From positions 124,001 to 188,000 of the forward strand of contig JALVFE010000035.1 of the NCBI GenBank assembly GCA_027030245.1: DNA of 64,000 nt. The letters are read 5' to 3'. A program made the position numbers and the translations under genes. Shown here piece after piece: positions 1 through 64,000 of this stretch. Source of the stretch: Melioribacteraceae bacterium (lineage in GTDB: Bacteria > Bacteroidota > Ignavibacteria > Ignavibacteriales > Melioribacteraceae). The stretch's first letter is position 1. Each line of letters begins with the position of its first letter. A model generated the notes under the pieces. The model worked only from the letters and a program-made list of their open reading frames with translations. It ran no database searches and was not told the DNA's origin.

Positions 1-366
1 GGAAGTAATCATGTTCCGCATTTCAAATCCTTCCAACCGGATATAGCTTTTGTTAATTATTTTAACAATCCCCACTATCCAATCCGTACCGGTTGACACA
101 CCCGTGGCATCCAACACAGGATGTTCTCCAGGATAGGCCATTAAAGTAATGTATCCATCATTCTCATTACCGCTTCTAATAAACCTAATCAATTCGAAAT
201 AAGGTTGCGATTTTTCGTGTACTAATATTGTATCGCCTGCATGAGCCGCATTTATTGCTTCTTTTATTGTTGTATAATCATAACCAGAGTCGCCCACGGA
301 AATCGTGCTGCCGAATAATCCGAATGTGTTAATAAACATCAATATTACAAACAAAACGTTTTTCAT
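1..366 (-). CDS. Exported right-handed beta-helix protein (3' part outside window)
   Basis: The reading frame begins at 366 and is still open at base 1, giving 122 codons of an incomplete protein. It starts with a hydrophobic signal peptide (MKNVLFVILMFINTFGLFGS). After it come a short stretch reading DYTTIKEAINAAHAGDTILV and, about residues 70-115, PGEHPVLDATG and IRLEGFEMRN. Such strings are typical of the first turns of secreted parallel beta-helix proteins, including polysaccharide lyases. The gene starts 8 bp after the stop of the aldolase gene, so it is the last visible gene of the aga-type operon. I infer an extracellular role in handling an amino-sugar polymer. The catalytic part is not in the window, so lyase, hydrolase or plain binding protein cannot be told apart. 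Confidence 0.75.
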   Translation of the reverse strand, partial: MKNVLFVILMFINTFGLFGSTISVGDSGYDYTTIKEAINAAHAGDTILVHEKSQPYFELIRFIRSGNENDGYITLMAYPGEHPVLDATGVSTGTDWIVGIVKIINKSYIRLEGFEMRNMITS

Positions 367-374
367 GTTAATTC

Positions 375-1196
375 CTATTCTTTCAAAAGATTGAACTTCG
401 ACTTTGCCAACACAGATATTTCCTTTATGGCGTATGGGAAAATTCTTCTGAGGTCTATATCATCTGTTGAGTTAAGAATCTTCTTCAAAGATTTCATAAA
501 AGTATTTTTAAATTCTGTTGCAACATTAATTTTATTTATTCCAAATACAATAGCTTTTATAATATCATCATCCGAAATACCCGACGAACCGTGTAAAACA
601 AGCAGAGTATCCGGTACGGCTTTTCTTATTTCCTTTAATAGTTCAAAATCCAATCTGGGAGTTTCCTTATAAAAACCGTGTGCTGTTCCAATGGCAATCG
701 CGAGAGCATCAACATTTGTCTTTTTAATAAACGCTTTTGCTTCTTGGGGCTGTGTGAACTTATCTACATTTTGTTTTTGTCCTAACTTTGCGACATATCC
801 CAATTCAGCTTCTACTGGTACACCGTATTGTTTTGCCAACTCTACAACTCTAATGGTTAAAGAAACATTTTCTTCGAAAGACAGTTCGCTGCCGTCAATC
901 ATTACCGAATCGAAACCGGCGTCCAGACATTCGGCGACTAATTCGACGGAATTTCCGTGATCGAGATGCAACCAACCTTCAACACCATAATCTTCTGTCA
1001 TCGACTTTGCCAAAGCTACGGTAGTTTTCATTCCTAAATAATCAATCGTGTTTTTAGATGCTTGTAAAATCAAACTCACACCAGCAGTTTTCGCAGCTTC
1101 CAACAATCCTTTTAATGTTTCAACGTTATAGAAATTCGCCGCAATAATAGCATCGTTATTAGTTACAAGTAGTCTATATTTTTCCTTAAGGTTCAC
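375..1196 (-). CDS. kbaY: Class II tagatose/fructose-bisphosphate aldolase, KbaY/GatY type
   Basis: Predicted zinc-dependent aldolase that splits tagatose 1,6-bisphosphate into dihydroxyacetone phosphate and glyceraldehyde 3-phosphate in the cytoplasm. The 273-residue protein has the class II signature HLDHG (residues 77-81), with the catalytic Asp and first zinc-ligand His. The later His ligands are in GTAHG (about 174) and LHGSSG (about 203), so the metal site looks complete. Length is close to KbaY/GatY (about 285). Its start overlaps the end of the upstream kinase gene by 11 bp, which suggests translational coupling. Pairing with a GatZ/KbaZ protein in the same operon favours tagatose bisphosphate over fructose bisphosphate as substrate. 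That preference is inferred from context, because the two activities cannot be separated by motif. Confidence 0.88.
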   Translation of the reverse strand: MNLKEKYRLLVTNNDAIIAANFYNVETLKGLLEAAKTAGVSLILQASKNTIDYLGMKTTVALAKSMTEDYGVEGWLHLDHGNSVELVAECLDAGFDSVMIDGSELSFEENVSLTIRVVELAKQYGVPVEAELGYVAKLGQKQNVDKFTQPQEAKAFIKKTNVDALAIAIGTAHGFYKETPRLDFELLKEIRKAVPDTLLVLHGSSGISDDDIIKAIVFGINKINVATEFKNTFMKSLKKILNSTDDIDLRRIFPYAIKEISVLAKSKFNLLKE

Positions 1197-2154
1197 TTAC
1201 TTTTTCCTCATATCCGAATTTTTCTCGGGCTAATTCCATTATACTGTTGTAATCCGTAAATGCCGCCGTACCGCCCGGAGCAGTTGTATTTAAGGCTCCC
1301 ATTAAATTGGCGAATCTTTGACATTCAACCAAATCTTTTCCTTTTACAAACTGAAAAATAAAACCGGCATCGAAACTGTCGCCAGCACCGATTGCATCAA
1401 CGACATTATTATTTGTAAAAGCCGGTATATCTGATATTTCACCTTTATTCCAAACAACCGAACCTTTGTTACCCCTTTTGATAACAATTGTATTAGCATA
1501 TTGCCGTAAAGATTCAACGGCATTATTGATATTATTTTCATTTGTTAATTTTTTAATTTCCGTTTCATTCGGAATGAAAACATCCACAAAAGGCAAAAGT
1601 TTTTCCAACTCTATATCCCATTTCTCGGCAGGGTCCCACTGCGGATCGAGTGAGGTAGTAAGTCCGTTATCTTTCGCAGTACGGAAAATTTCAATTATAT
1701 CTTTCTTCACACCAGGTTGCAAAAAAACCGACGAAACGTGCAAATGTTTCGAGTTGCGTATTTCTGTCGTATCAATATCTGCAAATGATAAATGCTCCAT
1801 CGCACCGGGATGAGTAACCATAGCTCTGTCTTCCCCGAAATTAAGAACAATGGTTGCACCGGTTTTCAGACTCGAATCTATTTTTATATAATCGATTAAC
1901 ACTTTTTTCTTTGCTAAACTCTTTAAGACAAGATTTCCAAACAGATCATCTCCTATTTTTCCTATGAAAGCAACTTTCGCACCGAGAGCGCTGAGGTTAC
2001 TTGAAAATATTGCCGAAGAACTTCCAAGTACCAAATCCATTTTATCGGCCAATTTTTCTTTTCCCATTTCGGGGAAAGATTCGATTTCGTTTAATATTAA
2101 ATCAACATTTAACTCGCCGATAACTAAAACATCAATATTTGAATTATTATTCAT
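1186..2154 (-). CDS. PfkB-family sugar kinase, probable tagatose-6-phosphate kinase
   Basis: A 322-residue ribokinase/PfkB-fold kinase. The C-terminal family signature DAIGAGDSFDAG lies at residues 253-264 and includes the catalytic Asp (about 259) and the anion-hole glycines. The N-terminal substrate lobe begins VLVIGELNVDLI, with the usual glycine-rich strand near residues 42-70. The gene sits between a transporter and an aldolase and overlaps both neighbours by 8-11 bp. In the AgaS pathway the missing step is phosphorylation of tagatose 6-phosphate to the 1,6-bisphosphate, and this is the only kinase in the operon, so I assign that role by context. The sequence resembles general carbohydrate kinases more than LacC, so a 2-keto-3-deoxysugar or fructose-type substrate remains possible. 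Confidence 0.85.
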   Translation of the reverse strand: MNNNSNIDVLVIGELNVDLILNEIESFPEMGKEKLADKMDLVLGSSSAIFSSNLSALGAKVAFIGKIGDDLFGNLVLKSLAKKKVLIDYIKIDSSLKTGATIVLNFGEDRAMVTHPGAMEHLSFADIDTTEIRNSKHLHVSSVFLQPGVKKDIIEIFRTAKDNGLTTSLDPQWDPAEKWDIELEKLLPFVDVFIPNETEIKKLTNENNINNAVESLRQYANTIVIKRGNKGSVVWNKGEISDIPAFTNNNVVDAIGAGDSFDAGFIFQFVKGKDLVECQRFANLMGALNTTAPGGTAAFTDYNSIMELAREKFGYEEKVSEP

Positions 2155-3064
2155 TAACGGTTTCCTCTAAAACTTCTTGTAGTTCTTCGTCTTCTTCTAT
2201 TGCTAAAAGGAAGGTTGCGATTATTGCAAAAACAATTCCAATAATCGTAACGGAATGGGGGAAAACCTGATATAATACTAACGATATTATTACGGTAATT
2301 ATCGGTGCAACGGCATTTACAAGCGGACTGACTACAATAGCTTTCCCGTAACGAAACGCAAAAACCAAAGTTAACGCCCCGATTGAGTTTAGTAATTGTA
2401 TGGCAAAAGTTAAATAGGGACCGTTCCAACCCCAATTGATTTCTTGTGAAAAATCAGTCATTAATACGGCAAAAGGAATTAACAACAGTCCTGTAATCGT
2501 CATATAAAAAAATATGCTTTCGGCTTTCATCGTTTCGTTTGCAAACTTCATAACAAATGCTTGGAAACCCCAAGCGAGAAAAACGATTAGGGATAAAACA
2601 ACCCACAATATTCCGCTTGAATTCGCATCGTTACCAGAAGAATAAGATAACAACGGAATAGCTACCAATGCCAAAACAATTCCAATCCAACTTCTTAAAT
2701 CGGCTTTCTCTCTTAAAAAGATAAGTGAGAGTAAAATTGTTATTACCGGCGAAAGCGAAATAAACGGGAAAACCAAATATGCTGGACCTGTACGCAATGC
2801 CTGGAAAAGTATGACTTGACCGCCGGCTCCGGTAAACCCGATTATTAGACCTAATAATATCGATTTTTTATCTTTTTCTATTTTGAAATTTACTTTTTTA
2901 AGTACAACATAAGCGGGTACCAGCATAGTAACAGCCCACACGCAGTATCCCAGAGTTGCTGGGAATCCGGCTTTTTCGGGAATTTCTATTATGGCGCCCC
3001 ACAATCCCCAAAAAAATGTTGTAACCAAAGCATAAATCAACCAATGTTTACTTTTCAATATCAA
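2147..3064 (-). CDS. EamA/DMT-family permease, likely sugar or amino-sugar transporter
   Basis: A 305-residue integral membrane protein with about ten hydrophobic helices in two similar halves, as expected for two EamA domains of the drug/metabolite transporter superfamily. The C-terminus is acidic (EEDEELQEVLEE). It lies inside the amino-sugar operon and overlaps the kinase gene by 8 bp and the KbaZ gene by 4 bp. No PTS component or ABC importer is encoded nearby, so this permease is the best candidate for substrate uptake. If it is the importer, the substrate would enter unphosphorylated and would need a separate kinase. Function is inference from context, since EamA proteins carry many substrates and may export. 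Confidence 0.82.
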   Translation of the reverse strand: MILKSKHWLIYALVTTFFWGLWGAIIEIPEKAGFPATLGYCVWAVTMLVPAYVVLKKVNFKIEKDKKSILLGLIIGFTGAGGQVILFQALRTGPAYLVFPFISLSPVITILLSLIFLREKADLRSWIGIVLALVAIPLLSYSSGNDANSSGILWVVLSLIVFLAWGFQAFVMKFANETMKAESIFFYMTITGLLLIPFAVLMTDFSQEINWGWNGPYLTFAIQLLNSIGALTLVFAFRYGKAIVVSPLVNAVAPIITVIISLVLYQVFPHSVTIIGIVFAIIATFLLAIEEDEELQEVLEETVNE

Positions 3065-4356
3065 CCTCCGGTTGCAGAACTATAAATTGTAAGTACTTCC
3101 GAAATTTTGCTCAAAATTAAATCCAACGGTTTTTTTTTAATTAATCCGTTCCTTAATTCATAGTATTGTTTCGGCAGGAATTGACTAATTAATGTATCGG
3201 GTATTTCAACGGAACTAAGATTATTTATTAAAGTATTAACGGATTGTTCTACGGTTGCATCCGTCCAATAATATCTTATTCTGTCGCTGTAACTGAAATT
3301 CATTGCCAATCTAATCTCTTCTTCGGTACCTTTGTAATGTTCTTTCCAATATTCCGGTTTCGATGTCATCGCATTTTCCAAAGTAGCAATTAAATTTGAA
3401 GGTGTCAAATCTTTCCGGTAATGCAATAATTCGTTTTCCATATAAGCTAACGCAAATAAAGCTTCTCTTAACGCGAAGGTTAACCAAGGACCCACTTTCA
3501 AAATAATAAAATGGTCCTCCACCATTTCTTTAAGATGAGCCGGTTTTTGATAATCGGTCGAATGGGCTTCGAAGTATAAATTTTCGTAGGACTCTATTTT
3601 ATTAATCAAATTAATATTCCTTTCGCGTGAATACGGTAAAATTTTAGAATCCGAAAATTCAACACCTGGTTGAACTACAATCGCCACAACCCTTTCCCAA
3701 GCGTCTTCCAATCCTTTCCTGTAAAATTCTTTCTTTGTCATTTCCACCGTTTCTTCCAATCCCTCTGGCGTAGTTGTTTCAATTTCTTCTTCGTTTTCGA
3801 TTGCACCGCCCGGTATCGGAACGTCCGTTCCAATAACATAAACGGGTTTGTCATTACTGCCGCCCGAAGGATTGTAGTTTTCTTCCACAACTTCACACAA
3901 TTCCGCAGCCCGCTTTGTTATTATCTCGCCGGGCAATTTTCCTTCAACCGTTTTATCGCCTGACAATACAAAACTGGTATCCAAATGAAATTTTCCGTAT
4001 CCCGCTTTAGCATAAGCTCTTATTTGTTCTTTGGCGTTATCCATAGCTAAGCGGGAATCCAAATTTTTCCAAACATTCGGTCCCAAATGGTCGCCGCCTA
4101 AAATAATATCGTTTTCCGGAAAACCATTTTTCTGCGCAACAGTAAAAACATAATCACGGAACATTTCCGGGGTCATTCCCGTGTATCCGCCGAATTGATC
4201 GACTTGATTGGACGTTGATTCAATCAATAATTTGTAGTTATGAATTTTTGCATGTTGCATGGCTGCGTTAATCACATATTTATTTGCAGAACAAATGGAA
4301 GTAATACCAACTTTTTGTCCTTCTTGTAATCTGTTTATTAATTCACCCAAAATCAT
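3061..4356 (-). CDS. kbaZ: D-tagatose-bisphosphate aldolase non-catalytic subunit, KbaZ/GatZ family
   Basis: A 431-residue protein closely matching the GatZ/KbaZ family along its whole length. Recognisable blocks are ATSNQ-like ESTSNQVDQFGGYTGMTP near the N-terminus, ILGGDHLGPN, VIGTDVPIPGG, AIVVQPGVEF, EAHSTDYQ and SDRIRYYW. In enterobacteria this subunit is required for full activity and stability of the KbaY/GatY aldolase. It overlaps agaS by 4 bp and the permease gene by 4 bp. Some family members have been described as tagatose-6-phosphate 4-epimerases or related enzymes acting on their own, so an independent catalytic role is possible. Family assignment is firm and the exact biochemical role is less so. 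Confidence 0.92.
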   Translation of the reverse strand: MILGELINRLQEGQKVGITSICSANKYVINAAMQHAKIHNYKLLIESTSNQVDQFGGYTGMTPEMFRDYVFTVAQKNGFPENDIILGGDHLGPNVWKNLDSRLAMDNAKEQIRAYAKAGYGKFHLDTSFVLSGDKTVEGKLPGEIITKRAAELCEVVEENYNPSGGSNDKPVYVIGTDVPIPGGAIENEEEIETTTPEGLEETVEMTKKEFYRKGLEDAWERVVAIVVQPGVEFSDSKILPYSRERNINLINKIESYENLYFEAHSTDYQKPAHLKEMVEDHFIILKVGPWLTFALREALFALAYMENELLHYRKDLTPSNLIATLENAMTSKPEYWKEHYKGTEEEIRLAMNFSYSDRIRYYWTDATVEQSVNTLINNLSSVEIPDTLISQFLPKQYYELRNGLIKKKPLDLILSKISEVLTIYSSATGG

Positions 4357-5549
4357 TTATAACCGTTTGCCTCAACGCCGTTATATTCATAAAGTTTAAC
4401 TCCTTGCACAACTCTTGTAATCATTCCGTCTTCCGAAGGATTATCGGGTTTCAAGCCGAGAGCAAGTGATTTGTAAAAACCCAAAATTTGTGCGGGAAGA
4501 ACAGACACAACCGTTAAAAATTCCTCCGGAACACTTTCACCGTTACCCGATAGTATTATTTTTAAATCAACATCCACTTCATCTATATCGTGTTCCATTA
4601 TTCCGATTTTGTATTTGGTTTTTCTTCCCGAATTTACCGACTTGACCAAATCAATCTCATATTTTTGGGAATACCGGTTATTCGAAAAAATATAAACCAG
4701 CAAAGTATTTCCGTTGATTACGGCTTTTGGTCCGTGTCTGAACCCCAAAAACGTGTCGTGTTTACAAATTATTTTGCCGTCCGATAATTCCTGTAACTTC
4801 AATTGAGACTCGCGCGCAACGCCTTCGAACAAACCAGAACCGAGAAAAACTACTCTTGTAAATTCTAAATTCGCAACCTCTTTCAACTTTCCGGAGTAAC
4901 GGTCAATTATTCTTTTTCCGTAATAGTAAATTATTTCTTTTTGGGATGTCAATCCGTTAATATCCTCTAACCTGCTCATAAGCAAACCCGTCAATAACAT
5001 TGCTGTAAAGCTGCCGGTCATTGCAAGACTTTTGTCATTCGCCTCGGAAGGAAGGACAAATACGAAATCATTAGAACCATTCCGGCTCTCAAGCGCCAGT
5101 TTTCCTTCTGCATTGCACGTAATAACAAAATTGTAAATCTCGTTACAATAATCCTTTGCCAGGGAAACGGCCTTAAAACTTTCGGGACTGTTACCGGATC
5201 TGGCAAAAGAAATCAATAACGTCGGGCTTTCTTTTAAAAAGTATAATTCGGGATGAGTTACCAAATTTGTTGTGGGCACAGCACGGACAGGTATTCCGCT
5301 GTTCTTCTGAAAAGGTCCTTCCAATACTTCGCCGATATAAGCGGATGTTCCGGCGCCGGTTAATATAATTTGAAGATTTGATTTCGATAAAACGGAATTT
5401 AAAAAAGCGGAAATCTCCGGACTCTCGTCAACAAGCTTATCCCACGTTTTCAGCCATAATTCAGGTTGACCCGCGATTTCGAATGCAGTAAAAAAACCCC
5501 CTTTTTTGCTTAACAAATCTTCTTCCAAACCCAAATAAGAATTCCTCAT
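4353..5549 (-). CDS. agaS: SIS-domain galactosamine-6-phosphate deaminase/isomerase, AgaS
   Basis: First gene of the operon, 398 residues. It has two SIS domains and the AgaS hallmarks ILTGAGTSA (residues 62-70), PTTNLVTHP, SFARSGNSPES (114-124), GFRHGPK and the C-terminal TRVVQGVKLY. AgaS converts galactosamine 6-phosphate to tagatose 6-phosphate and ammonia in the cytoplasm. The length equals E. coli AgaS (384) plus a short N-terminus. A TTGACA-17-TAATTT promoter lies 35-65 bp upstream with an inverted repeat over the -10 box. No AgaA/NagA deacetylase is present in the window, so the substrate may be galactosamine, or the deacetylase may be encoded elsewhere. Confidence 0.93.
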   Translation of the reverse strand: MRNSYLGLEEDLLSKKGGFFTAFEIAGQPELWLKTWDKLVDESPEISAFLNSVLSKSNLQIILTGAGTSAYIGEVLEGPFQKNSGIPVRAVPTTNLVTHPELYFLKESPTLLISFARSGNSPESFKAVSLAKDYCNEIYNFVITCNAEGKLALESRNGSNDFVFVLPSEANDKSLAMTGSFTAMLLTGLLMSRLEDINGLTSQKEIIYYYGKRIIDRYSGKLKEVANLEFTRVVFLGSGLFEGVARESQLKLQELSDGKIICKHDTFLGFRHGPKAVINGNTLLVYIFSNNRYSQKYEIDLVKSVNSGRKTKYKIGIMEHDIDEVDVDLKIILSGNGESVPEEFLTVVSVLPAQILGFYKSLALGLKPDNPSEDGMITRVVQGVKLYEYNGVEANGYK

Positions 5550-5581
5550 TTTTAACTCTTAATCAATTTTTCCTTTTTATT

Positions 5582-5599
5582 GCAAATTACGAAATTTGC
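5582..5599. promoter_or_regulatory. Candidate operator over the agaS -10 box
   Basis: Inverted repeat GCAAATT (5582-5588), spacer ACGA, AATTTGC (5593-5599). It covers the -10 element of the agaS promoter, which is where a DeoR-family repressor would act. Binding by the adjacent DeoR protein is inferred. Confidence 0.45.
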
Positions 5600-5612
5600 G
5601 TTTCCTTGTCAA
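5584..5612 (-). promoter_or_regulatory. Promoter of the aga-type operon
   Basis: On the minus strand, TTGACA (5612-5607) is followed after 17 bp by TAATTT (5589-5584), continuing as GCA. It lies about 35 bp before the agaS start. Spacing is ideal for the primary sigma factor, and the -10 resembles the Bacteroidota TAnnTTTG box. Confidence 0.7.
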
Positions 5613-5710
5613 GAACTTTTGTTTTCTTTCTTTTTAATTGTTATTTCCTTTTTATTTTTAGATTTTTTATCCGATTTGCTGAAATTTCATCATAAATGTT
5701 TAATTTTTAG

Positions 5711-5749
5711 GTTTATTTTTCATTATTTTTGATAATCACAAAAATAAAC
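5711..5749. promoter_or_regulatory. Inverted repeat just upstream of the DeoR gene
   Basis: GTTTATTTTT (5711-5720) and its exact complement AAAAATAAAC (5740-5749) are separated by 19 bp and end 11 bp before the deoR-type start codon. It may be an autoregulatory operator. The arms are low in complexity, so chance is possible. Confidence 0.35.
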
Positions 5750-5760
5750 TTATCTACAAG

Positions 5761-6543
5761 ATGCAAATACGGGAAAACGGAGATATAACAACCGAAAGAA
5801 GGGCAAAAATTCTTGAACTCCTCGAAAAAGAAGGAAGAGTATTCGTTAAAAACTTAAGCGAATTATTCAAGGTAAGCGAAGTTACGATACGCAACGATTT
5901 GGATCTACTCGAAAAGCGCAATTTATTAATAAGAATGCACGGCGGGGCTTTGAAAGTCCAAAGGGTAGGGATAGATTATCAATTGAGTGTAAAAGCCAAA
6001 AGGCATGCCGCCGAAAAAAGAGCTATCGGGAAAAAAGCCGCAGAGTTAATTAACGACGGCGAAACCATTATTCTCGACTCAGGAACAACAACCGAAGAAG
6101 TTGCAAAAAACTTAGGCGGATTTAAAGATTTAACAGTTATTACCAACTCGTTAAATGTCGCCGGTCAACTTGTTGAATTACCCAACGTGCGCGTAATTAT
6201 TCCGGGTGGTTATTTAAGGAGAAACTCACTTTCGCTTATCGGCTCTACAGCAGAAGAAAGTCTAAAAAAATATTACTGCGACAAAGTATTTATCGGCGTG
6301 GATGGAATTGATTCCCAATACGGTATTTCAACACCTAACGTGGAAGAAGCTCATCTTAATAATCTTATGATAAACATTTCGCGCGAAGTTATAGTTGTTA
6401 CCGATTCGAGCAAATTCAAACAACGGAGCTTTGCAAAAATTGCACCGATAACAAAAGTAAATACGATAGTTACTGATAAAAATATTCCTCCGGACGAAAA
6501 GCAAAATCTGGAAAATTTAGGAATCAAAATTCTTTTGGTTTAA
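5761..6543 (+). CDS. DeoR-family transcriptional regulator of the aga-type operon
   Basis: A 260-residue regulator with an N-terminal winged helix-turn-helix (about residues 10-65: ERRAKILELLEKEGRVFV, then VSEVTIRNDLDLLE) and a C-terminal DeoRC sugar-phosphate sensor domain (about 80-240, with LDSGTTTEEVA and VFIGVDGI). It is divergent from agaS, the usual place for an AgaR-type repressor that responds to a phosphorylated intermediate such as tagatose 6-phosphate or galactosamine 6-phosphate. There is no clear Shine-Dalgarno sequence before the ATG at 5761, which is common in Bacteroidota. Inverted repeats in the 210-bp divergent region are candidate operators. The family is certain and the target operon is inferred from position. 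Confidence 0.9.
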   Translation: MQIRENGDITTERRAKILELLEKEGRVFVKNLSELFKVSEVTIRNDLDLLEKRNLLIRMHGGALKVQRVGIDYQLSVKAKRHAAEKRAIGKKAAELINDGETIILDSGTTTEEVAKNLGGFKDLTVITNSLNVAGQLVELPNVRVIIPGGYLRRNSLSLIGSTAEESLKKYYCDKVFIGVDGIDSQYGISTPNVEEAHLNNLMINISREVIVVTDSSKFKQRSFAKIAPITKVNTIVTDKNIPPDEKQNLENLGIKILLV

Positions 6544-6555
6544 TTTATTTTTTTC

Positions 6556-6586
6556 TTGACAAGAACCTCAAATTGCACTATATTTG
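6556..6586 (+). promoter_or_regulatory. Promoter of the TetR regulator gene
   Basis: TTGACA (6556-6561), 17-bp spacer, then TATATT (6579-6584) continuing as TATATTTG, which also satisfies the Bacteroidota TAnnTTTG box. The TetR-type operator starts at the last base of this motif. Confidence 0.75.
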
Positions 6587-6601
6587 TGAGTGAGCATTCA
6601 C
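6586..6601. promoter_or_regulatory. TetR-type operator, copy 1
   Basis: GTGAGTGAGCATTCAC is an imperfect palindrome with GTGA/TCAC ends. It sits at the transcription start region of the tetR gene. An identical 16-mer occurs at 7219-7234 before the pump gene. TGAGTGA-TCATTCA-like sites are typical of TetR/AcrR regulators. This copy would give autoregulation. Confidence 0.8.
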
Positions 6602-6625
6602 TAACTTTTGAAAAAAGAGAAACAA

Positions 6626-7204
6626 ATGAATTTTACAGCAAGACAGGAACAAATAATTAATGTAGCAATCGAACTGATTGCAGAGAAAGGTATTCAAGAT
6701 TTAACAATAAAAAATCTTTCCGGCAGAATTGGTATTGCCGAATCAGCAATATACAGGCATTTTAAAAGTAAGCAAGATATTTTACTCGGTATTCTCGCAT
6801 TATTCGACAAAGATAAGAAAATGTTTATGGAAAAAATTAAAGAATCCGGTAAACCACCAATAGAGCAATTAAAACTGCTTTTCCAACTACGATTTAAATT
6901 TTTCAAGGAAAATCCCGCTATTGCTTCTGTAATTTTTTCCGAAGAAATATTTCGAAATGATCAAAGGCTTTCAAAAAAAATTTTTACAATTATGAATAAA
7001 AATCAAGAAATAGTTTTTGATATTATAAAAGCAGGACAAAAACAAAATTTAATAAGAAAAGATATTGACACACAAGAATTAGCGTTTATTATTATTGGTG
7101 CTTTAAGGTTAGTAGTTACAAAATGGCGGCTCTCAAATTTTGCCTTCGATTTGGAACAAGAAGGTAAAAAACTTTGGAATTCGGTAATGAAATTAATCAA
7201 ATAA
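6626..7204 (+). CDS. TetR/AcrR-family transcriptional regulator
   Basis: A 192-residue regulator. The N-terminal helix-turn-helix (about residues 5-50) reads ARQEQIINVAIELIAEKG and then IAESAIYRHFKSKQDIL, as in AcrR/FadR-type members. The C-terminal ligand domain is helical with no recognisable specificity. I prefer the ATG at 6626, preceded by AAAGAGA, over a TTG 18 bp upstream. The identical operators before this gene and before the pump gene indicate that it controls both. A hydrophobic or lipid-like ligand is plausible, because many TetR proteins next to RND pumps sense such molecules, but nothing in the sequence proves it. Confidence 0.9.
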   Translation: MNFTARQEQIINVAIELIAEKGIQDLTIKNLSGRIGIAESAIYRHFKSKQDILLGILALFDKDKKMFMEKIKESGKPPIEQLKLLFQLRFKFFKENPAIASVIFSEEIFRNDQRLSKKIFTIMNKNQEIVFDIIKAGQKQNLIRKDIDTQELAFIIIGALRLVVTKWRLSNFAFDLEQEGKKLWNSVMKLIK

Positions 7205-7218
7205 TTTTTTATAAAATG

Positions 7219-7234
7219 GTGAGTGAGCATTCAC
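7219..7234. promoter_or_regulatory. TetR-type operator, copy 2, upstream of the RND pump
   Basis: Exact copy of the 16-mer at 6586-6601, placed 25 bp before the pump start codon and directly after a TATAAA-like -10 sequence at 7210-7215. The second copy strongly supports shared control of the regulator and the three-gene pump operon. Confidence 0.8.
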
Positions 7235-7258
7235 AAACACAATTAACGGAGAAGTTAA

Positions 7259-9574
7259 ATGGAAAAATTCTTAAATAAAATTCTCGGGAAACCGGTTTTA
7301 GTATTGATTACAATCTTATTAATATCAATAGCTTTCTTCTTTGTAATGAAACAAAATTCAAGGATGGAAACTGACCTCGATAAATATATGCCGCAAGAAC
7401 ATCCTGCATTTATTTACAGTAATCAAGCGGAAAAGTGGTTCAATATAAAGGACGGGATTATTATTGCCATAGAAAACGAAAACGGAATTTATAATCCCGG
7501 GACCTTAAAAAAAATAAAAGATCTTACTAAAAAACTTCAAAAGATGAAAGAAATCGAAAAGAACGATGTGACTTCCCTTTATACAGCCGACAATATTGTA
7601 GGAACGGATGACGGTCTGGATGTAAAAGCATTTTATAAACGTGTACCGAAATCCAAAGAAAAACTGGACGAACTCAGACAGAAAGTAAGAAGCAACGAAA
7701 TGGTATTTGGCAGACTGGTTTCCGAAGACGAAACCGTTTCGGTAATAATTGCAAGAATTAACAACGATGTTTTTTCTCAAGATTTCTACAATAGAATAAT
7801 CGAAGTGTCCAAGGAATTTGAGGTACCGGAAAAAATTCATGTTGCCGGTCGACCGATAGTTGAAGGAACAATGGCATTGTTGGGTCCTGCCGACATGAAA
7901 AGAATGGTTCCGATTGTAATTCTTGTAATCATAATCGTTCTATATTTGGTTATGCGAAGCATTAAAAGTACTTTCTTTACTTTGCTCGTTGTTCTATTCA
8001 GCACAATTTGGGCATTCGGACTAATGGCCGCATTGGGTATTCCGATTTATGCGGTTTCCACTATGATACCGGTCATGTTAATTGCAATCGGTGTTGCCGA
8101 TGGTATTCATTTATACAGTCATCTTTTTCATTTTATGAAAGAAAACCCGGATGCCGACAAAAAAACCGCCGTTAAAAATATGCTGCACGAAATGTGGAAA
8201 CCTGTTGTAATGACATCAGTAACTACTGCCGTAGGGTTTATTTCCCTCTTAACTTCCGAAGTTTATCCTATAAAATATTTCGGAATATTCACGGCATTCG
8301 GAGTAATGGCGGCAATGATGTTTTCTCTTGTATTGATACCGGCGGGGATCCTTTCATTCGGACTTCCAAGACCGAAGAAAAAAATTAAGGAAGAAGATGA
8401 AACCGATTCTGATAATTCACCTCATTTCGCATATAAATTTGCTGATAGCGTTATCAAACATAAAAATATGATTTATGTTGCCACTGTTCTGATTTCCGCG
8501 ATATCGATTTACGGAATAACAAAAGTTTGGATAAACTCCAGCTTTTTAGAAAAATTTGAAAAAGACAGTGAAATTGTATTAACCGATAAATTTATTAACG
8601 AACATTTCGGCGGAACAAGTACACTAAATGTTATTCTCGAAGGAATTAACGAAGGTGAATTCAAAACTCCGGATGTGTTAAGAACGGTTGCACAAATGCA
8701 AGACGAAGTGGTCGGAGAACTGCCGGTTGTAGGCAATTCTTTCTCACTTGCCGACTACCTAAAAAGAATGAACAAGGTAATGCATGCAGACAGTGCAAAA
8801 TATGAAACCATACCCGATTCAAGAGATTTGATAGCTCAGTATCTTCTTCTTTATGAAATGTCCGGCGACCCTGAAAACCTCTGGCAAGTTGTAACAGAAG
8901 ATTATAAAAAAGCAAATATTACTTTTCAGTTGAAAAGTGATAACTCTAAAGCGCTTAACAGTGCAATAGACATTATTGAAAAATACAGACCCGAATTTAA
9001 AAAAGCCGGTATCGAATTAAACTATGCCGGTTCCGGGTATAAAGCTTTGGTGTTTACGGACTTAATTCTGGAAGGACAAATCAAAAGTTTGATTATGTCG
9101 TTGTTCATAATAATAATCTTACTTTCCTTAATGTTCAAAAAATTGAGTATCGGTTTAATCGGATCGGTACCGATTATCGTAACTGCATTAATCGGTTTCG
9201 GTATAATGGGTCTGTTGAATATTCCTCTAAGCACAACAACAGCATTAATTTCCAGCATTGCAATAGGGATCGGAATCGATTATGCCGTCCATTTTATTGA
9301 ACGTTACAAAATATATGCAAACCAAACAAACGATAAAACAAAAACAACCCATTATACTATGAAACATACAGGACGTGCAATTATCTTCAATGCAATTATA
9401 GTAATTGCCGGATTTTTGGTTTTGTTATTCTCTGTTTTTCCCCCAAACAGAACACTAGGCGCAATGGTCTCACTAAATATGTTTACAAGTTTTTTGGGAA
9501 CTATAACAATAATGTTGATAATTCTTTACAACGCAAATATTTACTTTAAAAATAAAAAAGGAGAACAAAAATGA
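7259..9574 (+). CDS. MMPL/RND-superfamily envelope transporter
   Basis: A 771-residue inner-membrane protein built as two repeats: one helix (about residues 12-30), a periplasmic domain, a bundle of five helices (about 215-370), then the same plan again (about 400-765). The bundles contain the family strings IGVADGIHLYSH and IGIGIDYAVHF with conserved acidic residues in the membrane. This is the MMPL/HpnN-like branch of RND proteins rather than a drug-efflux AcrB type, and no membrane-fusion protein or TolC gene follows. A strong GGAGAAG ribosome-binding site precedes the ATG. The stop overlaps the next gene by 4 bp. Transport of a lipid or other hydrophobic envelope molecule is inferred from family and neighbours. 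Confidence 0.9.
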   Translation: MEKFLNKILGKPVLVLITILLISIAFFFVMKQNSRMETDLDKYMPQEHPAFIYSNQAEKWFNIKDGIIIAIENENGIYNPGTLKKIKDLTKKLQKMKEIEKNDVTSLYTADNIVGTDDGLDVKAFYKRVPKSKEKLDELRQKVRSNEMVFGRLVSEDETVSVIIARINNDVFSQDFYNRIIEVSKEFEVPEKIHVAGRPIVEGTMALLGPADMKRMVPIVILVIIIVLYLVMRSIKSTFFTLLVVLFSTIWAFGLMAALGIPIYAVSTMIPVMLIAIGVADGIHLYSHLFHFMKENPDADKKTAVKNMLHEMWKPVVMTSVTTAVGFISLLTSEVYPIKYFGIFTAFGVMAAMMFSLVLIPAGILSFGLPRPKKKIKEEDETDSDNSPHFAYKFADSVIKHKNMIYVATVLISAISIYGITKVWINSSFLEKFEKDSEIVLTDKFINEHFGGTSTLNVILEGINEGEFKTPDVLRTVAQMQDEVVGELPVVGNSFSLADYLKRMNKVMHADSAKYETIPDSRDLIAQYLLLYEMSGDPENLWQVVTEDYKKANITFQLKSDNSKALNSAIDIIEKYRPEFKKAGIELNYAGSGYKALVFTDLILEGQIKSLIMSLFIIIILLSLMFKKLSIGLIGSVPIIVTALIGFGIMGLLNIPLSTTTALISSIAIGIGIDYAVHFIERYKIYANQTNDKTKTTHYTMKHTGRAIIFNAIIVIAGFLVLLFSVFPPNRTLGAMVSLNMFTSFLGTITIMLIILYNANIYFKNKKGEQK

Positions 9575-10350
9575 AACGATTAAGCTTATTAGCCTTACTG
9601 TTATTGTTAACGGCAATAACAATTCCGGCACAAAACAATCTAACCGGATTACAAATAATGGAAAAGGTTTATAATCGACCTACGGGAAATGATATGGAAG
9701 CTAATCTGACAATGATTCTGATTAGCTCAAGCGGGAACGAAAGGGTACGCGAAATCAAGCAGTATATTAAAGATTTCGGGGATGTCGAAAAGAAAATAAT
9801 GTTCTTTATTAAACCGGCCGACGTAAGAAATACATCCTTTATGAATTGGAGCTATGATGATCCGAATAAAGATGACGATCAATGGATTTATCTTCCCGCG
9901 CTTAAAAAAGTAAAACGAATTTCGAGCGACAGCAAAGGCGATTATTTTATGGGTTCCGATTTTACTTACGATGATTTAGGCGATAGAAAACCTAACGAAG
10001 ATACACACAAAATTTTACGCGAAGAAAAACTAAACGGCGAAGATTGTTACGTAATCGAAAGTATACCGAAAGACGAAGATTATATGTATTCCAAAACAGT
10101 TACTTGGATAGTTAAAGATAAATGGATAGGTCTCAAAAAAGAATTCTATGACGAAGACGGCGAGTATTTAAAAACTTTGAATATTAAAGATTATAAAAAT
10201 ATCAAAGGTTACTGGATTATTACCGGAACGGAAATGGACAACGTACAGAAAAATCATAAAACCATTATGAAACTTAGTAATGTTAAAATCGATATTGGCA
10301 TTCCCGCTAACAAATTCACCGAAAGAATGATGAAAAGAGGGCTAAAATGA
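9571..10350 (+). CDS. Periplasmic outer-membrane lipoprotein-sorting (LolA-fold) protein
   Basis: A 259-residue exported protein with a signal peptide ending near IPAQ (residues 1-21). The rest is rich in beta strands and contains the features of the COG2834 'outer membrane lipoprotein-sorting protein' group: FFIKPADVRNTSFMNWSYDD, QWIYLPALKKVKRI, GSDFTYDDLGDR and an ESIPKDEDY segment. These proteins share the LolA/LolB fold and carry hydrophobic cargo across the periplasm. It overlaps the pump gene and the barrel gene by 4 bp each. It is not the housekeeping LolA. I infer that it takes cargo from the RND protein and passes it to the barrel. Confidence 0.85.
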   Translation: MKRLSLLALLLLLTAITIPAQNNLTGLQIMEKVYNRPTGNDMEANLTMILISSSGNERVREIKQYIKDFGDVEKKIMFFIKPADVRNTSFMNWSYDDPNKDDDQWIYLPALKKVKRISSDSKGDYFMGSDFTYDDLGDRKPNEDTHKILREEKLNGEDCYVIESIPKDEDYMYSKTVTWIVKDKWIGLKKEFYDEDGEYLKTLNIKDYKNIKGYWIITGTEMDNVQKNHKTIMKLSNVKIDIGIPANKFTERMMKRGLK

Positions 10351-11591
10351 AAACGTTAAAATTTCATAATCTTATTGTTTTAATAATCCTCGGATTATTT
10401 TCCACAACAAATTATGCCCAAGATTTATCGTTGACCGGTTATGCGCGTAATTATACCGGCTTGCTTATAAATGGCGATAACAATTTCTCAATAATCCAAA
10501 ATACTTTTAACTTAAATATTGAGCAAAGAAAAGATATAGTTGCTTACAAGGTAAATCCGTACATGTACCAATATGCAAACAGAGAACTTGAGTTGGGATT
10601 GCGCGAAGTATATTTGGATATCTACTTAAATTCCATTGATATAAGAATTGGTAAGCAACAAATAATTTGGGGAAAAGCCGATGGGGTTTTCATTACCGAT
10701 ATAGTTTCTCCGAAAGATTTGCGCGAATTCTTATTGCCCGATTTCGACGAGATACGAATGGGAGTAAATGCCATTAAAGCTGATTATTACATCGGCGATA
10801 ATACATTCGAGTTGGTTTGGATTCCTACTTTTACTCCTACTTTATATCCCGATGCTTCCTCAATTTGGCAACTCAAGCCGGATTTCCCGGTTAATCCCAC
10901 TTTCGATTACTCGAAAGTAGATGTTGAACAATCTTTTAAAAACAGTGAAATTTTCGGAAAGTTTTCAATGCTTACATCCTTAATCGATTTGGAAATTATG
11001 GGAGCTTATGCATGGGATGACGATCCGACAATGCACGCATTCAAACAAATCGATCCCGCAACACATACTTTAACAGGTTTGAAAATCGTTCCGGAACATC
11101 ATCGATTGACAATCGGGGGAGGAAGTTTCAGTACAACGGTCGGACCATTTGTTTTTAGAGGCGAAGGAGCCTATTACAACGGTAAAGGTTTTAACACGAC
11201 AGATCCTAAAGTACAAGACGGCGTTGTGGAGAAAGATTATTTACACTACTTACTCGGTACAGATTTCACTGTTTGGGATATCAATACCAGCATCCAATTC
11301 ATCCAACAAAGAATATTGGATTACAATGATTTTATTAATACCGACGAAGTACAAAACATGGCAACCTTTCTTGCCGCTACCGATTATCTGAATGAAACGT
11401 TGCATTTACGATTTTTTATGTATTACGATTTCGAAAACAGTGCTTCGTTAATACGTCCGACTATCACTTATGACGTTGCCGACGGTTTTACGGCTTTATT
11501 GGGGGCAAATATTTTTACCGGAACAGAAGGTATGTTCGGGCGGTTTAATAATAACGATATGATTTATACGAAAATTAAATACAGTTTTTAA
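10347..11591 (+). CDS. DUF1302-like outer-membrane beta-barrel protein
   Basis: A 414-residue protein with a signal peptide (about residues 1-25, ending NYAQ) and alternating hydrophobic/polar strands through to a C-terminal aromatic residue (KYSF), the usual end of an outer-membrane barrel. The segment IRIGKQQIIWGKADG followed by SPKDLREF (about residues 95-125) is characteristic of DUF1302-like proteins often found beside MMPL pumps and LolA-fold proteins. Translation is coupled to the preceding gene. It is the outer-membrane end of the system by inference, possibly a receptor or conduit for the exported molecule. Confidence 0.8.
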   Translation: MKTLKFHNLIVLIILGLFSTTNYAQDLSLTGYARNYTGLLINGDNNFSIIQNTFNLNIEQRKDIVAYKVNPYMYQYANRELELGLREVYLDIYLNSIDIRIGKQQIIWGKADGVFITDIVSPKDLREFLLPDFDEIRMGVNAIKADYYIGDNTFELVWIPTFTPTLYPDASSIWQLKPDFPVNPTFDYSKVDVEQSFKNSEIFGKFSMLTSLIDLEIMGAYAWDDDPTMHAFKQIDPATHTLTGLKIVPEHHRLTIGGGSFSTTVGPFVFRGEGAYYNGKGFNTTDPKVQDGVVEKDYLHYLLGTDFTVWDINTSIQFIQQRILDYNDFINTDEVQNMATFLAATDYLNETLHLRFFMYYDFENSASLIRPTITYDVADGFTALLGANIFTGTEGMFGRFNNNDMIYTKIKYSF

Positions 11592-11625
11592 CCCTACTCC
11601 ACATTCATAATCGATACCCACAAAG

Positions 11626-11648
11626 CCCGGTTTCATTAAGAAACCGGG
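11626..11648. terminator. Bidirectional terminator between convergent genes
   Basis: CCCGGTTT (11626-11633), loop CATTAAG, AAACCGGG (11641-11648), followed by TTTTTATTTT on the plus strand. The hairpin includes the last codons and stop of the minus-strand SPFH gene. Confidence 0.85.
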
Positions 11649-12409
11649 TTTTTATTTTCATTTTTCTTTAGAAACGGTTCGAGTAAATCAATCGGAACCG
11701 GGAAAATTGTTGTTGAATTCTTCTCCGATGCAACTTCCGTCAATGTTTGCAAAAACCTCAGTTGAAGCGCAATAGGTTCGTCGGCTATAACTTTCGCTGC
11801 TTCGCTCAATTTCTGACTTGCTTGAAATTCACCTTCGGCATGAATAATTTTCGCTCTTCGTTCCCTTTCCGCTTCCGCTTGCTTTGCCATTGCGCGCTGC
11901 ATTTCAACAGGCAAATCCACGTGCTTTATTTCAACGTTAGAAACTTTAATACCCCACGGTTCCGTTTGATGATCGATTATTTTCTGTAACTGTGCATTAA
12001 GTTTTTCCCGCTCGGCAAGTATTTCATCGAGCATAGATTGACCGAGAACGCTCCTTAGCGTTGTTTGCGAAAGTTGGGAAGTGGCGTCGAAATATCTTTC
12101 AACTTCAACTACCGCTTTATCGGCATATACAACCCGGAAATAAACAACGGCATTTACTTTTAGCGATACATTGTCTTTCGTTATTACGTCTTGCGTCGGA
12201 ACATCTAAAACGACGGTGCGTAAACTTACGCGAACCATTCTATCAACAATCGGTATCAAGATTATTAATCCGGGACCTTTCGCGCCGATGAGTCGCCCCA
12301 ACCGGAAAACAACGCCGCGCTCGTATTCCCTTAAAATCCTTATTGCATTTGCTAAAATCAGCACAACGAATAAAATTATCACTCCAATGTATGTTGGCAA
12401 CGGTCCCAT
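11636..12409 (-). CDS. SPFH/Band-7 (slipin/stomatin-type) membrane protein
   Basis: A 257-residue protein with one N-terminal membrane helix (about residues 5-24) followed by the SPFH domain ([21 protein letters not shown], about 28-48) and a helical region rich in Glu/Arg/Ala (about 170-215) that usually drives oligomerisation. It belongs to the slipin branch found next to long NfeD proteins. The NfeD gene lies 15 bp upstream on the same strand. Such pairs assemble into inner-membrane cages that organise or protect membrane domains, and the NfeD-type protease can cleave the stomatin C-terminus in archaeal examples. The physiological role here is unknown. Confidence 0.92.
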
Positions 12410-12424
12410 AATGCCTCCGATTTA

Positions 12425-13708
12425 TTATTTAACTTTTTTAACTTTTAAAATTAAGTTCGAAACTTCCACAACAACCACTTTTTCGTTTTTACTTATCGGA
12501 CCTTCCACGCTTTCGGCTTCCCAAATCTCTCCGTGTATTTTAACTTGTCCAGCTGGATTCAATTTTGTTAAAGCGGTTCCCTCTTCGTTTATCAATCCCT
12601 CTTTACCGGTGGAAGGCTTTAACCTTTGCGCTTTTATTCCCAACCCGATTGCAAAAAGGAAAAACAGAAGCGTTAAGCCTGTTATCAAAATAATTACTTC
12701 CCAAGAAATAGATACGGCTTCCAAAGCGGATTCCACATCGATTAACATTATCGATCCCAGAACAAGCGATATTGTTCCGCCGATACTTAACAAGCCGTGA
12801 CTCACAATCTTAACTTCGAGAACAAACAAAATTATTCCGAAAATAATGAGCGCCAGTCCGGCATAATTGACCGGAAGAGTATTGAGCGAATAAAAAGCCA
12901 ATATTAAACTTATAACGCCGATTACTCCGGGAAAAATTGCGCCCGGATTGTAAAGCTCGAATAACAATCCGTAAATCCCCAGCATAAAAAGAATATATGC
13001 AATGTTCGGATCGCTTATCACATTCAAAATTTTCTGCTTAAGCGTCATATCGAAGAAAACCGTTTTCGCATTTGCCGTTTCCAGCTTTACCTTTCCGCCG
13101 GGTAATTCAACTTCCTTTCCGTCCGCTTCTTGCAAGAGTTGTCTTACGTTTTCCGCAACCAAATCTATAATGTTTTTATCCAATGCTTCGGTTTCCGTAA
13201 TCGACAAACTATGCCTTACGGCTTCTTCCGCCCATTTAACGTTTCTTTTACGTTTCTCGCTTATTGTTCTTATGAAAGCAGCGGCGTCGTTTGTTGCCTT
13301 TGTCATCATTATAGAATCTTGTTGACCCTGAAGTGTAACCGGATGCGCGGCTCCCATGTTTGTTCCCGGAGCCATTGCGGCAATATGCGCCGCTAACGTT
13401 ATGAAAACTCCCGCCGATGCGGCACGCGAACCGGAAGGATAAACATAAACCACAACGGGTAACGGGGAATTCAATATATTTTTTACTATCTCACGAGTTG
13501 AATTTAAGAGTCCGCCCGGAGTGTTTAATTCGATTACTAAACATTCCGCATCCATCGACTGCGCTTTTTGAATTCCGGTTTTAATGTAATCGGCCGATGC
13601 CGGATTGATAGCGCCGTCGATTCCTATTACCAATACCTCCGATTCTTGTGCAGCCGGGAAAGTGGAAAATAACAAAAGGCATGCAAAGATTAATTTTATT
13701 CCTCGCAT
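12425..13708 (-). CDS. Long-form NfeD membrane serine protease (ClpP-class)
   Basis: A 427-residue protein in the order signal peptide (1-20), ClpP/SppA-like serine protease domain (about 25-220), four to five membrane helices (about 230-365), and a C-terminal soluble OB-fold NfeDC domain (about 375-427). The protease region contains YPSGSRAASAGVFI, with the nucleophile Ser in the ASAG context, and GTNMGAAHPV, both as in archaeal 1510-N stomatin-specific protease. A general base Lys is likely within the following helix. It is the upstream partner of the SPFH gene and the two are probably co-transcribed. Confidence 0.92.
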   Translation of the reverse strand: MRGIKLIFACLLLFSTFPAAQESEVLVIGIDGAINPASADYIKTGIQKAQSMDAECLVIELNTPGGLLNSTREIVKNILNSPLPVVVYVYPSGSRAASAGVFITLAAHIAAMAPGTNMGAAHPVTLQGQQDSIMMTKATNDAAAFIRTISEKRKRNVKWAEEAVRHSLSITETEALDKNIIDLVAENVRQLLQEADGKEVELPGGKVKLETANAKTVFFDMTLKQKILNVISDPNIAYILFMLGIYGLLFELYNPGAIFPGVIGVISLILAFYSLNTLPVNYAGLALIIFGIILFVLEVKIVSHGLLSIGGTISLVLGSIMLIDVESALEAVSISWEVIILITGLTLLFFLFAIGLGIKAQRLKPSTGKEGLINEEGTALTKLNPAGQVKIHGEIWEAESVEGPISKNEKVVVVEVSNLILKVKKVK

Positions 13709-13756
13709 GACATTTCCGATATGTTTATCTTTTTATTTAAAATATGGAAAATTAAG

Positions 13757-14545
13757 ATGATTAGCAACAGAGACGGAATTAATTATAATTTACTTTCGGA
13801 CGGTTACGATAAAAGATACGATTATAATGATCATCCCGAAATTACGCTTGCAATCAACAATTTAATCCCTGCAAACAATTGCGTATCTGTTTTGGAAGCG
13901 GGAGCCGGCACTTGCCATTGGTTGAAAAATATACGGAATAAAAATGTAGAACGTTTCGGCATCGATATTTCTTTGCAAATGCTTCTTAAAGCGGATAAAA
14001 ATTCACACAAATTGAATTTGGTAAACGGTGACGCACAATTACTGCCGTTCAAACGGGAATCTTTTGATATGATTTTTTGCGTGAACGCACTCCATTACTT
14101 CCGGAACAAATCAAAATTTTTTGCAGAAGCTTTCTCCGCTTTACGTGGAAACGGTTTACTGGCAATTTATACTTTCGATCCGAGAACAAAAGGCGACCAT
14201 TGGTACATTTACGATTACTTCGAAGGAGTGTATGAATTCGATTTGCAACGTTTCTTGTCCGTCGATGAAATCGGGAAACAATTGACTGAAAACGGTTTCG
14301 AAAATATTCAAATCAATAAAACGGAATTTATATCCGACGATAAAACTCCAGACAATATTTTCAACGATCCGTTTTTAGAAAAAGGGGGTTCTTCCCAAAC
14401 GGCAATGTTAAGCGGGAAAGAATACGAGCGCGGAATGGAAAAAATAAAAAATGAAATAAAAGAAGCGGCATCGAACGGAAAAGAATTAATATTTCCCGTC
14501 AGGCTCACTATGTTCGAAATTACCGGAAGGAAACCTAAGCATTAA
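13757..14545 (+). CDS. Class I SAM-dependent methyltransferase
   Basis: A protein of about 262 residues with the Rossmann-type methyltransferase motif I (VLEAGAGTCHWLKNI), an acidic residue after strand 2 (FGIDIS), motif II (NGDAQLLPF) and a post-II FCVNALHYF segment, as in UbiE/BioC-like enzymes. I choose the ATG at 13757, giving MISNRDGIN, over the ATG at 13721, because the extra twelve residues are hydrophobic and atypical and would run the start almost into the divergent NfeD promoter. The acceptor substrate cannot be predicted. The 3' end overlaps the convergent histidine kinase gene by 11 bp. Confidence 0.85.
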   Translation: MISNRDGINYNLLSDGYDKRYDYNDHPEITLAINNLIPANNCVSVLEAGAGTCHWLKNIRNKNVERFGIDISLQMLLKADKNSHKLNLVNGDAQLLPFKRESFDMIFCVNALHYFRNKSKFFAEAFSALRGNGLLAIYTFDPRTKGDHWYIYDYFEGVYEFDLQRFLSVDEIGKQLTENGFENIQINKTEFISDDKTPDNIFNDPFLEKGGSSQTAMLSGKEYERGMEKIKNEIKEAASNGKELIFPVRLTMFEITGRKPKH

Positions 14546-17021
14546 CATTGGTTTGGGCTTTAATTTCCTCTTTCCAAACGGGCAACGTAAAGATGAATTC
14601 GCTTCCTTTTCCGATTTCGGTTTCGACCCAAATCTTTCCGCCGTTTTTCTCGACGAACTCTTTCGATAAAATCAAACCGAGACCCGTGCCTTTTTCCTGA
14701 TCCGTTCCTTTCGTTGTTACATGCTGATCGATTCTGAATAATTTATTTTTAATCTCTTCCTTCATTCCCACGCCGTTATCTTTCACGGAGATTTGCAGAT
14801 AGTTTTCTTTCTCTTCAACTTTAACTCTCACTTCACCGCCGGATTTGGTAAACTTGATTGCGTTAGAGAGAAGATTTCTTATAACCGCATCAACCATAAA
14901 CTTATCGGCAAACACTTTTATATCTTCCGTTACTTCGTTGATTAGTCTGACCTTTTTCTTGGTGGCATTTACTTGGAACAATGCAATTATGGTATCGATA
15001 AGCGAAGTTAAATTAAATTCCGAAGGCGTATACTGAATTTTACCCGATTGAATTCTCGACCACTGCAAAAGGTTTTCGAGAAGGGCAAAAATATTTTTAG
15101 CCGATTTATAAATGTTTGTGGAAAATTCTTTTATTTCTTCTTTGGGAAGGTCGTCAAAATCCTCTACAAGATATTCGGCAAAACCGAGTAATGAAGTAAA
15201 CGGACTTTTCAAATCGTGAGAAATTATCGAAAAGAATTTATCTTTATTAGCGTTCAGCTCTTTAAGTTGTTCTTCCGATTCGATCAGTTTTTGATTTAAC
15301 TCAATCATCTTTTGTGCGTTTTCTTCAATCAAATCCCGGTTGATCTGAAGCTCTTCAACAAACCGTTCTATTTCCGCTTCGTATTCTTTTCTCTCTTTAA
15401 TATCGTGGAAAGCCGTTACGGTTCCCACTATTTCGCCGTTTCTGATTATCGGTGAAGTAACGAAAGATACGGGTAGAAGATCACCCGATTTTATTTTGAA
15501 ATAATCTTCCCGGATTCTGTAAATCTCGCCCGTCTCCAGCGCGCGCGTTATCGGGCAATCGTGTATTTCTTCTTCGGATTCGTGCATGGAATGTATTAAG
15601 CTGTGCAGCTTATGGTTTTCAAGATCTTGTTCCGTCCATCCTAAAAGTCTTGTAAATTCCGGATTGATAAAATCCGCATACCCGTTTTTATCGAGCACAA
15701 AAATTCCTTCACCCAGAACCGAAGTTATTTCTTTAAGCTTCGTTTCGCTTTCCATTAATTGGTTTGCAATCATTTTCCGCTCGTTTATATCGAGCGTGGC
15801 TCCGATGAAACCGATAAATTCACCGTTCGATAAAAACCTTGGTATTGCTTGATCCAATACCCATTTGTAATTTCCGTCGCCGTCTTTCAACCGGTATTCA
15901 ACGCTGAATCTGCTTTTTTGTTCGTATGCATCTTTAATTACCGAGTTATAATATTCGATATCGTCCAAATGTACTTTGTCTTCAGGAATTGTCTCGAGTT
16001 CGCTTTCCAAATTATTATTTCTGAACTCAAGCCATGCTTTGTTAAAATAAGTGTTATTGGACTCACGGTCTGTCATCCAAATCATAAACGGCAAATGATC
16101 GGCAAGATAAAAGAATCTTTCTTCCAATTCCTTCAACATTGTTTGGGTATTTTTTTTCAGACTGATATCCGTCACGGTTCCGATTACATACCGGGGTTTA
16201 CCGTTTTCATGTTCGGCAACCCGTGCGGTAAACGAAACCCAAAGCCAGTTACCTGTTTTGGTGAGTAAACGGAATTCGCACTCGAACCTTTCGGCTTTTC
16301 CTTCGGCAATTCTACGGAATGTTTCGGTCACTCTTAGTTTATCTTCGGGGTGAACTTGTTTTTCCAATGATGAGTGCTCTGCCGGTAATTCGTTTTGTCC
16401 GTATTCTAAAATTTCATGAAAGCCTTTCGAAAGCACAAGTTTATCGTTTTGCACGTTCCATTCCCAGAAACCGATGCCGAATTCATCAATCATCATCTTG
16501 TGTTTTTTCTTTTCATTCTCAAGGCGTGCAAGTTCGGCTTGTAAATTTTTAATTAATTCTTTTTCCACACCTTCCTTGCTCTCGGATTCTTCTTCCCCGT
16601 TCTTTTTTAGTTTAATCGCTTCTTCAAGATGTTTTCTGTTCGTTACATCGTTAACCGTAATCGTGGCGCCGGTTACTTCATTGTTGTTTATCACCGGATT
16701 GAAAAAGAAATCGTAATAAAGTTTTTTGCCTTTAATTTCGTATTCAAAATTTTTCTTAAATTTTTCTCCGCTCAAAACTCTTGCGAAACATTCTTTCCAG
16801 ATACTAAATTTTTGCTCTTCATCCGATTCCAGCAGTGATGACAAATCCCGGTTTTCATCGAATTCCGTATTAAAAAACAAACGATACAAATCTTTAAAAG
16901 CATGATTATACGCAATAATTCTATGGTTTTTATCAATCGCCCAAACAGGATAAGGCGAATTTTCCAGAAAGGATTTAAATGTAGATTCCAAGTCCGATGA
17001 ATTTTGTAATACTAATGTCAT
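14535..17021 (-). CDS. Multi-PAS soluble sensor histidine kinase
   Basis: An 828-residue kinase with no membrane helices. Domains in order: PAS (about 10-125), a charged coiled-coil linker, a PAS/PAC (about 180-295), a third PAS (295-420), a fourth PAS (425-545), a coiled coil, a HisKA dimerisation domain with phosphoacceptor His about 602 in SIISHDLKSPF, and an HATPase_c domain with N-box NLLSNAIKF, DNGVGM and GTGLGL motifs. It has no receiver domain and no response regulator gene next to it, so its partner is elsewhere. The several PAS domains suggest cytoplasmic sensing of small molecules or redox state. No cofactor-binding residue was identified. Confidence 0.93.
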   Translation of the reverse strand: MTLVLQNSSDLESTFKSFLENSPYPVWAIDKNHRIIAYNHAFKDLYRLFFNTEFDENRDLSSLLESDEEQKFSIWKECFARVLSGEKFKKNFEYEIKGKKLYYDFFFNPVINNNEVTGATITVNDVTNRKHLEEAIKLKKNGEEESESKEGVEKELIKNLQAELARLENEKKKHKMMIDEFGIGFWEWNVQNDKLVLSKGFHEILEYGQNELPAEHSSLEKQVHPEDKLRVTETFRRIAEGKAERFECEFRLLTKTGNWLWVSFTARVAEHENGKPRYVIGTVTDISLKKNTQTMLKELEERFFYLADHLPFMIWMTDRESNNTYFNKAWLEFRNNNLESELETIPEDKVHLDDIEYYNSVIKDAYEQKSRFSVEYRLKDGDGNYKWVLDQAIPRFLSNGEFIGFIGATLDINERKMIANQLMESETKLKEITSVLGEGIFVLDKNGYADFINPEFTRLLGWTEQDLENHKLHSLIHSMHESEEEIHDCPITRALETGEIYRIREDYFKIKSGDLLPVSFVTSPIIRNGEIVGTVTAFHDIKERKEYEAEIERFVEELQINRDLIEENAQKMIELNQKLIESEEQLKELNANKDKFFSIISHDLKSPFTSLLGFAEYLVEDFDDLPKEEIKEFSTNIYKSAKNIFALLENLLQWSRIQSGKIQYTPSEFNLTSLIDTIIALFQVNATKKKVRLINEVTEDIKVFADKFMVDAVIRNLLSNAIKFTKSGGEVRVKVEEKENYLQISVKDNGVGMKEEIKNKLFRIDQHVTTKGTDQEKGTGLGLILSKEFVEKNGGKIWVETEIGKGSEFIFTLPVWKEEIKAQTNVNA

Positions 17022-17178
17022 AGCGCCCGTTTGTTTTAGTATTATCCAACTAACATTCTACTATCGAAAGAACGGATATTTTCTTTAATGTTCCTTTTGC
17101 GAAATAATTATATTTGTAAGGTCAATTAATTTCGGCTTGGAATTCTTTGGGGGGACAATCAAACAATACGGATACCAA

Positions 17179-19317
17179 ATGAGATACTTACTCATTTTCT
17201 TTTTATTGACATTCCAAATCGTTTCCGGATTTTCAAACCCGCCTGAAAAAATATTACGAATAGGAAGAATAGATAACTCATACCGTTTGGACGGAAAACT
17301 TAACGAGCAGTTCTGGGAACTTACCGATTCGATTAATACACTTACGATGGTTGAACCCGACGAAAATTCGCCCGCTGCGTACCGCACGGTTGTAAGAATT
17401 GCAGCAGATAACGAAAAAATTATTATTGGTGTAAGATGTTACGACAACCCCGATAAAATAACTTCTTACTCCAAAGCCCGCGATGCCCGTATTTTTTCGG
17501 AAGATTATATTAAGTTCGTTCTCGATCCTTTTATGGACGGCAGATCGGGATACATTTTTGCAATCAACCCGAGCGGCGCAAGATACGATGCTTTGGTATC
17601 CGACCGCGGTGAAAGCGAAAATTCCAACTGGGACGGTATTTGGCTCGCAAGAACAAATATCGACGGGAAAGGCTGGACGGCGGAATTCGAAATTCCCGTG
17701 AAGACCTTAAGTTTCAATAATAATTTGCGTTTCTGGGGATTTAACATCGAAAGAAGAATTCAAAGACTTCTGGAAAAAGACAGATGGAGCGGGATAAACA
17801 GAAATTACCGTATAGGTCAAACCATACACGCAGGTAAAATAACAAATTTACCGCGCTTCGATTACGGTTACGGTACAACCATTTCGTTTTCAGCAATTAA
17901 TAAAATCGGAAAAACATACGGAACGAAATTTAAAAACAAAATCGACGCCAGCGGCGAAATAATTCAAAAAATTTCATCGGACGTTAATGCGGTTTTAACA
18001 ATCAATACAGATTTTGCCGAAACCGAAGTGGATACGAGAAAAACCAATCTTACAAGGTTTCCACTTTTCTTTCCCGAAAAAAGAGCATTCTTTTTGGAAG
18101 GCGCGGATATTTTCGATTTCGGTTTGGGATTAGGAAGAGACATAATACCGTTCTTCAGTAGAAAAATCGGTTTGTACAAAGGAACCGAAGTCCCGTTGCT
18201 ACTTGGCGGAAAAATAAATGGTAAGTTGGGAAATACAAATTTCGGAGCTTTGGTAAGCCGCACGGACAAAGTCGATACGCTTGTTCCCGCGTCAAATATG
18301 GGAGCGGTAAGAATCCGTGAAAATATTTGGGGCGAATCCACGGTCGGAATGATCGGAACTTTCGGCGATCCGTTGGGCAGAGCCCATAGTTGGATGCTTG
18401 GTTTCGATTTTACTTATCAAAATTCTAATATTTTTAATGGGAATAATTTTCTTGTCGGCGTTTGGGGAATTTATAACAACCGCGAAGATTTAGCAGGCGA
18501 CAAATCCGCATACGGATTCAAAATCGATTACCCGAACGATCTTTGGGACGTTATGCTTGCATACAAAAAAATCGGAAACGCGTTCGATCCTTCGTTGGGT
18601 TACGTTCCGAGAAAAGGAGTAAAAATTTACAGAGCGGGAGTCGATTACACTCCGCGCCCCGATATTAAATTTATCAGACAGTTTTTCTTCGAATCTTATT
18701 TCAGTCTTATTACAACCGAATCCGATTGGCAAAGTTACGGTTTGTTTTTTGCCCCGATACATTTTTTGCTTGAAAGCGGAGATAGATTCGAATTTAATAT
18801 TCGTCCGCAAGGTGAAAATCTGGAAGAAGATTTCGAAATAAGCGATGGCGTGGTAATTCCCAAAGGCAAATATAATTGGGTTAAATATCGCTTGGAGTTC
18901 GAATCAGCAAGCAAACGGGTGGTAAGCGGACAAGCAACTTGGTGGTTCGGCGGATTTTACGAAGGGCATCTTCACCAATTGGAATTTGAACTTAATTGGA
19001 GACCGACCAACAACATTACCGTCGCTTTGAATTTCGAAGACGACATCGGCTCGCTTCCGCAAGGAAATTTCACCAAGCAAATCTTCGGAAGCAGATTGGC
19101 GTTTAATTTTTCATCCGATTTGCAATTGACAAACTACTTGCAATACGATAACGAAAGCAGAAAACTAGGTACAAATCTCAGGTTGCGGTGGACGTACGAC
19201 AAACTCGGCGATTTATTTATAGTTTACAACCACAACGTTAACCATTTCGTAAACAACCGCTGGCAATTCGAATCGAACGAATTTATAGTGAAGTTAAGAT
19301 ACGGCATTTGGTTTTAG
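17179..19317 (+). CDS. Exported CBM9-like/DUF5916 outer-membrane protein
   Basis: After correction of the start to 17179 the protein has 712 residues and a good signal peptide (MRYLLIFFLLTFQIVSGFS). Residues about 25-190 resemble the carbohydrate-binding family 9-like domain: IDNSYRLDGKLNEQFWEL, DPFMDGRSGYIFAINPSG and WDGIWLARTN are typical. The remainder (about 215-712) is strand-rich and matches DUF5916, a predicted barrel, with FFPEKRAFFLEGADIFDFG as a hallmark. Family members are common in Bacteroidota and related phyla, and their substrates are mostly unknown. The CBM9-like part makes glycan or glycoconjugate binding plausible. It appears to be transcribed alone. Confidence 0.88.
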   Translation: MRYLLIFFLLTFQIVSGFSNPPEKILRIGRIDNSYRLDGKLNEQFWELTDSINTLTMVEPDENSPAAYRTVVRIAADNEKIIIGVRCYDNPDKITSYSKARDARIFSEDYIKFVLDPFMDGRSGYIFAINPSGARYDALVSDRGESENSNWDGIWLARTNIDGKGWTAEFEIPVKTLSFNNNLRFWGFNIERRIQRLLEKDRWSGINRNYRIGQTIHAGKITNLPRFDYGYGTTISFSAINKIGKTYGTKFKNKIDASGEIIQKISSDVNAVLTINTDFAETEVDTRKTNLTRFPLFFPEKRAFFLEGADIFDFGLGLGRDIIPFFSRKIGLYKGTEVPLLLGGKINGKLGNTNFGALVSRTDKVDTLVPASNMGAVRIRENIWGESTVGMIGTFGDPLGRAHSWMLGFDFTYQNSNIFNGNNFLVGVWGIYNNREDLAGDKSAYGFKIDYPNDLWDVMLAYKKIGNAFDPSLGYVPRKGVKIYRAGVDYTPRPDIKFIRQFFFESYFSLITTESDWQSYGLFFAPIHFLLESGDRFEFNIRPQGENLEEDFEISDGVVIPKGKYNWVKYRLEFESASKRVVSGQATWWFGGFYEGHLHQLEFELNWRPTNNITVALNFEDDIGSLPQGNFTKQIFGSRLAFNFSSDLQLTNYLQYDNESRKLGTNLRLRWTYDKLGDLFIVYNHNVNHFVNNRWQFESNEFIVKLRYGIWF

Positions 19318-19384
19318 TATTTATTTTGACCTTACATCTTATTTTCAATTCCGTTATATTGTGCAATAATAAAAAGCAAAAAAT

Positions 19385-21565
19385 ATGTTTTATAATTATA
19401 AATTAATTTTTGCGGCGATGTTTCTGTTCGCCGGTTTAATAACATCGTGCCAAACAAAGAAAAATCAAGAAGAAAAAATGGACGGATATAAATACACAAA
19501 CAAATTAATAAACGAGAAAAGTCCTTATTTACAACAACACGCCCACAATCCGGTAAATTGGTATCCTTGGGGTGAAGAAGCTTTCGAAAAAGCGAAGAAA
19601 GAAAACAAACCGATTTTCCTTTCAATCGGTTATTCCACTTGCCATTGGTGCCATGTGATGGAACACGAATCGTTTGAAGATACAACGGTTGCAAGATTAA
19701 TGAACGAAGTTTTCGTATCAATTAAAGTTGACCGGGAAGAAAGACCGGATATCGATAATATTTATATGACCGTTTGCCAAATAATGACCGGAAGCGGCGG
19801 ATGGCCCTTGACAATAATAATGACGCCCGATAAAAAACCGTTTTTCGCGGGCACGTATTTCCCCAAAGAAAGCAAATACGGCAGGCTCGGGATGATTGAT
19901 TTGATTGATAGAATAAAAAAAACATGGGAAGAAAAACACTCCGATGTTTTTAAGTCGGCAGACCAAATAACAGCTTACCTTCAACAAGCGGCAAAAGAAA
20001 CGTCCGGTTCAGAACTGACGGAAGATATTTTGGATGAAGCTTACGACAATTTCCGGCAACGTTACGATAAACGTTACGGCGGTTTCGGACACAGACCGAA
20101 ATTTCCCACGCCGCACAATTTGATGTTTCTGCTCCGTTATTGGGATAAAACGGGAAACCCCCAAGCCCTTTCCATGGTTGAAAAAACTTTAACCGAAATG
20201 GCAAAAGGCGGAATTTACGATCATATAGGATTTGGTTTTCACCGATATTCCACGGACGAAAGATGGTTCCTTCCGCATTTCGAGAAAATGCTTTACGATC
20301 AAGCATTGCTTGCCATGGCTTATTCCGAAGCTTACCAAGCAACTAAAAATCCGCATTACAAAAAAATCGCTTCCGAAATTTTCGAATATGTTTTAAGGGA
20401 TATGCAAGATGCTAACGGTGGATTTTATTCCGCCGAAGACGCCGACAGCGAAGGAGAAGAAGGCAAATTTTATGTTTGGTCGGCGAAAGAAATCGACGAA
20501 CTCTTACCGCCGGAAAATGCTTTAATATTCAAAAATTATTACGGCATTTCGGAAGATGGCAATTACTACGAGGAAGCAACCGGCAGCGGAACAGGAAAAA
20601 ATATTTTGCATGTTATTTCTTCACTGGACGAACTTAGCAAAGACACACAAACCGGAATCGAAGAACTGAAAACGAGTTTGGAAAGATCGAGGAAAACGCT
20701 GTTCGAGTATAGAAATAAAAGGGTTCATCCATTCATGGATAAAAAAATATTAACAGATTGGAACGGATTAATGATTGCCGCATTGGCAAAAGGCTCGGTA
20801 ATATTAAACGAACCCGCCTTAGCCGGAGAAGCCGCAACCGCCGCAAATTTTATCTTAACCGCTTTACGGAAAGACGGAACTTTACTCCACCGTTTCAAAG
20901 ACGGGGAAGCAGTAATTACCGGTAACCTTGACGATTACGCATTTATGACGTGGGGATTGCTGGAACTTTACGAAGCAACCTTTGAACCCGAATTTCTAAA
21001 ACATGCACTGGAATTAACGGATAAACAAATAGAAAATTTTTGGGATGAAGAAAACGGCGGATTTTTCTTTACTTCCGAATCGGGTGAAGAACTGCTGGTA
21101 AGAACAAAAGAGTTATACGACGGTGCTGTGCCTTCGGGTAATTCGGTTGCTTTTATGAATCTTTTACGTTTATTGAAACTAACCGCAAACACGAAATTCG
21201 AAAATTTAGCCGCAAAATTGAGCAAAGCCTTTGCCGGTAAAGTGAAAGATGCGCCTGTGGCATATTCACAATTCTTATCCGCACAAACTTTTGCATTCGG
21301 TCCTTCTTACGAAATAGTAATTGCCGCCAAAAACCGGGACGATAAACTTCAAGCGGTTTTGGAACAATTGAACGGAATGTTTATTCCCAATAAAGTGGTT
21401 TTGGTTCTTACGGAAAAAAATAAAGATGCGGTAACGGAATTGGCTCCTTTTACCAAAGAATACACTGCAACGGGCGACTTGCCCGCAATTTACGTTTGTA
21501 AAAACTACGTATGCAGTTTACCCACAACAGACGTTAACGAAATGAAAAAACTTTTGGGAAAGTAA
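19385..21565 (+). CDS. YyaL/DUF255 thioredoxin-domain protein, predicted lipoprotein
   Basis: A 726-residue member of the YyaL/SPATA20 family. The N-terminus has a signal peptide with lipobox LITSC (Cys about residue 22), so this copy is predicted to be exported and lipid-anchored; a downstream ATG at about residue 32 would give a cytoplasmic form. The thioredoxin-like domain (about 35-200) begins with [20 protein letters not shown] and has the CHWCH redox motif in [11 protein letters not shown]. The rest forms an alpha/alpha barrel resembling N-acylglucosamine epimerases (about 215-640). The biochemical role is not established for the family. It is convergent with the FMN reductase gene, 1 bp apart. 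Confidence 0.92.
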
Positions 21566-21566
21566 G

Positions 21567-22109
21567 TTAACGGTTTTCAAAATAGTTTATCAGGTAACGC
21601 GGAACCGAACGGATGCGTTTTTCTATTGCCGGATCCGTGCAGTTATCGTTTTCATCGAAATAATCTTCCACGGTGGGAATTGAAGCTTGTTTTGGCAAAA
21701 CTATTCCCCCAATGTGTGCGCAAATGCTTCTTAAATGCTCCAAAGATTTAACTGCGCCGATATCGCCGGAAGCAAGTCCGACAAGGGAAACAGGCTTTCC
21801 GTTCACTTCCGAAGGATAACTGAGATTCTCGATCAATAATTTTAGTACGCTGCTTACGCTTCCGTTGTATTCCGGGGTGACCATAATTATTCCAGCGGCG
21901 CCGGCAACTTTATTTCTGAATTTTTCCACATCGGTTGTGTTTTGCGTTCTACCGGGTAACGCCAAATCATAATCATTTAATGTTAAAATTTCACATTTAT
22001 AATTTCCGCTTATTTCGATTTCGTCCCGGATTATGTTACATACTTTCAATGTATAATTTTCTTTCCGGATACTTCCCGCAAAAACCGCAATATATTTTAT
22101 TTTGTTCAT
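21567..22109 (-). CDS. NAD(P)H-dependent FMN reductase family protein
   Basis: A 180-residue flavodoxin-fold protein. The N-terminus reads VFAGSIRKENYTLKV, the phosphate-binding loop that contacts FMN in the SsuE/ArsH/chromate-reductase group, and residues about 77-95 contain TPEYNGSVSSVLKLLIE, the second hallmark of the family. It probably reduces free or bound FMN, or a quinone-like acceptor, with NAD(P)H in the cytoplasm. It stands alone between the YyaL gene and the ABC cluster, which gives no clue to the electron acceptor. Confidence 0.88.
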   Translation of the reverse strand: MNKIKYIAVFAGSIRKENYTLKVCNIIRDEIEISGNYKCEILTLNDYDLALPGRTQNTTDVEKFRNKVAGAAGIIMVTPEYNGSVSSVLKLLIENLSYPSEVNGKPVSLVGLASGDIGAVKSLEHLRSICAHIGGIVLPKQASIPTVEDYFDENDNCTDPAIEKRIRSVPRYLINYFENR

Positions 22110-22223
22110 TAAAACTTTCCCGCATGAATTAATTTTACAAACTGAAATATATTATTCTTTTCGGTAAAAAATTTTTGAAAATGGTTTCAATGGCGGGGAA
22201 TATTATAACGATTGCCAAACGGT

Positions 22224-23141
22224 TTATTTAAGCGAACCCAAACCGATGAAAATTTTCTCCGCAAGTTTTTTATCGTTGAAGTAAGTGCCTGGATTTTGCG
22301 AAGACGTAATAACCGTACCGGTAGAATCCGCATAAGCGGAAACGGTAATATTTTTACTGCCTTCGGCTTCTATGGTAAGTTTGTACGTTGGTTTTTGTAA
22401 TTTCTGCGGATCTACATTATCATCGAATTTGGAACTTGTAATGTGCGCAATTTTCCTGAGATATTGTTCGGTTTTTGCCGAATCGAGTATTTCAACTCCG
22501 GCTGTCCATCTGTTTTTAACTTTCGTCATTTGGAATGAACTGTCTGCGGGATAATCGAAAATTAAACGGTTCCATTTTTTGTAATCGCCTTTAATTACGG
22601 TATTGTTACGGAAATCGTTAACTCCGCGGTTGAACGACATTGCAAGGAATCCGTCGACTTCGTAAACATCGGAATCGTTGTAAAGCCGCACAAACGTAGA
22701 AACGCTTCTTGGTTGTTTGAAATTAAACCGCCCGATAACCAAATCGAGTTTTTTATCCCCGTCTTCCATTACAACAACACGGGTTGCGCTCGAATCGACT
22801 TCGTAAGCTGACCATTTTTCTTTTTCCCTTGCAACCAAGCGGTTCGGCTTTATTGAAAGAAGCTGAGTGTAAATACCTTTGATTTTATTTGCGGGCACGG
22901 GCGCTTTTTTTCCGTTATCGAGTAAAACTTTCCAACCGTCGTTTTCCTTTGTCAGCTTTACCTGTTTTCCCTTGTGCGATTTGGGATAAATTATTATTTC
23001 CGAAACTTTGGCTGTATCGATATTCACCAAATCTTTTCTGAATGTCCGTTCTTTTTTACCCGTATTAGTAACAAAAACGAGAACGGTTAAAATCAAAAGA
23101 ATAACAAAAACAATTCCGAGAGTTTTATTCGATTTAAACAT
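22224..23141 (-). CDS. DUF4340 domain-containing protein of the Gld-type ABC cluster
   Basis: A 305-residue protein with one N-terminal membrane helix (about residues 7-26) and a mostly beta periplasmic domain. It has the DUF4340 layout: an NDGWKV segment near residue 68, NKIKGIYTQLLSIKPNRLVA and DLVIGRFN. It is the last gene of the GldA-GldF-GldG-like set and overlaps the GldG-family gene by 8 bp. DUF4340 proteins are repeatedly found behind this ABC set, probably as a membrane-anchored part of the complex. The transported substrate is not known. Confidence 0.88.
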   Translation of the reverse strand: MFKSNKTLGIVFVILLILTVLVFVTNTGKKERTFRKDLVNIDTAKVSEIIIYPKSHKGKQVKLTKENDGWKVLLDNGKKAPVPANKIKGIYTQLLSIKPNRLVAREKEKWSAYEVDSSATRVVVMEDGDKKLDLVIGRFNFKQPRSVSTFVRLYNDSDVYEVDGFLAMSFNRGVNDFRNNTVIKGDYKKWNRLIFDYPADSSFQMTKVKNRWTAGVEILDSAKTEQYLRKIAHITSSKFDDNVDPQKLQKPTYKLTIEAEGSKNITVSAYADSTGTVITSSQNPGTYFNDKKLAEKIFIGLGSLK

Positions 23142-24654
23142 AGCGCGTATTCTTCAATTTTTCTCTGATTTTTTTCCTTCTGTTATAACGGTAAATTCCG
23201 TAAAAAATTACAAGAATAATCGGCAATAGGAAATTCAGATATTTCAATAAGGTTTTTGTACTTGCTTCCAACGCCGGATCGATCGGGCGGGCGGTTACGC
23301 CTTTTGTTCTGAGTTCAACCAGACCCGTATCATCCGAAAGCCAATCTATTGCGTTCACCATAAAGCTTATGTTATCCGGTTCCAATCTCTGTGCTTGTTG
23401 TCCTTCGCCGTTCACAACGAAATCACCGTCGCCGAACACAACCATTTTAATATTATTACCGTTCTTCTTACCTTCCACTGTGACAGCAACCGGAAGCGCT
23501 TCCAATCCGAAATCGCTTTTCTTCCATTGTCTTGTAACGTTAAAATAGACCGGCGGTTTTTCTATTCCGCTTTTTTCCGATGTCATCGCCAAAGGTAAAA
23601 CGGAAAGGGACGTATCGGACGGATTAATTTTAATTGAACTTACAAACGGCATGAGAACCGCTTCAAGCCCTTTTGTAATAGGGTGAGCGGCAAATTTGGT
23701 AATTATTGGAATGTATGGGAACTTTACGGGAGTATTCATTATAAACATGCCTTGACGTTGCTGAACCATTACGTTTGTGCAATTCGCATCTATTACCAAA
23801 TTATCTTCAACTTCAACACCGTAGTTTTTCAACCAATCGCCTAAACCCGTATAAATTTTTTCGGCCATTCCTTTGCTTAAATCGCCTTTTACTTTATTCA
23901 ATGCAACAAGAATTTTTCCGCCTTTAGCTAAAAATTCGTCCAAATAATTCAAATACTTTTCCGGTATCGTATCGGTCGGAGCAATAATCAACAAAGTTTT
24001 ATATTCCGAAGGGATTCCGGCCGTATCGGAAAACTCGAATGTTTTCACATCGTACATAACCGATAAAGACTTACGCAACTGCGGCATTGCACTGAGTTTG
24101 GGTTCGCCGTTGCCTTGTAATAAAGCAATTTTGGGTTTATCCGTAACAGCTAACTTTTTAATGTTTGTGGATAATTCATATTCCATTGCCGCGCCGGGCC
24201 GTATAAACGGAATAACTTCCTGACGGTTACCCATTTGAATAACGGCGCCCATATAAGCTTTTTGCTGTTTCAGTTGGTCTTTTTCCCTTACGTTTATCAT
24301 TATCGGTGAAATACCGCTGCGTTGCGCTTTCATTTCAATTTCCGGGGATTCATTCGGGTTTACAAACTCGTAAACCACATTCCCGTTCGAACGTGTGGAA
24401 TATTCAACGAGTAAATCCCTGAAGTCGTTTTTCACTTGTTCTATATCCGGCGGCAGATTCTCGGAAAAGTAAGCCGTTATTGTTACCGGCTCCGTTAAGT
24501 TTTCCAAAATATCGATTGTCGCTTTGCTTAAACTGTACCGCTGGTCAGCAGTAAAATCCCACCTGAAAAACAAACGCGTGGATAAAAGGTTAACGAGAAT
24601 TAAAATTCCGAGAACCAACAGAATTGTTGTACGTACTTTTCTTTTAGTAAGCAT
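23134..24654 (-). CDS. GldG-family ABC transporter auxiliary protein
   Basis: A 506-residue protein with a membrane helix at about residues 9-27, a large extracytoplasmic domain, and a second helix near 475-495 just before a basic C-terminus. The family is recognisable from FFRWDFTADQRYSLSKAT, the PVTITAYFSENLPP strand and the IALLQGNGEP region. GldG-family proteins work with an ABC-2 permease and ATPase. In gliding Bacteroidota the complex has been linked to motility, but the family is far wider than gliding species and no other gld or T9SS gene is in this window. It starts 3 bp upstream of the permease stop. Confidence 0.9.
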   Translation of the reverse strand: MLTKRKVRTTILLVLGILILVNLLSTRLFFRWDFTADQRYSLSKATIDILENLTEPVTITAYFSENLPPDIEQVKNDFRDLLVEYSTRSNGNVVYEFVNPNESPEIEMKAQRSGISPIMINVREKDQLKQQKAYMGAVIQMGNRQEVIPFIRPGAAMEYELSTNIKKLAVTDKPKIALLQGNGEPKLSAMPQLRKSLSVMYDVKTFEFSDTAGIPSEYKTLLIIAPTDTIPEKYLNYLDEFLAKGGKILVALNKVKGDLSKGMAEKIYTGLGDWLKNYGVEVEDNLVIDANCTNVMVQQRQGMFIMNTPVKFPYIPIITKFAAHPITKGLEAVLMPFVSSIKINPSDTSLSVLPLAMTSEKSGIEKPPVYFNVTRQWKKSDFGLEALPVAVTVEGKKNGNNIKMVVFGDGDFVVNGEGQQAQRLEPDNISFMVNAIDWLSDDTGLVELRTKGVTARPIDPALEASTKTLLKYLNFLLPIILVIFYGIYRYNRRKKIREKLKNTRYV

Positions 24655-24657
24655 ATT

Positions 24658-25383
24658 TTACTCTACAATATTTCGTTTTGCTAATGCTGTTTCGGCCAAT
24701 AACAAACCGAAAAATGTAATTGACAGAAAATAGATTAAATCCCTTGAATCTATAACTCCGCGCGATATTGAATCGTAATGCGTTGATAAACTTAAATAGT
24801 TAAATATCAAAGCGGTATCGCCTGTAAAGCTGCTTGCCAGAACGTTAAAAATTATAAGGAAAAACACTCCGATAAACAGAGACAAAAGAAATGCAACTAT
24901 TTGATTGTTCGTGATACTGCTCGCAAACAACCCGATACTGATATACGTCATGCTCATCAAAAGCATACCGAAATAGCCGCTCCACACCGCGCCGTGATCT
25001 ACATCGCCGATAAACGTTAACGTGATGTAATAAGGCAAAGTTAAAAGGAGCGCAACAACAATCAGCAGAAACGCCGCTAAAAATTTACCGGCAACTACCT
25101 GCCAATCGGTAATAGGTTTGGTTAAAAGCAATTCGATTGTTCCGCTACGTTTTTCTTCGGCAAGCATTTTCATTGTAAGAGCCGGAATAAAGAAGAAGAG
25201 CGTCCAATACGCAACTCCGAAAAAAGGCTGTAAAGTGGCTTGACCGATAAAGAAAATATCGGAACCGAAAAGCCACGTAAAGAAACCGCTTATGCCGAGA
25301 AAAACAACGAGCAAAATATAAGCTGCGAGTGAATCGAAAAACGTAACAAATTCTTTTTTAGCAATAACCCAAATAGCTTTCAT
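24658..25383 (-). CDS. ABC-2 type permease, GldF-like
   Basis: I place the start at 25383, giving a 241-residue permease that begins MKAIWVIAKKEFVTFFDS, the standard opening of this family. A longer frame upstream would overlap the ATPase gene and add an atypical polar leader. Six membrane helices are visible. A cytoplasmic segment reads MLAEEKRSGTIELLLTKPITDWQVVAGKFLAAF, whose coupling-helix region is a GldF/NatB hallmark. It forms the membrane channel of the ABC complex with the ATPase encoded 5 bp upstream. Confidence 0.9.
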   Translation of the reverse strand: MKAIWVIAKKEFVTFFDSLAAYILLVVFLGISGFFTWLFGSDIFFIGQATLQPFFGVAYWTLFFFIPALTMKMLAEEKRSGTIELLLTKPITDWQVVAGKFLAAFLLIVVALLLTLPYYITLTFIGDVDHGAVWSGYFGMLLMSMTYISIGLFASSITNNQIVAFLLSLFIGVFFLIIFNVLASSFTGDTALIFNYLSLSTHYDSISRGVIDSRDLIYFLSITFFGLLLAETALAKRNIVE

Positions 25384-25388
25384 AACTT

Positions 25389-26321
25389 TTACTTTGTAGT
25401 TAATTCCCTGAATATATCTTCCAATTTTGTTTCTATTGGGGTAAGTTCGGTTAACACCCAATTGTTTTTCACGCAGAGATTGAAAATTTCCTTGCGCGAA
25501 GATACGTTCTCTTTGCTGTTTACCATAAACGAAAAATCCGAACCGGAGACGGCATCTACCATATCGACCGTATCGAGATTCATCAAAGCGGAGAACACTT
25601 CGTCTTTGTCCGTAGCTTCCGCAATTTCGATTCGCAGTACTTCCGTTCCTTGCGCTTGTTTCCGTAACGTATCGGCTGTGCCGTCGGCGACTATCTTTCC
25701 GTTGTTAATTATTAATATTCTGTCCGATGTCGCTTCCACTTCGGGAAGAATGTGCGTACTTAAAATTACGGTTTTTTCGCGCCCGAGTTCGCGAATTAAT
25801 TTTCTTATCTCCACAATTTGGTTCGGGTCGAGACCGGTGGTAGGTTCGTCCAAAATTAAAATTTCCGGATCGTGAATCATTGCTTGTGCGAGTCCTACCC
25901 TTTGCCGGTAACCTTTGGAAAGCTCTCCGATTGTTTTGTGTTTTTCCACATCGAGACCGCACACCCTTACCATTTCCTTTATTCTGTCCGGGATTTGGGA
26001 ATCGGGTACGTTTTGCAATTTGGCAACGTATTCAAGGTAAGCCAGCACGGGCATATCGTAATAAAGCGGATTGCTTTCGGGCAGATACCCGATTTTCTTT
26101 TTTATTTCTTCGGGATTATCCAAAATAGAGATTCCGTTTACCTTAACGTCACCGTCATTAGGCGCCATGTAACAGGTAATAATTTTCATTGTGGTGGTTT
26201 TCCCGGCGCCGTTGGGTCCCAAAAATCCCAAGATTTCGCCGGTTTTTACTTCGAAGGAAATGTTATCGACTGCTTTTTGTGTGCCGTATTTTTTGGTAAG
26301 GTTATTAACAACAATGCTCAT
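25389..26321 (-). CDS. ABC transporter ATP-binding protein, GldA-like
   Basis: A 310-residue ATPase. Walker A is GPNGAGKTT (residues 35-43), the signature is LSKGYRQR (the form usual in NatA/GldA-type proteins), and Walker B is ILILDEPTTGLD. A switch His follows in ILSTH. After residue 220 a DUF4162-like C-terminal domain completes the protein. It is the first gene of the four-gene operon, with a strong Bacteroidota-type promoter just upstream. Confidence 0.93.
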   Translation of the reverse strand: MSIVVNNLTKKYGTQKAVDNISFEVKTGEILGFLGPNGAGKTTTMKIITCYMAPNDGDVKVNGISILDNPEEIKKKIGYLPESNPLYYDMPVLAYLEYVAKLQNVPDSQIPDRIKEMVRVCGLDVEKHKTIGELSKGYRQRVGLAQAMIHDPEILILDEPTTGLDPNQIVEIRKLIRELGREKTVILSTHILPEVEATSDRILIINNGKIVADGTADTLRKQAQGTEVLRIEIAEATDKDEVFSALMNLDTVDMVDAVSGSDFSFMVNSKENVSSRKEIFNLCVKNNWVLTELTPIETKLEDIFRELTTK

Positions 26322-26346
26322 TTACGTAACCTTTTATTTGAAAGTG

Positions 26347-26378
26347 CAAAATTATCAAGTAAGAAAAAATTTTGCAAA
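26347..26378 (-). promoter_or_regulatory. Bacteroidota-type promoter of the Gld-like ABC operon
   Basis: On the minus strand, TTTG (26378-26375) and TAATTTTG (26354-26347) are separated by exactly 20 bp, matching the TTTG-N19/21-TAnnTTTG consensus. It lies 26 bp before the ATPase start codon. Confidence 0.7.
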
Positions 26379-26607
26379 CCAGGAAATTTTAAAACAATAT
26401 TTGTTTACAACTGCCAAAATGGTTTTGTTTCCGGTATTTTTAATTTTTTTGAAATTAATTTCGAAAAATTTTTGCTCGGTGCAATAATTATATTTTATTT
26501 TCTTTGCCGTTAAATCCAAACCAACCGGAATATGGAATTTTTACTTATATAGTTAAATATGACTTGATTTAATATGGGATTTAATTTAAGTTGTGAGATA
26601 CAGGGAT

Positions 26608-26619
26608 TTTATTTGCGGG
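26608..26619. repeat. Left arm of inverted repeat around the TA pocket
   Basis: TTTATTTGCGGG is the exact reverse complement of CCCGCAAATAAA at 28070-28081. The flanking bases also agree in part (AACCCGCAAATAAAATCC versus ATCCCGCAAATAAATCC when read on the same strand). Confidence 0.5.
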
Positions 26620-26725
26620 TTATTTGCAGGTTGATGTAATTGTATATATCATGAAAATACTTGCATCGAAATGGTTTAACGTGTAAATTATTTTTAATAA
26701 TACACATTTCATTAAAAAGGTAAAA

Positions 26726-26917
26726 ATGAGAACAAATATTGAAATCTACAATAAGTTAATAAAACAGGCTCTTAAAGCAACAGGTCTTAAAACCAAAAAA
26801 GAAGTTGTGGAAGAGGGATTAAAAACATTAATAGTAATTAAGGAACAAGCTAAATTAAAAGCGCTTCGCGGAAAATTGCATTGGGATAGCAATATTGAAA
26901 AAATGAGAGTAAATTAA
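26726..26917 (+). CDS. VapB-family antitoxin (DUF2191-like)
   Basis: A 63-residue protein reading MRTNIEIYNKLIKQALKATG and then KTKKEVVEEGLKTLI, the ribbon-helix-helix pattern of short VapB antitoxins, followed by a C-terminal toxin-binding tail (residues about 42-63). An AAAGG ribosome-binding site lies 5 bp before the ATG. The imperfect palindrome at 26681-26705 may be its operator. The toxin gene directly downstream is truncated, so this antitoxin is probably an orphan that may still bind DNA. Confidence 0.85.
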   Translation: MRTNIEIYNKLIKQALKATGLKTKKEVVEEGLKTLIVIKEQAKLKALRGKLHWDSNIEKMRVN

Positions 26918-27253
26918 TTATTTTTTTTAGACTCAATACTCGGTAAAGAAATTGTAGTGATTGGGGATTATGTTTTAACCGAAGTCTTGCAAGGATTCAG
27001 AAGTGATAAAGAATTCCGGAAAGCAAAAACCGTTCTTCTTTCATCTCCGTGTTTTGATATTGGAGGTAAAGAAATAGCTATTCAAAGCGCAAAGAATTAT
27101 CGATTTTTAAAGAAAAAAGGTATTACCGTCAGAAAAACAATAGACACTATGATTGCAACCTTTTGCATCCAAAATAAATTTACATTATTGCATAATGATA
27201 GAGACTTTGATCCATTTAATAAATTTTTAAATCTAAAAGTATATAACAAGTAA
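26918..27253 (+). pseudogene. VapC PIN-domain toxin, N-terminally truncated
   Basis: The frame is in phase with vapB after its stop codon and encodes LDSILGKEIVVIGDYVLTEV and the rest of a VapC protein to a normal C-terminus. Three of the four PIN acidic residues are visible: Glu in TEVLQGF, Asp in RKTIDTMIA and Asp in LLHNDRDFD. The first strand with the essential N-terminal Asp (usual form VDTSVWI) is absent, about 25 codons, and the bases between the vapB stop and LDSILG are only ATTTTTTTT. A GTG at 26957 could start a 98-residue remnant, but it would lack part of the active site. I call a decayed toxin. Confidence 0.8.
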
Positions 27254-27390
27254 AATCCGCATACAAACCGCAAATCAAAGCGACTATGATAACAAAACAT
27301 TATTGCAGTTTAGTTATCGACTTATCTACAATACCGATACACACAAGTCTAAAATTTGCAATTGCCAATATATTTTTGAATTTTTGAAAC

Positions 27391-27690
27391 ATGAGAAATA
27401 AACTTGAAGATATTATCACCGTATTACAAAAAGAATTCCCCGAGATTAAGTCCCGGTATAATGTGAAAACCCTTGAAGTATTCGGATCATTTGTTCGACA
27501 CGAAGAAAAGCCCGATAGCGATTTGGATATTTTGGTTTCATTTTCCAAAGCACCGTCTTTATTTAAATTTATTGAATTGGAAGATTATTTAAGCGAAATT
27601 CTTGGCGTAAAAGTAGATTTGGTGATGAAAAGTTCATTAAAGCCAAATATCGGAAAAAGAATATTATCCGAAGCTCAATCTGTATTATGA
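27391..27690 (+). CDS. mntA: MntA-type minimal nucleotidyltransferase antitoxin
   Basis: A 99-residue minimal nucleotidyltransferase. The active-site motif is GSFVR (residues 32-36) with Asp44 and Asp46 in DSDLDILV, the GSx(10)DxD pattern. It is the antitoxin of the MNT/HEPN (type VII) toxin-antitoxin systems, in which it inactivates HepT by adding AMP groups to a tyrosine. The stop overlaps the start of the HEPN gene by 4 bp. Its last 50 bp recur almost unchanged at 29165, the remnant of a second locus. Confidence 0.92.
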   Translation: MRNKLEDIITVLQKEFPEIKSRYNVKTLEVFGSFVRHEEKPDSDLDILVSFSKAPSLFKFIELEDYLSEILGVKVDLVMKSSLKPNIGKRILSEAQSVL

Positions 27691-28040
27691 AAAAAAAAGA
27701 TAGAATAATAATCGATTATTTGAATGATATACTTGATTCAATTGTTAATATAAAGAATTTTCTCAAAGATACGAATTATCCTTCCTTTCAAAAAGATACA
27801 AAAACACAATATGCCGTAATCAGGGCATTAGAGATTATCGGTGAAGCATCAAAGAAAATTCCCAAAGAAGTTAAAGAAAATTATTCATTGATTCCATGGC
27901 GCTACATGGCCGGGATGCGAGATAAACTAATTCATGATTATTTTGGTGTTGATACCGAAGTGGTTTGGAAAACCGCAACAGAAGATATTTTAAAATTGGA
28001 AGAAAACATAAAGAAAATTGTTGCGGATTATTCTCATTAA
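27687..28040 (+). CDS. hepT: HepT-type HEPN (DUF86) ribonuclease toxin
   Basis: A 117-residue HEPN-domain protein, almost entirely helical. The catalytic motif is intact as RDKLIHDY: Arg78, His83 and Tyr85, the full RX4HXY form. In characterised HepT toxins the Arg and His cut RNA (including tRNA) and the Tyr is the site modified by MntA. The gene is coupled to mntA by a 4-bp overlap, so this is a complete pair likely to act in plasmid or phage-related stress. Its direct biological trigger here is unknown. Confidence 0.92.
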   Translation: MKKKDRIIIDYLNDILDSIVNIKNFLKDTNYPSFQKDTKTQYAVIRALEIIGEASKKIPKEVKENYSLIPWRYMAGMRDKLIHDYFGVDTEVVWKTATEDILKLEENIKKIVADYSH

Positions 28041-28069
28041 TTTTAAAATAACAAAATATTGGTGCGTAT

Positions 28070-28081
28070 CCCGCAAATAAA
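28070..28081. repeat. Right arm of inverted repeat around the TA pocket
   Basis: CCCGCAAATAAA, complement of 26608-26619. The two arms enclose the vapB/vapC remnant and the mntA/hepT pair (about 1.47 kb). No transposase is present, so this may be an old element end or chance. Confidence 0.5.
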
Positions 28082-28284
28082 TCCGTTCGTCTTAACCGGC
28101 GCAGTTTTGTGACAATTTAAAGTTAAGCAAATTTAATGTTTGTTCTTTGATAATACTGTAAATTAAGAACAGCAAAAAGTGAAATTTTTAAATAATCAAC
28201 CGTGGCGGAAAAACATTGGCTTTTTTAACTCGAGATTTTTGTTTTCAGTGCCCCGATAAAAAGCAACACGGTTAGGCATATAAA

Positions 28285-28989
28285 ATGATGAATACCTATC
28301 AAGATAAAATTGTGGATATACTTACCAATGCAGAGAAATATCATGATAAATTTTATAAGGTCGATAAATTTCGTGGTCCAAGTCTTTACTTTCATAGAAG
28401 AACACTTGAAATGATTAACTCTCCTAATTTTGAATTGTATTTGGAATTCATATATGCAACTTTGGCATCATGGGGAATGCATAGAATGGGGCAAGGTGGT
28501 TCCAAAATGCATAGTTTTGAAGTTTTTAAAGACAGTATAATGAGAATTAGAGAACATATCAGGGTAGCAAGAAAAATCGACTATCAGAATGTGAGTGAAA
28601 CAGAGTGGCGTATTATTAAAGAGATATTTCAGAATATAAAAGTTATGGCAAGTGGAACAAGCCTTGTTGGGAATTCAAAAGTTATGGCTCATTTATTACC
28701 AAATATAATTTCACCGATTGACCGCGAATACACTCTAAGATATTTGAAAGGTAATACAAATATTAAAAATGGAATAGATGTTGAATGGGGTATGATGAGA
28801 GAAATTATAGAGAAGTTTTTTGTTCTTATAGCAAAAGACACTGTTTTTATCAACAAAGCAAATGACTGGATAGAAAATCAATCAGATTATCCATGGGATA
28901 CATCCATTTTTAAGGTTATAGATAACTTAATAATAGGAGCTGGTTTGATTGCAAAAGAGAAAAAGAAGAAAAGAAAGAAAGCTTACTAA
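28285..28989 (+). CDS. Unrecognised AT-rich accessory protein
   Basis: A 234-residue soluble protein that I do not recognise. Visible features are two adjacent start codons (28285 and 28288), a predicted mixed but mainly helical fold, a conserved-looking block ASWGMHRMGQGGSKMHSFEV (about residues 63-82), the segment SGTSLVGNSKVMAHLLPNII, and a strongly basic tail (KEKKKKRKK). No signal peptide, membrane helix or nuclease motif stands out. Base composition is more AT-rich than in core genes, and the gene sits between an intact TA pair and a decayed copy of that pair, which points to horizontal transfer. There is 240 bp of upstream DNA with a short inverted repeat (TGTTCTT 28141-28147, AAGAACA 28165-28171). 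Confidence 0.7.
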   Translation: MMNTYQDKIVDILTNAEKYHDKFYKVDKFRGPSLYFHRRTLEMINSPNFELYLEFIYATLASWGMHRMGQGGSKMHSFEVFKDSIMRIREHIRVARKIDYQNVSETEWRIIKEIFQNIKVMASGTSLVGNSKVMAHLLPNIISPIDREYTLRYLKGNTNIKNGIDVEWGMMREIIEKFFVLIAKDTVFINKANDWIENQSDYPWDTSIFKVIDNLIIGAGLIAKEKKKKRKKAY

Positions 28990-29358
28990 AACGCTCAAAT
29001 CGTCGTTCATTGTTTGTATGCAAAACCAGTAAATTTAAGTTTAGTGTTTTTGGCAACATTCTTCTGAAGTGAAGTCGATTAAAAAGTTAGTCTCCTGTGT
29101 TTGCCGACGCAAATTAATACAGCTTCAAATAAATATATTCTTTGTCAATAAGTCATTACTGTTGGAAAAGTTCATTAAAGCCAAATATCGGAAAAAGAAT
29201 ATTATCCGAAGCTCGGTCTGTATTATGAAAAAAGATATAAAAACTCGTTATGCCGCAATGTAAATAAACCCGGTAAAACACCAATATTTTTATAAACCTT
29301 ACAATTATTAAAAATTTATTTAACCAATCCGCACCCCGTGCTTCTAAACACCCTCATC
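28990..29358. other. 369-bp region without an intact gene
   Basis: It contains the mntA-hepT remnant (29165-29262). The rest is AT-rich with no convincing gene, and no hairpin terminator was seen for either the 28285 gene or the convergent lptB gene. Confidence 0.6.
29165..29262 (+). pseudogene. Remnant of a second mntA-hepT junction
   Basis: Bases 29165-29214 are identical to 27627-27676 (3' end of mntA). After a two-base change the match continues through the mntA stop and hepT start. It then jumps, at an AAAAAGATA-like sequence, to a hepT segment matching residues 37-45 (KDIKTRYAAM against KDTKTQYAVI), and meets a stop. This is a decayed copy with an internal deletion. It is not a functional gene. 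Confidence 0.8.
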
Positions 29359-30102
29359 TCACTCATACCTCTCAAGTTTGAATTTCTCGCCAAGGTATAA
29401 TTTCCGTACGTCTTTGTCGTTTGCCAAATCTTCAGCCTGACCGCTCTTAAATATTTCGCCTTCGATTAAGATATAAGCTCTGTCAACTATACTTAACGTT
29501 TCGTGTACGTTGTGATCGGTAATCAAAATTCCGATTCCCTTGTTTTTCAAATTCTTCACGATGTTCATAATATCTTCAACCGCAATCGGGTCAATGCCTG
29601 CAAAGGGTTCATCGAGCAAAATGAATTTAGGACGGGTTGCCAAAGCCCTTGCAATTTCGGTTCTCCGTCTTTCGCCCCCGCTTAATTGATATCCCATGCT
29701 TTTGCGTATATTAGTTATGCCTAATTCTTCAAGTAAGCTTTCAAGGCGTTTTTTCTGTTCGTCTTTCGGTAGTTTCATCATTTGCAGAATTGCCAGAATA
29801 TTATCTTCAACGCTTAAACGCCTGAATACAGAAGCCTCTTGCGGCAAATACCCGATTCCCATCCGGGCTCTTTTATACATCGGGAGCGTAGTTATTTCCG
29901 TGTTGTTTAAAAATACCTTACCGCCGTTAGGTTTTACCATTCCCACAATCATATAAAACGACGTGGTTTTACCGGCTCCGTTGGGTCCCAACAAACCGAC
30001 AACTTCCCCTTGCTTTACGCTTATGGAAACTCTGTTTACTACCGCACGCCGTTTGTAGATTTTAACTAAACCTTCGCTTCGTAATTGCAATACTTCGTTC
30101 AT
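29359..30102 (-). CDS. lptB: LPS export ABC transporter ATP-binding protein LptB
   Basis: The start at 30102 gives a 247-residue protein beginning [20 protein letters not shown], the typical LptB opening; a longer frame would overlap the OstA gene. Walker A is GPNGAGKTT (residues 39-47), the signature is LSGGERRR, and Walker B is [13 protein letters not shown], with the PFAGIDP form that is specific to LptB. It powers extraction of lipopolysaccharide from the inner membrane with LptF/LptG, which are not in the window. It is the last gene of the KDO/Lpt run. Confidence 0.95.
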
Positions 30103-30112
30103 TAAAATCCCG

Positions 30113-31477
30113 TTATTGATTAATCTTTTGTAAAAATTTATTTTTATCCGGTTTCGATTCGTATAAAACAAAGGATGGCAAAACGAATTCCCTTTCCTTC
30201 CCTTTAATTAATTTTTCGGGATGATACTCGCTTGCCGGACTGCCGTACAATTTAACATTTTTCACTTTATTATCTTCGAAAAATATTACCGCTTTTTGCG
30301 AACTTGATTTCAACAAACCGTTCGGTTCATCCTCTTCGAAAAGATAATAAATACTTAAAACGTTTCCCATCACTTCAGTACGAACCAAATTACCGTCGTC
30401 GAATCCGAGTTTCAAGGTGTCTCCCGAAATTTGATTATACCGGAAATCGTATCCTTTATTAAGCGAAACGATTAAAGCATTTCCGAATATATCGATTAAC
30501 TTGATTTTATTATCCTTCAAATAAATTGCTATGGAATCGCCGGTAACTTGCGTGTCTTCGTACCAAAGCACAGGCTGGCTTTCTTCGTCGTCTTTTTTCG
30601 TTATCACAATTTTGTCTTCGTTTCTGAAATAAACCGTGCGGTTGTTCACCGATGAAAATTCACCGCGGAAAATTTTTACGGAATCCGTTGCCGCAAGTCT
30701 GCCCGTACTGTCGTCGTAAGCTTCTAAAAGTTCGGATTCTATGAAAAGCGTATCGAACCGTCCTTCTTCCGTGGAATCAATCTTCATTAGAATAGGTCCG
30801 CCCAATACTTTGGTATAATTTTGTTTACCGTAATACTCAAGTACTTTTCCCTTCAAATGAATATTGTTCCGTTTATCCCAAAGTCTAACTTTCCCGAAGG
30901 CAAAAGTGTTTTTCGGTTTCCGCCAATGAACTAAACTGTCGGCGTAAATTACGGTTGAAGTATCCTCCACTTCAACATTACCGATTGCAACCGCTTTACT
31001 TAATTTTTCGTAATAAATCAGACTGTCGGCTCTTAATACGGTTGATGTATCTTTTAAGAAAACGCTGTCTGCAAAATATGCTTCTTTCAAATCGACCAGA
31101 TAAAAACCGTGCTTTGCGGATAAATTCATTTTTCCGTTGGTTAAAAAAATCGATGTATCGGACAAAGTTTTTTTCTCGTCCGCAAAGTAAAAGCCGTGCG
31201 GCGAACGGACGGTAAGCGTATCTTCAGTTACCACAACGTTTCCCGTTAATTCGATTATATTCCTTTCCAAATATTGAATTGCTTCTTCGCAGGTAATCGT
31301 AATGTTATCTTGTGTAATTTTCACATTGCCGATAACTTCCCTTACGGTTTCGCCGTTAATTACTTTTCCTTTCAAACTGTCGCCCATAACCACAAGCGGT
31401 TTTCCCGATTCTTGTGCATAGAAACGGGCACAGAAGAAAAAAAACAAAGCCACAACCAGAAATGCCGGATTCCTCAT
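30113..31477 (-). CDS. OstA-like (LptA-fold) LPS transport protein
   Basis: A 454-residue exported protein with a signal peptide (about 1-22) and repeated beta segments of the OstA/LptA type, for example [20 protein letters not shown] and [20 protein letters not shown]. It is much longer than E. coli LptA (185), as is usual for the Bacteroidota 'OstA-like protein', which seems to have several LptA-type modules. It probably forms the periplasmic bridge for LPS between LptC and LptD. It overlaps lptC by 4 bp and is followed by lptB. Confidence 0.85.
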
Positions 31478-32007
31478 TCTTTCAGCGTAGTTATGTAAGT
31501 AATGTTGTAAATCGTATAGTTTTTCAAATTCTGATCCGATTCGAAACCGTATCCTTCTATTTTCTCGTCGCCGTCAATAATCGTAACGAATTTATCGGTC
31601 TTGATTTTCTTTTCTTTATTCCGCCACATTAGTTCGTCGGTTCTAAGCACTACTCCGCTGTCGCTTACGGCTACAACACTATCGATTGCATACATGTCGT
31701 TTGTCAAGTCGTTTATCCTTCCTTTCTTTGATGTTAACGTGGAGCTTACTTTACCTTCGTCGTCATAAAATTCTATTTTTACGCCTTCCAAAATTTTCAC
31801 GTTTCTGTCTTCGTAAGCGCGGATATGATCGGCGTACAAAACCGCTTTGGTTTTTCCGTCTTCGGTGAAAACAACTTCCGTATCCCAACTTTCTTGCACG
31901 GGAATCTGCTCGGCATTTAACGAAACATCAATTTGCGGTTTGAATTTTTCCTCGCCGCAAAAAGTTAAAGCTAATCCAATCAACATTATGCCAAGCGTTT
32001 TTTTCAT
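31474..32007 (-). CDS. lptC: LPS export ABC transporter periplasmic protein LptC
   Basis: A 177-residue protein with a hydrophobic N-terminus ending LALTFCGEEK. The Cys near residue 17 makes a lipoprotein anchor likely, which differs from the membrane helix of E. coli LptC. The beta-rich body contains SWDTEVVFTEDGKTKAVLYA and EGVKIEFYDDEGKVSSTLTS, the LptC pattern. It overlaps kdsD by 4 bp upstream and the OstA gene by 4 bp downstream, so translation is probably coupled. Confidence 0.87.
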   Translation of the reverse strand: MKKTLGIMLIGLALTFCGEEKFKPQIDVSLNAEQIPVQESWDTEVVFTEDGKTKAVLYADHIRAYEDRNVKILEGVKIEFYDDEGKVSSTLTSKKGRINDLTNDMYAIDSVVAVSDSGVVLRTDELMWRNKEKKIKTDKFVTIIDGDEKIEGYGFESDQNLKNYTIYNITYITTLKE

Positions 32008-32981
32008 CTGCTTTGCAAACCGAGTTTTACCAAATCGTGAAGATGCACAATACCGACGGGCTTACCGGAATCGCTCACAGCAATCAATGAAGTGATGTTA
32101 TAATTTTCCATTTGTTGCAGAGCAAAAGACGCAAGATAATCGGGATTAATCGTTTTCGGATTCGTCGTCATCACGTCTTTGGCAACTATGTTTTTGATTT
32201 CAAGAGTTTTGTTCAGCAATCTTCTCAAGTCGCCGTCGGTAATAATTCCTGTTAAATTATTCTGGTCGTCCACAACGCAGGTGGTGCCTAATCTTTTGGA
32301 ACTGATTTCGATAATCACGTCGCGGAGACTTGTATTTTCTTTAACGACGGGCAAGTCTTCGCCGGTATACATTATCTCTGAAATTTTAAGCGAAAGCCTT
32401 TTCCCCAAACTCCCGCCGGGATGCAAAACCGCAAAATCTTCGGCAGTAAAGCCCCTCAGTTCCAATGTAGCAACGGCAAGCGCATCGCCCATTACCAAAG
32501 CGCTTGTAGTTGAAGCCGTGGGCGCCAAATCGTGCGGGCATGCCTCTTCTTTTACGCCTATATCCAAAACGATATCGCACGAGCGCGCCAATTGCGAGTT
32601 CATGTTTCCCAGCATTCCGATAAGCTTGGTGTTTAATCTTTTCAGCATTATTACAAGGTTTATCAACTCTTCGGTGTTTCCGCTTTTGGAAATAATTATT
32701 ACGATGTCCTCGCTTCTTACCATTCCCAAATCGCCGTGCAGCGCATCAGTGGGATGCATGTAAATGGAAGGCGTGCCGGTGGAATTTAAAGTTGCTACAA
32801 TTTTTCTTGCGATTAAACCCGACTTGCCCATTCCGGTTAAAACCACTCTGCCTTTGGTTTTGTATATTAATTTTACCGCCTCGGCGAAGCTTCCGTTGAT
32901 TCTGTTCAGCAATTCCTTTACGGCTTTTGCCTCGATCGAAATTACTTCTTTCCCCTTGGAAATAATTTGTTCGTCGGACAC
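32004..32981 (-). CDS. kdsD: Arabinose-5-phosphate isomerase KdsD (SIS plus two CBS)
   Basis: A 325-residue enzyme that converts ribulose 5-phosphate to arabinose 5-phosphate, the first step of KDO synthesis. The SIS domain (about 30-185) has VLTGMGKSGLIARKIVATLNS, PTDALHGDLG and ISKSGNTEE. Two CBS domains follow (about 205-260 and 270-325), ending VGIVHLHDLVKLGL. Length and layout are as in E. coli KdsD/YrbH. It is one of the three kds genes in this run. Confidence 0.95.
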   Translation of the reverse strand: MSDEQIISKGKEVISIEAKAVKELLNRINGSFAEAVKLIYKTKGRVVLTGMGKSGLIARKIVATLNSTGTPSIYMHPTDALHGDLGMVRSEDIVIIISKSGNTEELINLVIMLKRLNTKLIGMLGNMNSQLARSCDIVLDIGVKEEACPHDLAPTASTTSALVMGDALAVATLELRGFTAEDFAVLHPGGSLGKRLSLKISEIMYTGEDLPVVKENTSLRDVIIEISSKRLGTTCVVDDQNNLTGIITDGDLRRLLNKTLEIKNIVAKDVMTTNPKTINPDYLASFALQQMENYNITSLIAVSDSGKPVGIVHLHDLVKLGLQSR

Positions 32982-32982
32982 T

Positions 32983-33705
32983 TTATCCTCGTTTGAATAA
33001 TTTCAAAAATGATTTTTTTCTTTTTTTACGAACCTCATAATTCGCGGGCTCGAAATCGATTTTTTTCGCATACTTGTTATAGATTATAAACGTGCGTGCA
33101 ATTAATTCATCGGAAAACTCATTCGCATGAACGAAAAACCGCGAAGCATTCAAAGCAACCGCCGGATCCCTTTCACCTTTTATTCTCATCAGCTCGTCGT
33201 AAAATTTTGTAACCGGAATAAAATGGTTAACCCCGCTCAAACCGTCGTAAACCCAAATTTTCTTATCGGAAACCGAAACGGCAACAACCAATTGGTTTTT
33301 AACGATACGAACTTCCCGGACTTTTTCTTTATTTGCGGGATTGCGCATACCCGGTTTCCAAACCGAATACGTCCAACCCGAAAGAATTTGAAAATCTTCG
33401 GCTTCTAAAAATTCAGTATCAGATAAATCTATTTCTATCTGGTTTTCAAATTCTTCGTGAATGACGATATATACTTCGCCCAAATTTGTTTTTACACTTC
33501 CTATTGCAAAAACCGGAGACGGCGGAATCGTAAGGTCCACATTGTCTTCCCGTTCTCCCATAATCAAATTACCGAACCTGCCGAATCCGATTGCATAATA
33601 TTCCGAAAGTTTTTCACGATACGCTCCATAACCTTCCCTATTTTCTGGTAAAAGGGAAAACAACAATTCTTTTTCCTTTTCGTTCAGCTTGCGCGGAAAT
33701 TCCAC
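32983..33705 (-). CDS. Conserved-looking protein of unknown function in the KDO cluster
   Basis: A 240-residue soluble protein between kdsC and kdsD, 1 bp from each. I do not recognise a domain. It has no signal peptide. Features are an N-terminal helical segment (KLNEKEKELLFSLLPENREG), a strand-rich middle (about 45-160) with VFAIGSVKTNLGEVYIVIHE and WTYSVWKPGMRNPA, and a basic C-terminus (KKRKKSFLKLFKRG). The complete packing into the operon suggests a role connected with KDO or LPS supply, but there is no direct evidence for one. Codon use looks like that of the neighbours. Confidence 0.8.
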   Translation of the reverse strand: MEFPRKLNEKEKELLFSLLPENREGYGAYREKLSEYYAIGFGRFGNLIMGEREDNVDLTIPPSPVFAIGSVKTNLGEVYIVIHEEFENQIEIDLSDTEFLEAEDFQILSGWTYSVWKPGMRNPANKEKVREVRIVKNQLVVAVSVSDKKIWVYDGLSGVNHFIPVTKFYDELMRIKGERDPAVALNASRFFVHANEFSDELIARTFIIYNKYAKKIDFEPANYEVRKKRKKSFLKLFKRG

Positions 33706-33706
33706 T

Positions 33707-34201
33707 TTATTCCCCTTCCGGATTTTCTTTGCCCTTAATCAGAAACGTGCATAATTCGTCCAGCATGGATTCTGCTTTTTCGGTTTCCGTTATGTAATCG
33801 ACAATCCTTCTTACTTCGCGCCGTGCAGAAGGCGGTGCGGCGCTTACCGCGCAATTTTTCAAAAGCGGTATATCGAACAAATCGTCTCCGATATAAAAAA
33901 CATTTTTGCACTCAAGGTTATATTCATCCAACAACTTTTTGGCAAGCGATACTTTATCAAGCGAAGACGTTAGAACACGGATATTTCCCGCGTCTTCGAG
34001 TTGGGAAGTAATTGCATCGTTTTCCCGAGCGGTAAGAATACCGACAATCATATCATACTTTGCGAGTCTTCTCCCGAAATCATGGAGAGCGCCGGTTATC
34101 TCTTTAATTCTTTCTTCGTCTTGTTCGTTATGAAGGAGCACTCCATCAAGATCGAATAATACAAGCTTAATATTTTTTAATCTATCCTTTAAATCACTCA
34201 T
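33707..34201 (-). CDS. kdsC: KDO-8-phosphate phosphatase KdsC (HAD family)
   Basis: A 164-residue cap-less HAD phosphatase. Motif I is VLFDLDGVLL (nucleophile Asp about 17, general acid Asp about 19), and motif IV is YIGDDLFDIPLLK with GDD acidic pair, followed by SAAPPSARREV as in KdsC proteins. It releases phosphate from KDO 8-phosphate. The motif I tail reads LLHN where classical KdsC has MTDG, a small divergence. It overlaps kdsA by 8 bp. Confidence 0.9.
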   Translation of the reverse strand: MSDLKDRLKNIKLVLFDLDGVLLHNEQDEERIKEITGALHDFGRRLAKYDMIVGILTARENDAITSQLEDAGNIRVLTSSLDKVSLAKKLLDEYNLECKNVFYIGDDLFDIPLLKNCAVSAAPPSARREVRRIVDYITETEKAESMLDELCTFLIKGKENPEGE

Positions 34202-35009
34202 ATTTTTTCACTATCCGGTCAATTTCTTTCACGGTTACAAGCAGATTTTCCAAACCGTTAAGCGGAAGCTGGCTTGCGGCATCGCTCAACGCGTTCGGCG
34301 GATCGGGGTGAACTTCCATAAACAGCGCCGAAATACCGAGAGAAACGGCGGCTTTTGCCAAAGGTAAAATAAATTTAGGTTCGCCGCCGGTTACGTTTCC
34401 GCTGCTTGGCATTTGAACGGAATGCGTTGCATCCATAACAACGGGATAACCAAGCTCTTTCATTATTACAAGCGAACGCATATCCACAACCAAGTTATGA
34501 TATCCGAAAACGGTTCCGCGTTCGGTTAACAGAATTTTATTGTTTCCCGTCGATTCTATTTTTTCGGCGACAAACTTCATATCTTCCGGCGCAAGAAACT
34601 GACCTTTCTTTACGTTAATTATTTTTCCGCTTTTACCCGCCGCAACCAGCAGGTCGGTTTGCCTGCAAAGAAATGCGGGTATCTGTAAAATATCGGCCAC
34701 TTGAGCCGCGGCATCAATTTCCGGCTCGGTATGAACATCAGTGAGAACCGGAACGTTCAATTTTTCTTTCACGTCCGAAAGTATTTGCAGAGCTTTTTCC
34801 ATCGGCAAGCCGGTAAAGGAATTGATACTTGTTCTGTTTGCTTTTTTGTAAGAAGACTTAAACACAAAAGGTATTTGCAACTTACCGGTTATCTCTTTTA
34901 TTGCGGCGGCGGTTTCCATCGTCAAATCAGCCGATTCCACAACGCAAGGCCCGGCAATCAAAACAAAAGGGCGGTCATTATCGAAAACAATATCTTTAAG
35001 TTTTATCAT
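34194..35009 (-). CDS. kdsA: 3-deoxy-8-phosphooctulonate synthase KdsA
   Basis: A 271-residue enzyme that condenses phosphoenolpyruvate with arabinose 5-phosphate to KDO 8-phosphate. Diagnostic blocks are LIAGPCVVES, FKSSYKKANRTS, TDVHTE, QIPAFLCRQTDLL, KKGQF, TERGTVFGYHNLVVDMRS and DATHSVQMPS. These are complete, so the enzyme should be active. Cys at about residue 12 of the AGPC motif suggests the metal-dependent class, although the matching residues were not all checked. It starts 7 bp downstream of ruvB. Confidence 0.97.
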   Translation of the reverse strand: MIKLKDIVFDNDRPFVLIAGPCVVESADLTMETAAAIKEITGKLQIPFVFKSSYKKANRTSINSFTGLPMEKALQILSDVKEKLNVPVLTDVHTEPEIDAAAQVADILQIPAFLCRQTDLLVAAGKSGKIINVKKGQFLAPEDMKFVAEKIESTGNNKILLTERGTVFGYHNLVVDMRSLVIMKELGYPVVMDATHSVQMPSSGNVTGGEPKFILPLAKAAVSLGISALFMEVHPDPPNALSDAASQLPLNGLENLLVTVKEIDRIVKKYE

Positions 35010-35016
35010 TTTATAA

Positions 35017-36048
35017 TTAATCGAATAGTGATTGTTCGTCCGGTTTGCTTTTTCGTCTTTTTTTATTGAATCTGATGTAAGCCAAATCGGTTGCTTCCCT
35101 TCCGCGCGGAGTGCGTTGGATAAAGCCTTGTTGAATTAAAAACGGTTCGTAAACTTCTTCAATTGTGCCGGGGTCTTCGTTCACGGCAACGGATAATGTG
35201 TTAAGTCCTACCGGTCCGCCTTTGAATTTTTCGATTATGGTAAGGATAATTTCCTTGTCCATTTCGTCCAGACCGAATTCATCGACTTCCAAAGCTTTCA
35301 GTGCTTTTTGTGCAATTTCCAAATCGATTACGTTTTTATCTTCAAAATCGGCGAAATCCCTTGTTCTTCTCAAAAGACGGTTAGCGATACGAGGCGTTCC
35401 GCGGGAACGTTTAGCCAATTCGCCGGCGGCATCGTCATCAATCTTGATGTTAAGAATTTTCGAAGATCTCAACACAATTTTTTTAATCAATTCGCTGTCG
35501 TAATAATCGAGACGCGATTTTATTCCGAACCTGTCGCGCAAAGGTGCCGTGAGCAATCCCGCACGGGTTGTTGCTCCGACCAGCGTATACGGAGGCAGTT
35601 TAATTTGAACCGTCCGCGCGCTCGGACCGGAATCAATCATTATATCCAACTTAAAATCTTCCATTGCGGAATAAAGATATTCTTCCACAACGGGACTAAG
35701 CCTGTGAATTTCATCTATAAACAGCACCGATTTTTCTTCCAGCGTGGTAAGGATACCCGCAAGGTCGCCCGGTTTTTCCAATACCGGACCGGAAGTAATT
35801 TTCAACTTCACGCCCATTTCATTCGCTATTATGTGCGCTAGCGTTGTTTTGCCCAATCCGGGCGGACCGGTCAACAGAACATGATCGAGACTTTCGTTTC
35901 TTTTGATTGCAGCTCCGATGAACACTTTGAGATTATCGGTAATCTTACGCTGACCTACGAAATCGCCGAATCTTTTGGGACGTAACGATTTTTCGAAATT
36001 TACGTCTTCTTCCCTTAAAACGGGCGTTGTGGTTTCGGATTTTCTCAT
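35017..36048 (-). CDS. ruvB: Holliday junction branch-migration helicase RuvB
   Basis: A 343-residue AAA+ ATPase. Walker A is GPPGLGKTT (residues 61-69), Walker B is FIDEIHR, sensor 1 lies in [10 protein letters not shown], and the arginine finger region is LRDRFG. The C-terminal winged helix contains the RTPRGREAT motif. It drives branch migration with RuvA. It heads the kds/lpt run, a common arrangement in this phylum but without a direct functional link to LPS. Confidence 0.97.
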
Positions 36049-36130
36049 ATTAAAATGCCTTTTACAGCATACTTATTGTTTTGTTAATATCATATAAAGT
36101 TAAATAAATTTGAGGGATTTTAAAAACAAA

Positions 36131-36230
36131 AAGGAAACCCGCGACGTGAAGCTGATAGCCTACCGGTAACCCGGAGAATTAAAATTTTCCTTGACGATTT
36201 TGCGGTTATCCCGGTTCGGTTCTTCCGAAC
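36131..36230. other. GC-rich structured intergenic element of unknown type
   Basis: Between ompA and ruvB. AAGGAAA (36131-36137) pairs with TTTCCTT (36186-36192), enclosing a GC-rich block with the palindrome TACCGGTA. A second hairpin, GTTCGG-TTCTT-CCGAAC, occupies 36214-36230 directly after the ompA stop. Neither ends in a run of U sufficient for a clean terminator, and no riboswitch consensus could be matched. Confidence 0.4.
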
Positions 36231-36232
36231 TT

Positions 36233-37732
36233 TTAACGAATTCTTCTTATAACTATTCTTCTGTTTTTCATTCTTCCGTATGCTGTAGCGTTACTTGCAA
36301 CAGGAACGGAATCGCCCATACCCACTGCCTGGAATTGGGAAGCGGGAAGACCTTTGGAGATAAAGTAATTCAAGATTGCTTGTGCACGTTTGGAAGACAA
36401 TTCTCTTATTTTATCCGGATTATCTTGTTTATCCATGTGCCCTTCGATTCTCCATTTTGTCGAAGGATACTTTTTGATTATGTTAACTATCCTATCCAAT
36501 TCTTTATAAGCTTTCCTGCGAATCGTTGCGGTTCTTCCAAGGAAAGTAACTTCGCCGTGCAACAAAAATTGTTTGGGCGCATTTACCGCCGCATCATTCT
36601 TTTTCTTTTCCTTCACAATTTTTTTCTTGGAAGATTTCGGTTTTTTGGGTTTCGGTTTTTCTTTCGGCGGTTCAACTTTAGGTGCTTCGTCGGGACAGCC
36701 GTCAGTATCTTCAAAACCGTTATAAGTTTCCGGTTCGTTCGGACATTTATCAACGGTATCCAGAATTCCGTCTTTGTCGTTATCGAGATCGGGGCAACCG
36801 TCGGTATCATCGTATCCGTCCTTGTCTTCGGCATCGTCGGGACATAAATCTTTACTATCAGGAATTCCGTCTTTATCGTTATCCAAATCCGGGCAGCCGT
36901 CCGTGTCTTCAAATCCGTCGAAGTCTTCGGCTTTGTTGGGACAAGCATCATTAATATCGAGAATTCCGTCATGGTCGTTATCTTTATCGGGACAACCGTC
37001 GGCATCTTCGTATCCGTCGTAATCTTCAGGTTGATCGGGACAATTATCCCTGCTGTCATAAAGTCCGTCGCCGTCGCTGTCTTTTTCGGTAAATAAGGAA
37101 AGCGAAATTCCGACGAATCCGTTAACGTAAAAATCGTTATGCGATCCGTCAACAACGAGATAATCGGCGTTATCGGTTCCCATAAAGTGCATCGAGAGAC
37201 CGGTAATTAAGCTAATATTATCACTAACCAAAAATCTAATCCCCAACTCGCTGTCGAAAGAAATTGCTTGTTTGTTTTTATCAATCAGAACCAATTCATT
37301 CCGGGGTGTTCTGTCGGCACCGAACACATCGGGATAGAAAAATTGATACGAAATACCGCCGTAAATAAAAGGGAAGAATCTGTTTTCTATCGCATAATTA
37401 TACGTAAATCCGAATCCGGCGTAATACAAATCGCTTTTGTATTTTTCAGGCGCCAATACCAGATTAAATTTTCCTTCGATTTGACTGAAAGCGGCGCTTA
37501 ATTTTAATCCGAAAATATGGCGGGAAGAAGTGCCGAAAATATATTCGGCGGCTCCGAATGCATGCACTCCGTATTGAGTATCGAGATAGTCGGTCTCTCC
37601 TTGCGAAAGTCCTCCGCCAACCGTTAAAACCAACGTATTATCGAAAGCACGTTGTTTGTTTGTCGAGTTCTGCGCAACCGTTAAGCTTGTCAACAATAAA
37701 ATAAGAACCGCAGCAAAATAGTATTGCTTCAT
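36233..37732 (-). CDS. OmpA-family outer-membrane protein with TSP3 calcium repeats
   Basis: A 499-residue protein: signal peptide (1-20), an N-terminal barrel-like region (about 25-210), a thrombospondin type 3 repeat region (about 216-349) with units of the form DxDxDGIxDxxDxCP that bind calcium, a Pro/Lys-rich spacer (about 350-385), and an OmpA C-terminal peptidoglycan-binding domain (about 390-499) with RIEGHMDKQDNPD, LSSKRAQAILNYF and NRRIVIRRI. It anchors the outer membrane to peptidoglycan. No partner gene is adjacent. Confidence 0.93.
   Translation of the reverse strand: MKQYYFAAVLILLLTSLTVAQNSTNKQRAFDNTLVLTVGGGLSQGETDYLDTQYGVHAFGAAEYIFGTSSRHIFGLKLSAAFSQIEGKFNLVLAPEKYKSDLYYAGFGFTYNYAIENRFFPFIYGGISYQFFYPDVFGADRTPRNELVLIDKNKQAISFDSELGIRFLVSDNISLITGLSMHFMGTDNADYLVVDGSHNDFYVNGFVGISLSLFTEKDSDGDGLYDSRDNCPDQPEDYDGYEDADGCPDKDNDHDGILDINDACPNKAEDFDGFEDTDGCPDLDNDKDGIPDSKDLCPDDAEDKDGYDDTDGCPDLDNDKDGILDTVDKCPNEPETYNGFEDTDGCPDEAPKVEPPKEKPKPKKPKSSKKKIVKEKKKNDAAVNAPKQFLLHGEVTFLGRTATIRRKAYKELDRIVNIIKKYPSTKWRIEGHMDKQDNPDKIRELSSKRAQAILNYFISKGLPASQFQAVGMGDSVPVASNATAYGRMKNRRIVIRRIR
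36685..37085 (-). repeat. TSP3 repeat-coding region inside the OmpA gene
   Basis: Five to six repeat units of about 69-70 bp encode Asp-rich calcium-binding segments. Repeat similarity is clear in the protein (NDKDGI, DTDGCPD) and weaker in DNA. It is a potential site for unequal recombination changing the number of units. Confidence 0.85.
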
Positions 37733-37819
37733 AAAAACTCCGCAAGGATTCTGGCAAAATTATAATCTTTGGCAGAAGACAAGATTCAAACTATGAAACT
37801 TTACCTAATTTATCAATAA

Positions 37820-39271
37820 TTAATTACCCAAATAGTAATTTTTACCTGTTGCCCGGGGCTTTAATCCCGACATATTAATCAATCTTTTGTTAAGCGCTTG
37901 TCTTGTTATGCCCAACATTTTAGCCGCAATGCTTTGATTGTTACCCGCGCGTTTCATTGCTTCTTTTATTAATTCGTTTGTTAATTCTTTGATGGTCGGC
38001 AATTGTTCGGAAAAAGATACTTTGTGAATGTTTTTAATCTCGTTTTCCTCAAAATCTTCTTGCTTCCTCTCGAGGCTTTCGTAAAAAGATTTAAGCGGCA
38101 AAATACCGGATTTGTGCACGCTAACAGCGTTAAAGATAATCGCTTGCAATTCACGGATATTCCCCGGGAAATGATAAGTGGATAACAATTTTATCAACTC
38201 AGGCGGATATGTCGGTTTTTTCTTATTGAAAAGTTTTGCCGCTTGTTCCATAAAATGATCGACCAACACGGGTAAATCGTCCAATCTTTCCCTAAGCGGA
38301 ATCAGACTGATATGATGCACGTTCAGCCGGTAATATAAATCTTTGCGGAACTGACCTTTTTCTTGAAGTTCATACAAATTTTTATTTGTTGCGGCAATTA
38401 TTAATGCATCGGAATATTTCGGTTCGTCCGAGCCGAGCGGATAATATTCTTTTTCTTGAAGCAAGCGTAAAAGTTTTACTTGGGAAAGAAGGCTCAAATC
38501 GCCTATTTCGTCCAAAAACAAAGTTCCGCCCTTGGCTTTTTCTATTAAACCCGGTCTGTCTTGATTTGCATCGGTGAAAGCTCCTTTCTTGTGTCCGAAG
38601 AGCGTATCTGTAAACATTTGATCGTCCAAACCGGCAACGTTTGTGGTAACAAATTCTCCTTTTCTGCCGGTAAGTTTGTGCATTGCTTTGGCAATTAATT
38701 CTTTACCTACGCCTGTTTCACCCGTTATCAAAATCGGTTCGGATGTATTTGAAATTGCTTCCATGTATTGGAAAATGGAACGCATCTTTTCGTTTACCGT
38801 AATGATTTCTTCAAAAACTTCCGGATGCTGCAAATTATTGTTAATCAATTGATGTTTTAATTTTTCATTTTCGGAACGCAAGTCCCTTAATTCAATTGCC
38901 CTCTTTGCGCAACTTACAAGTTTACTTTCTTCAACGGGTTTCACCAAATAATCGAACGCACCCATTTTCATACATTTAACGGCGGTTTCCAGTTCGTTAT
39001 CGCCGGTGATAATTACCACGGGAATTTGCGGATAGTTTTGTTTTATGGTATCGAGTAAATTCATTCCGCCGATGTGCGGCATCGAAAGGTCCAAGAAAAC
39101 CGCAGTGATTTCTTGTTTCCGCAACAGCGGTTCCACATCCCGGCTATCGGAAAGAGTTATGGTGTTATCAATTCCGTTATCGTTTAATGTTAATTCGAAT
39201 GACTGAAGCAAATATTCCTCGTCATCAACCAACAAAACCGGATTTTTAGGATAGCTTATTTCTTCAATCAT
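37820..39271 (-). CDS. NtrC-family sigma-54 response regulator
   Basis: A 483-residue regulator: receiver domain (about 10-130) with phosphoacceptor Asp61 in VFLDLSMP, AAA+ domain (about 155-380) with Walker A GETGVGKE (184-191) and Walker B GGTLFLDEIGD, and a Fis-type helix-turn-helix at the C-terminus (NQSIAAKMLGITRQALNKRL). The sigma-54-contact loop reads GAFTDA (230-235) where the consensus is GAFTGA, a variant worth noting. The cognate kinase gene is 1 bp upstream. Confidence 0.94.
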   Translation of the reverse strand: MIEEISYPKNPVLLVDDEEYLLQSFELTLNDNGIDNTITLSDSRDVEPLLRKQEITAVFLDLSMPHIGGMNLLDTIKQNYPQIPVVIITGDNELETAVKCMKMGAFDYLVKPVEESKLVSCAKRAIELRDLRSENEKLKHQLINNNLQHPEVFEEIITVNEKMRSIFQYMEAISNTSEPILITGETGVGKELIAKAMHKLTGRKGEFVTTNVAGLDDQMFTDTLFGHKKGAFTDANQDRPGLIEKAKGGTLFLDEIGDLSLLSQVKLLRLLQEKEYYPLGSDEPKYSDALIIAATNKNLYELQEKGQFRKDLYYRLNVHHISLIPLRERLDDLPVLVDHFMEQAAKLFNKKKPTYPPELIKLLSTYHFPGNIRELQAIIFNAVSVHKSGILPLKSFYESLERKQEDFEENEIKNIHKVSFSEQLPTIKELTNELIKEAMKRAGNNQSIAAKMLGITRQALNKRLINMSGLKPRATGKNYYLGN

Positions 39272-39272
39272 T

Positions 39273-40901
39273 TTAATTCATTTCCTTTTTTTCCACAGCG
39301 GGCAGTTTTATTATTGCTTTGGTTCCTTTTCCGAATTCAGATTCAAAAGTCAATCTTCCTTTATGCGCCTCAATAATTCTATTCGATACGGCAAGACCCA
39401 AACCTGTTCCGCCTTTTTCCCTTTTAGTTGTGAAAAAAGGGTCTTTAATTTTTTTCAAAACGCCGGGCGCAATTCCTTCACCTTCGTCAACAATCATTAT
39501 TTGAACCGAATTTTCTTCTTTCAAATATTTTGTAACCACATAAATTCTTTTCGAATTATCTTGAAGAGCTTGGCAGGCGTTTTCTATTAAATTTATAACA
39601 ACCTGTTCAAGCCTTTGCCTGTTACCTCTCACCGTAGGTAAATCGGGCGCAAATTTTACGGAAAAATTTTCCGTTGATTTATTAATTAAGTTCTTCGTTA
39701 AATTTATCGCCGCTTCAATTACTTTATTAACGTCCACATTTTGATTTACATCGGAAGATTCTTTTCCGGAAAATTCTTTCAATTCATTAACAATATTTTT
39801 TATTCTCTTGGTTCCTTCGCTTATTCCGTTCAGAATTTTGGGCATCGATTCTTTGATTTTCGAATATTTCAGTCTGTTTCCTACATAAAAATCGCCGTTT
39901 TTTCTATAATAATCGTCAAGAATCGGTAAAATGTTATACCATGTTTTTTCGATGAGATTAATATTTAACATTACGAAATTGTTGGGATTGTTAATTTCGT
40001 GCGCAACTCCCGCAACTAAAGTTCCCAACGCAACCATTTTATCCGCTTGAATCAACCGGTCGAATTTAAGTTTGGCTTCTTTTTCGGCTTTACGGCGACT
40101 TGTGATATCCAGAATTACGCCTTGAAAATTTGTAATCACTCCGTGGGTTCCGTGTCTTACCGAAATATAATTTTCAACCCAACGGACTTTGTTCTGCGTA
40201 TTTAATATTCTGAAGGTTTGCTTGAATTTTTCTTCGCCGATTAACGCTCTATGATAAAGTTCTTCTATAATTCTGTTCCTGTCTTTGGGGTGAATTATGT
40301 TCACGAAAGAAATTCTGCCGGAATAAAAATCATCCGGAGTATAACCGAACTGACGGACATTATCGGAAACGAATTCAACCGGCATTCCTTCGCCGGCTTT
40401 CCACAGAAATCCGATTGCCGGACTTTCATTGACGATATACGCCAATTCCTCGTATTTTATATAAGATTCATTTAAGGCTTCCTCTGTTTTCTTCCATGCG
40501 GAAATATCTTGCTTGATTCCAACAAATCTGGTGATTTCACCATTTTCCCCTATGATAGGCACAATGGTTTCTTCCACAAAATAATAATTACCGTTTTTAT
40601 GTTTATTCAAAATTTCGCCTTGCCATGCGTTACCGCTTAAAATTGTCTGCCACATATTTTCGTAAAAAGTTTTACCGTGTTTGCCCGATTTCAAAATACT
40701 TCCCGGTTTTCCTATTACTTCTTCGCGCCCGTAACCTGTAATCCGCGTAAATGCGGAATTTACCCATAAAAATTTTCCGGTTTCGTCCGTTATTTCTATC
40801 CCTATTTTTGCTGCATTGAATATTTGGGATAAAAACCCCATCAATTCGTCTTTGCCGGAAATTTTTACCGCTCCGTCTAAAAAAGACAAGCCGGATACCA
40901 T
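39273..40901 (-). CDS. PAS-domain sensor histidine kinase paired with the NtrC-type regulator
   Basis: A 542-residue soluble kinase: PAS/PAC (about 22-140), a second PAS/PAC (about 150-270), HisKA with phosphoacceptor His301 in GVAHEINNPNN, and HATPase_c with NLIENACQAL, DEGEGI and GGTGLGLAV. The AHEINNP form is typical of NtrB-like kinases that signal to sigma-54 regulators. No membrane segments are present, so it senses a cytoplasmic cue. The gene directly precedes its response regulator. Confidence 0.93.
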   Translation of the reverse strand: MVSGLSFLDGAVKISGKDELMGFLSQIFNAAKIGIEITDETGKFLWVNSAFTRITGYGREEVIGKPGSILKSGKHGKTFYENMWQTILSGNAWQGEILNKHKNGNYYFVEETIVPIIGENGEITRFVGIKQDISAWKKTEEALNESYIKYEELAYIVNESPAIGFLWKAGEGMPVEFVSDNVRQFGYTPDDFYSGRISFVNIIHPKDRNRIIEELYHRALIGEEKFKQTFRILNTQNKVRWVENYISVRHGTHGVITNFQGVILDITSRRKAEKEAKLKFDRLIQADKMVALGTLVAGVAHEINNPNNFVMLNINLIEKTWYNILPILDDYYRKNGDFYVGNRLKYSKIKESMPKILNGISEGTKRIKNIVNELKEFSGKESSDVNQNVDVNKVIEAAINLTKNLINKSTENFSVKFAPDLPTVRGNRQRLEQVVINLIENACQALQDNSKRIYVVTKYLKEENSVQIMIVDEGEGIAPGVLKKIKDPFFTTKREKGGTGLGLAVSNRIIEAHKGRLTFESEFGKGTKAIIKLPAVEKKEMN

Positions 40902-41151
40902 TTTAGAGCCAGTTGTGTTTATTTTTCTACTTCCTTACAAAAATTTTATTAATATTAAGATTTAGGTATATTAATATGTTCGAAAATTGCCGGTTCGCAA
41001 TAAATATATGTTTTTTAAAATATCTTATTTATTGTCGATTATTTAGTGCGGTTTTTTACAGGAAATTAGAAACTTTAAGGAATTTCACCGGTTAAAAAGC
41101 GTTGCGTTACTAATATTTCCAGAAAAATTATTCTTAAAAAAGGAAATAAGT

Positions 41152-43374
41152 ATGAGTGCAGTTTCGCCATATTACTATTCTTCACAGAAAAAGAAATTTC
41201 CCGTTTGGAGAATTTTGCTGAAAAGGAAATGGACAATTCTATTAATCTTTTTCGCTTTTCTTTTGCTTTCTGCGGCGGTGATGTTAATTGAGCAAAAACT
41301 TTACAGGGCGCAAATTGCAATCAACTTCAATTACGAAAGCGTTCAAAGATTTTTAATCCCCGGTCAAGGAAACCTTGCGAAGGAAGAAGAGATTTTACAA
41401 TCGCAACAACTGTTAAGCAAGATTGCCGAGAAAATCGTAAATAAAAAATATCTTGATAAACAAAATTCCAAATTCATTCCGCTTTATCAAGAAGCCGAAA
41501 AATTTTCATTCGAAAAGAAAAATCAGATTTCGTTTATTACAGGAAAATTGAAGGACATGCTCGAGAAAAATACAGATAACGCTAACAATATTATTTACCT
41601 CAGCGTTGTTAGTCCCGACCCCGAAGAAAGCGCTTTTATCGCAAATATGATAGCCGACGAAATTAACCGGATTGCGATGGTAAACAACAAAAACATTATC
41701 TTCCCGGTTGAAAAATATTTAAAAGCCCAAAAGCAGGAAAAACTCGGCGAACTTCAAAAGAGCAAACTGGCACTTCAGAAAATTTCCGATGCTGAATCAG
41801 TTCAGCTTGCACCGCTGGAAAAAGTATTAATCGAAAAATTATCCGAATTGGAATCCGAGCTGGAATTTACGGATATGCGGATTAAGATGAACGATATGAT
41901 TCTTGAGAAATATAGAAACGAAATTAAAAAATTCCTTCCCGAAAAAGGCTTGCTTTTGGTCGATATAGACGACGAAGATATTCTTGTAATTCAAGATAAA
42001 TTGGCACAAGTTGCGGCGGAAAATAAAATTCGCGAAGTTATGAAAATCTTTCCCGATTTTGTTCCGACTTTAACCTGGCAAAACGAGGGCAACGCAAATA
42101 CGGATTCTTTGAAAAAAGTTCTTAATTTTAAAATCACCGCTTTCGTTCAATCGATGGTGAAACCGACAAACATAAAATACGAGCCGGTGTTAAGTTTAAC
42201 GCAAAAAATACAAGAGCTGAAATTAAAATCGATGGAATTCGATTTAATCCAATCGATAATTTACGATGCATTGACCGAACTGGAAACCCAATATTCGGCA
42301 ATAAATTATTCCAAACTCCGTTTGGCGCGTGCAATGCGAGATTACAAATTTTATCAGAAACTCAATACCAAAATCGATAAATACTTAACCGAATTGCAGG
42401 ACATCGAAAAAAATACGATAGCCAAAATCGAATTTATCTCCAAAGCCAAAGTTCCCGATATGTTTTATAAACCTGATATTTTCTTACACTTGCTCATTGG
42501 CGGAATTTTAGGTTTGATTATCGGAATGCTTGTAGCTTACCGGTTAAGTATTGTGGGAACACACATAAAAGATACCGAAGATTTGGAAATACTCGGTTAC
42601 AAAATTATTGCCGCAATTCCCCATATCGAAAAGAACAGACCTTTGTTGTTCAATACCGCTTACCTCGATTTCGAATCTTCCGAAGACGAAATGGTAAAAT
42701 CGTTCCAGAAAATTTATGCTTACATTAAATACGGATTTTTGGATAAAGAGATTAAAACTATCGGAGTTAGCAGTCCAACCCGCGACGAAGGCAAAAGTAT
42801 AATTTCAGCGAACATAGCAATAGCTTTGGCAAACCACAAACACAAAACATTGTTGGTAGATGCGAATCTGAAATATCCGTCGCTTGCCAAATTATTCGGC
42901 GTAAACCCGAAACCCTCGCTTGCGCATTACTTGTTCAGGAAAACGGAATTGGAAAACGTTATTCGCCATACGGAAATTGACGGTTTGGATATTATTACCG
43001 GAATCGAGTTTCCGCAAGATCCTTCGGTGGTTCTTACCTCCGAAAGATTAAGGAAATTTATAGAAACGATCGGGAAGGATTACGATTATGTGATATTCGA
43101 TTGCATGGATTTATTTTCCACCGATAAAGTAGCGTATATGCTCGGATTGTTGGACGAAATTATCATGGTCGCCAGAGCGGATCTTTCCACTTTTACGGAT
43201 CTTAAAAAAGCAGAAATGATTTTTTCCGAATATGAGATTGTGCCCGGCGGCTACATTTTGAACGATTTTAACGTTAAAGGCAAAAAGCCGGCAAAAAAGA
43301 AGCCGCAAATGAGCAATCTGGCTAAATCAACGCCTATTAATAATACCAAACGCTACATAAAAAAACGCACGTAA
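41152..43374 (+). CDS. Wzz/Wzc-type polysaccharide co-polymerase with CpsD-like ATPase domain
   Basis: A 740-residue inner-membrane protein: first membrane helix (about 25-45), long periplasmic coiled-coil Wzz region, second helix (about 440-460), and a cytoplasmic P-loop domain (about 525-700). Walker A is PTRDEGKS (542-549). Walker A' reads LLVDANLK, so the second Asp expected in VDADLR is Asn572 and the Arg is Lys574. The C-terminal tail has a single Tyr and no tyrosine cluster. It should regulate export or chain length of a surface polysaccharide, but tyrosine kinase activity is doubtful. A good ribosome-binding site (AAAGGA) precedes the ATG. The transferase gene follows after 99 bp. Confidence 0.88.
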   Translation: MSAVSPYYYSSQKKKFPVWRILLKRKWTILLIFFAFLLLSAAVMLIEQKLYRAQIAINFNYESVQRFLIPGQGNLAKEEEILQSQQLLSKIAEKIVNKKYLDKQNSKFIPLYQEAEKFSFEKKNQISFITGKLKDMLEKNTDNANNIIYLSVVSPDPEESAFIANMIADEINRIAMVNNKNIIFPVEKYLKAQKQEKLGELQKSKLALQKISDAESVQLAPLEKVLIEKLSELESELEFTDMRIKMNDMILEKYRNEIKKFLPEKGLLLVDIDDEDILVIQDKLAQVAAENKIREVMKIFPDFVPTLTWQNEGNANTDSLKKVLNFKITAFVQSMVKPTNIKYEPVLSLTQKIQELKLKSMEFDLIQSIIYDALTELETQYSAINYSKLRLARAMRDYKFYQKLNTKIDKYLTELQDIEKNTIAKIEFISKAKVPDMFYKPDIFLHLLIGGILGLIIGMLVAYRLSIVGTHIKDTEDLEILGYKIIAAIPHIEKNRPLLFNTAYLDFESSEDEMVKSFQKIYAYIKYGFLDKEIKTIGVSSPTRDEGKSIISANIAIALANHKHKTLLVDANLKYPSLAKLFGVNPKPSLAHYLFRKTELENVIRHTEIDGLDIITGIEFPQDPSVVLTSERLRKFIETIGKDYDYVIFDCMDLFSTDKVAYMLGLLDEIIMVARADLSTFTDLKKAEMIFSEYEIVPGGYILNDFNVKGKKPAKKKPQMSNLAKSTPINNTKRYIKKRT

Positions 43375-43473
43375 GGGTGTAACTTTCTTTGAACTTTAAT
43401 TATTTTTACCGAAAAAAAACGGCGAAGTTATGAAAGAAAATAATATCGATTCCCCAACTAAAAATAATAACGC

Positions 43474-45144
43474 ATGACTTATCTTCTTGTATTTTTTGCA
43501 AGTTTGATAACTACCCTTTTTCTTACTCCGTATTTCATTACTCTGCTTAAAAGGGCAAGCATCGTCGATATTCCCGGCGGGAGAAAAATTCATACAAAAA
43601 AAATCCCCCGCATGGGCGGTCTTATTATTTTCCTTATTGTGCTGACAATTCTCAACCCTTTTATAGAAGATTTTACATCATTAAAATACATTTTAATTTC
43701 GGTAACCGTATTAATCTTCTCCGGCATTATCGACGATATCATCGGGCTGAACAGTTTCATCAAATTTATTTTCCAAAATGTTGCCGCGGTAATTTTAATA
43801 TTTTATCTCGAAGAACTTTATTCGGTAATATCACTATTCGGAATGGAGTTTACCGGACCTTTGGGCGAACTTATCTTGCTTGTGTTTGTAGTCGGCGCAA
43901 TCAATTCGATTAATCTTTTGGACGGATTGGACGGGCTTGCCAGCGGCTTTTCGCTTTTAATCTTTACCATAATTTTGGCTTTTTCTATCAGCTTGGGAAA
44001 TAACTTTTTGATTCTTCTGTCGATCAGTTTCATCGGAAGTTTGGTCGGGTTTCTCCGATACAACGCCTTTCCCGCAAGCGTTTACTTGGGCGATACGGGT
44101 GCGTATATTTTGGGATTCTTCCTTGTATTCACCAGCACTCTTGTTTCGATCGAATATAATAAGGGAATTCTCGATTTAACTTTCCCGGTTATGCTTTTGG
44201 GAATTCCATTGATCGATACGGTAAAAGTATTTTTCATCCGTATTTTCCAAGGAAGAAATCCGTTTGCGGCAGATACCAGCCACCAGCATTATATTCTTTA
44301 TAAAAGCAACGTAAAACACGAAATTTCGGTTTTCATAATAGAGATATTCACTTTGGTTTATATCCTTTTGGCGATTTTTTATTTGAAAGGGTTGAAAATT
44401 CCGGCAACGGTTTTGTTCGTGCTTTTTACGATTATTCTGTTAATGGTGGAACCGTTCCTCAGCACATTAAACGTTTCCGATAAAGTTAACAATTTCTTGA
44501 ACCGCATTAAAGATTTGCCGATGCGACGATTAAAAACCATAGTGCGGATAATGATTTATATTTCATCATTATTAATTTTAATTATAAGTGTTTTATCGTT
44601 TTCGTTTAAGACGTCTCTTACGGTAAACGAATTGTATTTTCTGACGATCACAAGTATTTTACTTCTGATTTTAGCCGTTGTTCAATACAGGGCATCCAAA
44701 TCGATTGCACATATTAATATTTTCTTGAATTTTACAATTTATTTCATAGTTTCCAAGCTTAGTTTGCCTTCTCTTATCTCAAGAAACCTTTATTTCTCCG
44801 AGTTGTTATCTTTGCACGATTTAAGTTTCTATGTTCTGGCTTTTCTCATTGTAACAATTCTTCTTGGTAGATGGAAAATTTTTATGGGAAGGAAAGTTTT
44901 ATTTTCGGGGATAGATTTAACGATGATTGTTTTTATTCTCCTAACGTTTATCGTGAATAAAATTCTGGAATTTGATTTTAATTACTACTTGAGTACAAGC
45001 TTGCTGGAAGCTTTTATTTTTTATTCATGGTTTAAAATTGTTTCGGATATAAAACCGAAAAGGGAAATGATTCTTTCCGTTTTCTCTTTTCTGCTTCCTA
45101 TTTCACTGCTTTTATCTTTGCTTATCGGGAAATATATTTCCTAA
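43474..45144 (+). CDS. WecA/TagO-family undecaprenyl-phosphate sugar-1-phosphate transferase with long C-terminal membrane extension
   Basis: A 556-residue integral membrane protein. The first about 340 residues are the polyprenyl-phosphate N-acetylhexosamine-1-phosphate transferase core: KIPRMGG, GIIDDIIGLN, NSINLLDGLDGLASG, YLGDTGAYILGF and the C-terminal HQHY. These carry the catalytic Asp residues and the nucleotide-sugar loop. The usual family length is about 320-370. The extra 200 residues contain about six more hydrophobic helices with no recognised domain. It probably starts synthesis of the polysaccharide handled by the neighbouring Wzc-type protein. Confidence 0.9.
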   Translation: MTYLLVFFASLITTLFLTPYFITLLKRASIVDIPGGRKIHTKKIPRMGGLIIFLIVLTILNPFIEDFTSLKYILISVTVLIFSGIIDDIIGLNSFIKFIFQNVAAVILIFYLEELYSVISLFGMEFTGPLGELILLVFVVGAINSINLLDGLDGLASGFSLLIFTIILAFSISLGNNFLILLSISFIGSLVGFLRYNAFPASVYLGDTGAYILGFFLVFTSTLVSIEYNKGILDLTFPVMLLGIPLIDTVKVFFIRIFQGRNPFAADTSHQHYILYKSNVKHEISVFIIEIFTLVYILLAIFYLKGLKIPATVLFVLFTIILLMVEPFLSTLNVSDKVNNFLNRIKDLPMRRLKTIVRIMIYISSLLILIISVLSFSFKTSLTVNELYFLTITSILLLILAVVQYRASKSIAHINIFLNFTIYFIVSKLSLPSLISRNLYFSELLSLHDLSFYVLAFLIVTILLGRWKIFMGRKVLFSGIDLTMIVFILLTFIVNKILEFDFNYYLSTSLLEAFIFYSWFKIVSDIKPKREMILSVFSFLLPISLLLSLLIGKYIS

Positions 45145-45145
45145 G

Positions 45146-47617
45146 TTATCTTTCAATCCAGCTTGTTCTTCCGGTCTTAAAATTAGGTGCAATCACATTA
45201 TACGGATATTCTTTTTCCACAGCATTCATACGGTTTGAATTTCCTCCGGGTGTTACGAACCAATTTTCGTCGGTAAGAATTTTATCTTCACCGTTGTCCG
45301 TAACAATTTCGGCGTAAATATTAATTCCGGCTTCGCCGTTTTTATTATAATTCCGGACTTTTGCTTCAAGAATATTTTTGCCTTCAATCAAATAATCCGT
45401 TATATCAAAAGTTTTGATTCTTCTGTAATCAACCAAAAGTGAACCGGAACGGCGGGCGAAAACTTTTCCTACAAATTTTCCGTTAATATAAAGTTCGGCA
45501 TAGGTATCGGCTAAAAGTTGTAGTTTAGCCGATTTTATTTTACCGTTTATTTCTATTTCTTTTTCAAAGACTGCAGCTTTTACCGGCAAAGAATCGATTT
45601 GGGGAGAATAAATCCATTTGCTTTGAATGTATGGGGATTCCAAATTTTTATTTTTTAATTGTCCGGAAATTTCATCGTAATACGAAATTAGCCGGTCGTA
45701 TTTATCCATTATCAAATCCAGATTTGCTTCCTTGTCATATTTTTTCCAGAGCCGGGCGTGTTCTTCCTTGAGTTTCCTTAATTCCGAAATATTTTCATTA
45801 ACATAATTCAATGCCCTTGAATACTCATCTGATTTCCCGTCGAGAATTAACTTCAGCAGATTGTTCGACCTCAGTTTTTTGGCAAACCATGAATTCATAT
45901 TCAACACAAATTTCAAAACATCAAAATAATCTTTGTTTTTTTCAACAACGGGTTGAAGCGAATTGATCTCTTTGAGTAATTTACTTGTGTTCTTCTCCAA
46001 CCATTCGGCTTGTACGGCTTTCGGATATTTCAAAGCCCACCACGGCAAATATTTCCTTTTTGAAAGCGGATGCATCCATATATCGTTCCAAAATACAATG
46101 CTCAACGGGTGTTTAAGAGTTTCGGAAATTCCGGCAAATTTACTCCGCTCAATTCCGAAAAATTGGTTCCAAAATATTCCGTCGAAAGTTTCCCCATCGC
46201 TTTTTTCCAAATTCCATGCGCATTGAGCCGACCACGCATAACCGTAAAGCAATAATTCCTTAAGCGTTTCCGCACCGAAATCGCCCCAGTTGGAGTTAAT
46301 CATTCCTATAGAATTATTTTTTATTCCGGATTCCGTTAAATTTTTAATATTCGTGAAAGCAAAAGAATAATTCGGATAAGGATTTAAGAAATTCCATACA
46401 CTCGGGGAAACAATATATTTTATTCCGGCTTTTTCAAATTCATTTACCGACGGATATTCGAATCTCGGATGGTATCTCCAGTTTACAACAATTATATCTT
46501 TTGGTAACATTTGTAGAATTTCGGGATGCTGTAAAATTATATCGCCGTACATCATCACTTTCTTACCGTATTTCTTACAAATGTTGTAAACCTTTTTATA
46601 GTGATCCGCATGTACGCGGGCAATTCCCAAACTATCCACCAATTTTTTACTGTTGCCCAAACCTACATCCCAGCTTTCGTCGGCTCCGATATGAAAATAT
46701 TCCGACGGAAAAACTTCCGCCACTTCTTTTATTAATTTATCCAAAAACGAGTAAGTTTCTTCGTTGGAAACATCGAGCGAAGCGGCGCCGGGAAATTCAG
46801 CATATTCCAAAAATTCTTCCGTCGTTAAAATATTTTCGTAATGCCCTAAAGTCTGAAAAACCGGAATCACTTCCACAAAATATTTTTTCGCATATTCAAC
46901 AATCTTTCTTACTTCCTTTTTGGTTAATGCGCCTCTGTTTTTCCCGATAGACGGAAAGGAATCGAACCGGATCATATCTTCCATGTATGGCATGTAAGTA
47001 TTCATTTTATACCGTGAGATAAATTTTATCACGCGTTTGAAATTCTCAACGGTTTCTACTTGTCCCCGACTAATATCATCCGATATTCCGCGAATTGATA
47101 AATCGGGATAATCTATTATTTTCAATACCGGCAGACGTTTTCCGTATTGCGAAATCAATTGCTCGAGCGTTAACAAACCGTAATAAAGTCCTTTTGCACC
47201 CGCTGCAAAAATTTTAATCCGCTCCGGTTTAATTATTAAATTGTAAGCTTCACCGGCTTTGTCATTGGGAATTTTATTATCTTCTATAAAACTTTCACCG
47301 GTAATTAACTCAATGATACCGCGTGAATTATCTCCGGTTAAGTCTTCGGGTTCAGGATTAAATTTACTCCTAAGAAAATTCTTGAAATCTTCTAAGGGAT
47401 AATCCAAAACGCTAAGAATTTCTTTATCGGCAGTAACTTCCGTTTTGTTTGTCATCATAAAATATCTTGAAGTGTCCACGTTGGACACATTCTTGACAGC
47501 CGGAATTATTTTAATTTCCATTGTTTTTCCGTTAACAGATTGAAAGAAAAAATTAATTAGAAATGAAATAAGAAAAAAATTATAAAGCGGTTTCGGTGAA
47601 AAGATTTTTATTTTCAT
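45146..47617 (-). CDS. Exported glycoside hydrolase family 20 beta-N-acetylhexosaminidase
   Basis: An 823-residue secreted enzyme: signal peptide (about 1-30), an N-terminal GH20b-like domain (about 35-170), the GH20 TIM barrel (about 172-480) opening with DLSIRGISDDISRGQV, and C-terminal helical and beta modules (about 580-823). The catalytic pair is Asp313-Glu314 in HIGADES, close to the HxGGDE signature. It removes terminal GlcNAc or GalNAc from glycans. It could feed amino sugars to the aga-type operon at the start of the window, but it is 40 kb away and that link is inference. A perfect 7-3-7 palindrome (GTGTCCA-CGT-TGGACAC, 47473-47489) lies in its coding start. Confidence 0.9.
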   Translation of the reverse strand: MKIKIFSPKPLYNFFLISFLINFFFQSVNGKTMEIKIIPAVKNVSNVDTSRYFMMTNKTEVTADKEILSVLDYPLEDFKNFLRSKFNPEPEDLTGDNSRGIIELITGESFIEDNKIPNDKAGEAYNLIIKPERIKIFAAGAKGLYYGLLTLEQLISQYGKRLPVLKIIDYPDLSIRGISDDISRGQVETVENFKRVIKFISRYKMNTYMPYMEDMIRFDSFPSIGKNRGALTKKEVRKIVEYAKKYFVEVIPVFQTLGHYENILTTEEFLEYAEFPGAASLDVSNEETYSFLDKLIKEVAEVFPSEYFHIGADESWDVGLGNSKKLVDSLGIARVHADHYKKVYNICKKYGKKVMMYGDIILQHPEILQMLPKDIIVVNWRYHPRFEYPSVNEFEKAGIKYIVSPSVWNFLNPYPNYSFAFTNIKNLTESGIKNNSIGMINSNWGDFGAETLKELLLYGYAWSAQCAWNLEKSDGETFDGIFWNQFFGIERSKFAGISETLKHPLSIVFWNDIWMHPLSKRKYLPWWALKYPKAVQAEWLEKNTSKLLKEINSLQPVVEKNKDYFDVLKFVLNMNSWFAKKLRSNNLLKLILDGKSDEYSRALNYVNENISELRKLKEEHARLWKKYDKEANLDLIMDKYDRLISYYDEISGQLKNKNLESPYIQSKWIYSPQIDSLPVKAAVFEKEIEINGKIKSAKLQLLADTYAELYINGKFVGKVFARRSGSLLVDYRRIKTFDITDYLIEGKNILEAKVRNYNKNGEAGINIYAEIVTDNGEDKILTDENWFVTPGGNSNRMNAVEKEYPYNVIAPNFKTGRTSWIER

Positions 47618-47819
47618 TTTTAGCTACTTAGTTGAGAAAGATTGGTAAGCAACTTATAAAATTTGATGGATTATGCAAAATCGAATGCGGCAGAAAAAGT
47701 TTCAAAACATTTTTTTAAGATAATTTACCAAATGTTGTTGTTACGGGATAAGAAACCGGGTTTACATTCACCCGATCGAAAACATACGGCGGTTTTAAAA
47801 CTTACAAATGATGTTCTAT

Positions 47820-48497
47820 TCATTTTTTAGATTTTTTCGGTTTGTATCCGATTCTGTGAAACGGATTTACAACGCTCGACGCAACATTACGCAAATGTGA
47901 ATTTATGCGCTTAAGTGCACGAAGGTAAAGCGCCATTGCAACCGCGGTTCCGCTGTCCAATGTTTTATCTTCGCCTTTCATTAAAGAAACCAAAATGGTA
48001 TCGCAAGATTTACTCACCCATTTATATTTCAATACAATTTTCCGTCCCAATCCTTCATCGGATTCTTTGAAGCATTTAATAGTTAGATTAAAATTTTCCT
48101 CCACGGCGGATTCTATTTTTGCCAATTCATCTTCAAACTTTCCGCCTACCAGCTTTAACGGATGCGTTTGGGCGATTTCCACAATGTTTTTTGTTAAATC
48201 GCCTATGCGTTCCAAATCAATTACAATACTGACTAAAACCAAACCGGAACTCAATTCGGCTACCCCGGACATAACAAGATGATTGAACACGTCTTTACGA
48301 ACTTCGCGCTGATATTTGTTTACTTTGTGGTCTTCGTCGTTTATATCGATATCCAATTCGTTCGTATCCGTCTTTCTGAGAACTTCTTTTGCTTTAAGAA
48401 ACATTTCCTGAGTTATATCCAACATTTCGAAAGACCGCTGATAAGCGCGATCCATATAACTGTTGCTTTTAAAAACACTTAAAATTTCTTTAATCAT
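47820..48497 (-). CDS. PhoU-domain regulator paired with the Na/Pi transporter
   Basis: A 225-residue helical protein with the PhoU pattern. Residues about 15-60 contain RSFEMLDITQEMFLKAKEVL, and the region VSIVIDLERIGDLTKNIVEIA (about 105-125) has the ERxGD metal-binding motif. It lies 9 bp downstream of the phosphate transporter gene. It probably controls phosphate uptake through that transporter rather than through a Pst system, which is absent here. Confidence 0.9.
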   Translation of the reverse strand: MIKEILSVFKSNSYMDRAYQRSFEMLDITQEMFLKAKEVLRKTDTNELDIDINDEDHKVNKYQREVRKDVFNHLVMSGVAELSSGLVLVSIVIDLERIGDLTKNIVEIAQTHPLKLVGGKFEDELAKIESAVEENFNLTIKCFKESDEGLGRKIVLKYKWVSKSCDTILVSLMKGEDKTLDSGTAVAMALYLRALKRINSHLRNVASSVVNPFHRIGYKPKKSKK

Positions 48498-48506
48498 TTC
48501 TTAACC

Positions 48507-49646
48507 CTATTGTGATAAATAAATAACTATTGCGGGAACAATGAAAAACAAAACTACCACATACGCAATCGGAATTAATTTGCTTCTAGTTGAATATTCG
48601 GCAAACTTTTCAGCCATTGTAACGGGAACTTTACCCAACGGATACCAAATAATTATACCGCTAATATTAAACAATAAATGCGAAAAAGCAACGGTTACGG
48701 CTGCAATGTTACCGGTCACCAATGCGGCAAGGATAGCCGTAATTGTTGTACCGATGTTTGCACCGAGCGTGTAAGGGAAAATTTGCCAAAGCGTAAGCAA
48801 ACCGGCTCCGGCAAGCGGTACCACCAAAGATGTTGTAATCGAGCTGCTTTGAACTAAAACCGTAAGCAATATTCCAACCAAAAAAGCACGTGCTGAATTC
48901 TTAAATAAAACTTTATCGAACCAAGCTTTTGCTTTGGATACTACCATTGATTTTAATACATCGACAATAAACTTTAATGCGGAAAATAAAAATGCCACCG
49001 CAAGAATAAGCAAAACCCAACCTACTAAATGTTTATCGCCAAATAAATGTTCAAAGTTTTTTTCCATTAATTTTACTACAGGCTTGGTTATGGCTTTAAC
49101 GGGACTCAAAAATTTCATCCCGCCAACATCGGCAAAAACATCTGACATTAAAGAAGCGGCTTTCCCGAGATAATTGGTATAAACTTGTAATGGAAAAAGA
49201 ACCAATACCGATAAATAATTAAAAAAATCGTGAACCGTTGCGGCGGCAAACGCGCGCTTAAACTCGTTGCTCCGGTTAATTTGGGGTAAAGAAGCAATTG
49301 TGTTTGTTATTGATGTACCGATATTGGCACCCATAATTAGTGGTATTGCCAAGTGAATAGCAACATCCATGTCGTTCGAAAACGCCCCTCCGGCAACCAT
49401 TGCAACAACCATCGAAGTTGTTGTGGACGAACTTTGGATTAACGAAGTTCCCAATATTCCAATAAACAATCCGATAAAAGGATTTGTGGTGGTTTGGATT
49501 AAAGATTTGGAAAAATCTTTTCCGAAAAGCTTAAGCGCAGCTCCCATCATCTCAAGACTTAAAAGGAAAAGATAAACGAGAATAATTAATTTTAAAATAG
49601 ATACTAAGTTCGATTGCCAAAGGTTGGAAGATTTGTTTTCGGTCAT
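48507..49646 (-). CDS. Na+/phosphate cotransporter (NptA/PNaS family)
   Basis: A 379-residue membrane transporter with two inverted halves. Each half carries the family QSSS motif: GTSLIQSSSTTTSMVV (about residues 60-75) and LTVLVQSSSITTSLVVPL (about 260-277), followed in each half by GANIGT(S/T)IT. It symports inorganic phosphate with sodium. Compared with fused bacterial forms the PhoU domain is here a separate gene downstream. Confidence 0.93.
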   Translation of the reverse strand: MTENKSSNLWQSNLVSILKLIILVYLFLLSLEMMGAALKLFGKDFSKSLIQTTTNPFIGLFIGILGTSLIQSSSTTTSMVVAMVAGGAFSNDMDVAIHLAIPLIMGANIGTSITNTIASLPQINRSNEFKRAFAAATVHDFFNYLSVLVLFPLQVYTNYLGKAASLMSDVFADVGGMKFLSPVKAITKPVVKLMEKNFEHLFGDKHLVGWVLLILAVAFLFSALKFIVDVLKSMVVSKAKAWFDKVLFKNSARAFLVGILLTVLVQSSSITTSLVVPLAGAGLLTLWQIFPYTLGANIGTTITAILAALVTGNIAAVTVAFSHLLFNISGIIIWYPLGKVPVTMAEKFAEYSTRSKLIPIAYVVVLFFIVPAIVIYLSQ

Positions 49647-49724
49647 GAAGAAAATAAATCCGTAAATTGTTAAACAAAATTATGAAAAGAAACGGATTAT
49701 ACCAAGAAGATAATTTTAGATATT

Positions 49725-50840
49725 TTATCTCTTTCCGGCGGAATCATTCTTTTTGAGAATCATTATGGAAATGTCATCGTGAATGGGCGCGTCTCCTTTA
49801 AAAACATTTAGATTATAAAGAATTTTCCCAACTTGATCGGAAGGAGTGAGCGGAGCATACGAGCTCAAGAACCTTTTTAATCTTTCTTCCCCGAATTGCG
49901 CATGATGTTCGTTCATCGTTTCGGTAACTCCGTCGCTGTAAACCACCAACTCCGAACCAACCTCTAAACTCACTTCCATGGCTTCGTATTTACTTATAGG
50001 TGAAAGTCCGATTGCAATTCCGCCTTTAGCAAGAGAATGAATTTCTTTGCCGTCTATAATTAGCGGTGGGATATGACCCGCATTCACAATTTTTAATTTA
50101 TCTTCGCCTGCATTAATTTCCACGTAAACTAACGAAGCAAATTGATGCGGAAGACTATCACGGCAAAATATTTTATTTACAGCTTGAATCAACTCAGCCG
50201 GTTCGGTAAAATGGGAATACAGTGCTCTTATGGTCGATTGTAATTTCGACATCATTAACGCGGCGCCGAGACCTTTTCCTGAAATATCGCCCAGGATAAC
50301 TGCGTAACGGAAATCGTCTATTTTAAAATAATCGATTAAATCCCCTCCGACGTCATTCGCCGGAATAGAATTCATGTAAACATCCCAACCTGGAATTTCG
50401 GGATTCGAATCGGGCATTAATGCTTTTTGAACCGCTTTACCTTCTTGTAATTCCGTTTTTGCTAAAAGTTTGTCTTTAAGTTCAAGCATTAAAACGTAAA
50501 GAAGAATGAGTCCGCCGAAAATATGACCGTTGTTACTAAAGAAAACCACATCATTTACAACAACGTTTCCGGAAGTGCCTATCATTACAACGCCGATTAA
50601 CACTAATACCCTTCTGAGCGGTGTGAGTCTGAGAAAAAGTGTTTTAAGCAACCACCAAAAAAGATAGAAGTAGCGCTTAATCACACTCATTCTTTCAAGT
50701 TCGGCTTTGCGTTTATCGGTAAGAAAATATTGGGTTAGTTCGTTAAATTCCGAACGCAAAGTTTGGAAAAGATCTTTTCTGCGGAAATCTTCTTTGAACG
50801 TATCGCGCAGCCGCGGTTCTTCCGGATTTGAATTTTGCAT
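49725..50840 (-). CDS. Membrane-anchored SpoIIE/RsbU-type PP2C phosphatase
   Basis: A 371-residue protein: cytoplasmic N-terminus, two to three membrane helices (about 52-115), and a PPM/SpoIIE phosphatase domain (about 135-365). Metal-binding acidic residues are visible in ANDVGGDLIDYF, ILGDISGKGLGAALMM, VYSDGVTETMN and DDISIMIL. Such proteins act on anti-anti-sigma factors in partner-switching. No STAS or anti-sigma gene is adjacent. The gene ends 78 bp from the Na/Pi transporter. Confidence 0.92.
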   Translation of the reverse strand: MQNSNPEEPRLRDTFKEDFRRKDLFQTLRSEFNELTQYFLTDKRKAELERMSVIKRYFYLFWWLLKTLFLRLTPLRRVLVLIGVVMIGTSGNVVVNDVVFFSNNGHIFGGLILLYVLMLELKDKLLAKTELQEGKAVQKALMPDSNPEIPGWDVYMNSIPANDVGGDLIDYFKIDDFRYAVILGDISGKGLGAALMMSKLQSTIRALYSHFTEPAELIQAVNKIFCRDSLPHQFASLVYVEINAGEDKLKIVNAGHIPPLIIDGKEIHSLAKGGIAIGLSPISKYEAMEVSLEVGSELVVYSDGVTETMNEHHAQFGEERLKRFLSSYAPLTPSDQVGKILYNLNVFKGDAPIHDDISIMILKKNDSAGKR

Positions 50841-50921
50841 AATATTTTTTCTTTTTTAGACGAATGATATGCAAAATAGTTAAAAAATATTTTTGATTTT
50901 GGGGAAAGGGATTGGAAAAAT

Positions 50922-50942
50922 AGGACGGCGTTAAGCCGTCCT
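50922..50942 (-). terminator. Stranded terminator next to the clpB tail remnant
   Basis: AGGACGGC (50922-50929), loop GTTAA, GCCGTCCT (50935-50942), followed on the minus strand by ATTTTT. It lies 5 bp after the stop codon of the clpB tail remnant and so is probably the original clpB terminator. Confidence 0.8.
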
Positions 50943-50947
50943 TTAAT

Positions 50948-51031
50948 TTACGCTTTCCGGAATTTTACTTTATCACCGTCCATTGTGGTTTTCACCGTGT
51001 CGCCAGGTTCAAATTTACCCATTCACAATTT
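50948..51031 (-). pseudogene. Displaced 3' end of clpB
   Basis: On the minus strand this encodes [16 protein letters not shown], then DKVKFRKA and a stop. The intact clpB ends [16 protein letters not shown], then DKVKFVKVN. Bases 50961-51022 match 52161-52222 with three differences, and the last 33 are identical. The offset is exactly 1200 bp. The copy starts abruptly, has no upstream clpB sequence and cannot make a protein of its own. Confidence 0.88.
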
Positions 51032-51222
51032 AGCTTTTAAGATATTTATCAAAATTAGCGTATATTAATAAAATTAAATATATTTTAAATACTTCTTATT
51101 ACAATTTTTAAAGAGAAAATAGGTAAACGGATTTATAAATTTAACGACTTAACCGAAGGAAAAACAAAGATTATAGAACATAGTGTAAAATAAATTTCTA
51201 AGAAAATATTTTAACAAATGTA

Positions 51223-51981
51223 ATGCACATTCTTTATGTTGATGAATCTGGAGATGCTGGAAAATTCGAAGAAGGAATTTCTCAAAATTCTAGACATTTT
51301 ATTCTATCGGGTTTAATTGTTTCTCAAGATGATTGGTTGCAATGTTTAGAAGGATTAAAATCTTTTAGAAAATTTATAAAGCAAGAATATGGCTTAAATC
51401 TAAAAGAAGAAATTCATGCAAGTGAGTTAATTAGAGTAAATAAAATTGAAGCATATCGAAAAATTAAGAAAAGAAAAAGGATCGAAATATTTAAAAAATT
51501 TATTGAAGAATTACCAATTATTTTTAACAAAGGAAAAGTTATAAATATTTGTATCGATAAATCAAAATTTGATAGTACTCGTGACATACAGGAATTAGCT
51601 TGGGGAAGATTAATACAGAGATTTAATACTTTTTTAAGTAAATCGGTACGGGATAAAGGAATTATAATTTCAGATACTACAGATGAAGTTTTGGTTAGAG
51701 GGCTACTGAGAAAAATGAGAATTTATAATCCGGTTCCCTCTCATTATGGAGGCACTCGCAACATTCCAACGGACAATATTCTAGAAGATCCTTTTTTGAG
51801 AGATTCAAAACACTCCTATTTTATACAAGCTGTTGACACAATAGCACAAGCTTTATATAGAAAAGAGTATGTAAAGGGTAGTTTAAGGAAATATGGTGTT
51901 GATAAATATTTTAGTGTCCTTGAACCAATTTTACTCAAAGAAGCTTCTAATAATGACCCCTTAGGTGTGGTCAGAAAATAA
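51223..51981 (+). CDS. DUF3800 protein in a cassette-like insertion
   Basis: A 252-residue protein whose N-terminus MHILYVDESGDAGKFEEG is the DUF3800 signature. Further family features are FILSGLIVS, KEEIHASEL (about 61-69) and a C-terminal SYFIQAVDTIAQALYRKE. The conserved acidic residues suggest an RNase H-like metal-dependent fold; biochemical function is not established, and members often occur in phage or defence settings. The gene is far more AT-rich than clpB, is on the opposite strand, and lies between two copies of the clpB 3' end. It has its own hairpin terminator 4 bp after the stop. Confidence 0.9.
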   Translation: MHILYVDESGDAGKFEEGISQNSRHFILSGLIVSQDDWLQCLEGLKSFRKFIKQEYGLNLKEEIHASELIRVNKIEAYRKIKKRKRIEIFKKFIEELPIIFNKGKVINICIDKSKFDSTRDIQELAWGRLIQRFNTFLSKSVRDKGIIISDTTDEVLVRGLLRKMRIYNPVPSHYGGTRNIPTDNILEDPFLRDSKHSYFIQAVDTIAQALYRKEYVKGSLRKYGVDKYFSVLEPILLKEASNNDPLGVVRK

Positions 51982-51984
51982 AAA

Positions 51985-52002
51985 CCCCGGTCGAAACCGG
52001 GG
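51985..52002 (+). terminator. Terminator of the DUF3800 gene
   Basis: CCCCGGT (51985-51991), loop CGAA, ACCGGGG (51996-52002), then AAATTTTT. It begins 4 bp after the DUF3800 stop codon. Confidence 0.85.
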
Positions 52003-52011
52003 AAATTTTTC

Positions 52012-52047
52012 GTGGCTCGCATAATCCATTCGGACTATGCAAGTCAC
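52012..52047. repeat. 16-bp-arm imperfect hairpin inside the DUF3800 cassette
   Basis: Left arm GTGGCTCGCATAATCC, loop ATTC, right arm GGACTATGCAAGTCAC. Thirteen of 16 positions pair and the three differences are all transitions; on minus-strand RNA two become G-U pairs. It is separate from the terminator 9 bp to the left. Function is unknown; a recombination site or small structured RNA is possible. Confidence 0.65.
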
Positions 52048-52144
52048 TTTAAAATAATACAAACAATTTTTTAAAATATCAAGTTCATGTATTTCCTTTT
52101 TAATTTTACATTTATTTTACTTTTTTGTTTCCAAATGACCCACA

Positions 52145-54763
52145 TTAATTAACTTTCACAAATTTAACTTTATCGCCGTCCATTGTGGCTTTCACCGTGT
52201 CGCCAGGTTCAAATTTACCCATCAGCAATTCCGTTGCCAACGGATTAACAAGGTATCTTTGAATGGTTCGTTTCAACGGTCTTGCGCCGAACGTTACATC
52301 GTAACCGGTTTTAAGCAAGAATTCTTTCACGGAATCGTCCACTTCCAGTTTCAAATTCTTTTCTTTCAACATAAAATCCACGCGTTGCAATTGAATGTCG
52401 ATAATTTGTTTCAATTCCGATTTCAACAACGGTTTGAAAAGAACAACTTCGTCAATACGGTTCAAAAATTCGGGTCTTATTGTTTTCCTTAACAAATCGT
52501 TCAATTTGTATCTTAACTCTTCAAGTATTTCTTGATAATTATTCTCATTAAACTGCTCAAGTTTTTCTTGAATTAAATGCGAACCGATATTTGACGTCAT
52601 AATAATAATCGTATTTTTGAAATCCACCGTTCTACCTTGGTTATCGGTCAATCTTCCGTCGTCTAATACTTGCAACAGAATATTGAAAACATCGGGATGC
52701 GCTTTTTCTATTTCGTCCAAAAGCACAACCGAGTATGGTCTTCTTCTTACCGCTTCGGTCAATTGTCCGCCTTCTTCATATCCAACGTAACCCGGAGGCG
52801 CTCCAACCAAACGGGATACAGAATGTTTTTCCATGTATTCGGACATATCGATTCTAATCATCGCATGTTCATCGTTAAACAGGAAATCCGCCAAAGCTCT
52901 TGCCAATTCGGTTTTACCCACACCGGTCGTACCGATAAATATAAACGAACCGATAGGACGCGAAGAGTCTTGCAAGCCGGCACGGGATCTTCTAATTGCG
53001 TTTGCCACTGCCCGCACGGCTTCATCCTGACCAACAACACGTTTATGTAATTCCTCTTCCATACGTAACAGTTTGCTTCTTTCGCTTTCCAGCATTTTGC
53101 TTACGGGAATTCCTGTCCATTTTGCAACTATTTCAGCTATATCCTCAGCTTCAACTTCTTCCTTCAGCATTTTTTTATTCTTCTGAATCTCTGCCAGTTG
53201 TTTGGTTTCTTCTTCAAGCTTTTTCTGCAGTTCAACTATTTTACCGTAACGGATTTCGGCAACTTTACCCAAATCGCCTTCACGTTCATATTTATCGGCT
53301 TGGATTTTCAAATTTTCTATTTCGCTTTTCAAGTTGCGGATAGTTTTTATTTTTTCTTTTTCAAGTTGCCAATGAGCTCTGAGTTCGTTGCGTTCTTCTT
53401 CAAGATTGCTAAGTTCTTTTTCCAATTCTTCCAATCTCGATTTCGATTGTTCGTCTTTTTCGCGTTTCAGTGCTTCTTTTTCAATTTCAAGCTGTTTAAT
53501 TTTCCTTTCGATTGCATCCAACTCTTCAGGCATCGAATCGATTTCTATCCTTAATTTAGATGCCGCTTCGTCAATCAAGTCGATAGCTTTATCCGGTAAG
53601 AATCTATCGGTAATATATCTGCTTGAAAGTTGAACAGCCGCAACAATTGCTCCGTCGGTAATTCTAACACCATGATGCACTTCGTACCGTTCTTTCAATC
53701 CTCGTAAAATGGAAATAGCGTCTTCTTCGCTGGGTTCTTGAATGATTACCGGTTGAAATCTACGTTCGAGAGCCGCATCTTTTTCTATATGCTTTTTGTA
53801 TTCTTTAAGGGTTGTTGCACCGATTGCGTGTAATTCTCCGCGAGCCAATGCGGGTTTAAGAATATTCGCCGCATCCATCGCTCCGTCGGTTTTTCCCGCT
53901 CCAACCAACTGATGCATCTCGTCGATAAATAAAATGATTTCTCCGTTCGAATCTTGAACTTCTTTTACAACAGCTTTGACCCTTTCTTCGAACTGACCGC
54001 GGAATTGTGTTCCGGCTACCAAAGCGCCTAAATCCAAAGCAATTATTCTTTTGGATTTTAAGTTTTCCGGAACGTCGCCCGAAACTATACGCTGTGCAAT
54101 TCCTTCGGCAATCGCGGTTTTACCAACGCCCGGTTCGCCAATTAAAACCGGATTGTTTTTCGTTCGTCTTGATAAAACTTGCAATACCCGCCGGATTTCT
54201 TCGTCGCGACCGATAACGGGATCGAGTTTACCCGACCTGGCAAGTTCGGTTAAATCCCTACCGAACTTTTTAAGCGATTGATAAGTATCTTCCGCATTTT
54301 GCGATGTTACCCGCTGGGAACCCCGGATATCTTTCAAAGCCGCTAAGACCACATCCCTCGAAATTCCGTTATCTCTCAACAGTTGTCCTACTTTCCCGTC
54401 GTCTTCCGTTAAAGCAAGCAGTAAGTGCTCGGTTGAAATAAATTCATCTTTAAGGTTGCGTGCTTCTTCGGCCGCTTTATCCAAAAGTTTTGCCGTTGCC
54501 ATCGATAACTGTTGATTACCAACTCCGGCTCCGGTTACTTTCGGCAAAGCTTCCAAAAGTTCACCGATTTTTACTTTAAGCAAACTGACATTCGCGCCGG
54601 TTTTTTGAATCATCGATTCGGCAACGCCACCGGCATCTTGAAGCATTGCAGCAAACAAGTGTTCCGGTTCTACTATTTGATTGTTATAGTTTTGTGCAAT
54701 CTCAACTGCATTTTGAACCGTTTCCTGTGCCTTAATCGTTAATTTGTCGAAATTAAATGCCAT
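52145..54763 (-). CDS. clpB: ClpB disaggregase
   Basis: An 872-residue Hsp100 chaperone: Clp N-domain (about 1-145), first AAA+ module with Walker A GEPGVGKT (about 207), the long coiled-coil middle domain (about 410-525, rich in Glu/Lys/Leu), second AAA+ module with Walker A GTTGVGKT (about 612) and a C-terminal D2-small domain. It rescues aggregated proteins with DnaK. A strong GAGAGGTGG ribosome-binding site precedes the ATG. The last 20 or so codons differ slightly from the displaced tail 1.2 kb downstream, and no terminator hairpin follows this stop, both pointing to an insertion at the gene's 3' end. Confidence 0.97.
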
Positions 54764-54795
54764 AATTCCACCTCTCTTTTCACATTTGTTTTTTA

Positions 54796-54812
54796 ATATC
54801 GAATCCCGATAT
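54796..54812. promoter_or_regulatory. Short inverted repeat in the clpB upstream region
   Basis: ATATCG (54796-54801), spacer AATCC, CGATAT (54807-54812), 33 bp before the clpB start. It could be a stress-regulator operator; it does not match the CIRCE element. Confidence 0.3.
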
Positions 54813-54919
54813 CAAAATTTCGCTAATGATACAATTCATTAATAAAAAAGTTTCCCGGATAATCTTTATCAACTAACAATTTTTTATTTAGCAAACTGCG
54901 AGGTGAGTTTAATAAGAAT

Positions 54920-55633
54920 TCACTTCTCACTTTTAACGGCTAAAATCTTGATTACAAAGCCAATTGAATCGGGAACCACAAAACTTGTATCTTGCTGAAC
55001 GTAGTTTTTTGAATATGCGGTCAATCCCCATTTTGTTCTGTCTATAAAAAATTTATCCGTCGTTGCTCTTAACGTATCTTTTTTAATGTTTACTTCTACT
55101 TTAAATTTAATATTTCTGATTTTGTCGAATATTTTCATATAGCCGGAAACTAAATATTTATCCGGTCCAATTTTCCTGAGGTTTTCTATTTTAAATGCCG
55201 ATGTGGGATATTTCCGAGTGTTAAAAAATTCGGGGGATTTTAGAACTTTTTCCAACACGGTTTTCATTAATTTATAATCTATATCAACATCTTTTATGCT
55301 ATCCATTGCAACGTAGAAGATACCGCCAGTAAGTTCGTTATTCAATACGCTTAAATAGCCTTCTTCAAACTTAACATAACCTTTATGACGGCTGATCGAC
55401 CAATTTACAATGCTGCTATCGGTATTAACAATGTATTTTACGGAATTGGGCGGTTCATCTGTTGTGGTCTTAAAAGGATCGAATTTATTTGCGGTATCAG
55501 GTTTAACTTCCGCCGATTTAGCCGATCTTTCTTCTGTTAGCTTTTCGGTATCATCGTTATTTTTCGAAAAATAAAAAACAAATATCAATAAAACAGCACC
55601 AATACCTATAAGAGCCGCAATGCTTTTTCGCAT
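54920..55633 (-). CDS. YceI-like domain protein, membrane-anchored
   Basis: A 237-residue protein with a membrane helix or signal anchor (about residues 5-23), a polar linker rich in Thr/Glu/Asp (about 24-65) and a YceI-like lipocalin domain (about 67-235). Diagnostic parts are SIVNWSISRHKGYVKFEEG, MKTVLEKVLKSPEFFNTRKY, PTSAFKIENL and the late RTKWGLTAYSK. YceI proteins bind isoprenoid or other lipid chains. It follows the cbb3 operon but is separated from it by a terminator, so it is probably transcribed separately. Confidence 0.88.
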   Translation of the reverse strand: MRKSIAALIGIGAVLLIFVFYFSKNNDDTEKLTEERSAKSAEVKPDTANKFDPFKTTTDEPPNSVKYIVNTDSSIVNWSISRHKGYVKFEEGYLSVLNNELTGGIFYVAMDSIKDVDIDYKLMKTVLEKVLKSPEFFNTRKYPTSAFKIENLRKIGPDKYLVSGYMKIFDKIRNIKFKVEVNIKKDTLRATTDKFFIDRTKWGLTAYSKNYVQQDTSFVVPDSIGFVIKILAVKSEK

Positions 55634-55693
55634 TAAGTTCCTTTCTTAAACAATTTTTTTTAAGTTCAAAGGTATGAAATAATAATAAAAAAA

Positions 55694-55712
55694 CCCGCAA
55701 TTAAATTGCGGG
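55694..55712 (-). terminator. Terminator at the end of the cbb3 oxidase operon
   Basis: CCCGCAAT, loop TAA, ATTGCGGG, with A-rich sequence to the left and T-rich sequence to the right, so it can work in both directions. It lies 21 bp after the ccoP stop. Confidence 0.85.
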
Positions 55713-55733
55713 TTTTTTAATAACCAAATTCTA

Positions 55734-56555
55734 TTATTTGGCTTCGTACAAATCTCCTTCCGGAGCTTTCGGATTGGGCGGATTTGTACCGTGTAGTTTA
55801 ACCAAAATATAACTGGCTACATTTCGTATATCCTGCGGACTTAATTGAGCTTCCCATGTAGGCATACCTTTTGCCGCCACGCCGTATTTTATCGTTTTGA
55901 ATAAGTCTTTTATATCATTTCCGTGAATCCAATAATTATCGGTCAGATTAGGTCCAACCAAACCTTGACCTTGAGTACCATGGCAAGCAGCGCAGTTTTT
56001 GGTATAAACTTCCTCGCCGCTTTTCAAATCCCCTTCGTCATCGGTCACTGTAACGGAATTTTCGTCAATAAGAGCTCCGCTGGATTTAAGAGCTTCGCGT
56101 TGCATTGCGGCAACTCTCATTTCTACGGCATATTCTTCTTCTTGAACGTTTCCACTACCAACAACGTGGAAATAAATCATGTAAGCGGCAGCCCAAATAA
56201 CCGTACCGTAAAGAATCGCATTAAACCATGGGGGAATCCGGTTATTCAGTTCGCGTATACCGTCGTATTCATGGTCGAGCAAAAGTTTTTCCTCTTCTTC
56301 AATGGAAGAAGGTTTGGATGTGCCGAATATTTTTTTGAATCCTTTGCCCTCCGAATCATTTTTCTCTGAATAAACCATTACCAACCAGAGGACAATAATT
56401 ACAAAAAATACGACAATGGCAACCATTACTTGGATTACCGTCGATAAAGAATCATGAGAGCCGTTTTCTGCATACAACGAATTTGAAAAAAGAAGCAGAA
56501 AAATTCCCATGAGCAAAAATTTAAATATTTTGTGTTTTCTCATTTTTATTCTCAT
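55734..56555 (-). CDS. ccoP: cbb3-type cytochrome c oxidase subunit CcoP, single heme
   Basis: A 273-residue protein; an internal ATG at 56543 (MRKHK) may be the real start. There is a signal-like helix (about 9-28), a second helix (about 37-62), the CcoP linker HEYDGIRELNNRIPPWF and a third helix (about 110-132), then one cytochrome c domain with heme motif CAACH near residue 192 and a likely Met ligand in KGMPTW. Classical CcoP has two c-type hemes, so this is a one-heme form. It ends the ccoI-S-NO-Q-P operon and its start overlaps ccoQ. Confidence 0.92.
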   Translation of the reverse strand: MRIKMRKHKIFKFLLMGIFLLLFSNSLYAENGSHDSLSTVIQVMVAIVVFFVIIVLWLVMVYSEKNDSEGKGFKKIFGTSKPSSIEEEEKLLLDHEYDGIRELNNRIPPWFNAILYGTVIWAAAYMIYFHVVGSGNVQEEEYAVEMRVAAMQREALKSSGALIDENSVTVTDDEGDLKSGEEVYTKNCAACHGTQGQGLVGPNLTDNYWIHGNDIKDLFKTIKYGVAAKGMPTWEAQLSPQDIRNVASYILVKLHGTNPPNPKAPEGDLYEAK

Positions 56556-56736
56556 TGTTTGTTATAAATTCTTCATTATCATCTTCCAAAGGGATGTTTT
56601 TCATTTCATTCACGGTTTCTTTATCCATAAACACCAATCTTATTACAACCAAGACAAAAGCAAAAACAAAAAGTATCAAAGTTATTACGGGATAAACCGA
56701 AACATCCTCTATTGAACTTAAAAGATTTGAAAACAT
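56521..56736 (-). CDS. ccoQ: CcoQ/FixQ-like cbb3 oxidase subunit
   Basis: A 71-residue protein with one membrane helix (about 14-36, VYPVITLILFVFAFVLVVIR) followed by MDKETVNEMKNIPLEDD, the usual cytoplasmic motif of FixQ/CcoQ. The Asn/Lys-rich tail is unusual. The gene overlaps the 5' end of ccoP by about 20-35 bp depending on the ccoP start, and lies 13 bp after ccoNO. Confidence 0.85.
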   Translation of the reverse strand: MFSNLLSSIEDVSVYPVITLILFVFAFVLVVIRLVFMDKETVNEMKNIPLEDDNEEFITNNENKNEKTQNI

Positions 56737-56749
56737 TTAATATCATTCC

Positions 56750-58873
56750 TTATTTTTCTGCGACTTCTTTCTTAATGTCAGTACCCAATCTTTGCAAATA
56801 TGCAATCAAAGCGATTATGTCTTTATTCGGATCGGCATCAATCCCGCTTTGCATCAAATCGTTTGCAATTTCGTTAGCTTGTTTTTCCAAATCGGCAATT
56901 GCTTGATTTTCGTAACCTTCGGGATAAGGAACTCCCAACGTACGCATTGCTGAGATTTTTGCCGGAATCGATTCTTTATCCATATCCCATTCCAAAAGCC
57001 ATGGATATCTGGGCATAAGAGAACCCGGGGACATTTGACGCGGATCTTGCATGTGCAGATAATGCCACATGTTCGAATACTTTTTACCGACTCTGTGCAA
57101 GTCCGGGCCGGTACGTTTCGAACCCCAGAGGAACGGATGATCGTAAACAAATTCGCCCGCTTTCGAATATTCCCCGTAACGTTCCACTTCGGAACGGAAT
57201 GGTCTTACTAATTGAGAGTGACAGCTGTTACATGCTTCCCGTATATAAATATCTCTTCCTTGCAACTCGAGCGGAGTGTAAGGTTTAACCGAAGCGATTG
57301 TCGGGATATTCGATTTAACCAAATATGTCGGAATTACCTCAACCAGTCCGCCAACGATAATTGCGAGAAATACCAAAGCTGTAAAAAGTAAAGTTTTCGA
57401 TTCGATATATCTGTGAATCATTCCGTATTTAAGCGGTTCGGGAGTTCTATCGTAAGGAACTGCTTCCGCTTCTTCTTCCGGAACAAAGCTTCCTTGTTTC
57501 ATCGTTTTATACAAATTGTATACAAGGATTAATAAACCGGTAAAATAAAGTGTTCCGCCGATTGAACGGATGATATACATAGGTACAATTTGTAAAACCG
57601 TTTCCAAGAAGTTCGGATATTTCAACAAACCTAATTCGGTAAATTCTTTCCACATCAAAGACTGGGTTATACCCGACCACCACATGGGGATTACCCATGC
57701 CACAATACCCAACGTACCAATCCAAAAATGAACCGTAGCTAATTTTCTTGAATACAATTTTGTTTTCCACAGTTTAGGTACCATCCAATAAAGCATACCA
57801 AACGTCATAAAACCATTCCAACCCAAAGTACCAACATGCACATGAGCAGGAACCCAATCGGTAAAATGCGCAAGTGCATTCACGTTTTTAAGAGATAACA
57901 TCGGTCCTTCGAAGGTGGACATACCGTATGCGGTAACACCGATTACAAAGAATTTCAAAACCGGATCGTCCCGGACTTTATCCCAAGCGCCTCTTAGGGT
58001 TAACAAACCGTTTAGCATACCACCCCACGAAGGCATCCAGAGCATAATGGAAAATACGGTACCGAGCGATTGAGCCCAGTTAGGTAAAGCGGAATATAAT
58101 AAGTGGTGAGGTCCGGCCCAGATGTAAATAAAAATCAATGTCCAAAAGTGCAGAATCGAAAGTTTGTAAGAAAACACCGGTCTGTTAGCCGCTTTCGGCA
58201 GGTAGTAATACATCAAACCCAAAAACGGCGTGGTCAGGAAAAACGCAACCGCATTATGTCCGTACCACCATTGCACCAAAGCGTCTTGAACGCCGGCATA
58301 TACCGAATAACTTTTCAAGAAAGTAACCGGCAATTCAATTGAGTTACCGATATGCAAAACCGCCACGGTAACAAAAGTCGCAATATAGAACCATGCGGCA
58401 ACATAAATGTGTTTTTCCCTTCTTTTCATCAGGGTTCCAATCATGTTAATGCCGAAAACAACCCACACTACCGCAATTGCGATATCGATAGGCCATTCCA
58501 ATTCGGCATATTCTTTGGAAGTGGTAATACCGGAAACCAAAGTTACCGCTGCGGCAACAATAATTAATTGCCATCCCCAAAAATGGATTTTACTTAACAC
58601 ATCACTAAACATTCTGGTCTTGGAGATGCGCTGCAACGAGTAATAAACGCCTGCAAAAATTGCGTTCCCTACAAACGCAAAAATTGCCGCATTAGTATGC
58701 AGCGGTCGTAATCGCCCAAATGTAGTATAAGGGATACCTAAATTCAAAGCGGGGACATATAGCTGAATAGCTATTGTAACCCCTACGAGCAATGCAACTA
58801 CTCCCCAAAAAATTGTCGCTAGTGCAAACAGTTTCGGGTAGTAATTGTCATACTTGAACTTCTCCACATTCAT
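56750..58873 (-). CDS. ccoN: CcoN-CcoO fusion, cbb3 oxidase catalytic subunit plus mono-heme subunit
   Basis: A 707-residue fusion. Residues about 1-475 are CcoN with about twelve membrane helices and heme/copper ligands in RPLHTNAAIFAF, WYGHNAVAFFL, WAGPHHLLYSALP and HFTDWVPAHVHVG. Residues about 505-707 are CcoO: a membrane helix, then the heme c motif CNSCH in REACNSCHSQLVRPF and the Met ligand region SLMPRYPWL. The junction is at the acidic linker PEEEAEAVPYDRTPEP. Fused ccoNO is typical of Bacteroidota relatives. It gives high-affinity oxygen reduction in the inner membrane. Confidence 0.96.
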   Translation of the reverse strand: MNVEKFKYDNYYPKLFALATIFWGVVALLVGVTIAIQLYVPALNLGIPYTTFGRLRPLHTNAAIFAFVGNAIFAGVYYSLQRISKTRMFSDVLSKIHFWGWQLIIVAAAVTLVSGITTSKEYAELEWPIDIAIAVVWVVFGINMIGTLMKRREKHIYVAAWFYIATFVTVAVLHIGNSIELPVTFLKSYSVYAGVQDALVQWWYGHNAVAFFLTTPFLGLMYYYLPKAANRPVFSYKLSILHFWTLIFIYIWAGPHHLLYSALPNWAQSLGTVFSIMLWMPSWGGMLNGLLTLRGAWDKVRDDPVLKFFVIGVTAYGMSTFEGPMLSLKNVNALAHFTDWVPAHVHVGTLGWNGFMTFGMLYWMVPKLWKTKLYSRKLATVHFWIGTLGIVAWVIPMWWSGITQSLMWKEFTELGLLKYPNFLETVLQIVPMYIIRSIGGTLYFTGLLILVYNLYKTMKQGSFVPEEEAEAVPYDRTPEPLKYGMIHRYIESKTLLFTALVFLAIIVGGLVEVIPTYLVKSNIPTIASVKPYTPLELQGRDIYIREACNSCHSQLVRPFRSEVERYGEYSKAGEFVYDHPFLWGSKRTGPDLHRVGKKYSNMWHYLHMQDPRQMSPGSLMPRYPWLLEWDMDKESIPAKISAMRTLGVPYPEGYENQAIADLEKQANEIANDLMQSGIDADPNKDIIALIAYLQRLGTDIKKEVAEK

Positions 58874-58886
58874 AAAGATACTCCTG

Positions 58887-59105
58887 TTAGTTAATTGAGT
58901 TGTGATTTAATTTATTTGCGCTTTTTTCTGCATCTCCGTTCTTATCTTTTTCTCTGTCATCTTTTATTTCATCATCAAATAATATTCTTACCGACGGCGT
59001 ATATTTATCGTCGTATTGCCCGCTTTTTACCGCCCATAAATAAAGAACTAAAAATAAAATTGCGACCGACAAACTAAAACCTATTAAAATTAAAATAACT
59101 GACAT
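58887..59105 (-). CDS. ccoS: cbb3 oxidase assembly protein CcoS
   Basis: A 72-residue protein with one N-terminal membrane helix and the CcoS motif LWAVKSGQYDD, followed by SVRILFDDE and a charged tail. CcoS is needed for cofactor insertion into the cbb3 oxidase. Its start shares a base with the end of ccoI, and ccoNO follows 13 bp after its stop. Confidence 0.92.
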   Translation of the reverse strand: MSVILILIGFSLSVAILFLVLYLWAVKSGQYDDKYTPSVRILFDDEIKDDREKDKNGDAEKSANKLNHNSIN

Positions 59106-61525
59106 TACAACAATTTCTTGCTTTTTGCAAATGCATTTGTCGTGAAGGTTGTAAATACTACCACGGAAATCGAACTTAACGGCATTAATATTGCTGCAAT
59201 TACCGGCGAGAGCGTTCCCTGTACCGCAAAATAAATTCCTACCAGATTATAAATAAACGAAATAATAAAACTGGCAATAATTATTCGTTTGCTGGTTTTT
59301 GCAAAATTGATAAATTCATCTAACTTTCCAAAAGATTTAGATTCCAGAATTCCGTCGCACGCCGGAGAAAAATTATTTGCGTTTTCGGAGATCGAAATTC
59401 CGACGTCACTTTGTTTTAATGCACCGGCATCGTTCAATCCGTCTCCAATCATTAAAACTTTTTTCCCATTTTGTTGTAAAGATTTAACAAAATCCAATTT
59501 TGCTTGCGGGGTTTGTCTGAACTTCATAATTGTATTTTCACCGAAAATTTTTTGAAGCTCAGGTTTTTCGCTGTCGTTATCTCCGGAAAGCAAGTATAAA
59601 TTGTAATCCCGCTTTAATTTCTTAATTATCTCATCCAAATTTTCTCTGTAAGAATTTTTTATTGCGAAATAACCTCTGGTATTTCCGTCTATGGATAAAA
59701 ACACACGCGTGCTGAGATCTATTTTATTTTCTTCTTGTACGTGATTTACAAACATGCGTGAACCGATTTTTACATGTTTCCCGTTAATAACCGCTTCGAT
59801 TCCCTTTGCCGGAATTTCTTTAAAATCTTTCACATCTCCGGAAACATCGATATCGAATAATTCGTTAATTCCGTTGCTCAAAGGATGAGAAGAGTTGCGC
59901 ACGAGGGTTTTTACCAGCACTTTTTCTTCATCGGTCAGAGGTTCACCTATAAATTTCACGGTAGATGAGCCAGTTTCCGTTAAAGTTCCGGTTTTATCGA
60001 AAACTATATCGGTAATTTCCGACATTGCTTCAACGACGTCCGTGTTTTTAAGATAAAATTTATTCTTTCCGTAAATCCTTAAACTATTTCCCAAAGTAAA
60101 CGGTGTTGATAATGCCAAAGCACACGGACAAGCAATAATTAAAACCGCAGTGAAAGCATTGAATGCAATACTCGACTCGGGCCACCAGTAAATTCCCGCA
60201 ACCGTAGCTATGGAAAGGATAACAAACGTAAAGTATTTACTAACAACATTAACCATTGAGTTAATGTTACTCTGGTATTTTTTACTGAACGCTTCGTTAT
60301 TCCAAAGCTGGGTTAAATAACTTTGCGAAACTTCTTTTATAGTTTCAACTTCAATTGCACCGCCAACCTGCTTTCCGCCTGCGTAAATTAAATCGCCGTT
60401 CACTTTTTCCACAGGATTCGATTCTCCCGTAACAAAACTGTAATCGATAAATCCGCGCCCGTTTATCAAAACCGAATCGGCAGGTACCAATTCGTTATTT
60501 TTAATTATTATTCTGTCCCTAACTTTTAATTTTCCTACCGGCTTTGTGGTTTCTTTTCCGTTTTTTCTAATCGTAACGGCTATCGGGAAATACGATTTGT
60601 AATTCCTCTCGAAGTTCAGCGCATCGTACGTCTTGTTTTGGAATATTCTTCCAACGAGTAACAGAAAAACCAAAGCAGTCATTGAATCCAAATAACCAAC
60701 GCCCGTATTCGTTAAAATCTCAATCAGACTTCGCGTAAACAATACAATAATACCGAGCGATACCGGTACATCGATATTTACAATTTTCTTTTTAAGACCT
60801 TTATATGCCGATACGAAATATTCGCTTGCACTGTAAAAAAACACGGGGAGGGCGAACAATATATTCAAGTAACCAAATGTTTCTTTCAATACGTCACGCG
60901 AAAAACTTTCTACGTGCAAATATTCGGGAAAACTGAACAACATAATGTTACCGAACGCAAAACCAGCAATGCCAATCTTGTAAGCTAATTTTTTATTATG
61001 CGAATTTGTTTTCTCTTTCTGTTTTCCTTCGAGGTTCAAATCTGGTTCGTAACCTATCGAATCGAGCAATCGTACAACTTCTTTCAGAGTAATTTCTTTT
61101 TCGGAATATTGAATTGTAACAATCTTTTTTAAAAAGTCCGCCCGCGAAAATTTTATGCCCGGATTCAATTTAAATAGGTTTTCCAAAATCCAAATGCACG
61201 AACTGCAATGCATTTGAGGAATACTAAATGTAACTTTGGTAGTATTTCCGTCGGTAAAATCAATTAATTCTTCTTTTAGTTGGGGATCATCCAGAAAATC
61301 ATAGTTACGTTTAATTTCTTTCTTTTGTGAAATACCAGGATTTTCATCGAGTGTATAGTAAGTGCAGAGGTTATTTTGGTCTAATATTTCGTATACGGTT
61401 TTGCAGCCGTTACAACAAAACACTTTATCGTCTATACGGATATCATCCGTATCGCAGTCTTCCCCGCAATGATAGCATTTTAATTCAACCCCGGCGGGCA
61501 TATATTTATCTGTTTCTATCATCAA
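59105..61525 (-). CDS. ccoI: Copper-transporting P-type ATPase CcoI type
   Basis: An 806-residue P1B ATPase. The N-terminus has a cysteine-rich metal-binding module (CYHCGEDC at about 18-25, CCNGCK at about 38-43), then an HMA domain with the CSSC motif in PQMHCSSCIWILENL. Six to eight membrane helices include the CPC copper site (ACPCALALS). The phosphorylation motif DKTGTLT is near residue 508, and the hinge motif GDGLND follows. It supplies copper for assembly of the cbb3 oxidase, as its position at the head of the operon indicates. The extra N-terminal cysteine module is common in CcoI of this phylum. Confidence 0.95.
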   Translation of the reverse strand: MMIETDKYMPAGVELKCYHCGEDCDTDDIRIDDKVFCCNGCKTVYEILDQNNLCTYYTLDENPGISQKKEIKRNYDFLDDPQLKEELIDFTDGNTTKVTFSIPQMHCSSCIWILENLFKLNPGIKFSRADFLKKIVTIQYSEKEITLKEVVRLLDSIGYEPDLNLEGKQKEKTNSHNKKLAYKIGIAGFAFGNIMLFSFPEYLHVESFSRDVLKETFGYLNILFALPVFFYSASEYFVSAYKGLKKKIVNIDVPVSLGIIVLFTRSLIEILTNTGVGYLDSMTALVFLLLVGRIFQNKTYDALNFERNYKSYFPIAVTIRKNGKETTKPVGKLKVRDRIIIKNNELVPADSVLINGRGFIDYSFVTGESNPVEKVNGDLIYAGGKQVGGAIEVETIKEVSQSYLTQLWNNEAFSKKYQSNINSMVNVVSKYFTFVILSIATVAGIYWWPESSIAFNAFTAVLIIACPCALALSTPFTLGNSLRIYGKNKFYLKNTDVVEAMSEITDIVFDKTGTLTETGSSTVKFIGEPLTDEEKVLVKTLVRNSSHPLSNGINELFDIDVSGDVKDFKEIPAKGIEAVINGKHVKIGSRMFVNHVQEENKIDLSTRVFLSIDGNTRGYFAIKNSYRENLDEIIKKLKRDYNLYLLSGDNDSEKPELQKIFGENTIMKFRQTPQAKLDFVKSLQQNGKKVLMIGDGLNDAGALKQSDVGISISENANNFSPACDGILESKSFGKLDEFINFAKTSKRIIIASFIISFIYNLVGIYFAVQGTLSPVIAAILMPLSSISVVVFTTFTTNAFAKSKKLL

Positions 61526-61845
61526 AACAAGTTTTAATAATGTTCGGGAAGAATTCAGAATAAAAATTCTTATTTTCGGATTTATAATAACAAATAATTA
61601 ATAAATAATAAAGAAAAAATCACACAAAATGTCCTAAAATAAGTTTTCTACATTTGAATTTAGCTTAATTTGAGGCATAACTTTAGACCATAAAACATTT
61701 TGCGAAATTTAATCCGGATTTTAACATCAATTTCACTCATGATTTACACCTTGACAGAGCATTTTTATTATTCCACTCATAAAATTTGAAGTTGATATTT
61801 TAAAAAAAGTTTTTATAATCCGTTAAAAATTCCAAGGGATTAACC
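61526..61845. other. 320-bp divergent intergenic region between ccoI and the lipoprotein gene
   Basis: It holds the plus-strand promoter at 61792-61819. No clear FNR-type palindrome (TTGAT-N4-ATCAA) was found upstream of ccoI, and no gene is evident. The DNA is AT-rich with weak inverted repeats only. Confidence 0.6.
61792..61819 (+). promoter_or_regulatory. Promoter of the small lipoprotein gene
   Basis: TTGATA (61792-61797), 16-bp spacer, perfect TATAAT (61814-61819). The start codon is at 61846 with an AAGGGA ribosome-binding site 6 bp before it. Confidence 0.65.
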
Positions 61846-62265
61846 ATGGAAAAAGAAATAAAAAGAACAATAGTTTCAGTTGGACTTTTAATTGCATTTT
61901 TAGTTTTATTTCAGGCATGCCACGAAAAACAATTAGTCACTTCACCGCCCGAGATATCCGAAGTAACGGTTTTCACATCAAAGTTATCCGTTACATCGCC
62001 GGAACGATGGGAAACATGGTACATGGAAAGAACTTACGAAATCCGTTGGAAACCAACAAAAGAAGTAAGATTCGTGAAAATGGAATTGGTAAGAAAATTA
62101 AAACCGAAATTAACGATTATTCCCTCAATTCAAAACACAGGATATTTCAAATGGACAATACCGACTACGATATACCCTTCGCGCCACTATAGAATTAAAA
62201 TTACTGATTTGGAAAATCCGGAAATCGTAAATTATAGTGACGAATTCACAATAAAAGAATTATAG
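61846..62265 (+). CDS. Small Kre9/KNH-like predicted lipoprotein
   Basis: A 139-residue protein. The N-terminal hydrophobic segment (about 9-24) ends LFQACHEK, giving a possible lipobox Cys near residue 25. The remaining beta-rich domain (about 45-137), with SPERWETWYMERTYEIRW, GYFKWTIPTTIYPSRHYRIK and DEFTI, resembles the Kre9/KNH fold ('Ser-Thr-rich GPI-anchored' family) found in fungal cell-wall and bacterial surface proteins. It probably acts on the cell surface or periplasmic face. It lies upstream of the pullulanase gene, 167 bp away, and a link is possible but unproven. Confidence 0.7.
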   Translation: MEKEIKRTIVSVGLLIAFLVLFQACHEKQLVTSPPEISEVTVFTSKLSVTSPERWETWYMERTYEIRWKPTKEVRFVKMELVRKLKPKLTIIPSIQNTGYFKWTIPTTIYPSRHYRIKITDLENPEIVNYSDEFTIKEL

Positions 62266-62432
62266 AGCTCAGCAGAAGAATTAGAGTAGAACATATTAGT
62301 CATAACTGTAATATTAAGGTAAAATCCTCATCTGTTCACACCCCAAGCGGATTTTTATAATGTTTGCCTAATTCCACGTTTTTATTTTAGCCATAATTTG
62401 TTAATTTCCGTTAACATATTTCGATTATAAGA

Positions 62433-64000
62433 ATGAATAGAAAATTCAATATAGCACTAATTGTAATAATTTTAATATTTTTTAACTTAAATATAAAGGG
62501 AACTGGTTTGTTTATTTCCGAAAATAAAAATCTCCGTCAAGAAAATAACATATCAAAAAAGTCAGACTTGTCGAATTTGGATTCACTCTACAGCACAAAA
62601 AAACTCGGCTCTTACATAAAGGAAAATAAAACATATTTCCGTTTGTTTGCACCGAATGCAAAAAAAGTTTTACTAGTAGTGTTCGACCATGTGGAAGATT
62701 CCACAGGCAAGACTTACGAAATGGCAAAAGATCCGGACGGGGTTTGGGAAAGCATAATAGATGAAAATCTTAAGGGGAAGTATTACGGTTATAAAGTTTT
62801 ACATTCGGGAAACAGCGCACCCGAAGAACTTCCTCTTTGTGTCGATCCTTATGCGAAAGCCGTCGCCTCTTTCACAACTTATCTTAATCCTCGAAAATCA
62901 ATAGTTTACGAAAACGAATACGATTGGGGAAACGATACATGGATACAAAGGAATTGGCGCGATTTGATTATTTATGAAATGCACGTGCGGGATATGACGG
63001 CACACAATTCTTCCGGTGCAAAACTACCCGGAACGTACGAAGCTCTTACGGAAGAGAATATTTCCGGCGGTCTTCCCTACCTAAAAAAATTGGGGATTAA
63101 TACGGTAGAACTTCTGCCGGTTATGGAGTTCGGCAATATGGAAATTCCATACAAAGATTCACTTAACGGATTTTACAATACTTGGAATCCGTATGAACAA
63201 AATCATTGGGGATACATGACGTCCAATTTTTTCGCACCGGAAGCATATTACAGCGAAAGTTGGAAAAATTTGAAACGCAACGTCTGGATGGGAAAAGACG
63301 GTAAACAAGTAAATCAATTCAAAGATATGGTAAAAGCATTCCACAAAGCCGGTATAGGCGTAATCATGGATGTTGTTTTCAATCATTTATCCGAATACGA
63401 ATTGGGAAACTTAAAGCAAATAGATCAAAAGTATTATTTCCGGTTGGACGAAAACGGTAATTTTATTTCGCAAAGCTATTGCGGAAACGATTTGAAAACC
63501 GAACGCCCGATGGTAAGAAGATTAATTATCGACAGCATTCTTTATTGGATGAAAGAATATCATATCGACGGATTCCGTTTCGATCTGGGCAAGTTAATCG
63601 ATTGGATAACAATTGAAGATGTAATTTATGAAGCGCGGAAAATTAATCCGAATGTTGTTTTTGTCTGCGAACCTTGGGGCGGCGGATATGATCCGAAAGG
63701 ATTTTCACTACGCGGTTGGGGAGCATGGAACGACCAAATACGTAACGGAATTAAGGGAGAAAACCCTTTTAACGGTCAAGGCTGGATTTTCGGGAAATGG
63801 TACGGTAATAATAACAAAGAAAGAATAAAAAGTTACGTTCGTGGAACTTTGGAAAAGGATTTCCTCGGGCTTTTCCAAAAACCTGAACATTCGGTTAATT
63901 ATCTTGAATCGCACGACGGTTACACTCTAGGCGATTTTATTCGCATCGGCAGCGGAGAAGTTGATCCGGATAAAATAATCACCGATGTCGATTCCCACGT
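62433..64000 (+). CDS. Pullulanase-type GH13 enzyme, 3' end outside window
   Basis: The frame opens with ATG at 62433 and stays open to the window end, giving 522 codons of an incomplete protein. Order: signal peptide (about 1-25), an N-terminal CBM48-like domain (about 50-150, with YFRLFAPNAKKVLLVVFD), then the GH13 barrel with the pullulanase marker YEMHVRDMT, DVVFNH, GFRFDLG (nucleophile Asp about 384), CEPWG (acid/base Glu about 412) and ESHDGY (third Asp about 494). All three catalytic residues are in place. It should cut alpha-1,6 branches in pullulan or glycogen outside the cytoplasm. The missing 3' end would carry the barrel end and C-terminal beta domain. Confidence 0.93.
   Translation, partial: MNRKFNIALIVIILIFFNLNIKGTGLFISENKNLRQENNISKKSDLSNLDSLYSTKKLGSYIKENKTYFRLFAPNAKKVLLVVFDHVEDSTGKTYEMAKDPDGVWESIIDENLKGKYYGYKVLHSGNSAPEELPLCVDPYAKAVASFTTYLNPRKSIVYENEYDWGNDTWIQRNWRDLIIYEMHVRDMTAHNSSGAKLPGTYEALTEENISGGLPYLKKLGINTVELLPVMEFGNMEIPYKDSLNGFYNTWNPYEQNHWGYMTSNFFAPEAYYSESWKNLKRNVWMGKDGKQVNQFKDMVKAFHKAGIGVIMDVVFNHLSEYELGNLKQIDQKYYFRLDENGNFISQSYCGNDLKTERPMVRRLIIDSILYWMKEYHIDGFRFDLGKLIDWITIEDVIYEARKINPNVVFVCEPWGGGYDPKGFSLRGWGAWNDQIRNGIKGENPFNGQGWIFGKWYGNNNKERIKSYVRGTLEKDFLGLFQKPEHSVNYLESHDGYTLGDFIRIGSGEVDPDKIITDVDSH

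Follow-up and report, generated by a model that had tools for sequence, protein, structure and literature searches.

Background

The closest described system is AmeABCD, which mediates monoterpene efflux in Castellaniella defragrans. According to the available text of the report, a single cassette in this bacterium encodes an HAE3-type RND pump, a periplasmic DUF1329 protein (LolA fold) of the LolA superfamily and a DUF1302 outer-membrane protein, in the order barrel-carrier-AmeC-pump, and deletion of ameABCD decreases monoterpene tolerance and increases Nile Red accumulation; the same text describes HpnN as working without periplasmic or outer-membrane partners (PMC6394551). In P. putida, as presented in the accessible part of the source, the genes for a DUF1302 barrel and a DUF1329 carrier have the same phenotype on Tween 20 as those for a periplasmic protein and for a multidrug efflux transporter whose family is not named there; judging by locus numbers, these are two separate gene pairs (PP_0765/PP_0766 and PP_2018/PP_2019, with PP_2018 as an extra periplasmic protein) rather than one operon (PMC10866462). 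The TetR-MMPL-LolA-like operons of P. gingivalis and Prevotella (e.g., PG1178-1181) encode the same annotated parts as the locus described here and are iron-regulated. The DUF1302, DUF1329 and LolA_like proteins themselves have no agreed function.

Gene organization and protein families

The locus is located in a 64,000-nucleotide stretch of a Melioribacteraceae genome (the window). The segment 6556-11652 reads as one transcription unit, promoter-tetR-pump-carrier-barrel-strong terminator (Table 1), and from this layout tetR looks like a member of the same unit as the pump, carrier and barrel genes rather than a separate gene. The preliminary description stated that the three envelope genes overlap by 4 bp, and indeed an ATGA overlap is found at both junctions; together with the promoter at the start and the terminator at the end, these overlaps give the locus the anatomy expected of a co-transcribed unit. 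The operon is bordered by genes of other systems, with AgaR, GatZ/KbaZ-like and SIS-domain proteins encoded on one side and SPFH and NfeD on the other. The ORF listing gives a longer tetR variant with a TTG start at 6608. None of the four operon proteins matches PADLOC (0/4), and a role in anti-phage defense was dismissed.

Table 1. Predicted features of the operon (window positions)
Feature	Positions	Strand	Description
tetR promoter	6556-6586	+	TTGACA 6556-6561, 17-nt spacer, TATATTTG 6579-6586
Operator 1 (20 bp, predicted)	6586-6605	+	overlaps the -7 element of the tetR promoter
tetR ORF	6626-7204	+	ATG start; 192 aa; TetR-family repressor
T-run	7205-7210	+	directly 3' of the tetR stop; 8 nt before operator 2
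Operator 2 (20 bp, predicted)	7219-7238	+	between tetR and pump
RND/MMPL pump ORF	7259-9574	+	inner membrane; 771 aa; HAE3-like
LolA-fold carrier ORF	9571-10350	+	259 aa; PF17131, related to DUF1329; signal-peptide-like N-terminus (by eye)
DUF1302-family outer-membrane beta-barrel ORF	10347-11591	+	414 aa; C-terminal Phe
Intrinsic terminator, operon end	11622-11652	+	-19.5 kcal/mol, z -7.1

The pump matches the Pfam MMPL family above the cut-off, and its best NCBIfam match is HAE3 (TIGR00921), with 266.8 bits against a cut-off of 351.9. Structurally solved relatives of this pump are, among others, HpnN, MmpL3, NPC1-related proteins and Patched. The pump shares with HpnN and MmpL3 membership in the RND superfamily, in which these two proteins export hydrophobic lipids, but it scores far below the family cut-offs (109.5 vs 751.85 and 51 vs 1100 bits for the HpnN hopanoid models); the score for BstA of the BstABC sterol transporter is likewise low (25.2 vs 1400 bits). 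The earlier suggestion of a hopanoid or sterol-like cargo thus finds no support in the family scores.

The barrel protein belongs to DUF1302 (44.0 bits, cut-off 23.2). A search with its profile against the PDB sequences yields no match at E <=1, so its relatives are recognized only by fold comparison: the predicted model (pLDDT 91.8) matches Occ/OprD, MOMP and AlgE barrels along the mature protein with Z of about 20-22.5, the Occ/OprD folds being the nearest and AlgE almost equal (Z about 20-21). The regulator contains TetR_N (47.5 bits) and the YsiA-like TetR_C_4 (42.1 bits), both above the Pfam cut-offs, so that the C-terminal domain is YsiA/FadR-like. The closest chains of known structure are 5gpa/5gp9 and 3whb, and 3whb bears the name fatty acid metabolism regulator; the best NCBIfam match is the acyl-CoA repressor FadR of Bacillus, although the score of 77.6 bits against a cut-off of 200 places the protein outside that family.

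The carrier matches LolA_like (PF17131, 227 bits) and DUF1329 (54 bits, cut-off 23.1) but not the LolA family proper (Pfam, E <=0.1), and its assignment to the LolA lipoprotein carriers was abandoned. The predicted model (pLDDT 89.4) has as its top match, and nearest solved relative, LolA3 of P. gingivalis (9TP6; 41% identity, TM 0.81 by query length). We take this protein (PGN0947) to be perhaps the product of PG1179. The LolA fold and the database name of the carrier could point to a second lipoprotein-sorting route, and LolA3 was itself first filed as a LolA paralog, according to the available portions of the sources (PMC11885536, PMC13103446). Such a role is highly improbable given that only PF17131 and DUF1329 are matched in Pfam, that the RND gene lies directly upstream of the carrier gene in 73 of 80 loci, and that, in the same portions, P. 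gingivalis LolA3 binds LolB weakly (PMC13103446) and deletion of F. johnsoniae LolA3 has no observed phenotype (PMC11885536, PMC13103446).

The family scores and predicted folds thus bear out the description of the locus as a set of TetR, RND, LolA-fold and outer-membrane barrel proteins. The preliminary description presented this set as a trans-envelope route unlike AcrAB-TolC, Mla and Lpt. The distinction is fair, and none of the four operon proteins is a membrane-fusion protein or a TolC-type channel; a precedent exists, however, in the AmeABCD plan, which is built from an HAE3-type RND, a DUF1329 (LolA-fold) and a DUF1302 protein. The cassette includes both the DUF1302 protein and the DUF1329/LolA-superfamily protein of that plan, but the order of the three genes is pump-carrier-barrel, and the set has its own TetR and twin operators. 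AmeC (COG4447) is missing from the window cassette, with no gene between the three and AgaR-like and SPFH genes at the flanks; PF14870, which we take as a proxy for COG4447, matches 3 times in the genome, always outside the contig that contains the window (C35). Because AmeC is missing, the set is a variant of the AmeABCD plan and not an AmeABCD member.

Operator sites and regulation

The 16-mer GTGAGTGAGCATTCAC is found at 6586-6601 and 7219-7234, and no other site in the window matches it even when 3 mismatches are allowed; in 100 shuffles of the window, the mean number of matches was 0.13 and 2 matches were reached once. The claim that the same 16-bp palindrome precedes regulator and pump holds for the identity of the two copies but not for the symmetry: only 6 of the 8 pairs match, and the unit conserved among relatives is 20 bp long, GTTAGTGA-N4-TNACTAAC. 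A scan for further copies, which had been proposed as a way to define a regulon, was run on the 3.8-Mb genome (97.7% complete) and detected no exact copy other than the two in the window; one further match with up to 2 mismatches, on contig C40, lies inside a coding sequence and was discarded. The degenerate pattern GTKAGTKA-N4-TMACWMAC (<=2 mismatches) gives 9 forward and 11 reverse matches, fewer than the 16 and 20 obtained with the reversed-pattern control, so that no sites beyond the two in the window stand out and a genome-wide regulon was rejected.

In relatives, the operator precedes tetR in 33 of 44 cases and the pump gene in 28 of 62, compared with 1 of 150 control regions (counted without the 11 seed loci, L065, the sister triad L020 and the duplicates L074 (= L056) and L090 (= L053)). 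The operator is not a trait of the whole family: it is absent before the tetR of the sister triad and before the pump gene in all 15 scored rows of the Prevotella-type loci, which form a separate branch in the pump tree (FastTree, with long-branch warnings). This tree omits L090 as well as pumps of <=740 aa among the 80 named loci and of <=700 aa among the other loci; the sister-type or distant loci L020, L061, L062, L064, L066 and L067 carry their own label and no operator label, and an absent upstream region is scored as 'none'.

These observations bear on the possibility that the set is an iron- or heme-response transporter similar to PG1178-1181. In P. gingivalis, genes for TetR, MMPL, a LolA-like and a hypothetical protein show some of the strongest increases when iron or hemin is lacking (PMC10434189, PMC10470040), and so do P. 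intermedia operons that combine these parts with ABC genes. Nevertheless, this interpretation is very unlikely because the pumps of the Prevotella-type loci branch separately, two ABC exporter genes lie between the operon parts in one of them (L135), and the operator is missing before the pump gene in the 12 loci that have room but no TetR within 1 kb (best score 4.7 bits; more distant tetR genes of some of these were outside the scoring).

The tetR promoter has an 11/12 sigma-70 match, with TAnnTTTG being presumably the Bacteroidota -7 element; the scan returned 23 promoter-like sites, no excess over shuffles (21.2). TTGAC is present at the promoter position before 22 of 41 tetR-side operators and TAnnTT before 17 of 41, against 1 of 36 and 0 of 36, respectively, for pump-side operators (seed loci included), which led to the rejection of a separate pump promoter. 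The sole pump-side operator with TTGAC is that of L112, whose site resembles the tetR-side type. Another candidate, TTGACA-N16-TATTAT within tetR (7065-7092), was rejected given that TTGACA is not kept in the aligned stretch of the nearest relative, L049.

A T-run is located 8-14 nt upstream of the pump-side operator in 27 of 35 scored sites (without the 11 seed loci, L065, L020, L074, L090 and L112), and this T-run/operator module recurs in relatives at the end of tetR or, where genes are inserted, before the pump gene. Hairpin folding at the 27 T-runs gives z < -1.5 in 9 and an energy < -4 in 12, and the T-run of the window has z +0.7. A hairpin in every T-run is thus rejected, and what is conserved is the T-run and its spacing rather than a terminator hairpin. 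The combination of an operator 2 that shows no promoter with a T-run at this distance suggests a repressor-gated terminator, although the T-run may also be a T-tract promoter element. Tentatively, TetR on operator 2 could stand in the way of RNA polymerase and halt it while the 3' end of the RNA lies within the T-run, so that transcription would terminate after tetR even with a weak or absent hairpin; an inducer would relieve this roadblock together with the block at the promoter.

Genomic context and functional prediction

The gene linkage over 80 loci, the recurring operator, the contrast between operators 1 and 2 and the second triad are new here. Among the 80 named relatives, the pump gene is directly upstream of the carrier gene in 73 and a barrel gene follows in 75; a tetR gene is present in 45 of the 57 loci with room. 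Barrel relatives are patchy (20 of 77 genomes). The most common neighbors encode an unassigned protein, cupin, DUF2147, DUF3943 and YtfJ. Two smaller clusters, with one member checked in each, are patatin-Omp85 (L073, L085) and CDP-alcohol phosphatidyltransferase (L073, L098). The genome of the window contains a second, sister triad with a different operator, and a gene for cyclopropane-fatty-acid synthase (CFA synthase) lies downstream of it. In a genome of the same family, a more distant set (L065) has its genes for barrel and carrier, and the beginning of one for a pump, amid genes for patatin, acyltransferase, thioesterase, aminotransferase, glycosyltransferase and phasin.

Taken together, gene order, protein families, predicted folds, operators and conservation, all read from sequence, are best compatible with the inducible removal of hydrophobic, fatty-acid-like or membrane-active molecules, as in AmeABCD, to which we assign a probability of roughly 0.47. 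Under this prediction, the FadR/YsiA-like TetR would bind at operator 1, which overlaps the only clear promoter, as well as at operator 2 in the tetR-pump interval, until released by a hydrophobic inducer, probably fatty-acid- or acyl-CoA-like. The operon would then yield a presumably proton-driven HAE3/MMPL pump that could lift a hydrophobic or amphiphilic molecule from the inner membrane, a periplasmic LolA-fold carrier that would shield the molecule across the periplasm, probably in contact with the other parts, and an 18-strand-type barrel that would let it leave or enter the outer membrane, with export the likelier direction. The most common neighbors in relatives are not lipid-synthesis genes, in better agreement with an inducible clearing system than with an exporter coupled to biosynthesis; the CFA-synthase gene of the sister triad fits membrane stress. 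The flanking genes from other systems, the patchy presence and the AmeABCD and P. putida precedents also count for efflux. Counting against it, the sequence does not reveal the direction of transport, the pump and TetR fall below the HAE3 and FadR cut-offs, AmeC is absent, and the PG1175-1181 operon of P. gingivalis, with the same annotated products plus ABC genes, answers iron/hemin limitation and not hydrocarbons (PMC10434189, PMC10470040).

The patatin-Omp85 and CDP-alcohol phosphatidyltransferase genes, at 2 loci each, also count against efflux and, along with the CFA-synthase gene, the L065 neighborhood and the solved relatives of the pump, would fit delivery to the outer membrane of a lipid made by the cell (e.g., a modified fatty acid, a glycolipid or a hopanoid-like molecule). 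This explanation is possible but doubtful considering that no lipid-synthesis family is found among the checked neighbor clusters recurring in >=3 loci (one member each), that the HpnN models score far below their cut-offs, and that the presence of the set is patchy.

The Occ/OprD channels, the nearest folds of the barrel, are known for uptake, and the barrel and carrier might bring external lipids or hydrocarbons inward, with the RND protein as acceptor or recycler. To our knowledge, RND pumps of known direction export, and AlgE, an exporter, matches the barrel almost equally. Uptake could be meant by the P. putida phenotype, where, in the accessible text, the DUF1302/DUF1329 genes are needed on Tween 20 (PMC10866462), and would agree with a Thalassolituus protein combining MMPL and LolA-like domains that, in the text at hand, rises on C28 alkane (PMC6304351); however, the ameABCD deletion leads to a loss of tolerance, as described in the available text (PMC6394551), and uptake appears unlikely.

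The efflux prediction aside, the coupling of carrier, pump and barrel in most of the 80 loci, often with an added tetR gene, suggests that, in Bacteroidota, LolA3-type proteins belong to an RND system instead of being spare lipoprotein carriers. The 20-bp operator motif can be used to find further operons, and the near-fixed spacing between T-run and operator makes repressor-gated termination a testable model. If this model is true, the pump genes would be placed behind two serial locks, and the repressor would keep its basal supply.

Organization of the operon

The ORF calls bear out the positions of the four genes given in the preliminary description (table), as well as the 4-bp overlaps claimed among the three envelope genes, with ATGA at both the pump/carrier and the carrier/barrel junctions. 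The identical 16-mer reported ahead of both tetR and the pump, GTGAGTGAGCATTCAC, is found at 6586 and 7219; its reading as a palindrome holds for 6 of the 8 base pairs and fails for the remaining 2. The suggested scan for further copies of the 16-mer, run on the 3.8-Mb genome (97.7% complete), returned these two exact copies only, and at up to 3 mismatches the window contains the same number of sites (mean of 0.13 in shuffled sequences, 1 of 100 of which reached two). Given the promoter and the terminator at the two ends of the unit, the anatomy supports a single predicted transcript spanning tetR, pump, carrier and barrel. The observation is real, and the anatomy first proposed is correct.

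Features of the operon (+ strand; positions in the window)
Feature	Position	Remarks
Promoter, TTGACA-N17-TATATTTG	6556-6586	start of unit
Operator 1	6586-6605	before tetR
tetR	6626-7204	ORF
Operator 2	7219-7238	between tetR and pump
RND pump	7259-9574	ORF
LolA-like carrier	9571-10350	ORF
Barrel	10347-11591	ORF
Terminator, 13 pairs	11622-11652	-19.5 kcal/mol, z -7.1; end of unit

On the 5' side, an AgaR-type repressor gene next to divergent GatZ/KbaZ-like and SIS-domain genes (3061-6543) forms an amino-sugar catabolic locus; just past the terminator lies a convergent SPFH/Band 7 and NfeD gene pair (11636-13708).

Identity of the four proteins

The regulator combines TetR_N with a YsiA-like C-terminal domain, both above cut-off; its top NCBIfam match is Bacillus FadR (77.6 bits, below the cut-off of 200), and among solved structures, the closest chains are those of the TetR/AcrR regulators 5gpa/5gp9 and of 3whb, named a fatty acid metabolism regulator. 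The pump belongs to the MMPL/RND proteins (148.6 bits), with HAE3 as the top named family (266.8 bits against a cut-off of 351.9) and HpnN, NPC1-related proteins, Patched and MmpL3 among its solved relatives. The carrier matches PF17131 (227 bits) and also DUF1329 (54 bits); its model (pLDDT 89.4) resembles LolA3 from Porphyromonas gingivalis (9tp6; 41% identity, TM 0.81 by query length), as well as 3bk5 and 4z48. The barrel is a DUF1302 protein (44 bits, cut-off 23.2) whose model (pLDDT 91.8) matches Occ/OprD channels, Campylobacter MOMP and AlgE over the length of the mature chain (Z about 20-22.5); Occ barrels have 18 strands. Phe414 is near-invariant among 61 aligned barrels, as expected of an outer-membrane barrel.

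In the carrier and in the barrel one stretch stands out. Positions 101-140 of the carrier (YLPALKKVKRIS...DYFMGSDFTYDD) have the commonest residue in 85-87% of the rows on average (71 carriers), compared to 51-73% in the remaining 20-residue blocks past the signal region; for positions 101-140 of the 61 barrels, the values are 76-84%, and 44-66% elsewhere. According to the model, barrel residues 105-139 are a long segment joining two strands. Both stretches probably take part in docking or gating.

Gene linkage in relatives

With E limited to 1e-5, a barrel search gave matches in 20 of 77 related genomes, counting paralogues and the window's own genome. Scanning named genomes with the carrier alignment yielded at least 585 relatives, of which the best-scoring 80 were kept, so that the sample leans to close kin. 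Two related contigs match records from named genomes (L056 equals L074 in full, L053 equals L090 at 91% of 31-mers; L-numbers denote loci). In these 80 loci, the pump is found no more than 1.5 kb upstream of the carrier in 73, with 75 having room, and downstream of it in 3. A barrel comes next within 4 kb in 75 loci (73 of the 74 that have room), and 45 of the 57 loci with room have a TetR gene at most 1 kb from the pump. Exact ATGA-type overlaps are not general (pump/carrier 11, carrier/barrel 17, both 5, with start codons assigned mechanically). Record titles span several phyla, but most records are metagenome bins, so some phylum labels may be wrong. The carriers of L069 and L070, from bins titled Caldisericaceae and Calditrichia, are 81-83% identical to that of the window, which would reflect either recent transfer or misbinned contigs.

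In five relatives (L050-L054), a different, second TetR-like gene separates tetR from the pump, and a YtfJ-like gene separates the pump from the carrier (Pfam scan on L052). A protein of about 300 aa follows the carrier in L055, L057, L081, L083, L096-L098, L101, L102, L110, L111, L113 and L114; the two members scanned (L055, L098) gave no Pfam match.

Conservation and contexts of the operator

A 20-bp weight matrix was derived from twelve sites picked by eye in the window and relatives, and its test left out the window, the ten seed relatives, duplicates, L065 and the sister triad. Above a threshold of 12 bits, a site is present ahead of tetR in 33 of 44 loci and ahead of the pump in 28 of 62 (both sites in 22 of 44, at least one in 36 of 44); above 18 bits, the counts are 26 of 44 and 18 of 62. 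Control regions exceed 12 bits in 1 of 76 cases upstream of the carrier and 0 of 74 upstream of the barrel, and the top shuffle score was 17.5 bits (130 regions x 50). In a FastTree phylogeny of 80 pumps, the window belongs to a 56-row branch (support 83 at the fork, with long-branch warnings), 50 rows of which have an operator site, and the operator is found in none of the 15 scored rows of the 16-row Prevotella-type branch (L061 is the sixteenth). At least 7 changes of operator state are required on this tree.

The two operators occur in distinct contexts, although the loci are related and the counts, which include the seed loci for the promoter elements, are therefore not independent. TTGAC precedes operator 1 in 22 of 41 cases, and 17 of 41 carry TAnnTT at the edge of the operator; for operator 2 the counts are 1 of 36 and 0 of 36. 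In 27 of 35 cases, operator 2 lies 8-14 nt past the end of a T-run (6 of 7 T), against 17% in shuffles, 13% in 864 random intergenic stretches and 6 of 69 after barrel stops; for operator 1, a preceding T-run is seen in 13 of 41 cases at distances of 0-19 nt, with 7 at 8-14 nt. An operator site falls between the end of tetR and the pump in 37 of the 53 loci where the two genes occur together. In many of these 37, the T-run directly follows the tetR stop codon (in the window, TAATTTTTTATAAAATG-operator); a few, e.g., L095 and L130, have no T-run before operator 2. Where genes are inserted, the T-run/operator pair is located at or near the tetR end, or ahead of the pump. A hairpin with z below -1.5 accompanies only 9 of 27 T-runs and is not found at that of the window.

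The T-run may be a T-tract promoter. The geometry suggests that TetR on operator 2 may act as a roadblock: a polymerase whose nascent RNA ends within the T-run would run into the bound TetR, and polymerase stalls at about this distance from a bound protein.

Further carrier loci

On contig C20 of the same genome (L020, 3252-11698), a second triad retains the order tetR, pump, carrier, barrel; next come genes for a DUF5916/CBM9-type barrel protein (assigned by Pfam through its L064 relative) and a cyclopropane-fatty-acid synthase (317 bits); all six genes are retained in one same-genus genome (L064). This tetR is preceded by a different, perfect 20-bp palindrome, TTTCGACTAATTAGTCGAAA, found in one place at 0 mismatches and in five more at 2 (reversed-pattern control, 0). 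Given their separate operators, the two triads presumably answer to separate inducers.

On contig C16 (L021, 5776-11138), a third PF17131 carrier has as gene neighbors a TetR regulator, two FtsX/MacB-type permeases and an ABC ATPase; this is a LolA-like carrier with a LolCDE-like partner. In L065 (G013:C4:63000-80000, 7662-17000), genes for a distant barrel and a carrier, plus the beginning of a pump gene, are clustered with patatin, acyltransferase, thioesterase, PLP aminotransferase, glycosyltransferase, ABC1 kinase and phasin genes, possibly as a lipid-export cluster.

Predicted function

An inducer would release TetR from both operators; the pump would take a hydrophobic molecule out of the inner membrane, the carrier would ferry it, and the barrel would release or insert it. 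Neighbors recurring in the 80 loci (one member of each cluster scanned) are the 300-aa protein (11), cupin (9), DUF2147 (7), ABC exporter (6), permease-like protein (5), DUF3943 (5) and YtfJ (3). This gene set is more in line with inducible clearance than with a biosynthetic exporter but is no proof, since patatin-Omp85 and CDP-alcohol phosphatidyltransferase genes are each present in 2 loci.

The closest tested case is AmeABCD, the monoterpene efflux system of Castellaniella defragrans, deletion of which lowers tolerance to unfunctionalised monoterpenes and increases Nile Red accumulation (PMC6394551). On Tween 20, P. putida needs its DUF1302 and DUF1329 proteins along with a multidrug efflux transporter and a periplasmic protein (PMC10866462).

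The P. gingivalis operon PG1175-1181 has the same annotated products as the window operon, plus ABC genes. Its expression increases 13- to 136-fold when iron is lacking (PMC10434189), and among the genes lowered by excess hemin, its TetR, LolA-like, hypothetical and MMPL genes top the list (PMC10470040). Iron control of the window operon is possible, but Prevotella loci sit in the operator-free pump branch, and this control is therefore not transferred to the window. LolA3 has so far been studied alone: the P. gingivalis protein has a crystal structure and binds LolB weakly, and no phenotype was observed for the F. johnsoniae deletion (PMC13103446, PMC11885536); the terms RND, MMPL and operon are absent from PMC13103446. 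No description of a TetR-RND-LolA_like-DUF1302 unit with this operator was found in the largely open-access journal literature searched. The kind of transporter itself is already known, the window operon being a variation on it, and the most interesting part is the conserved regulatory layout.
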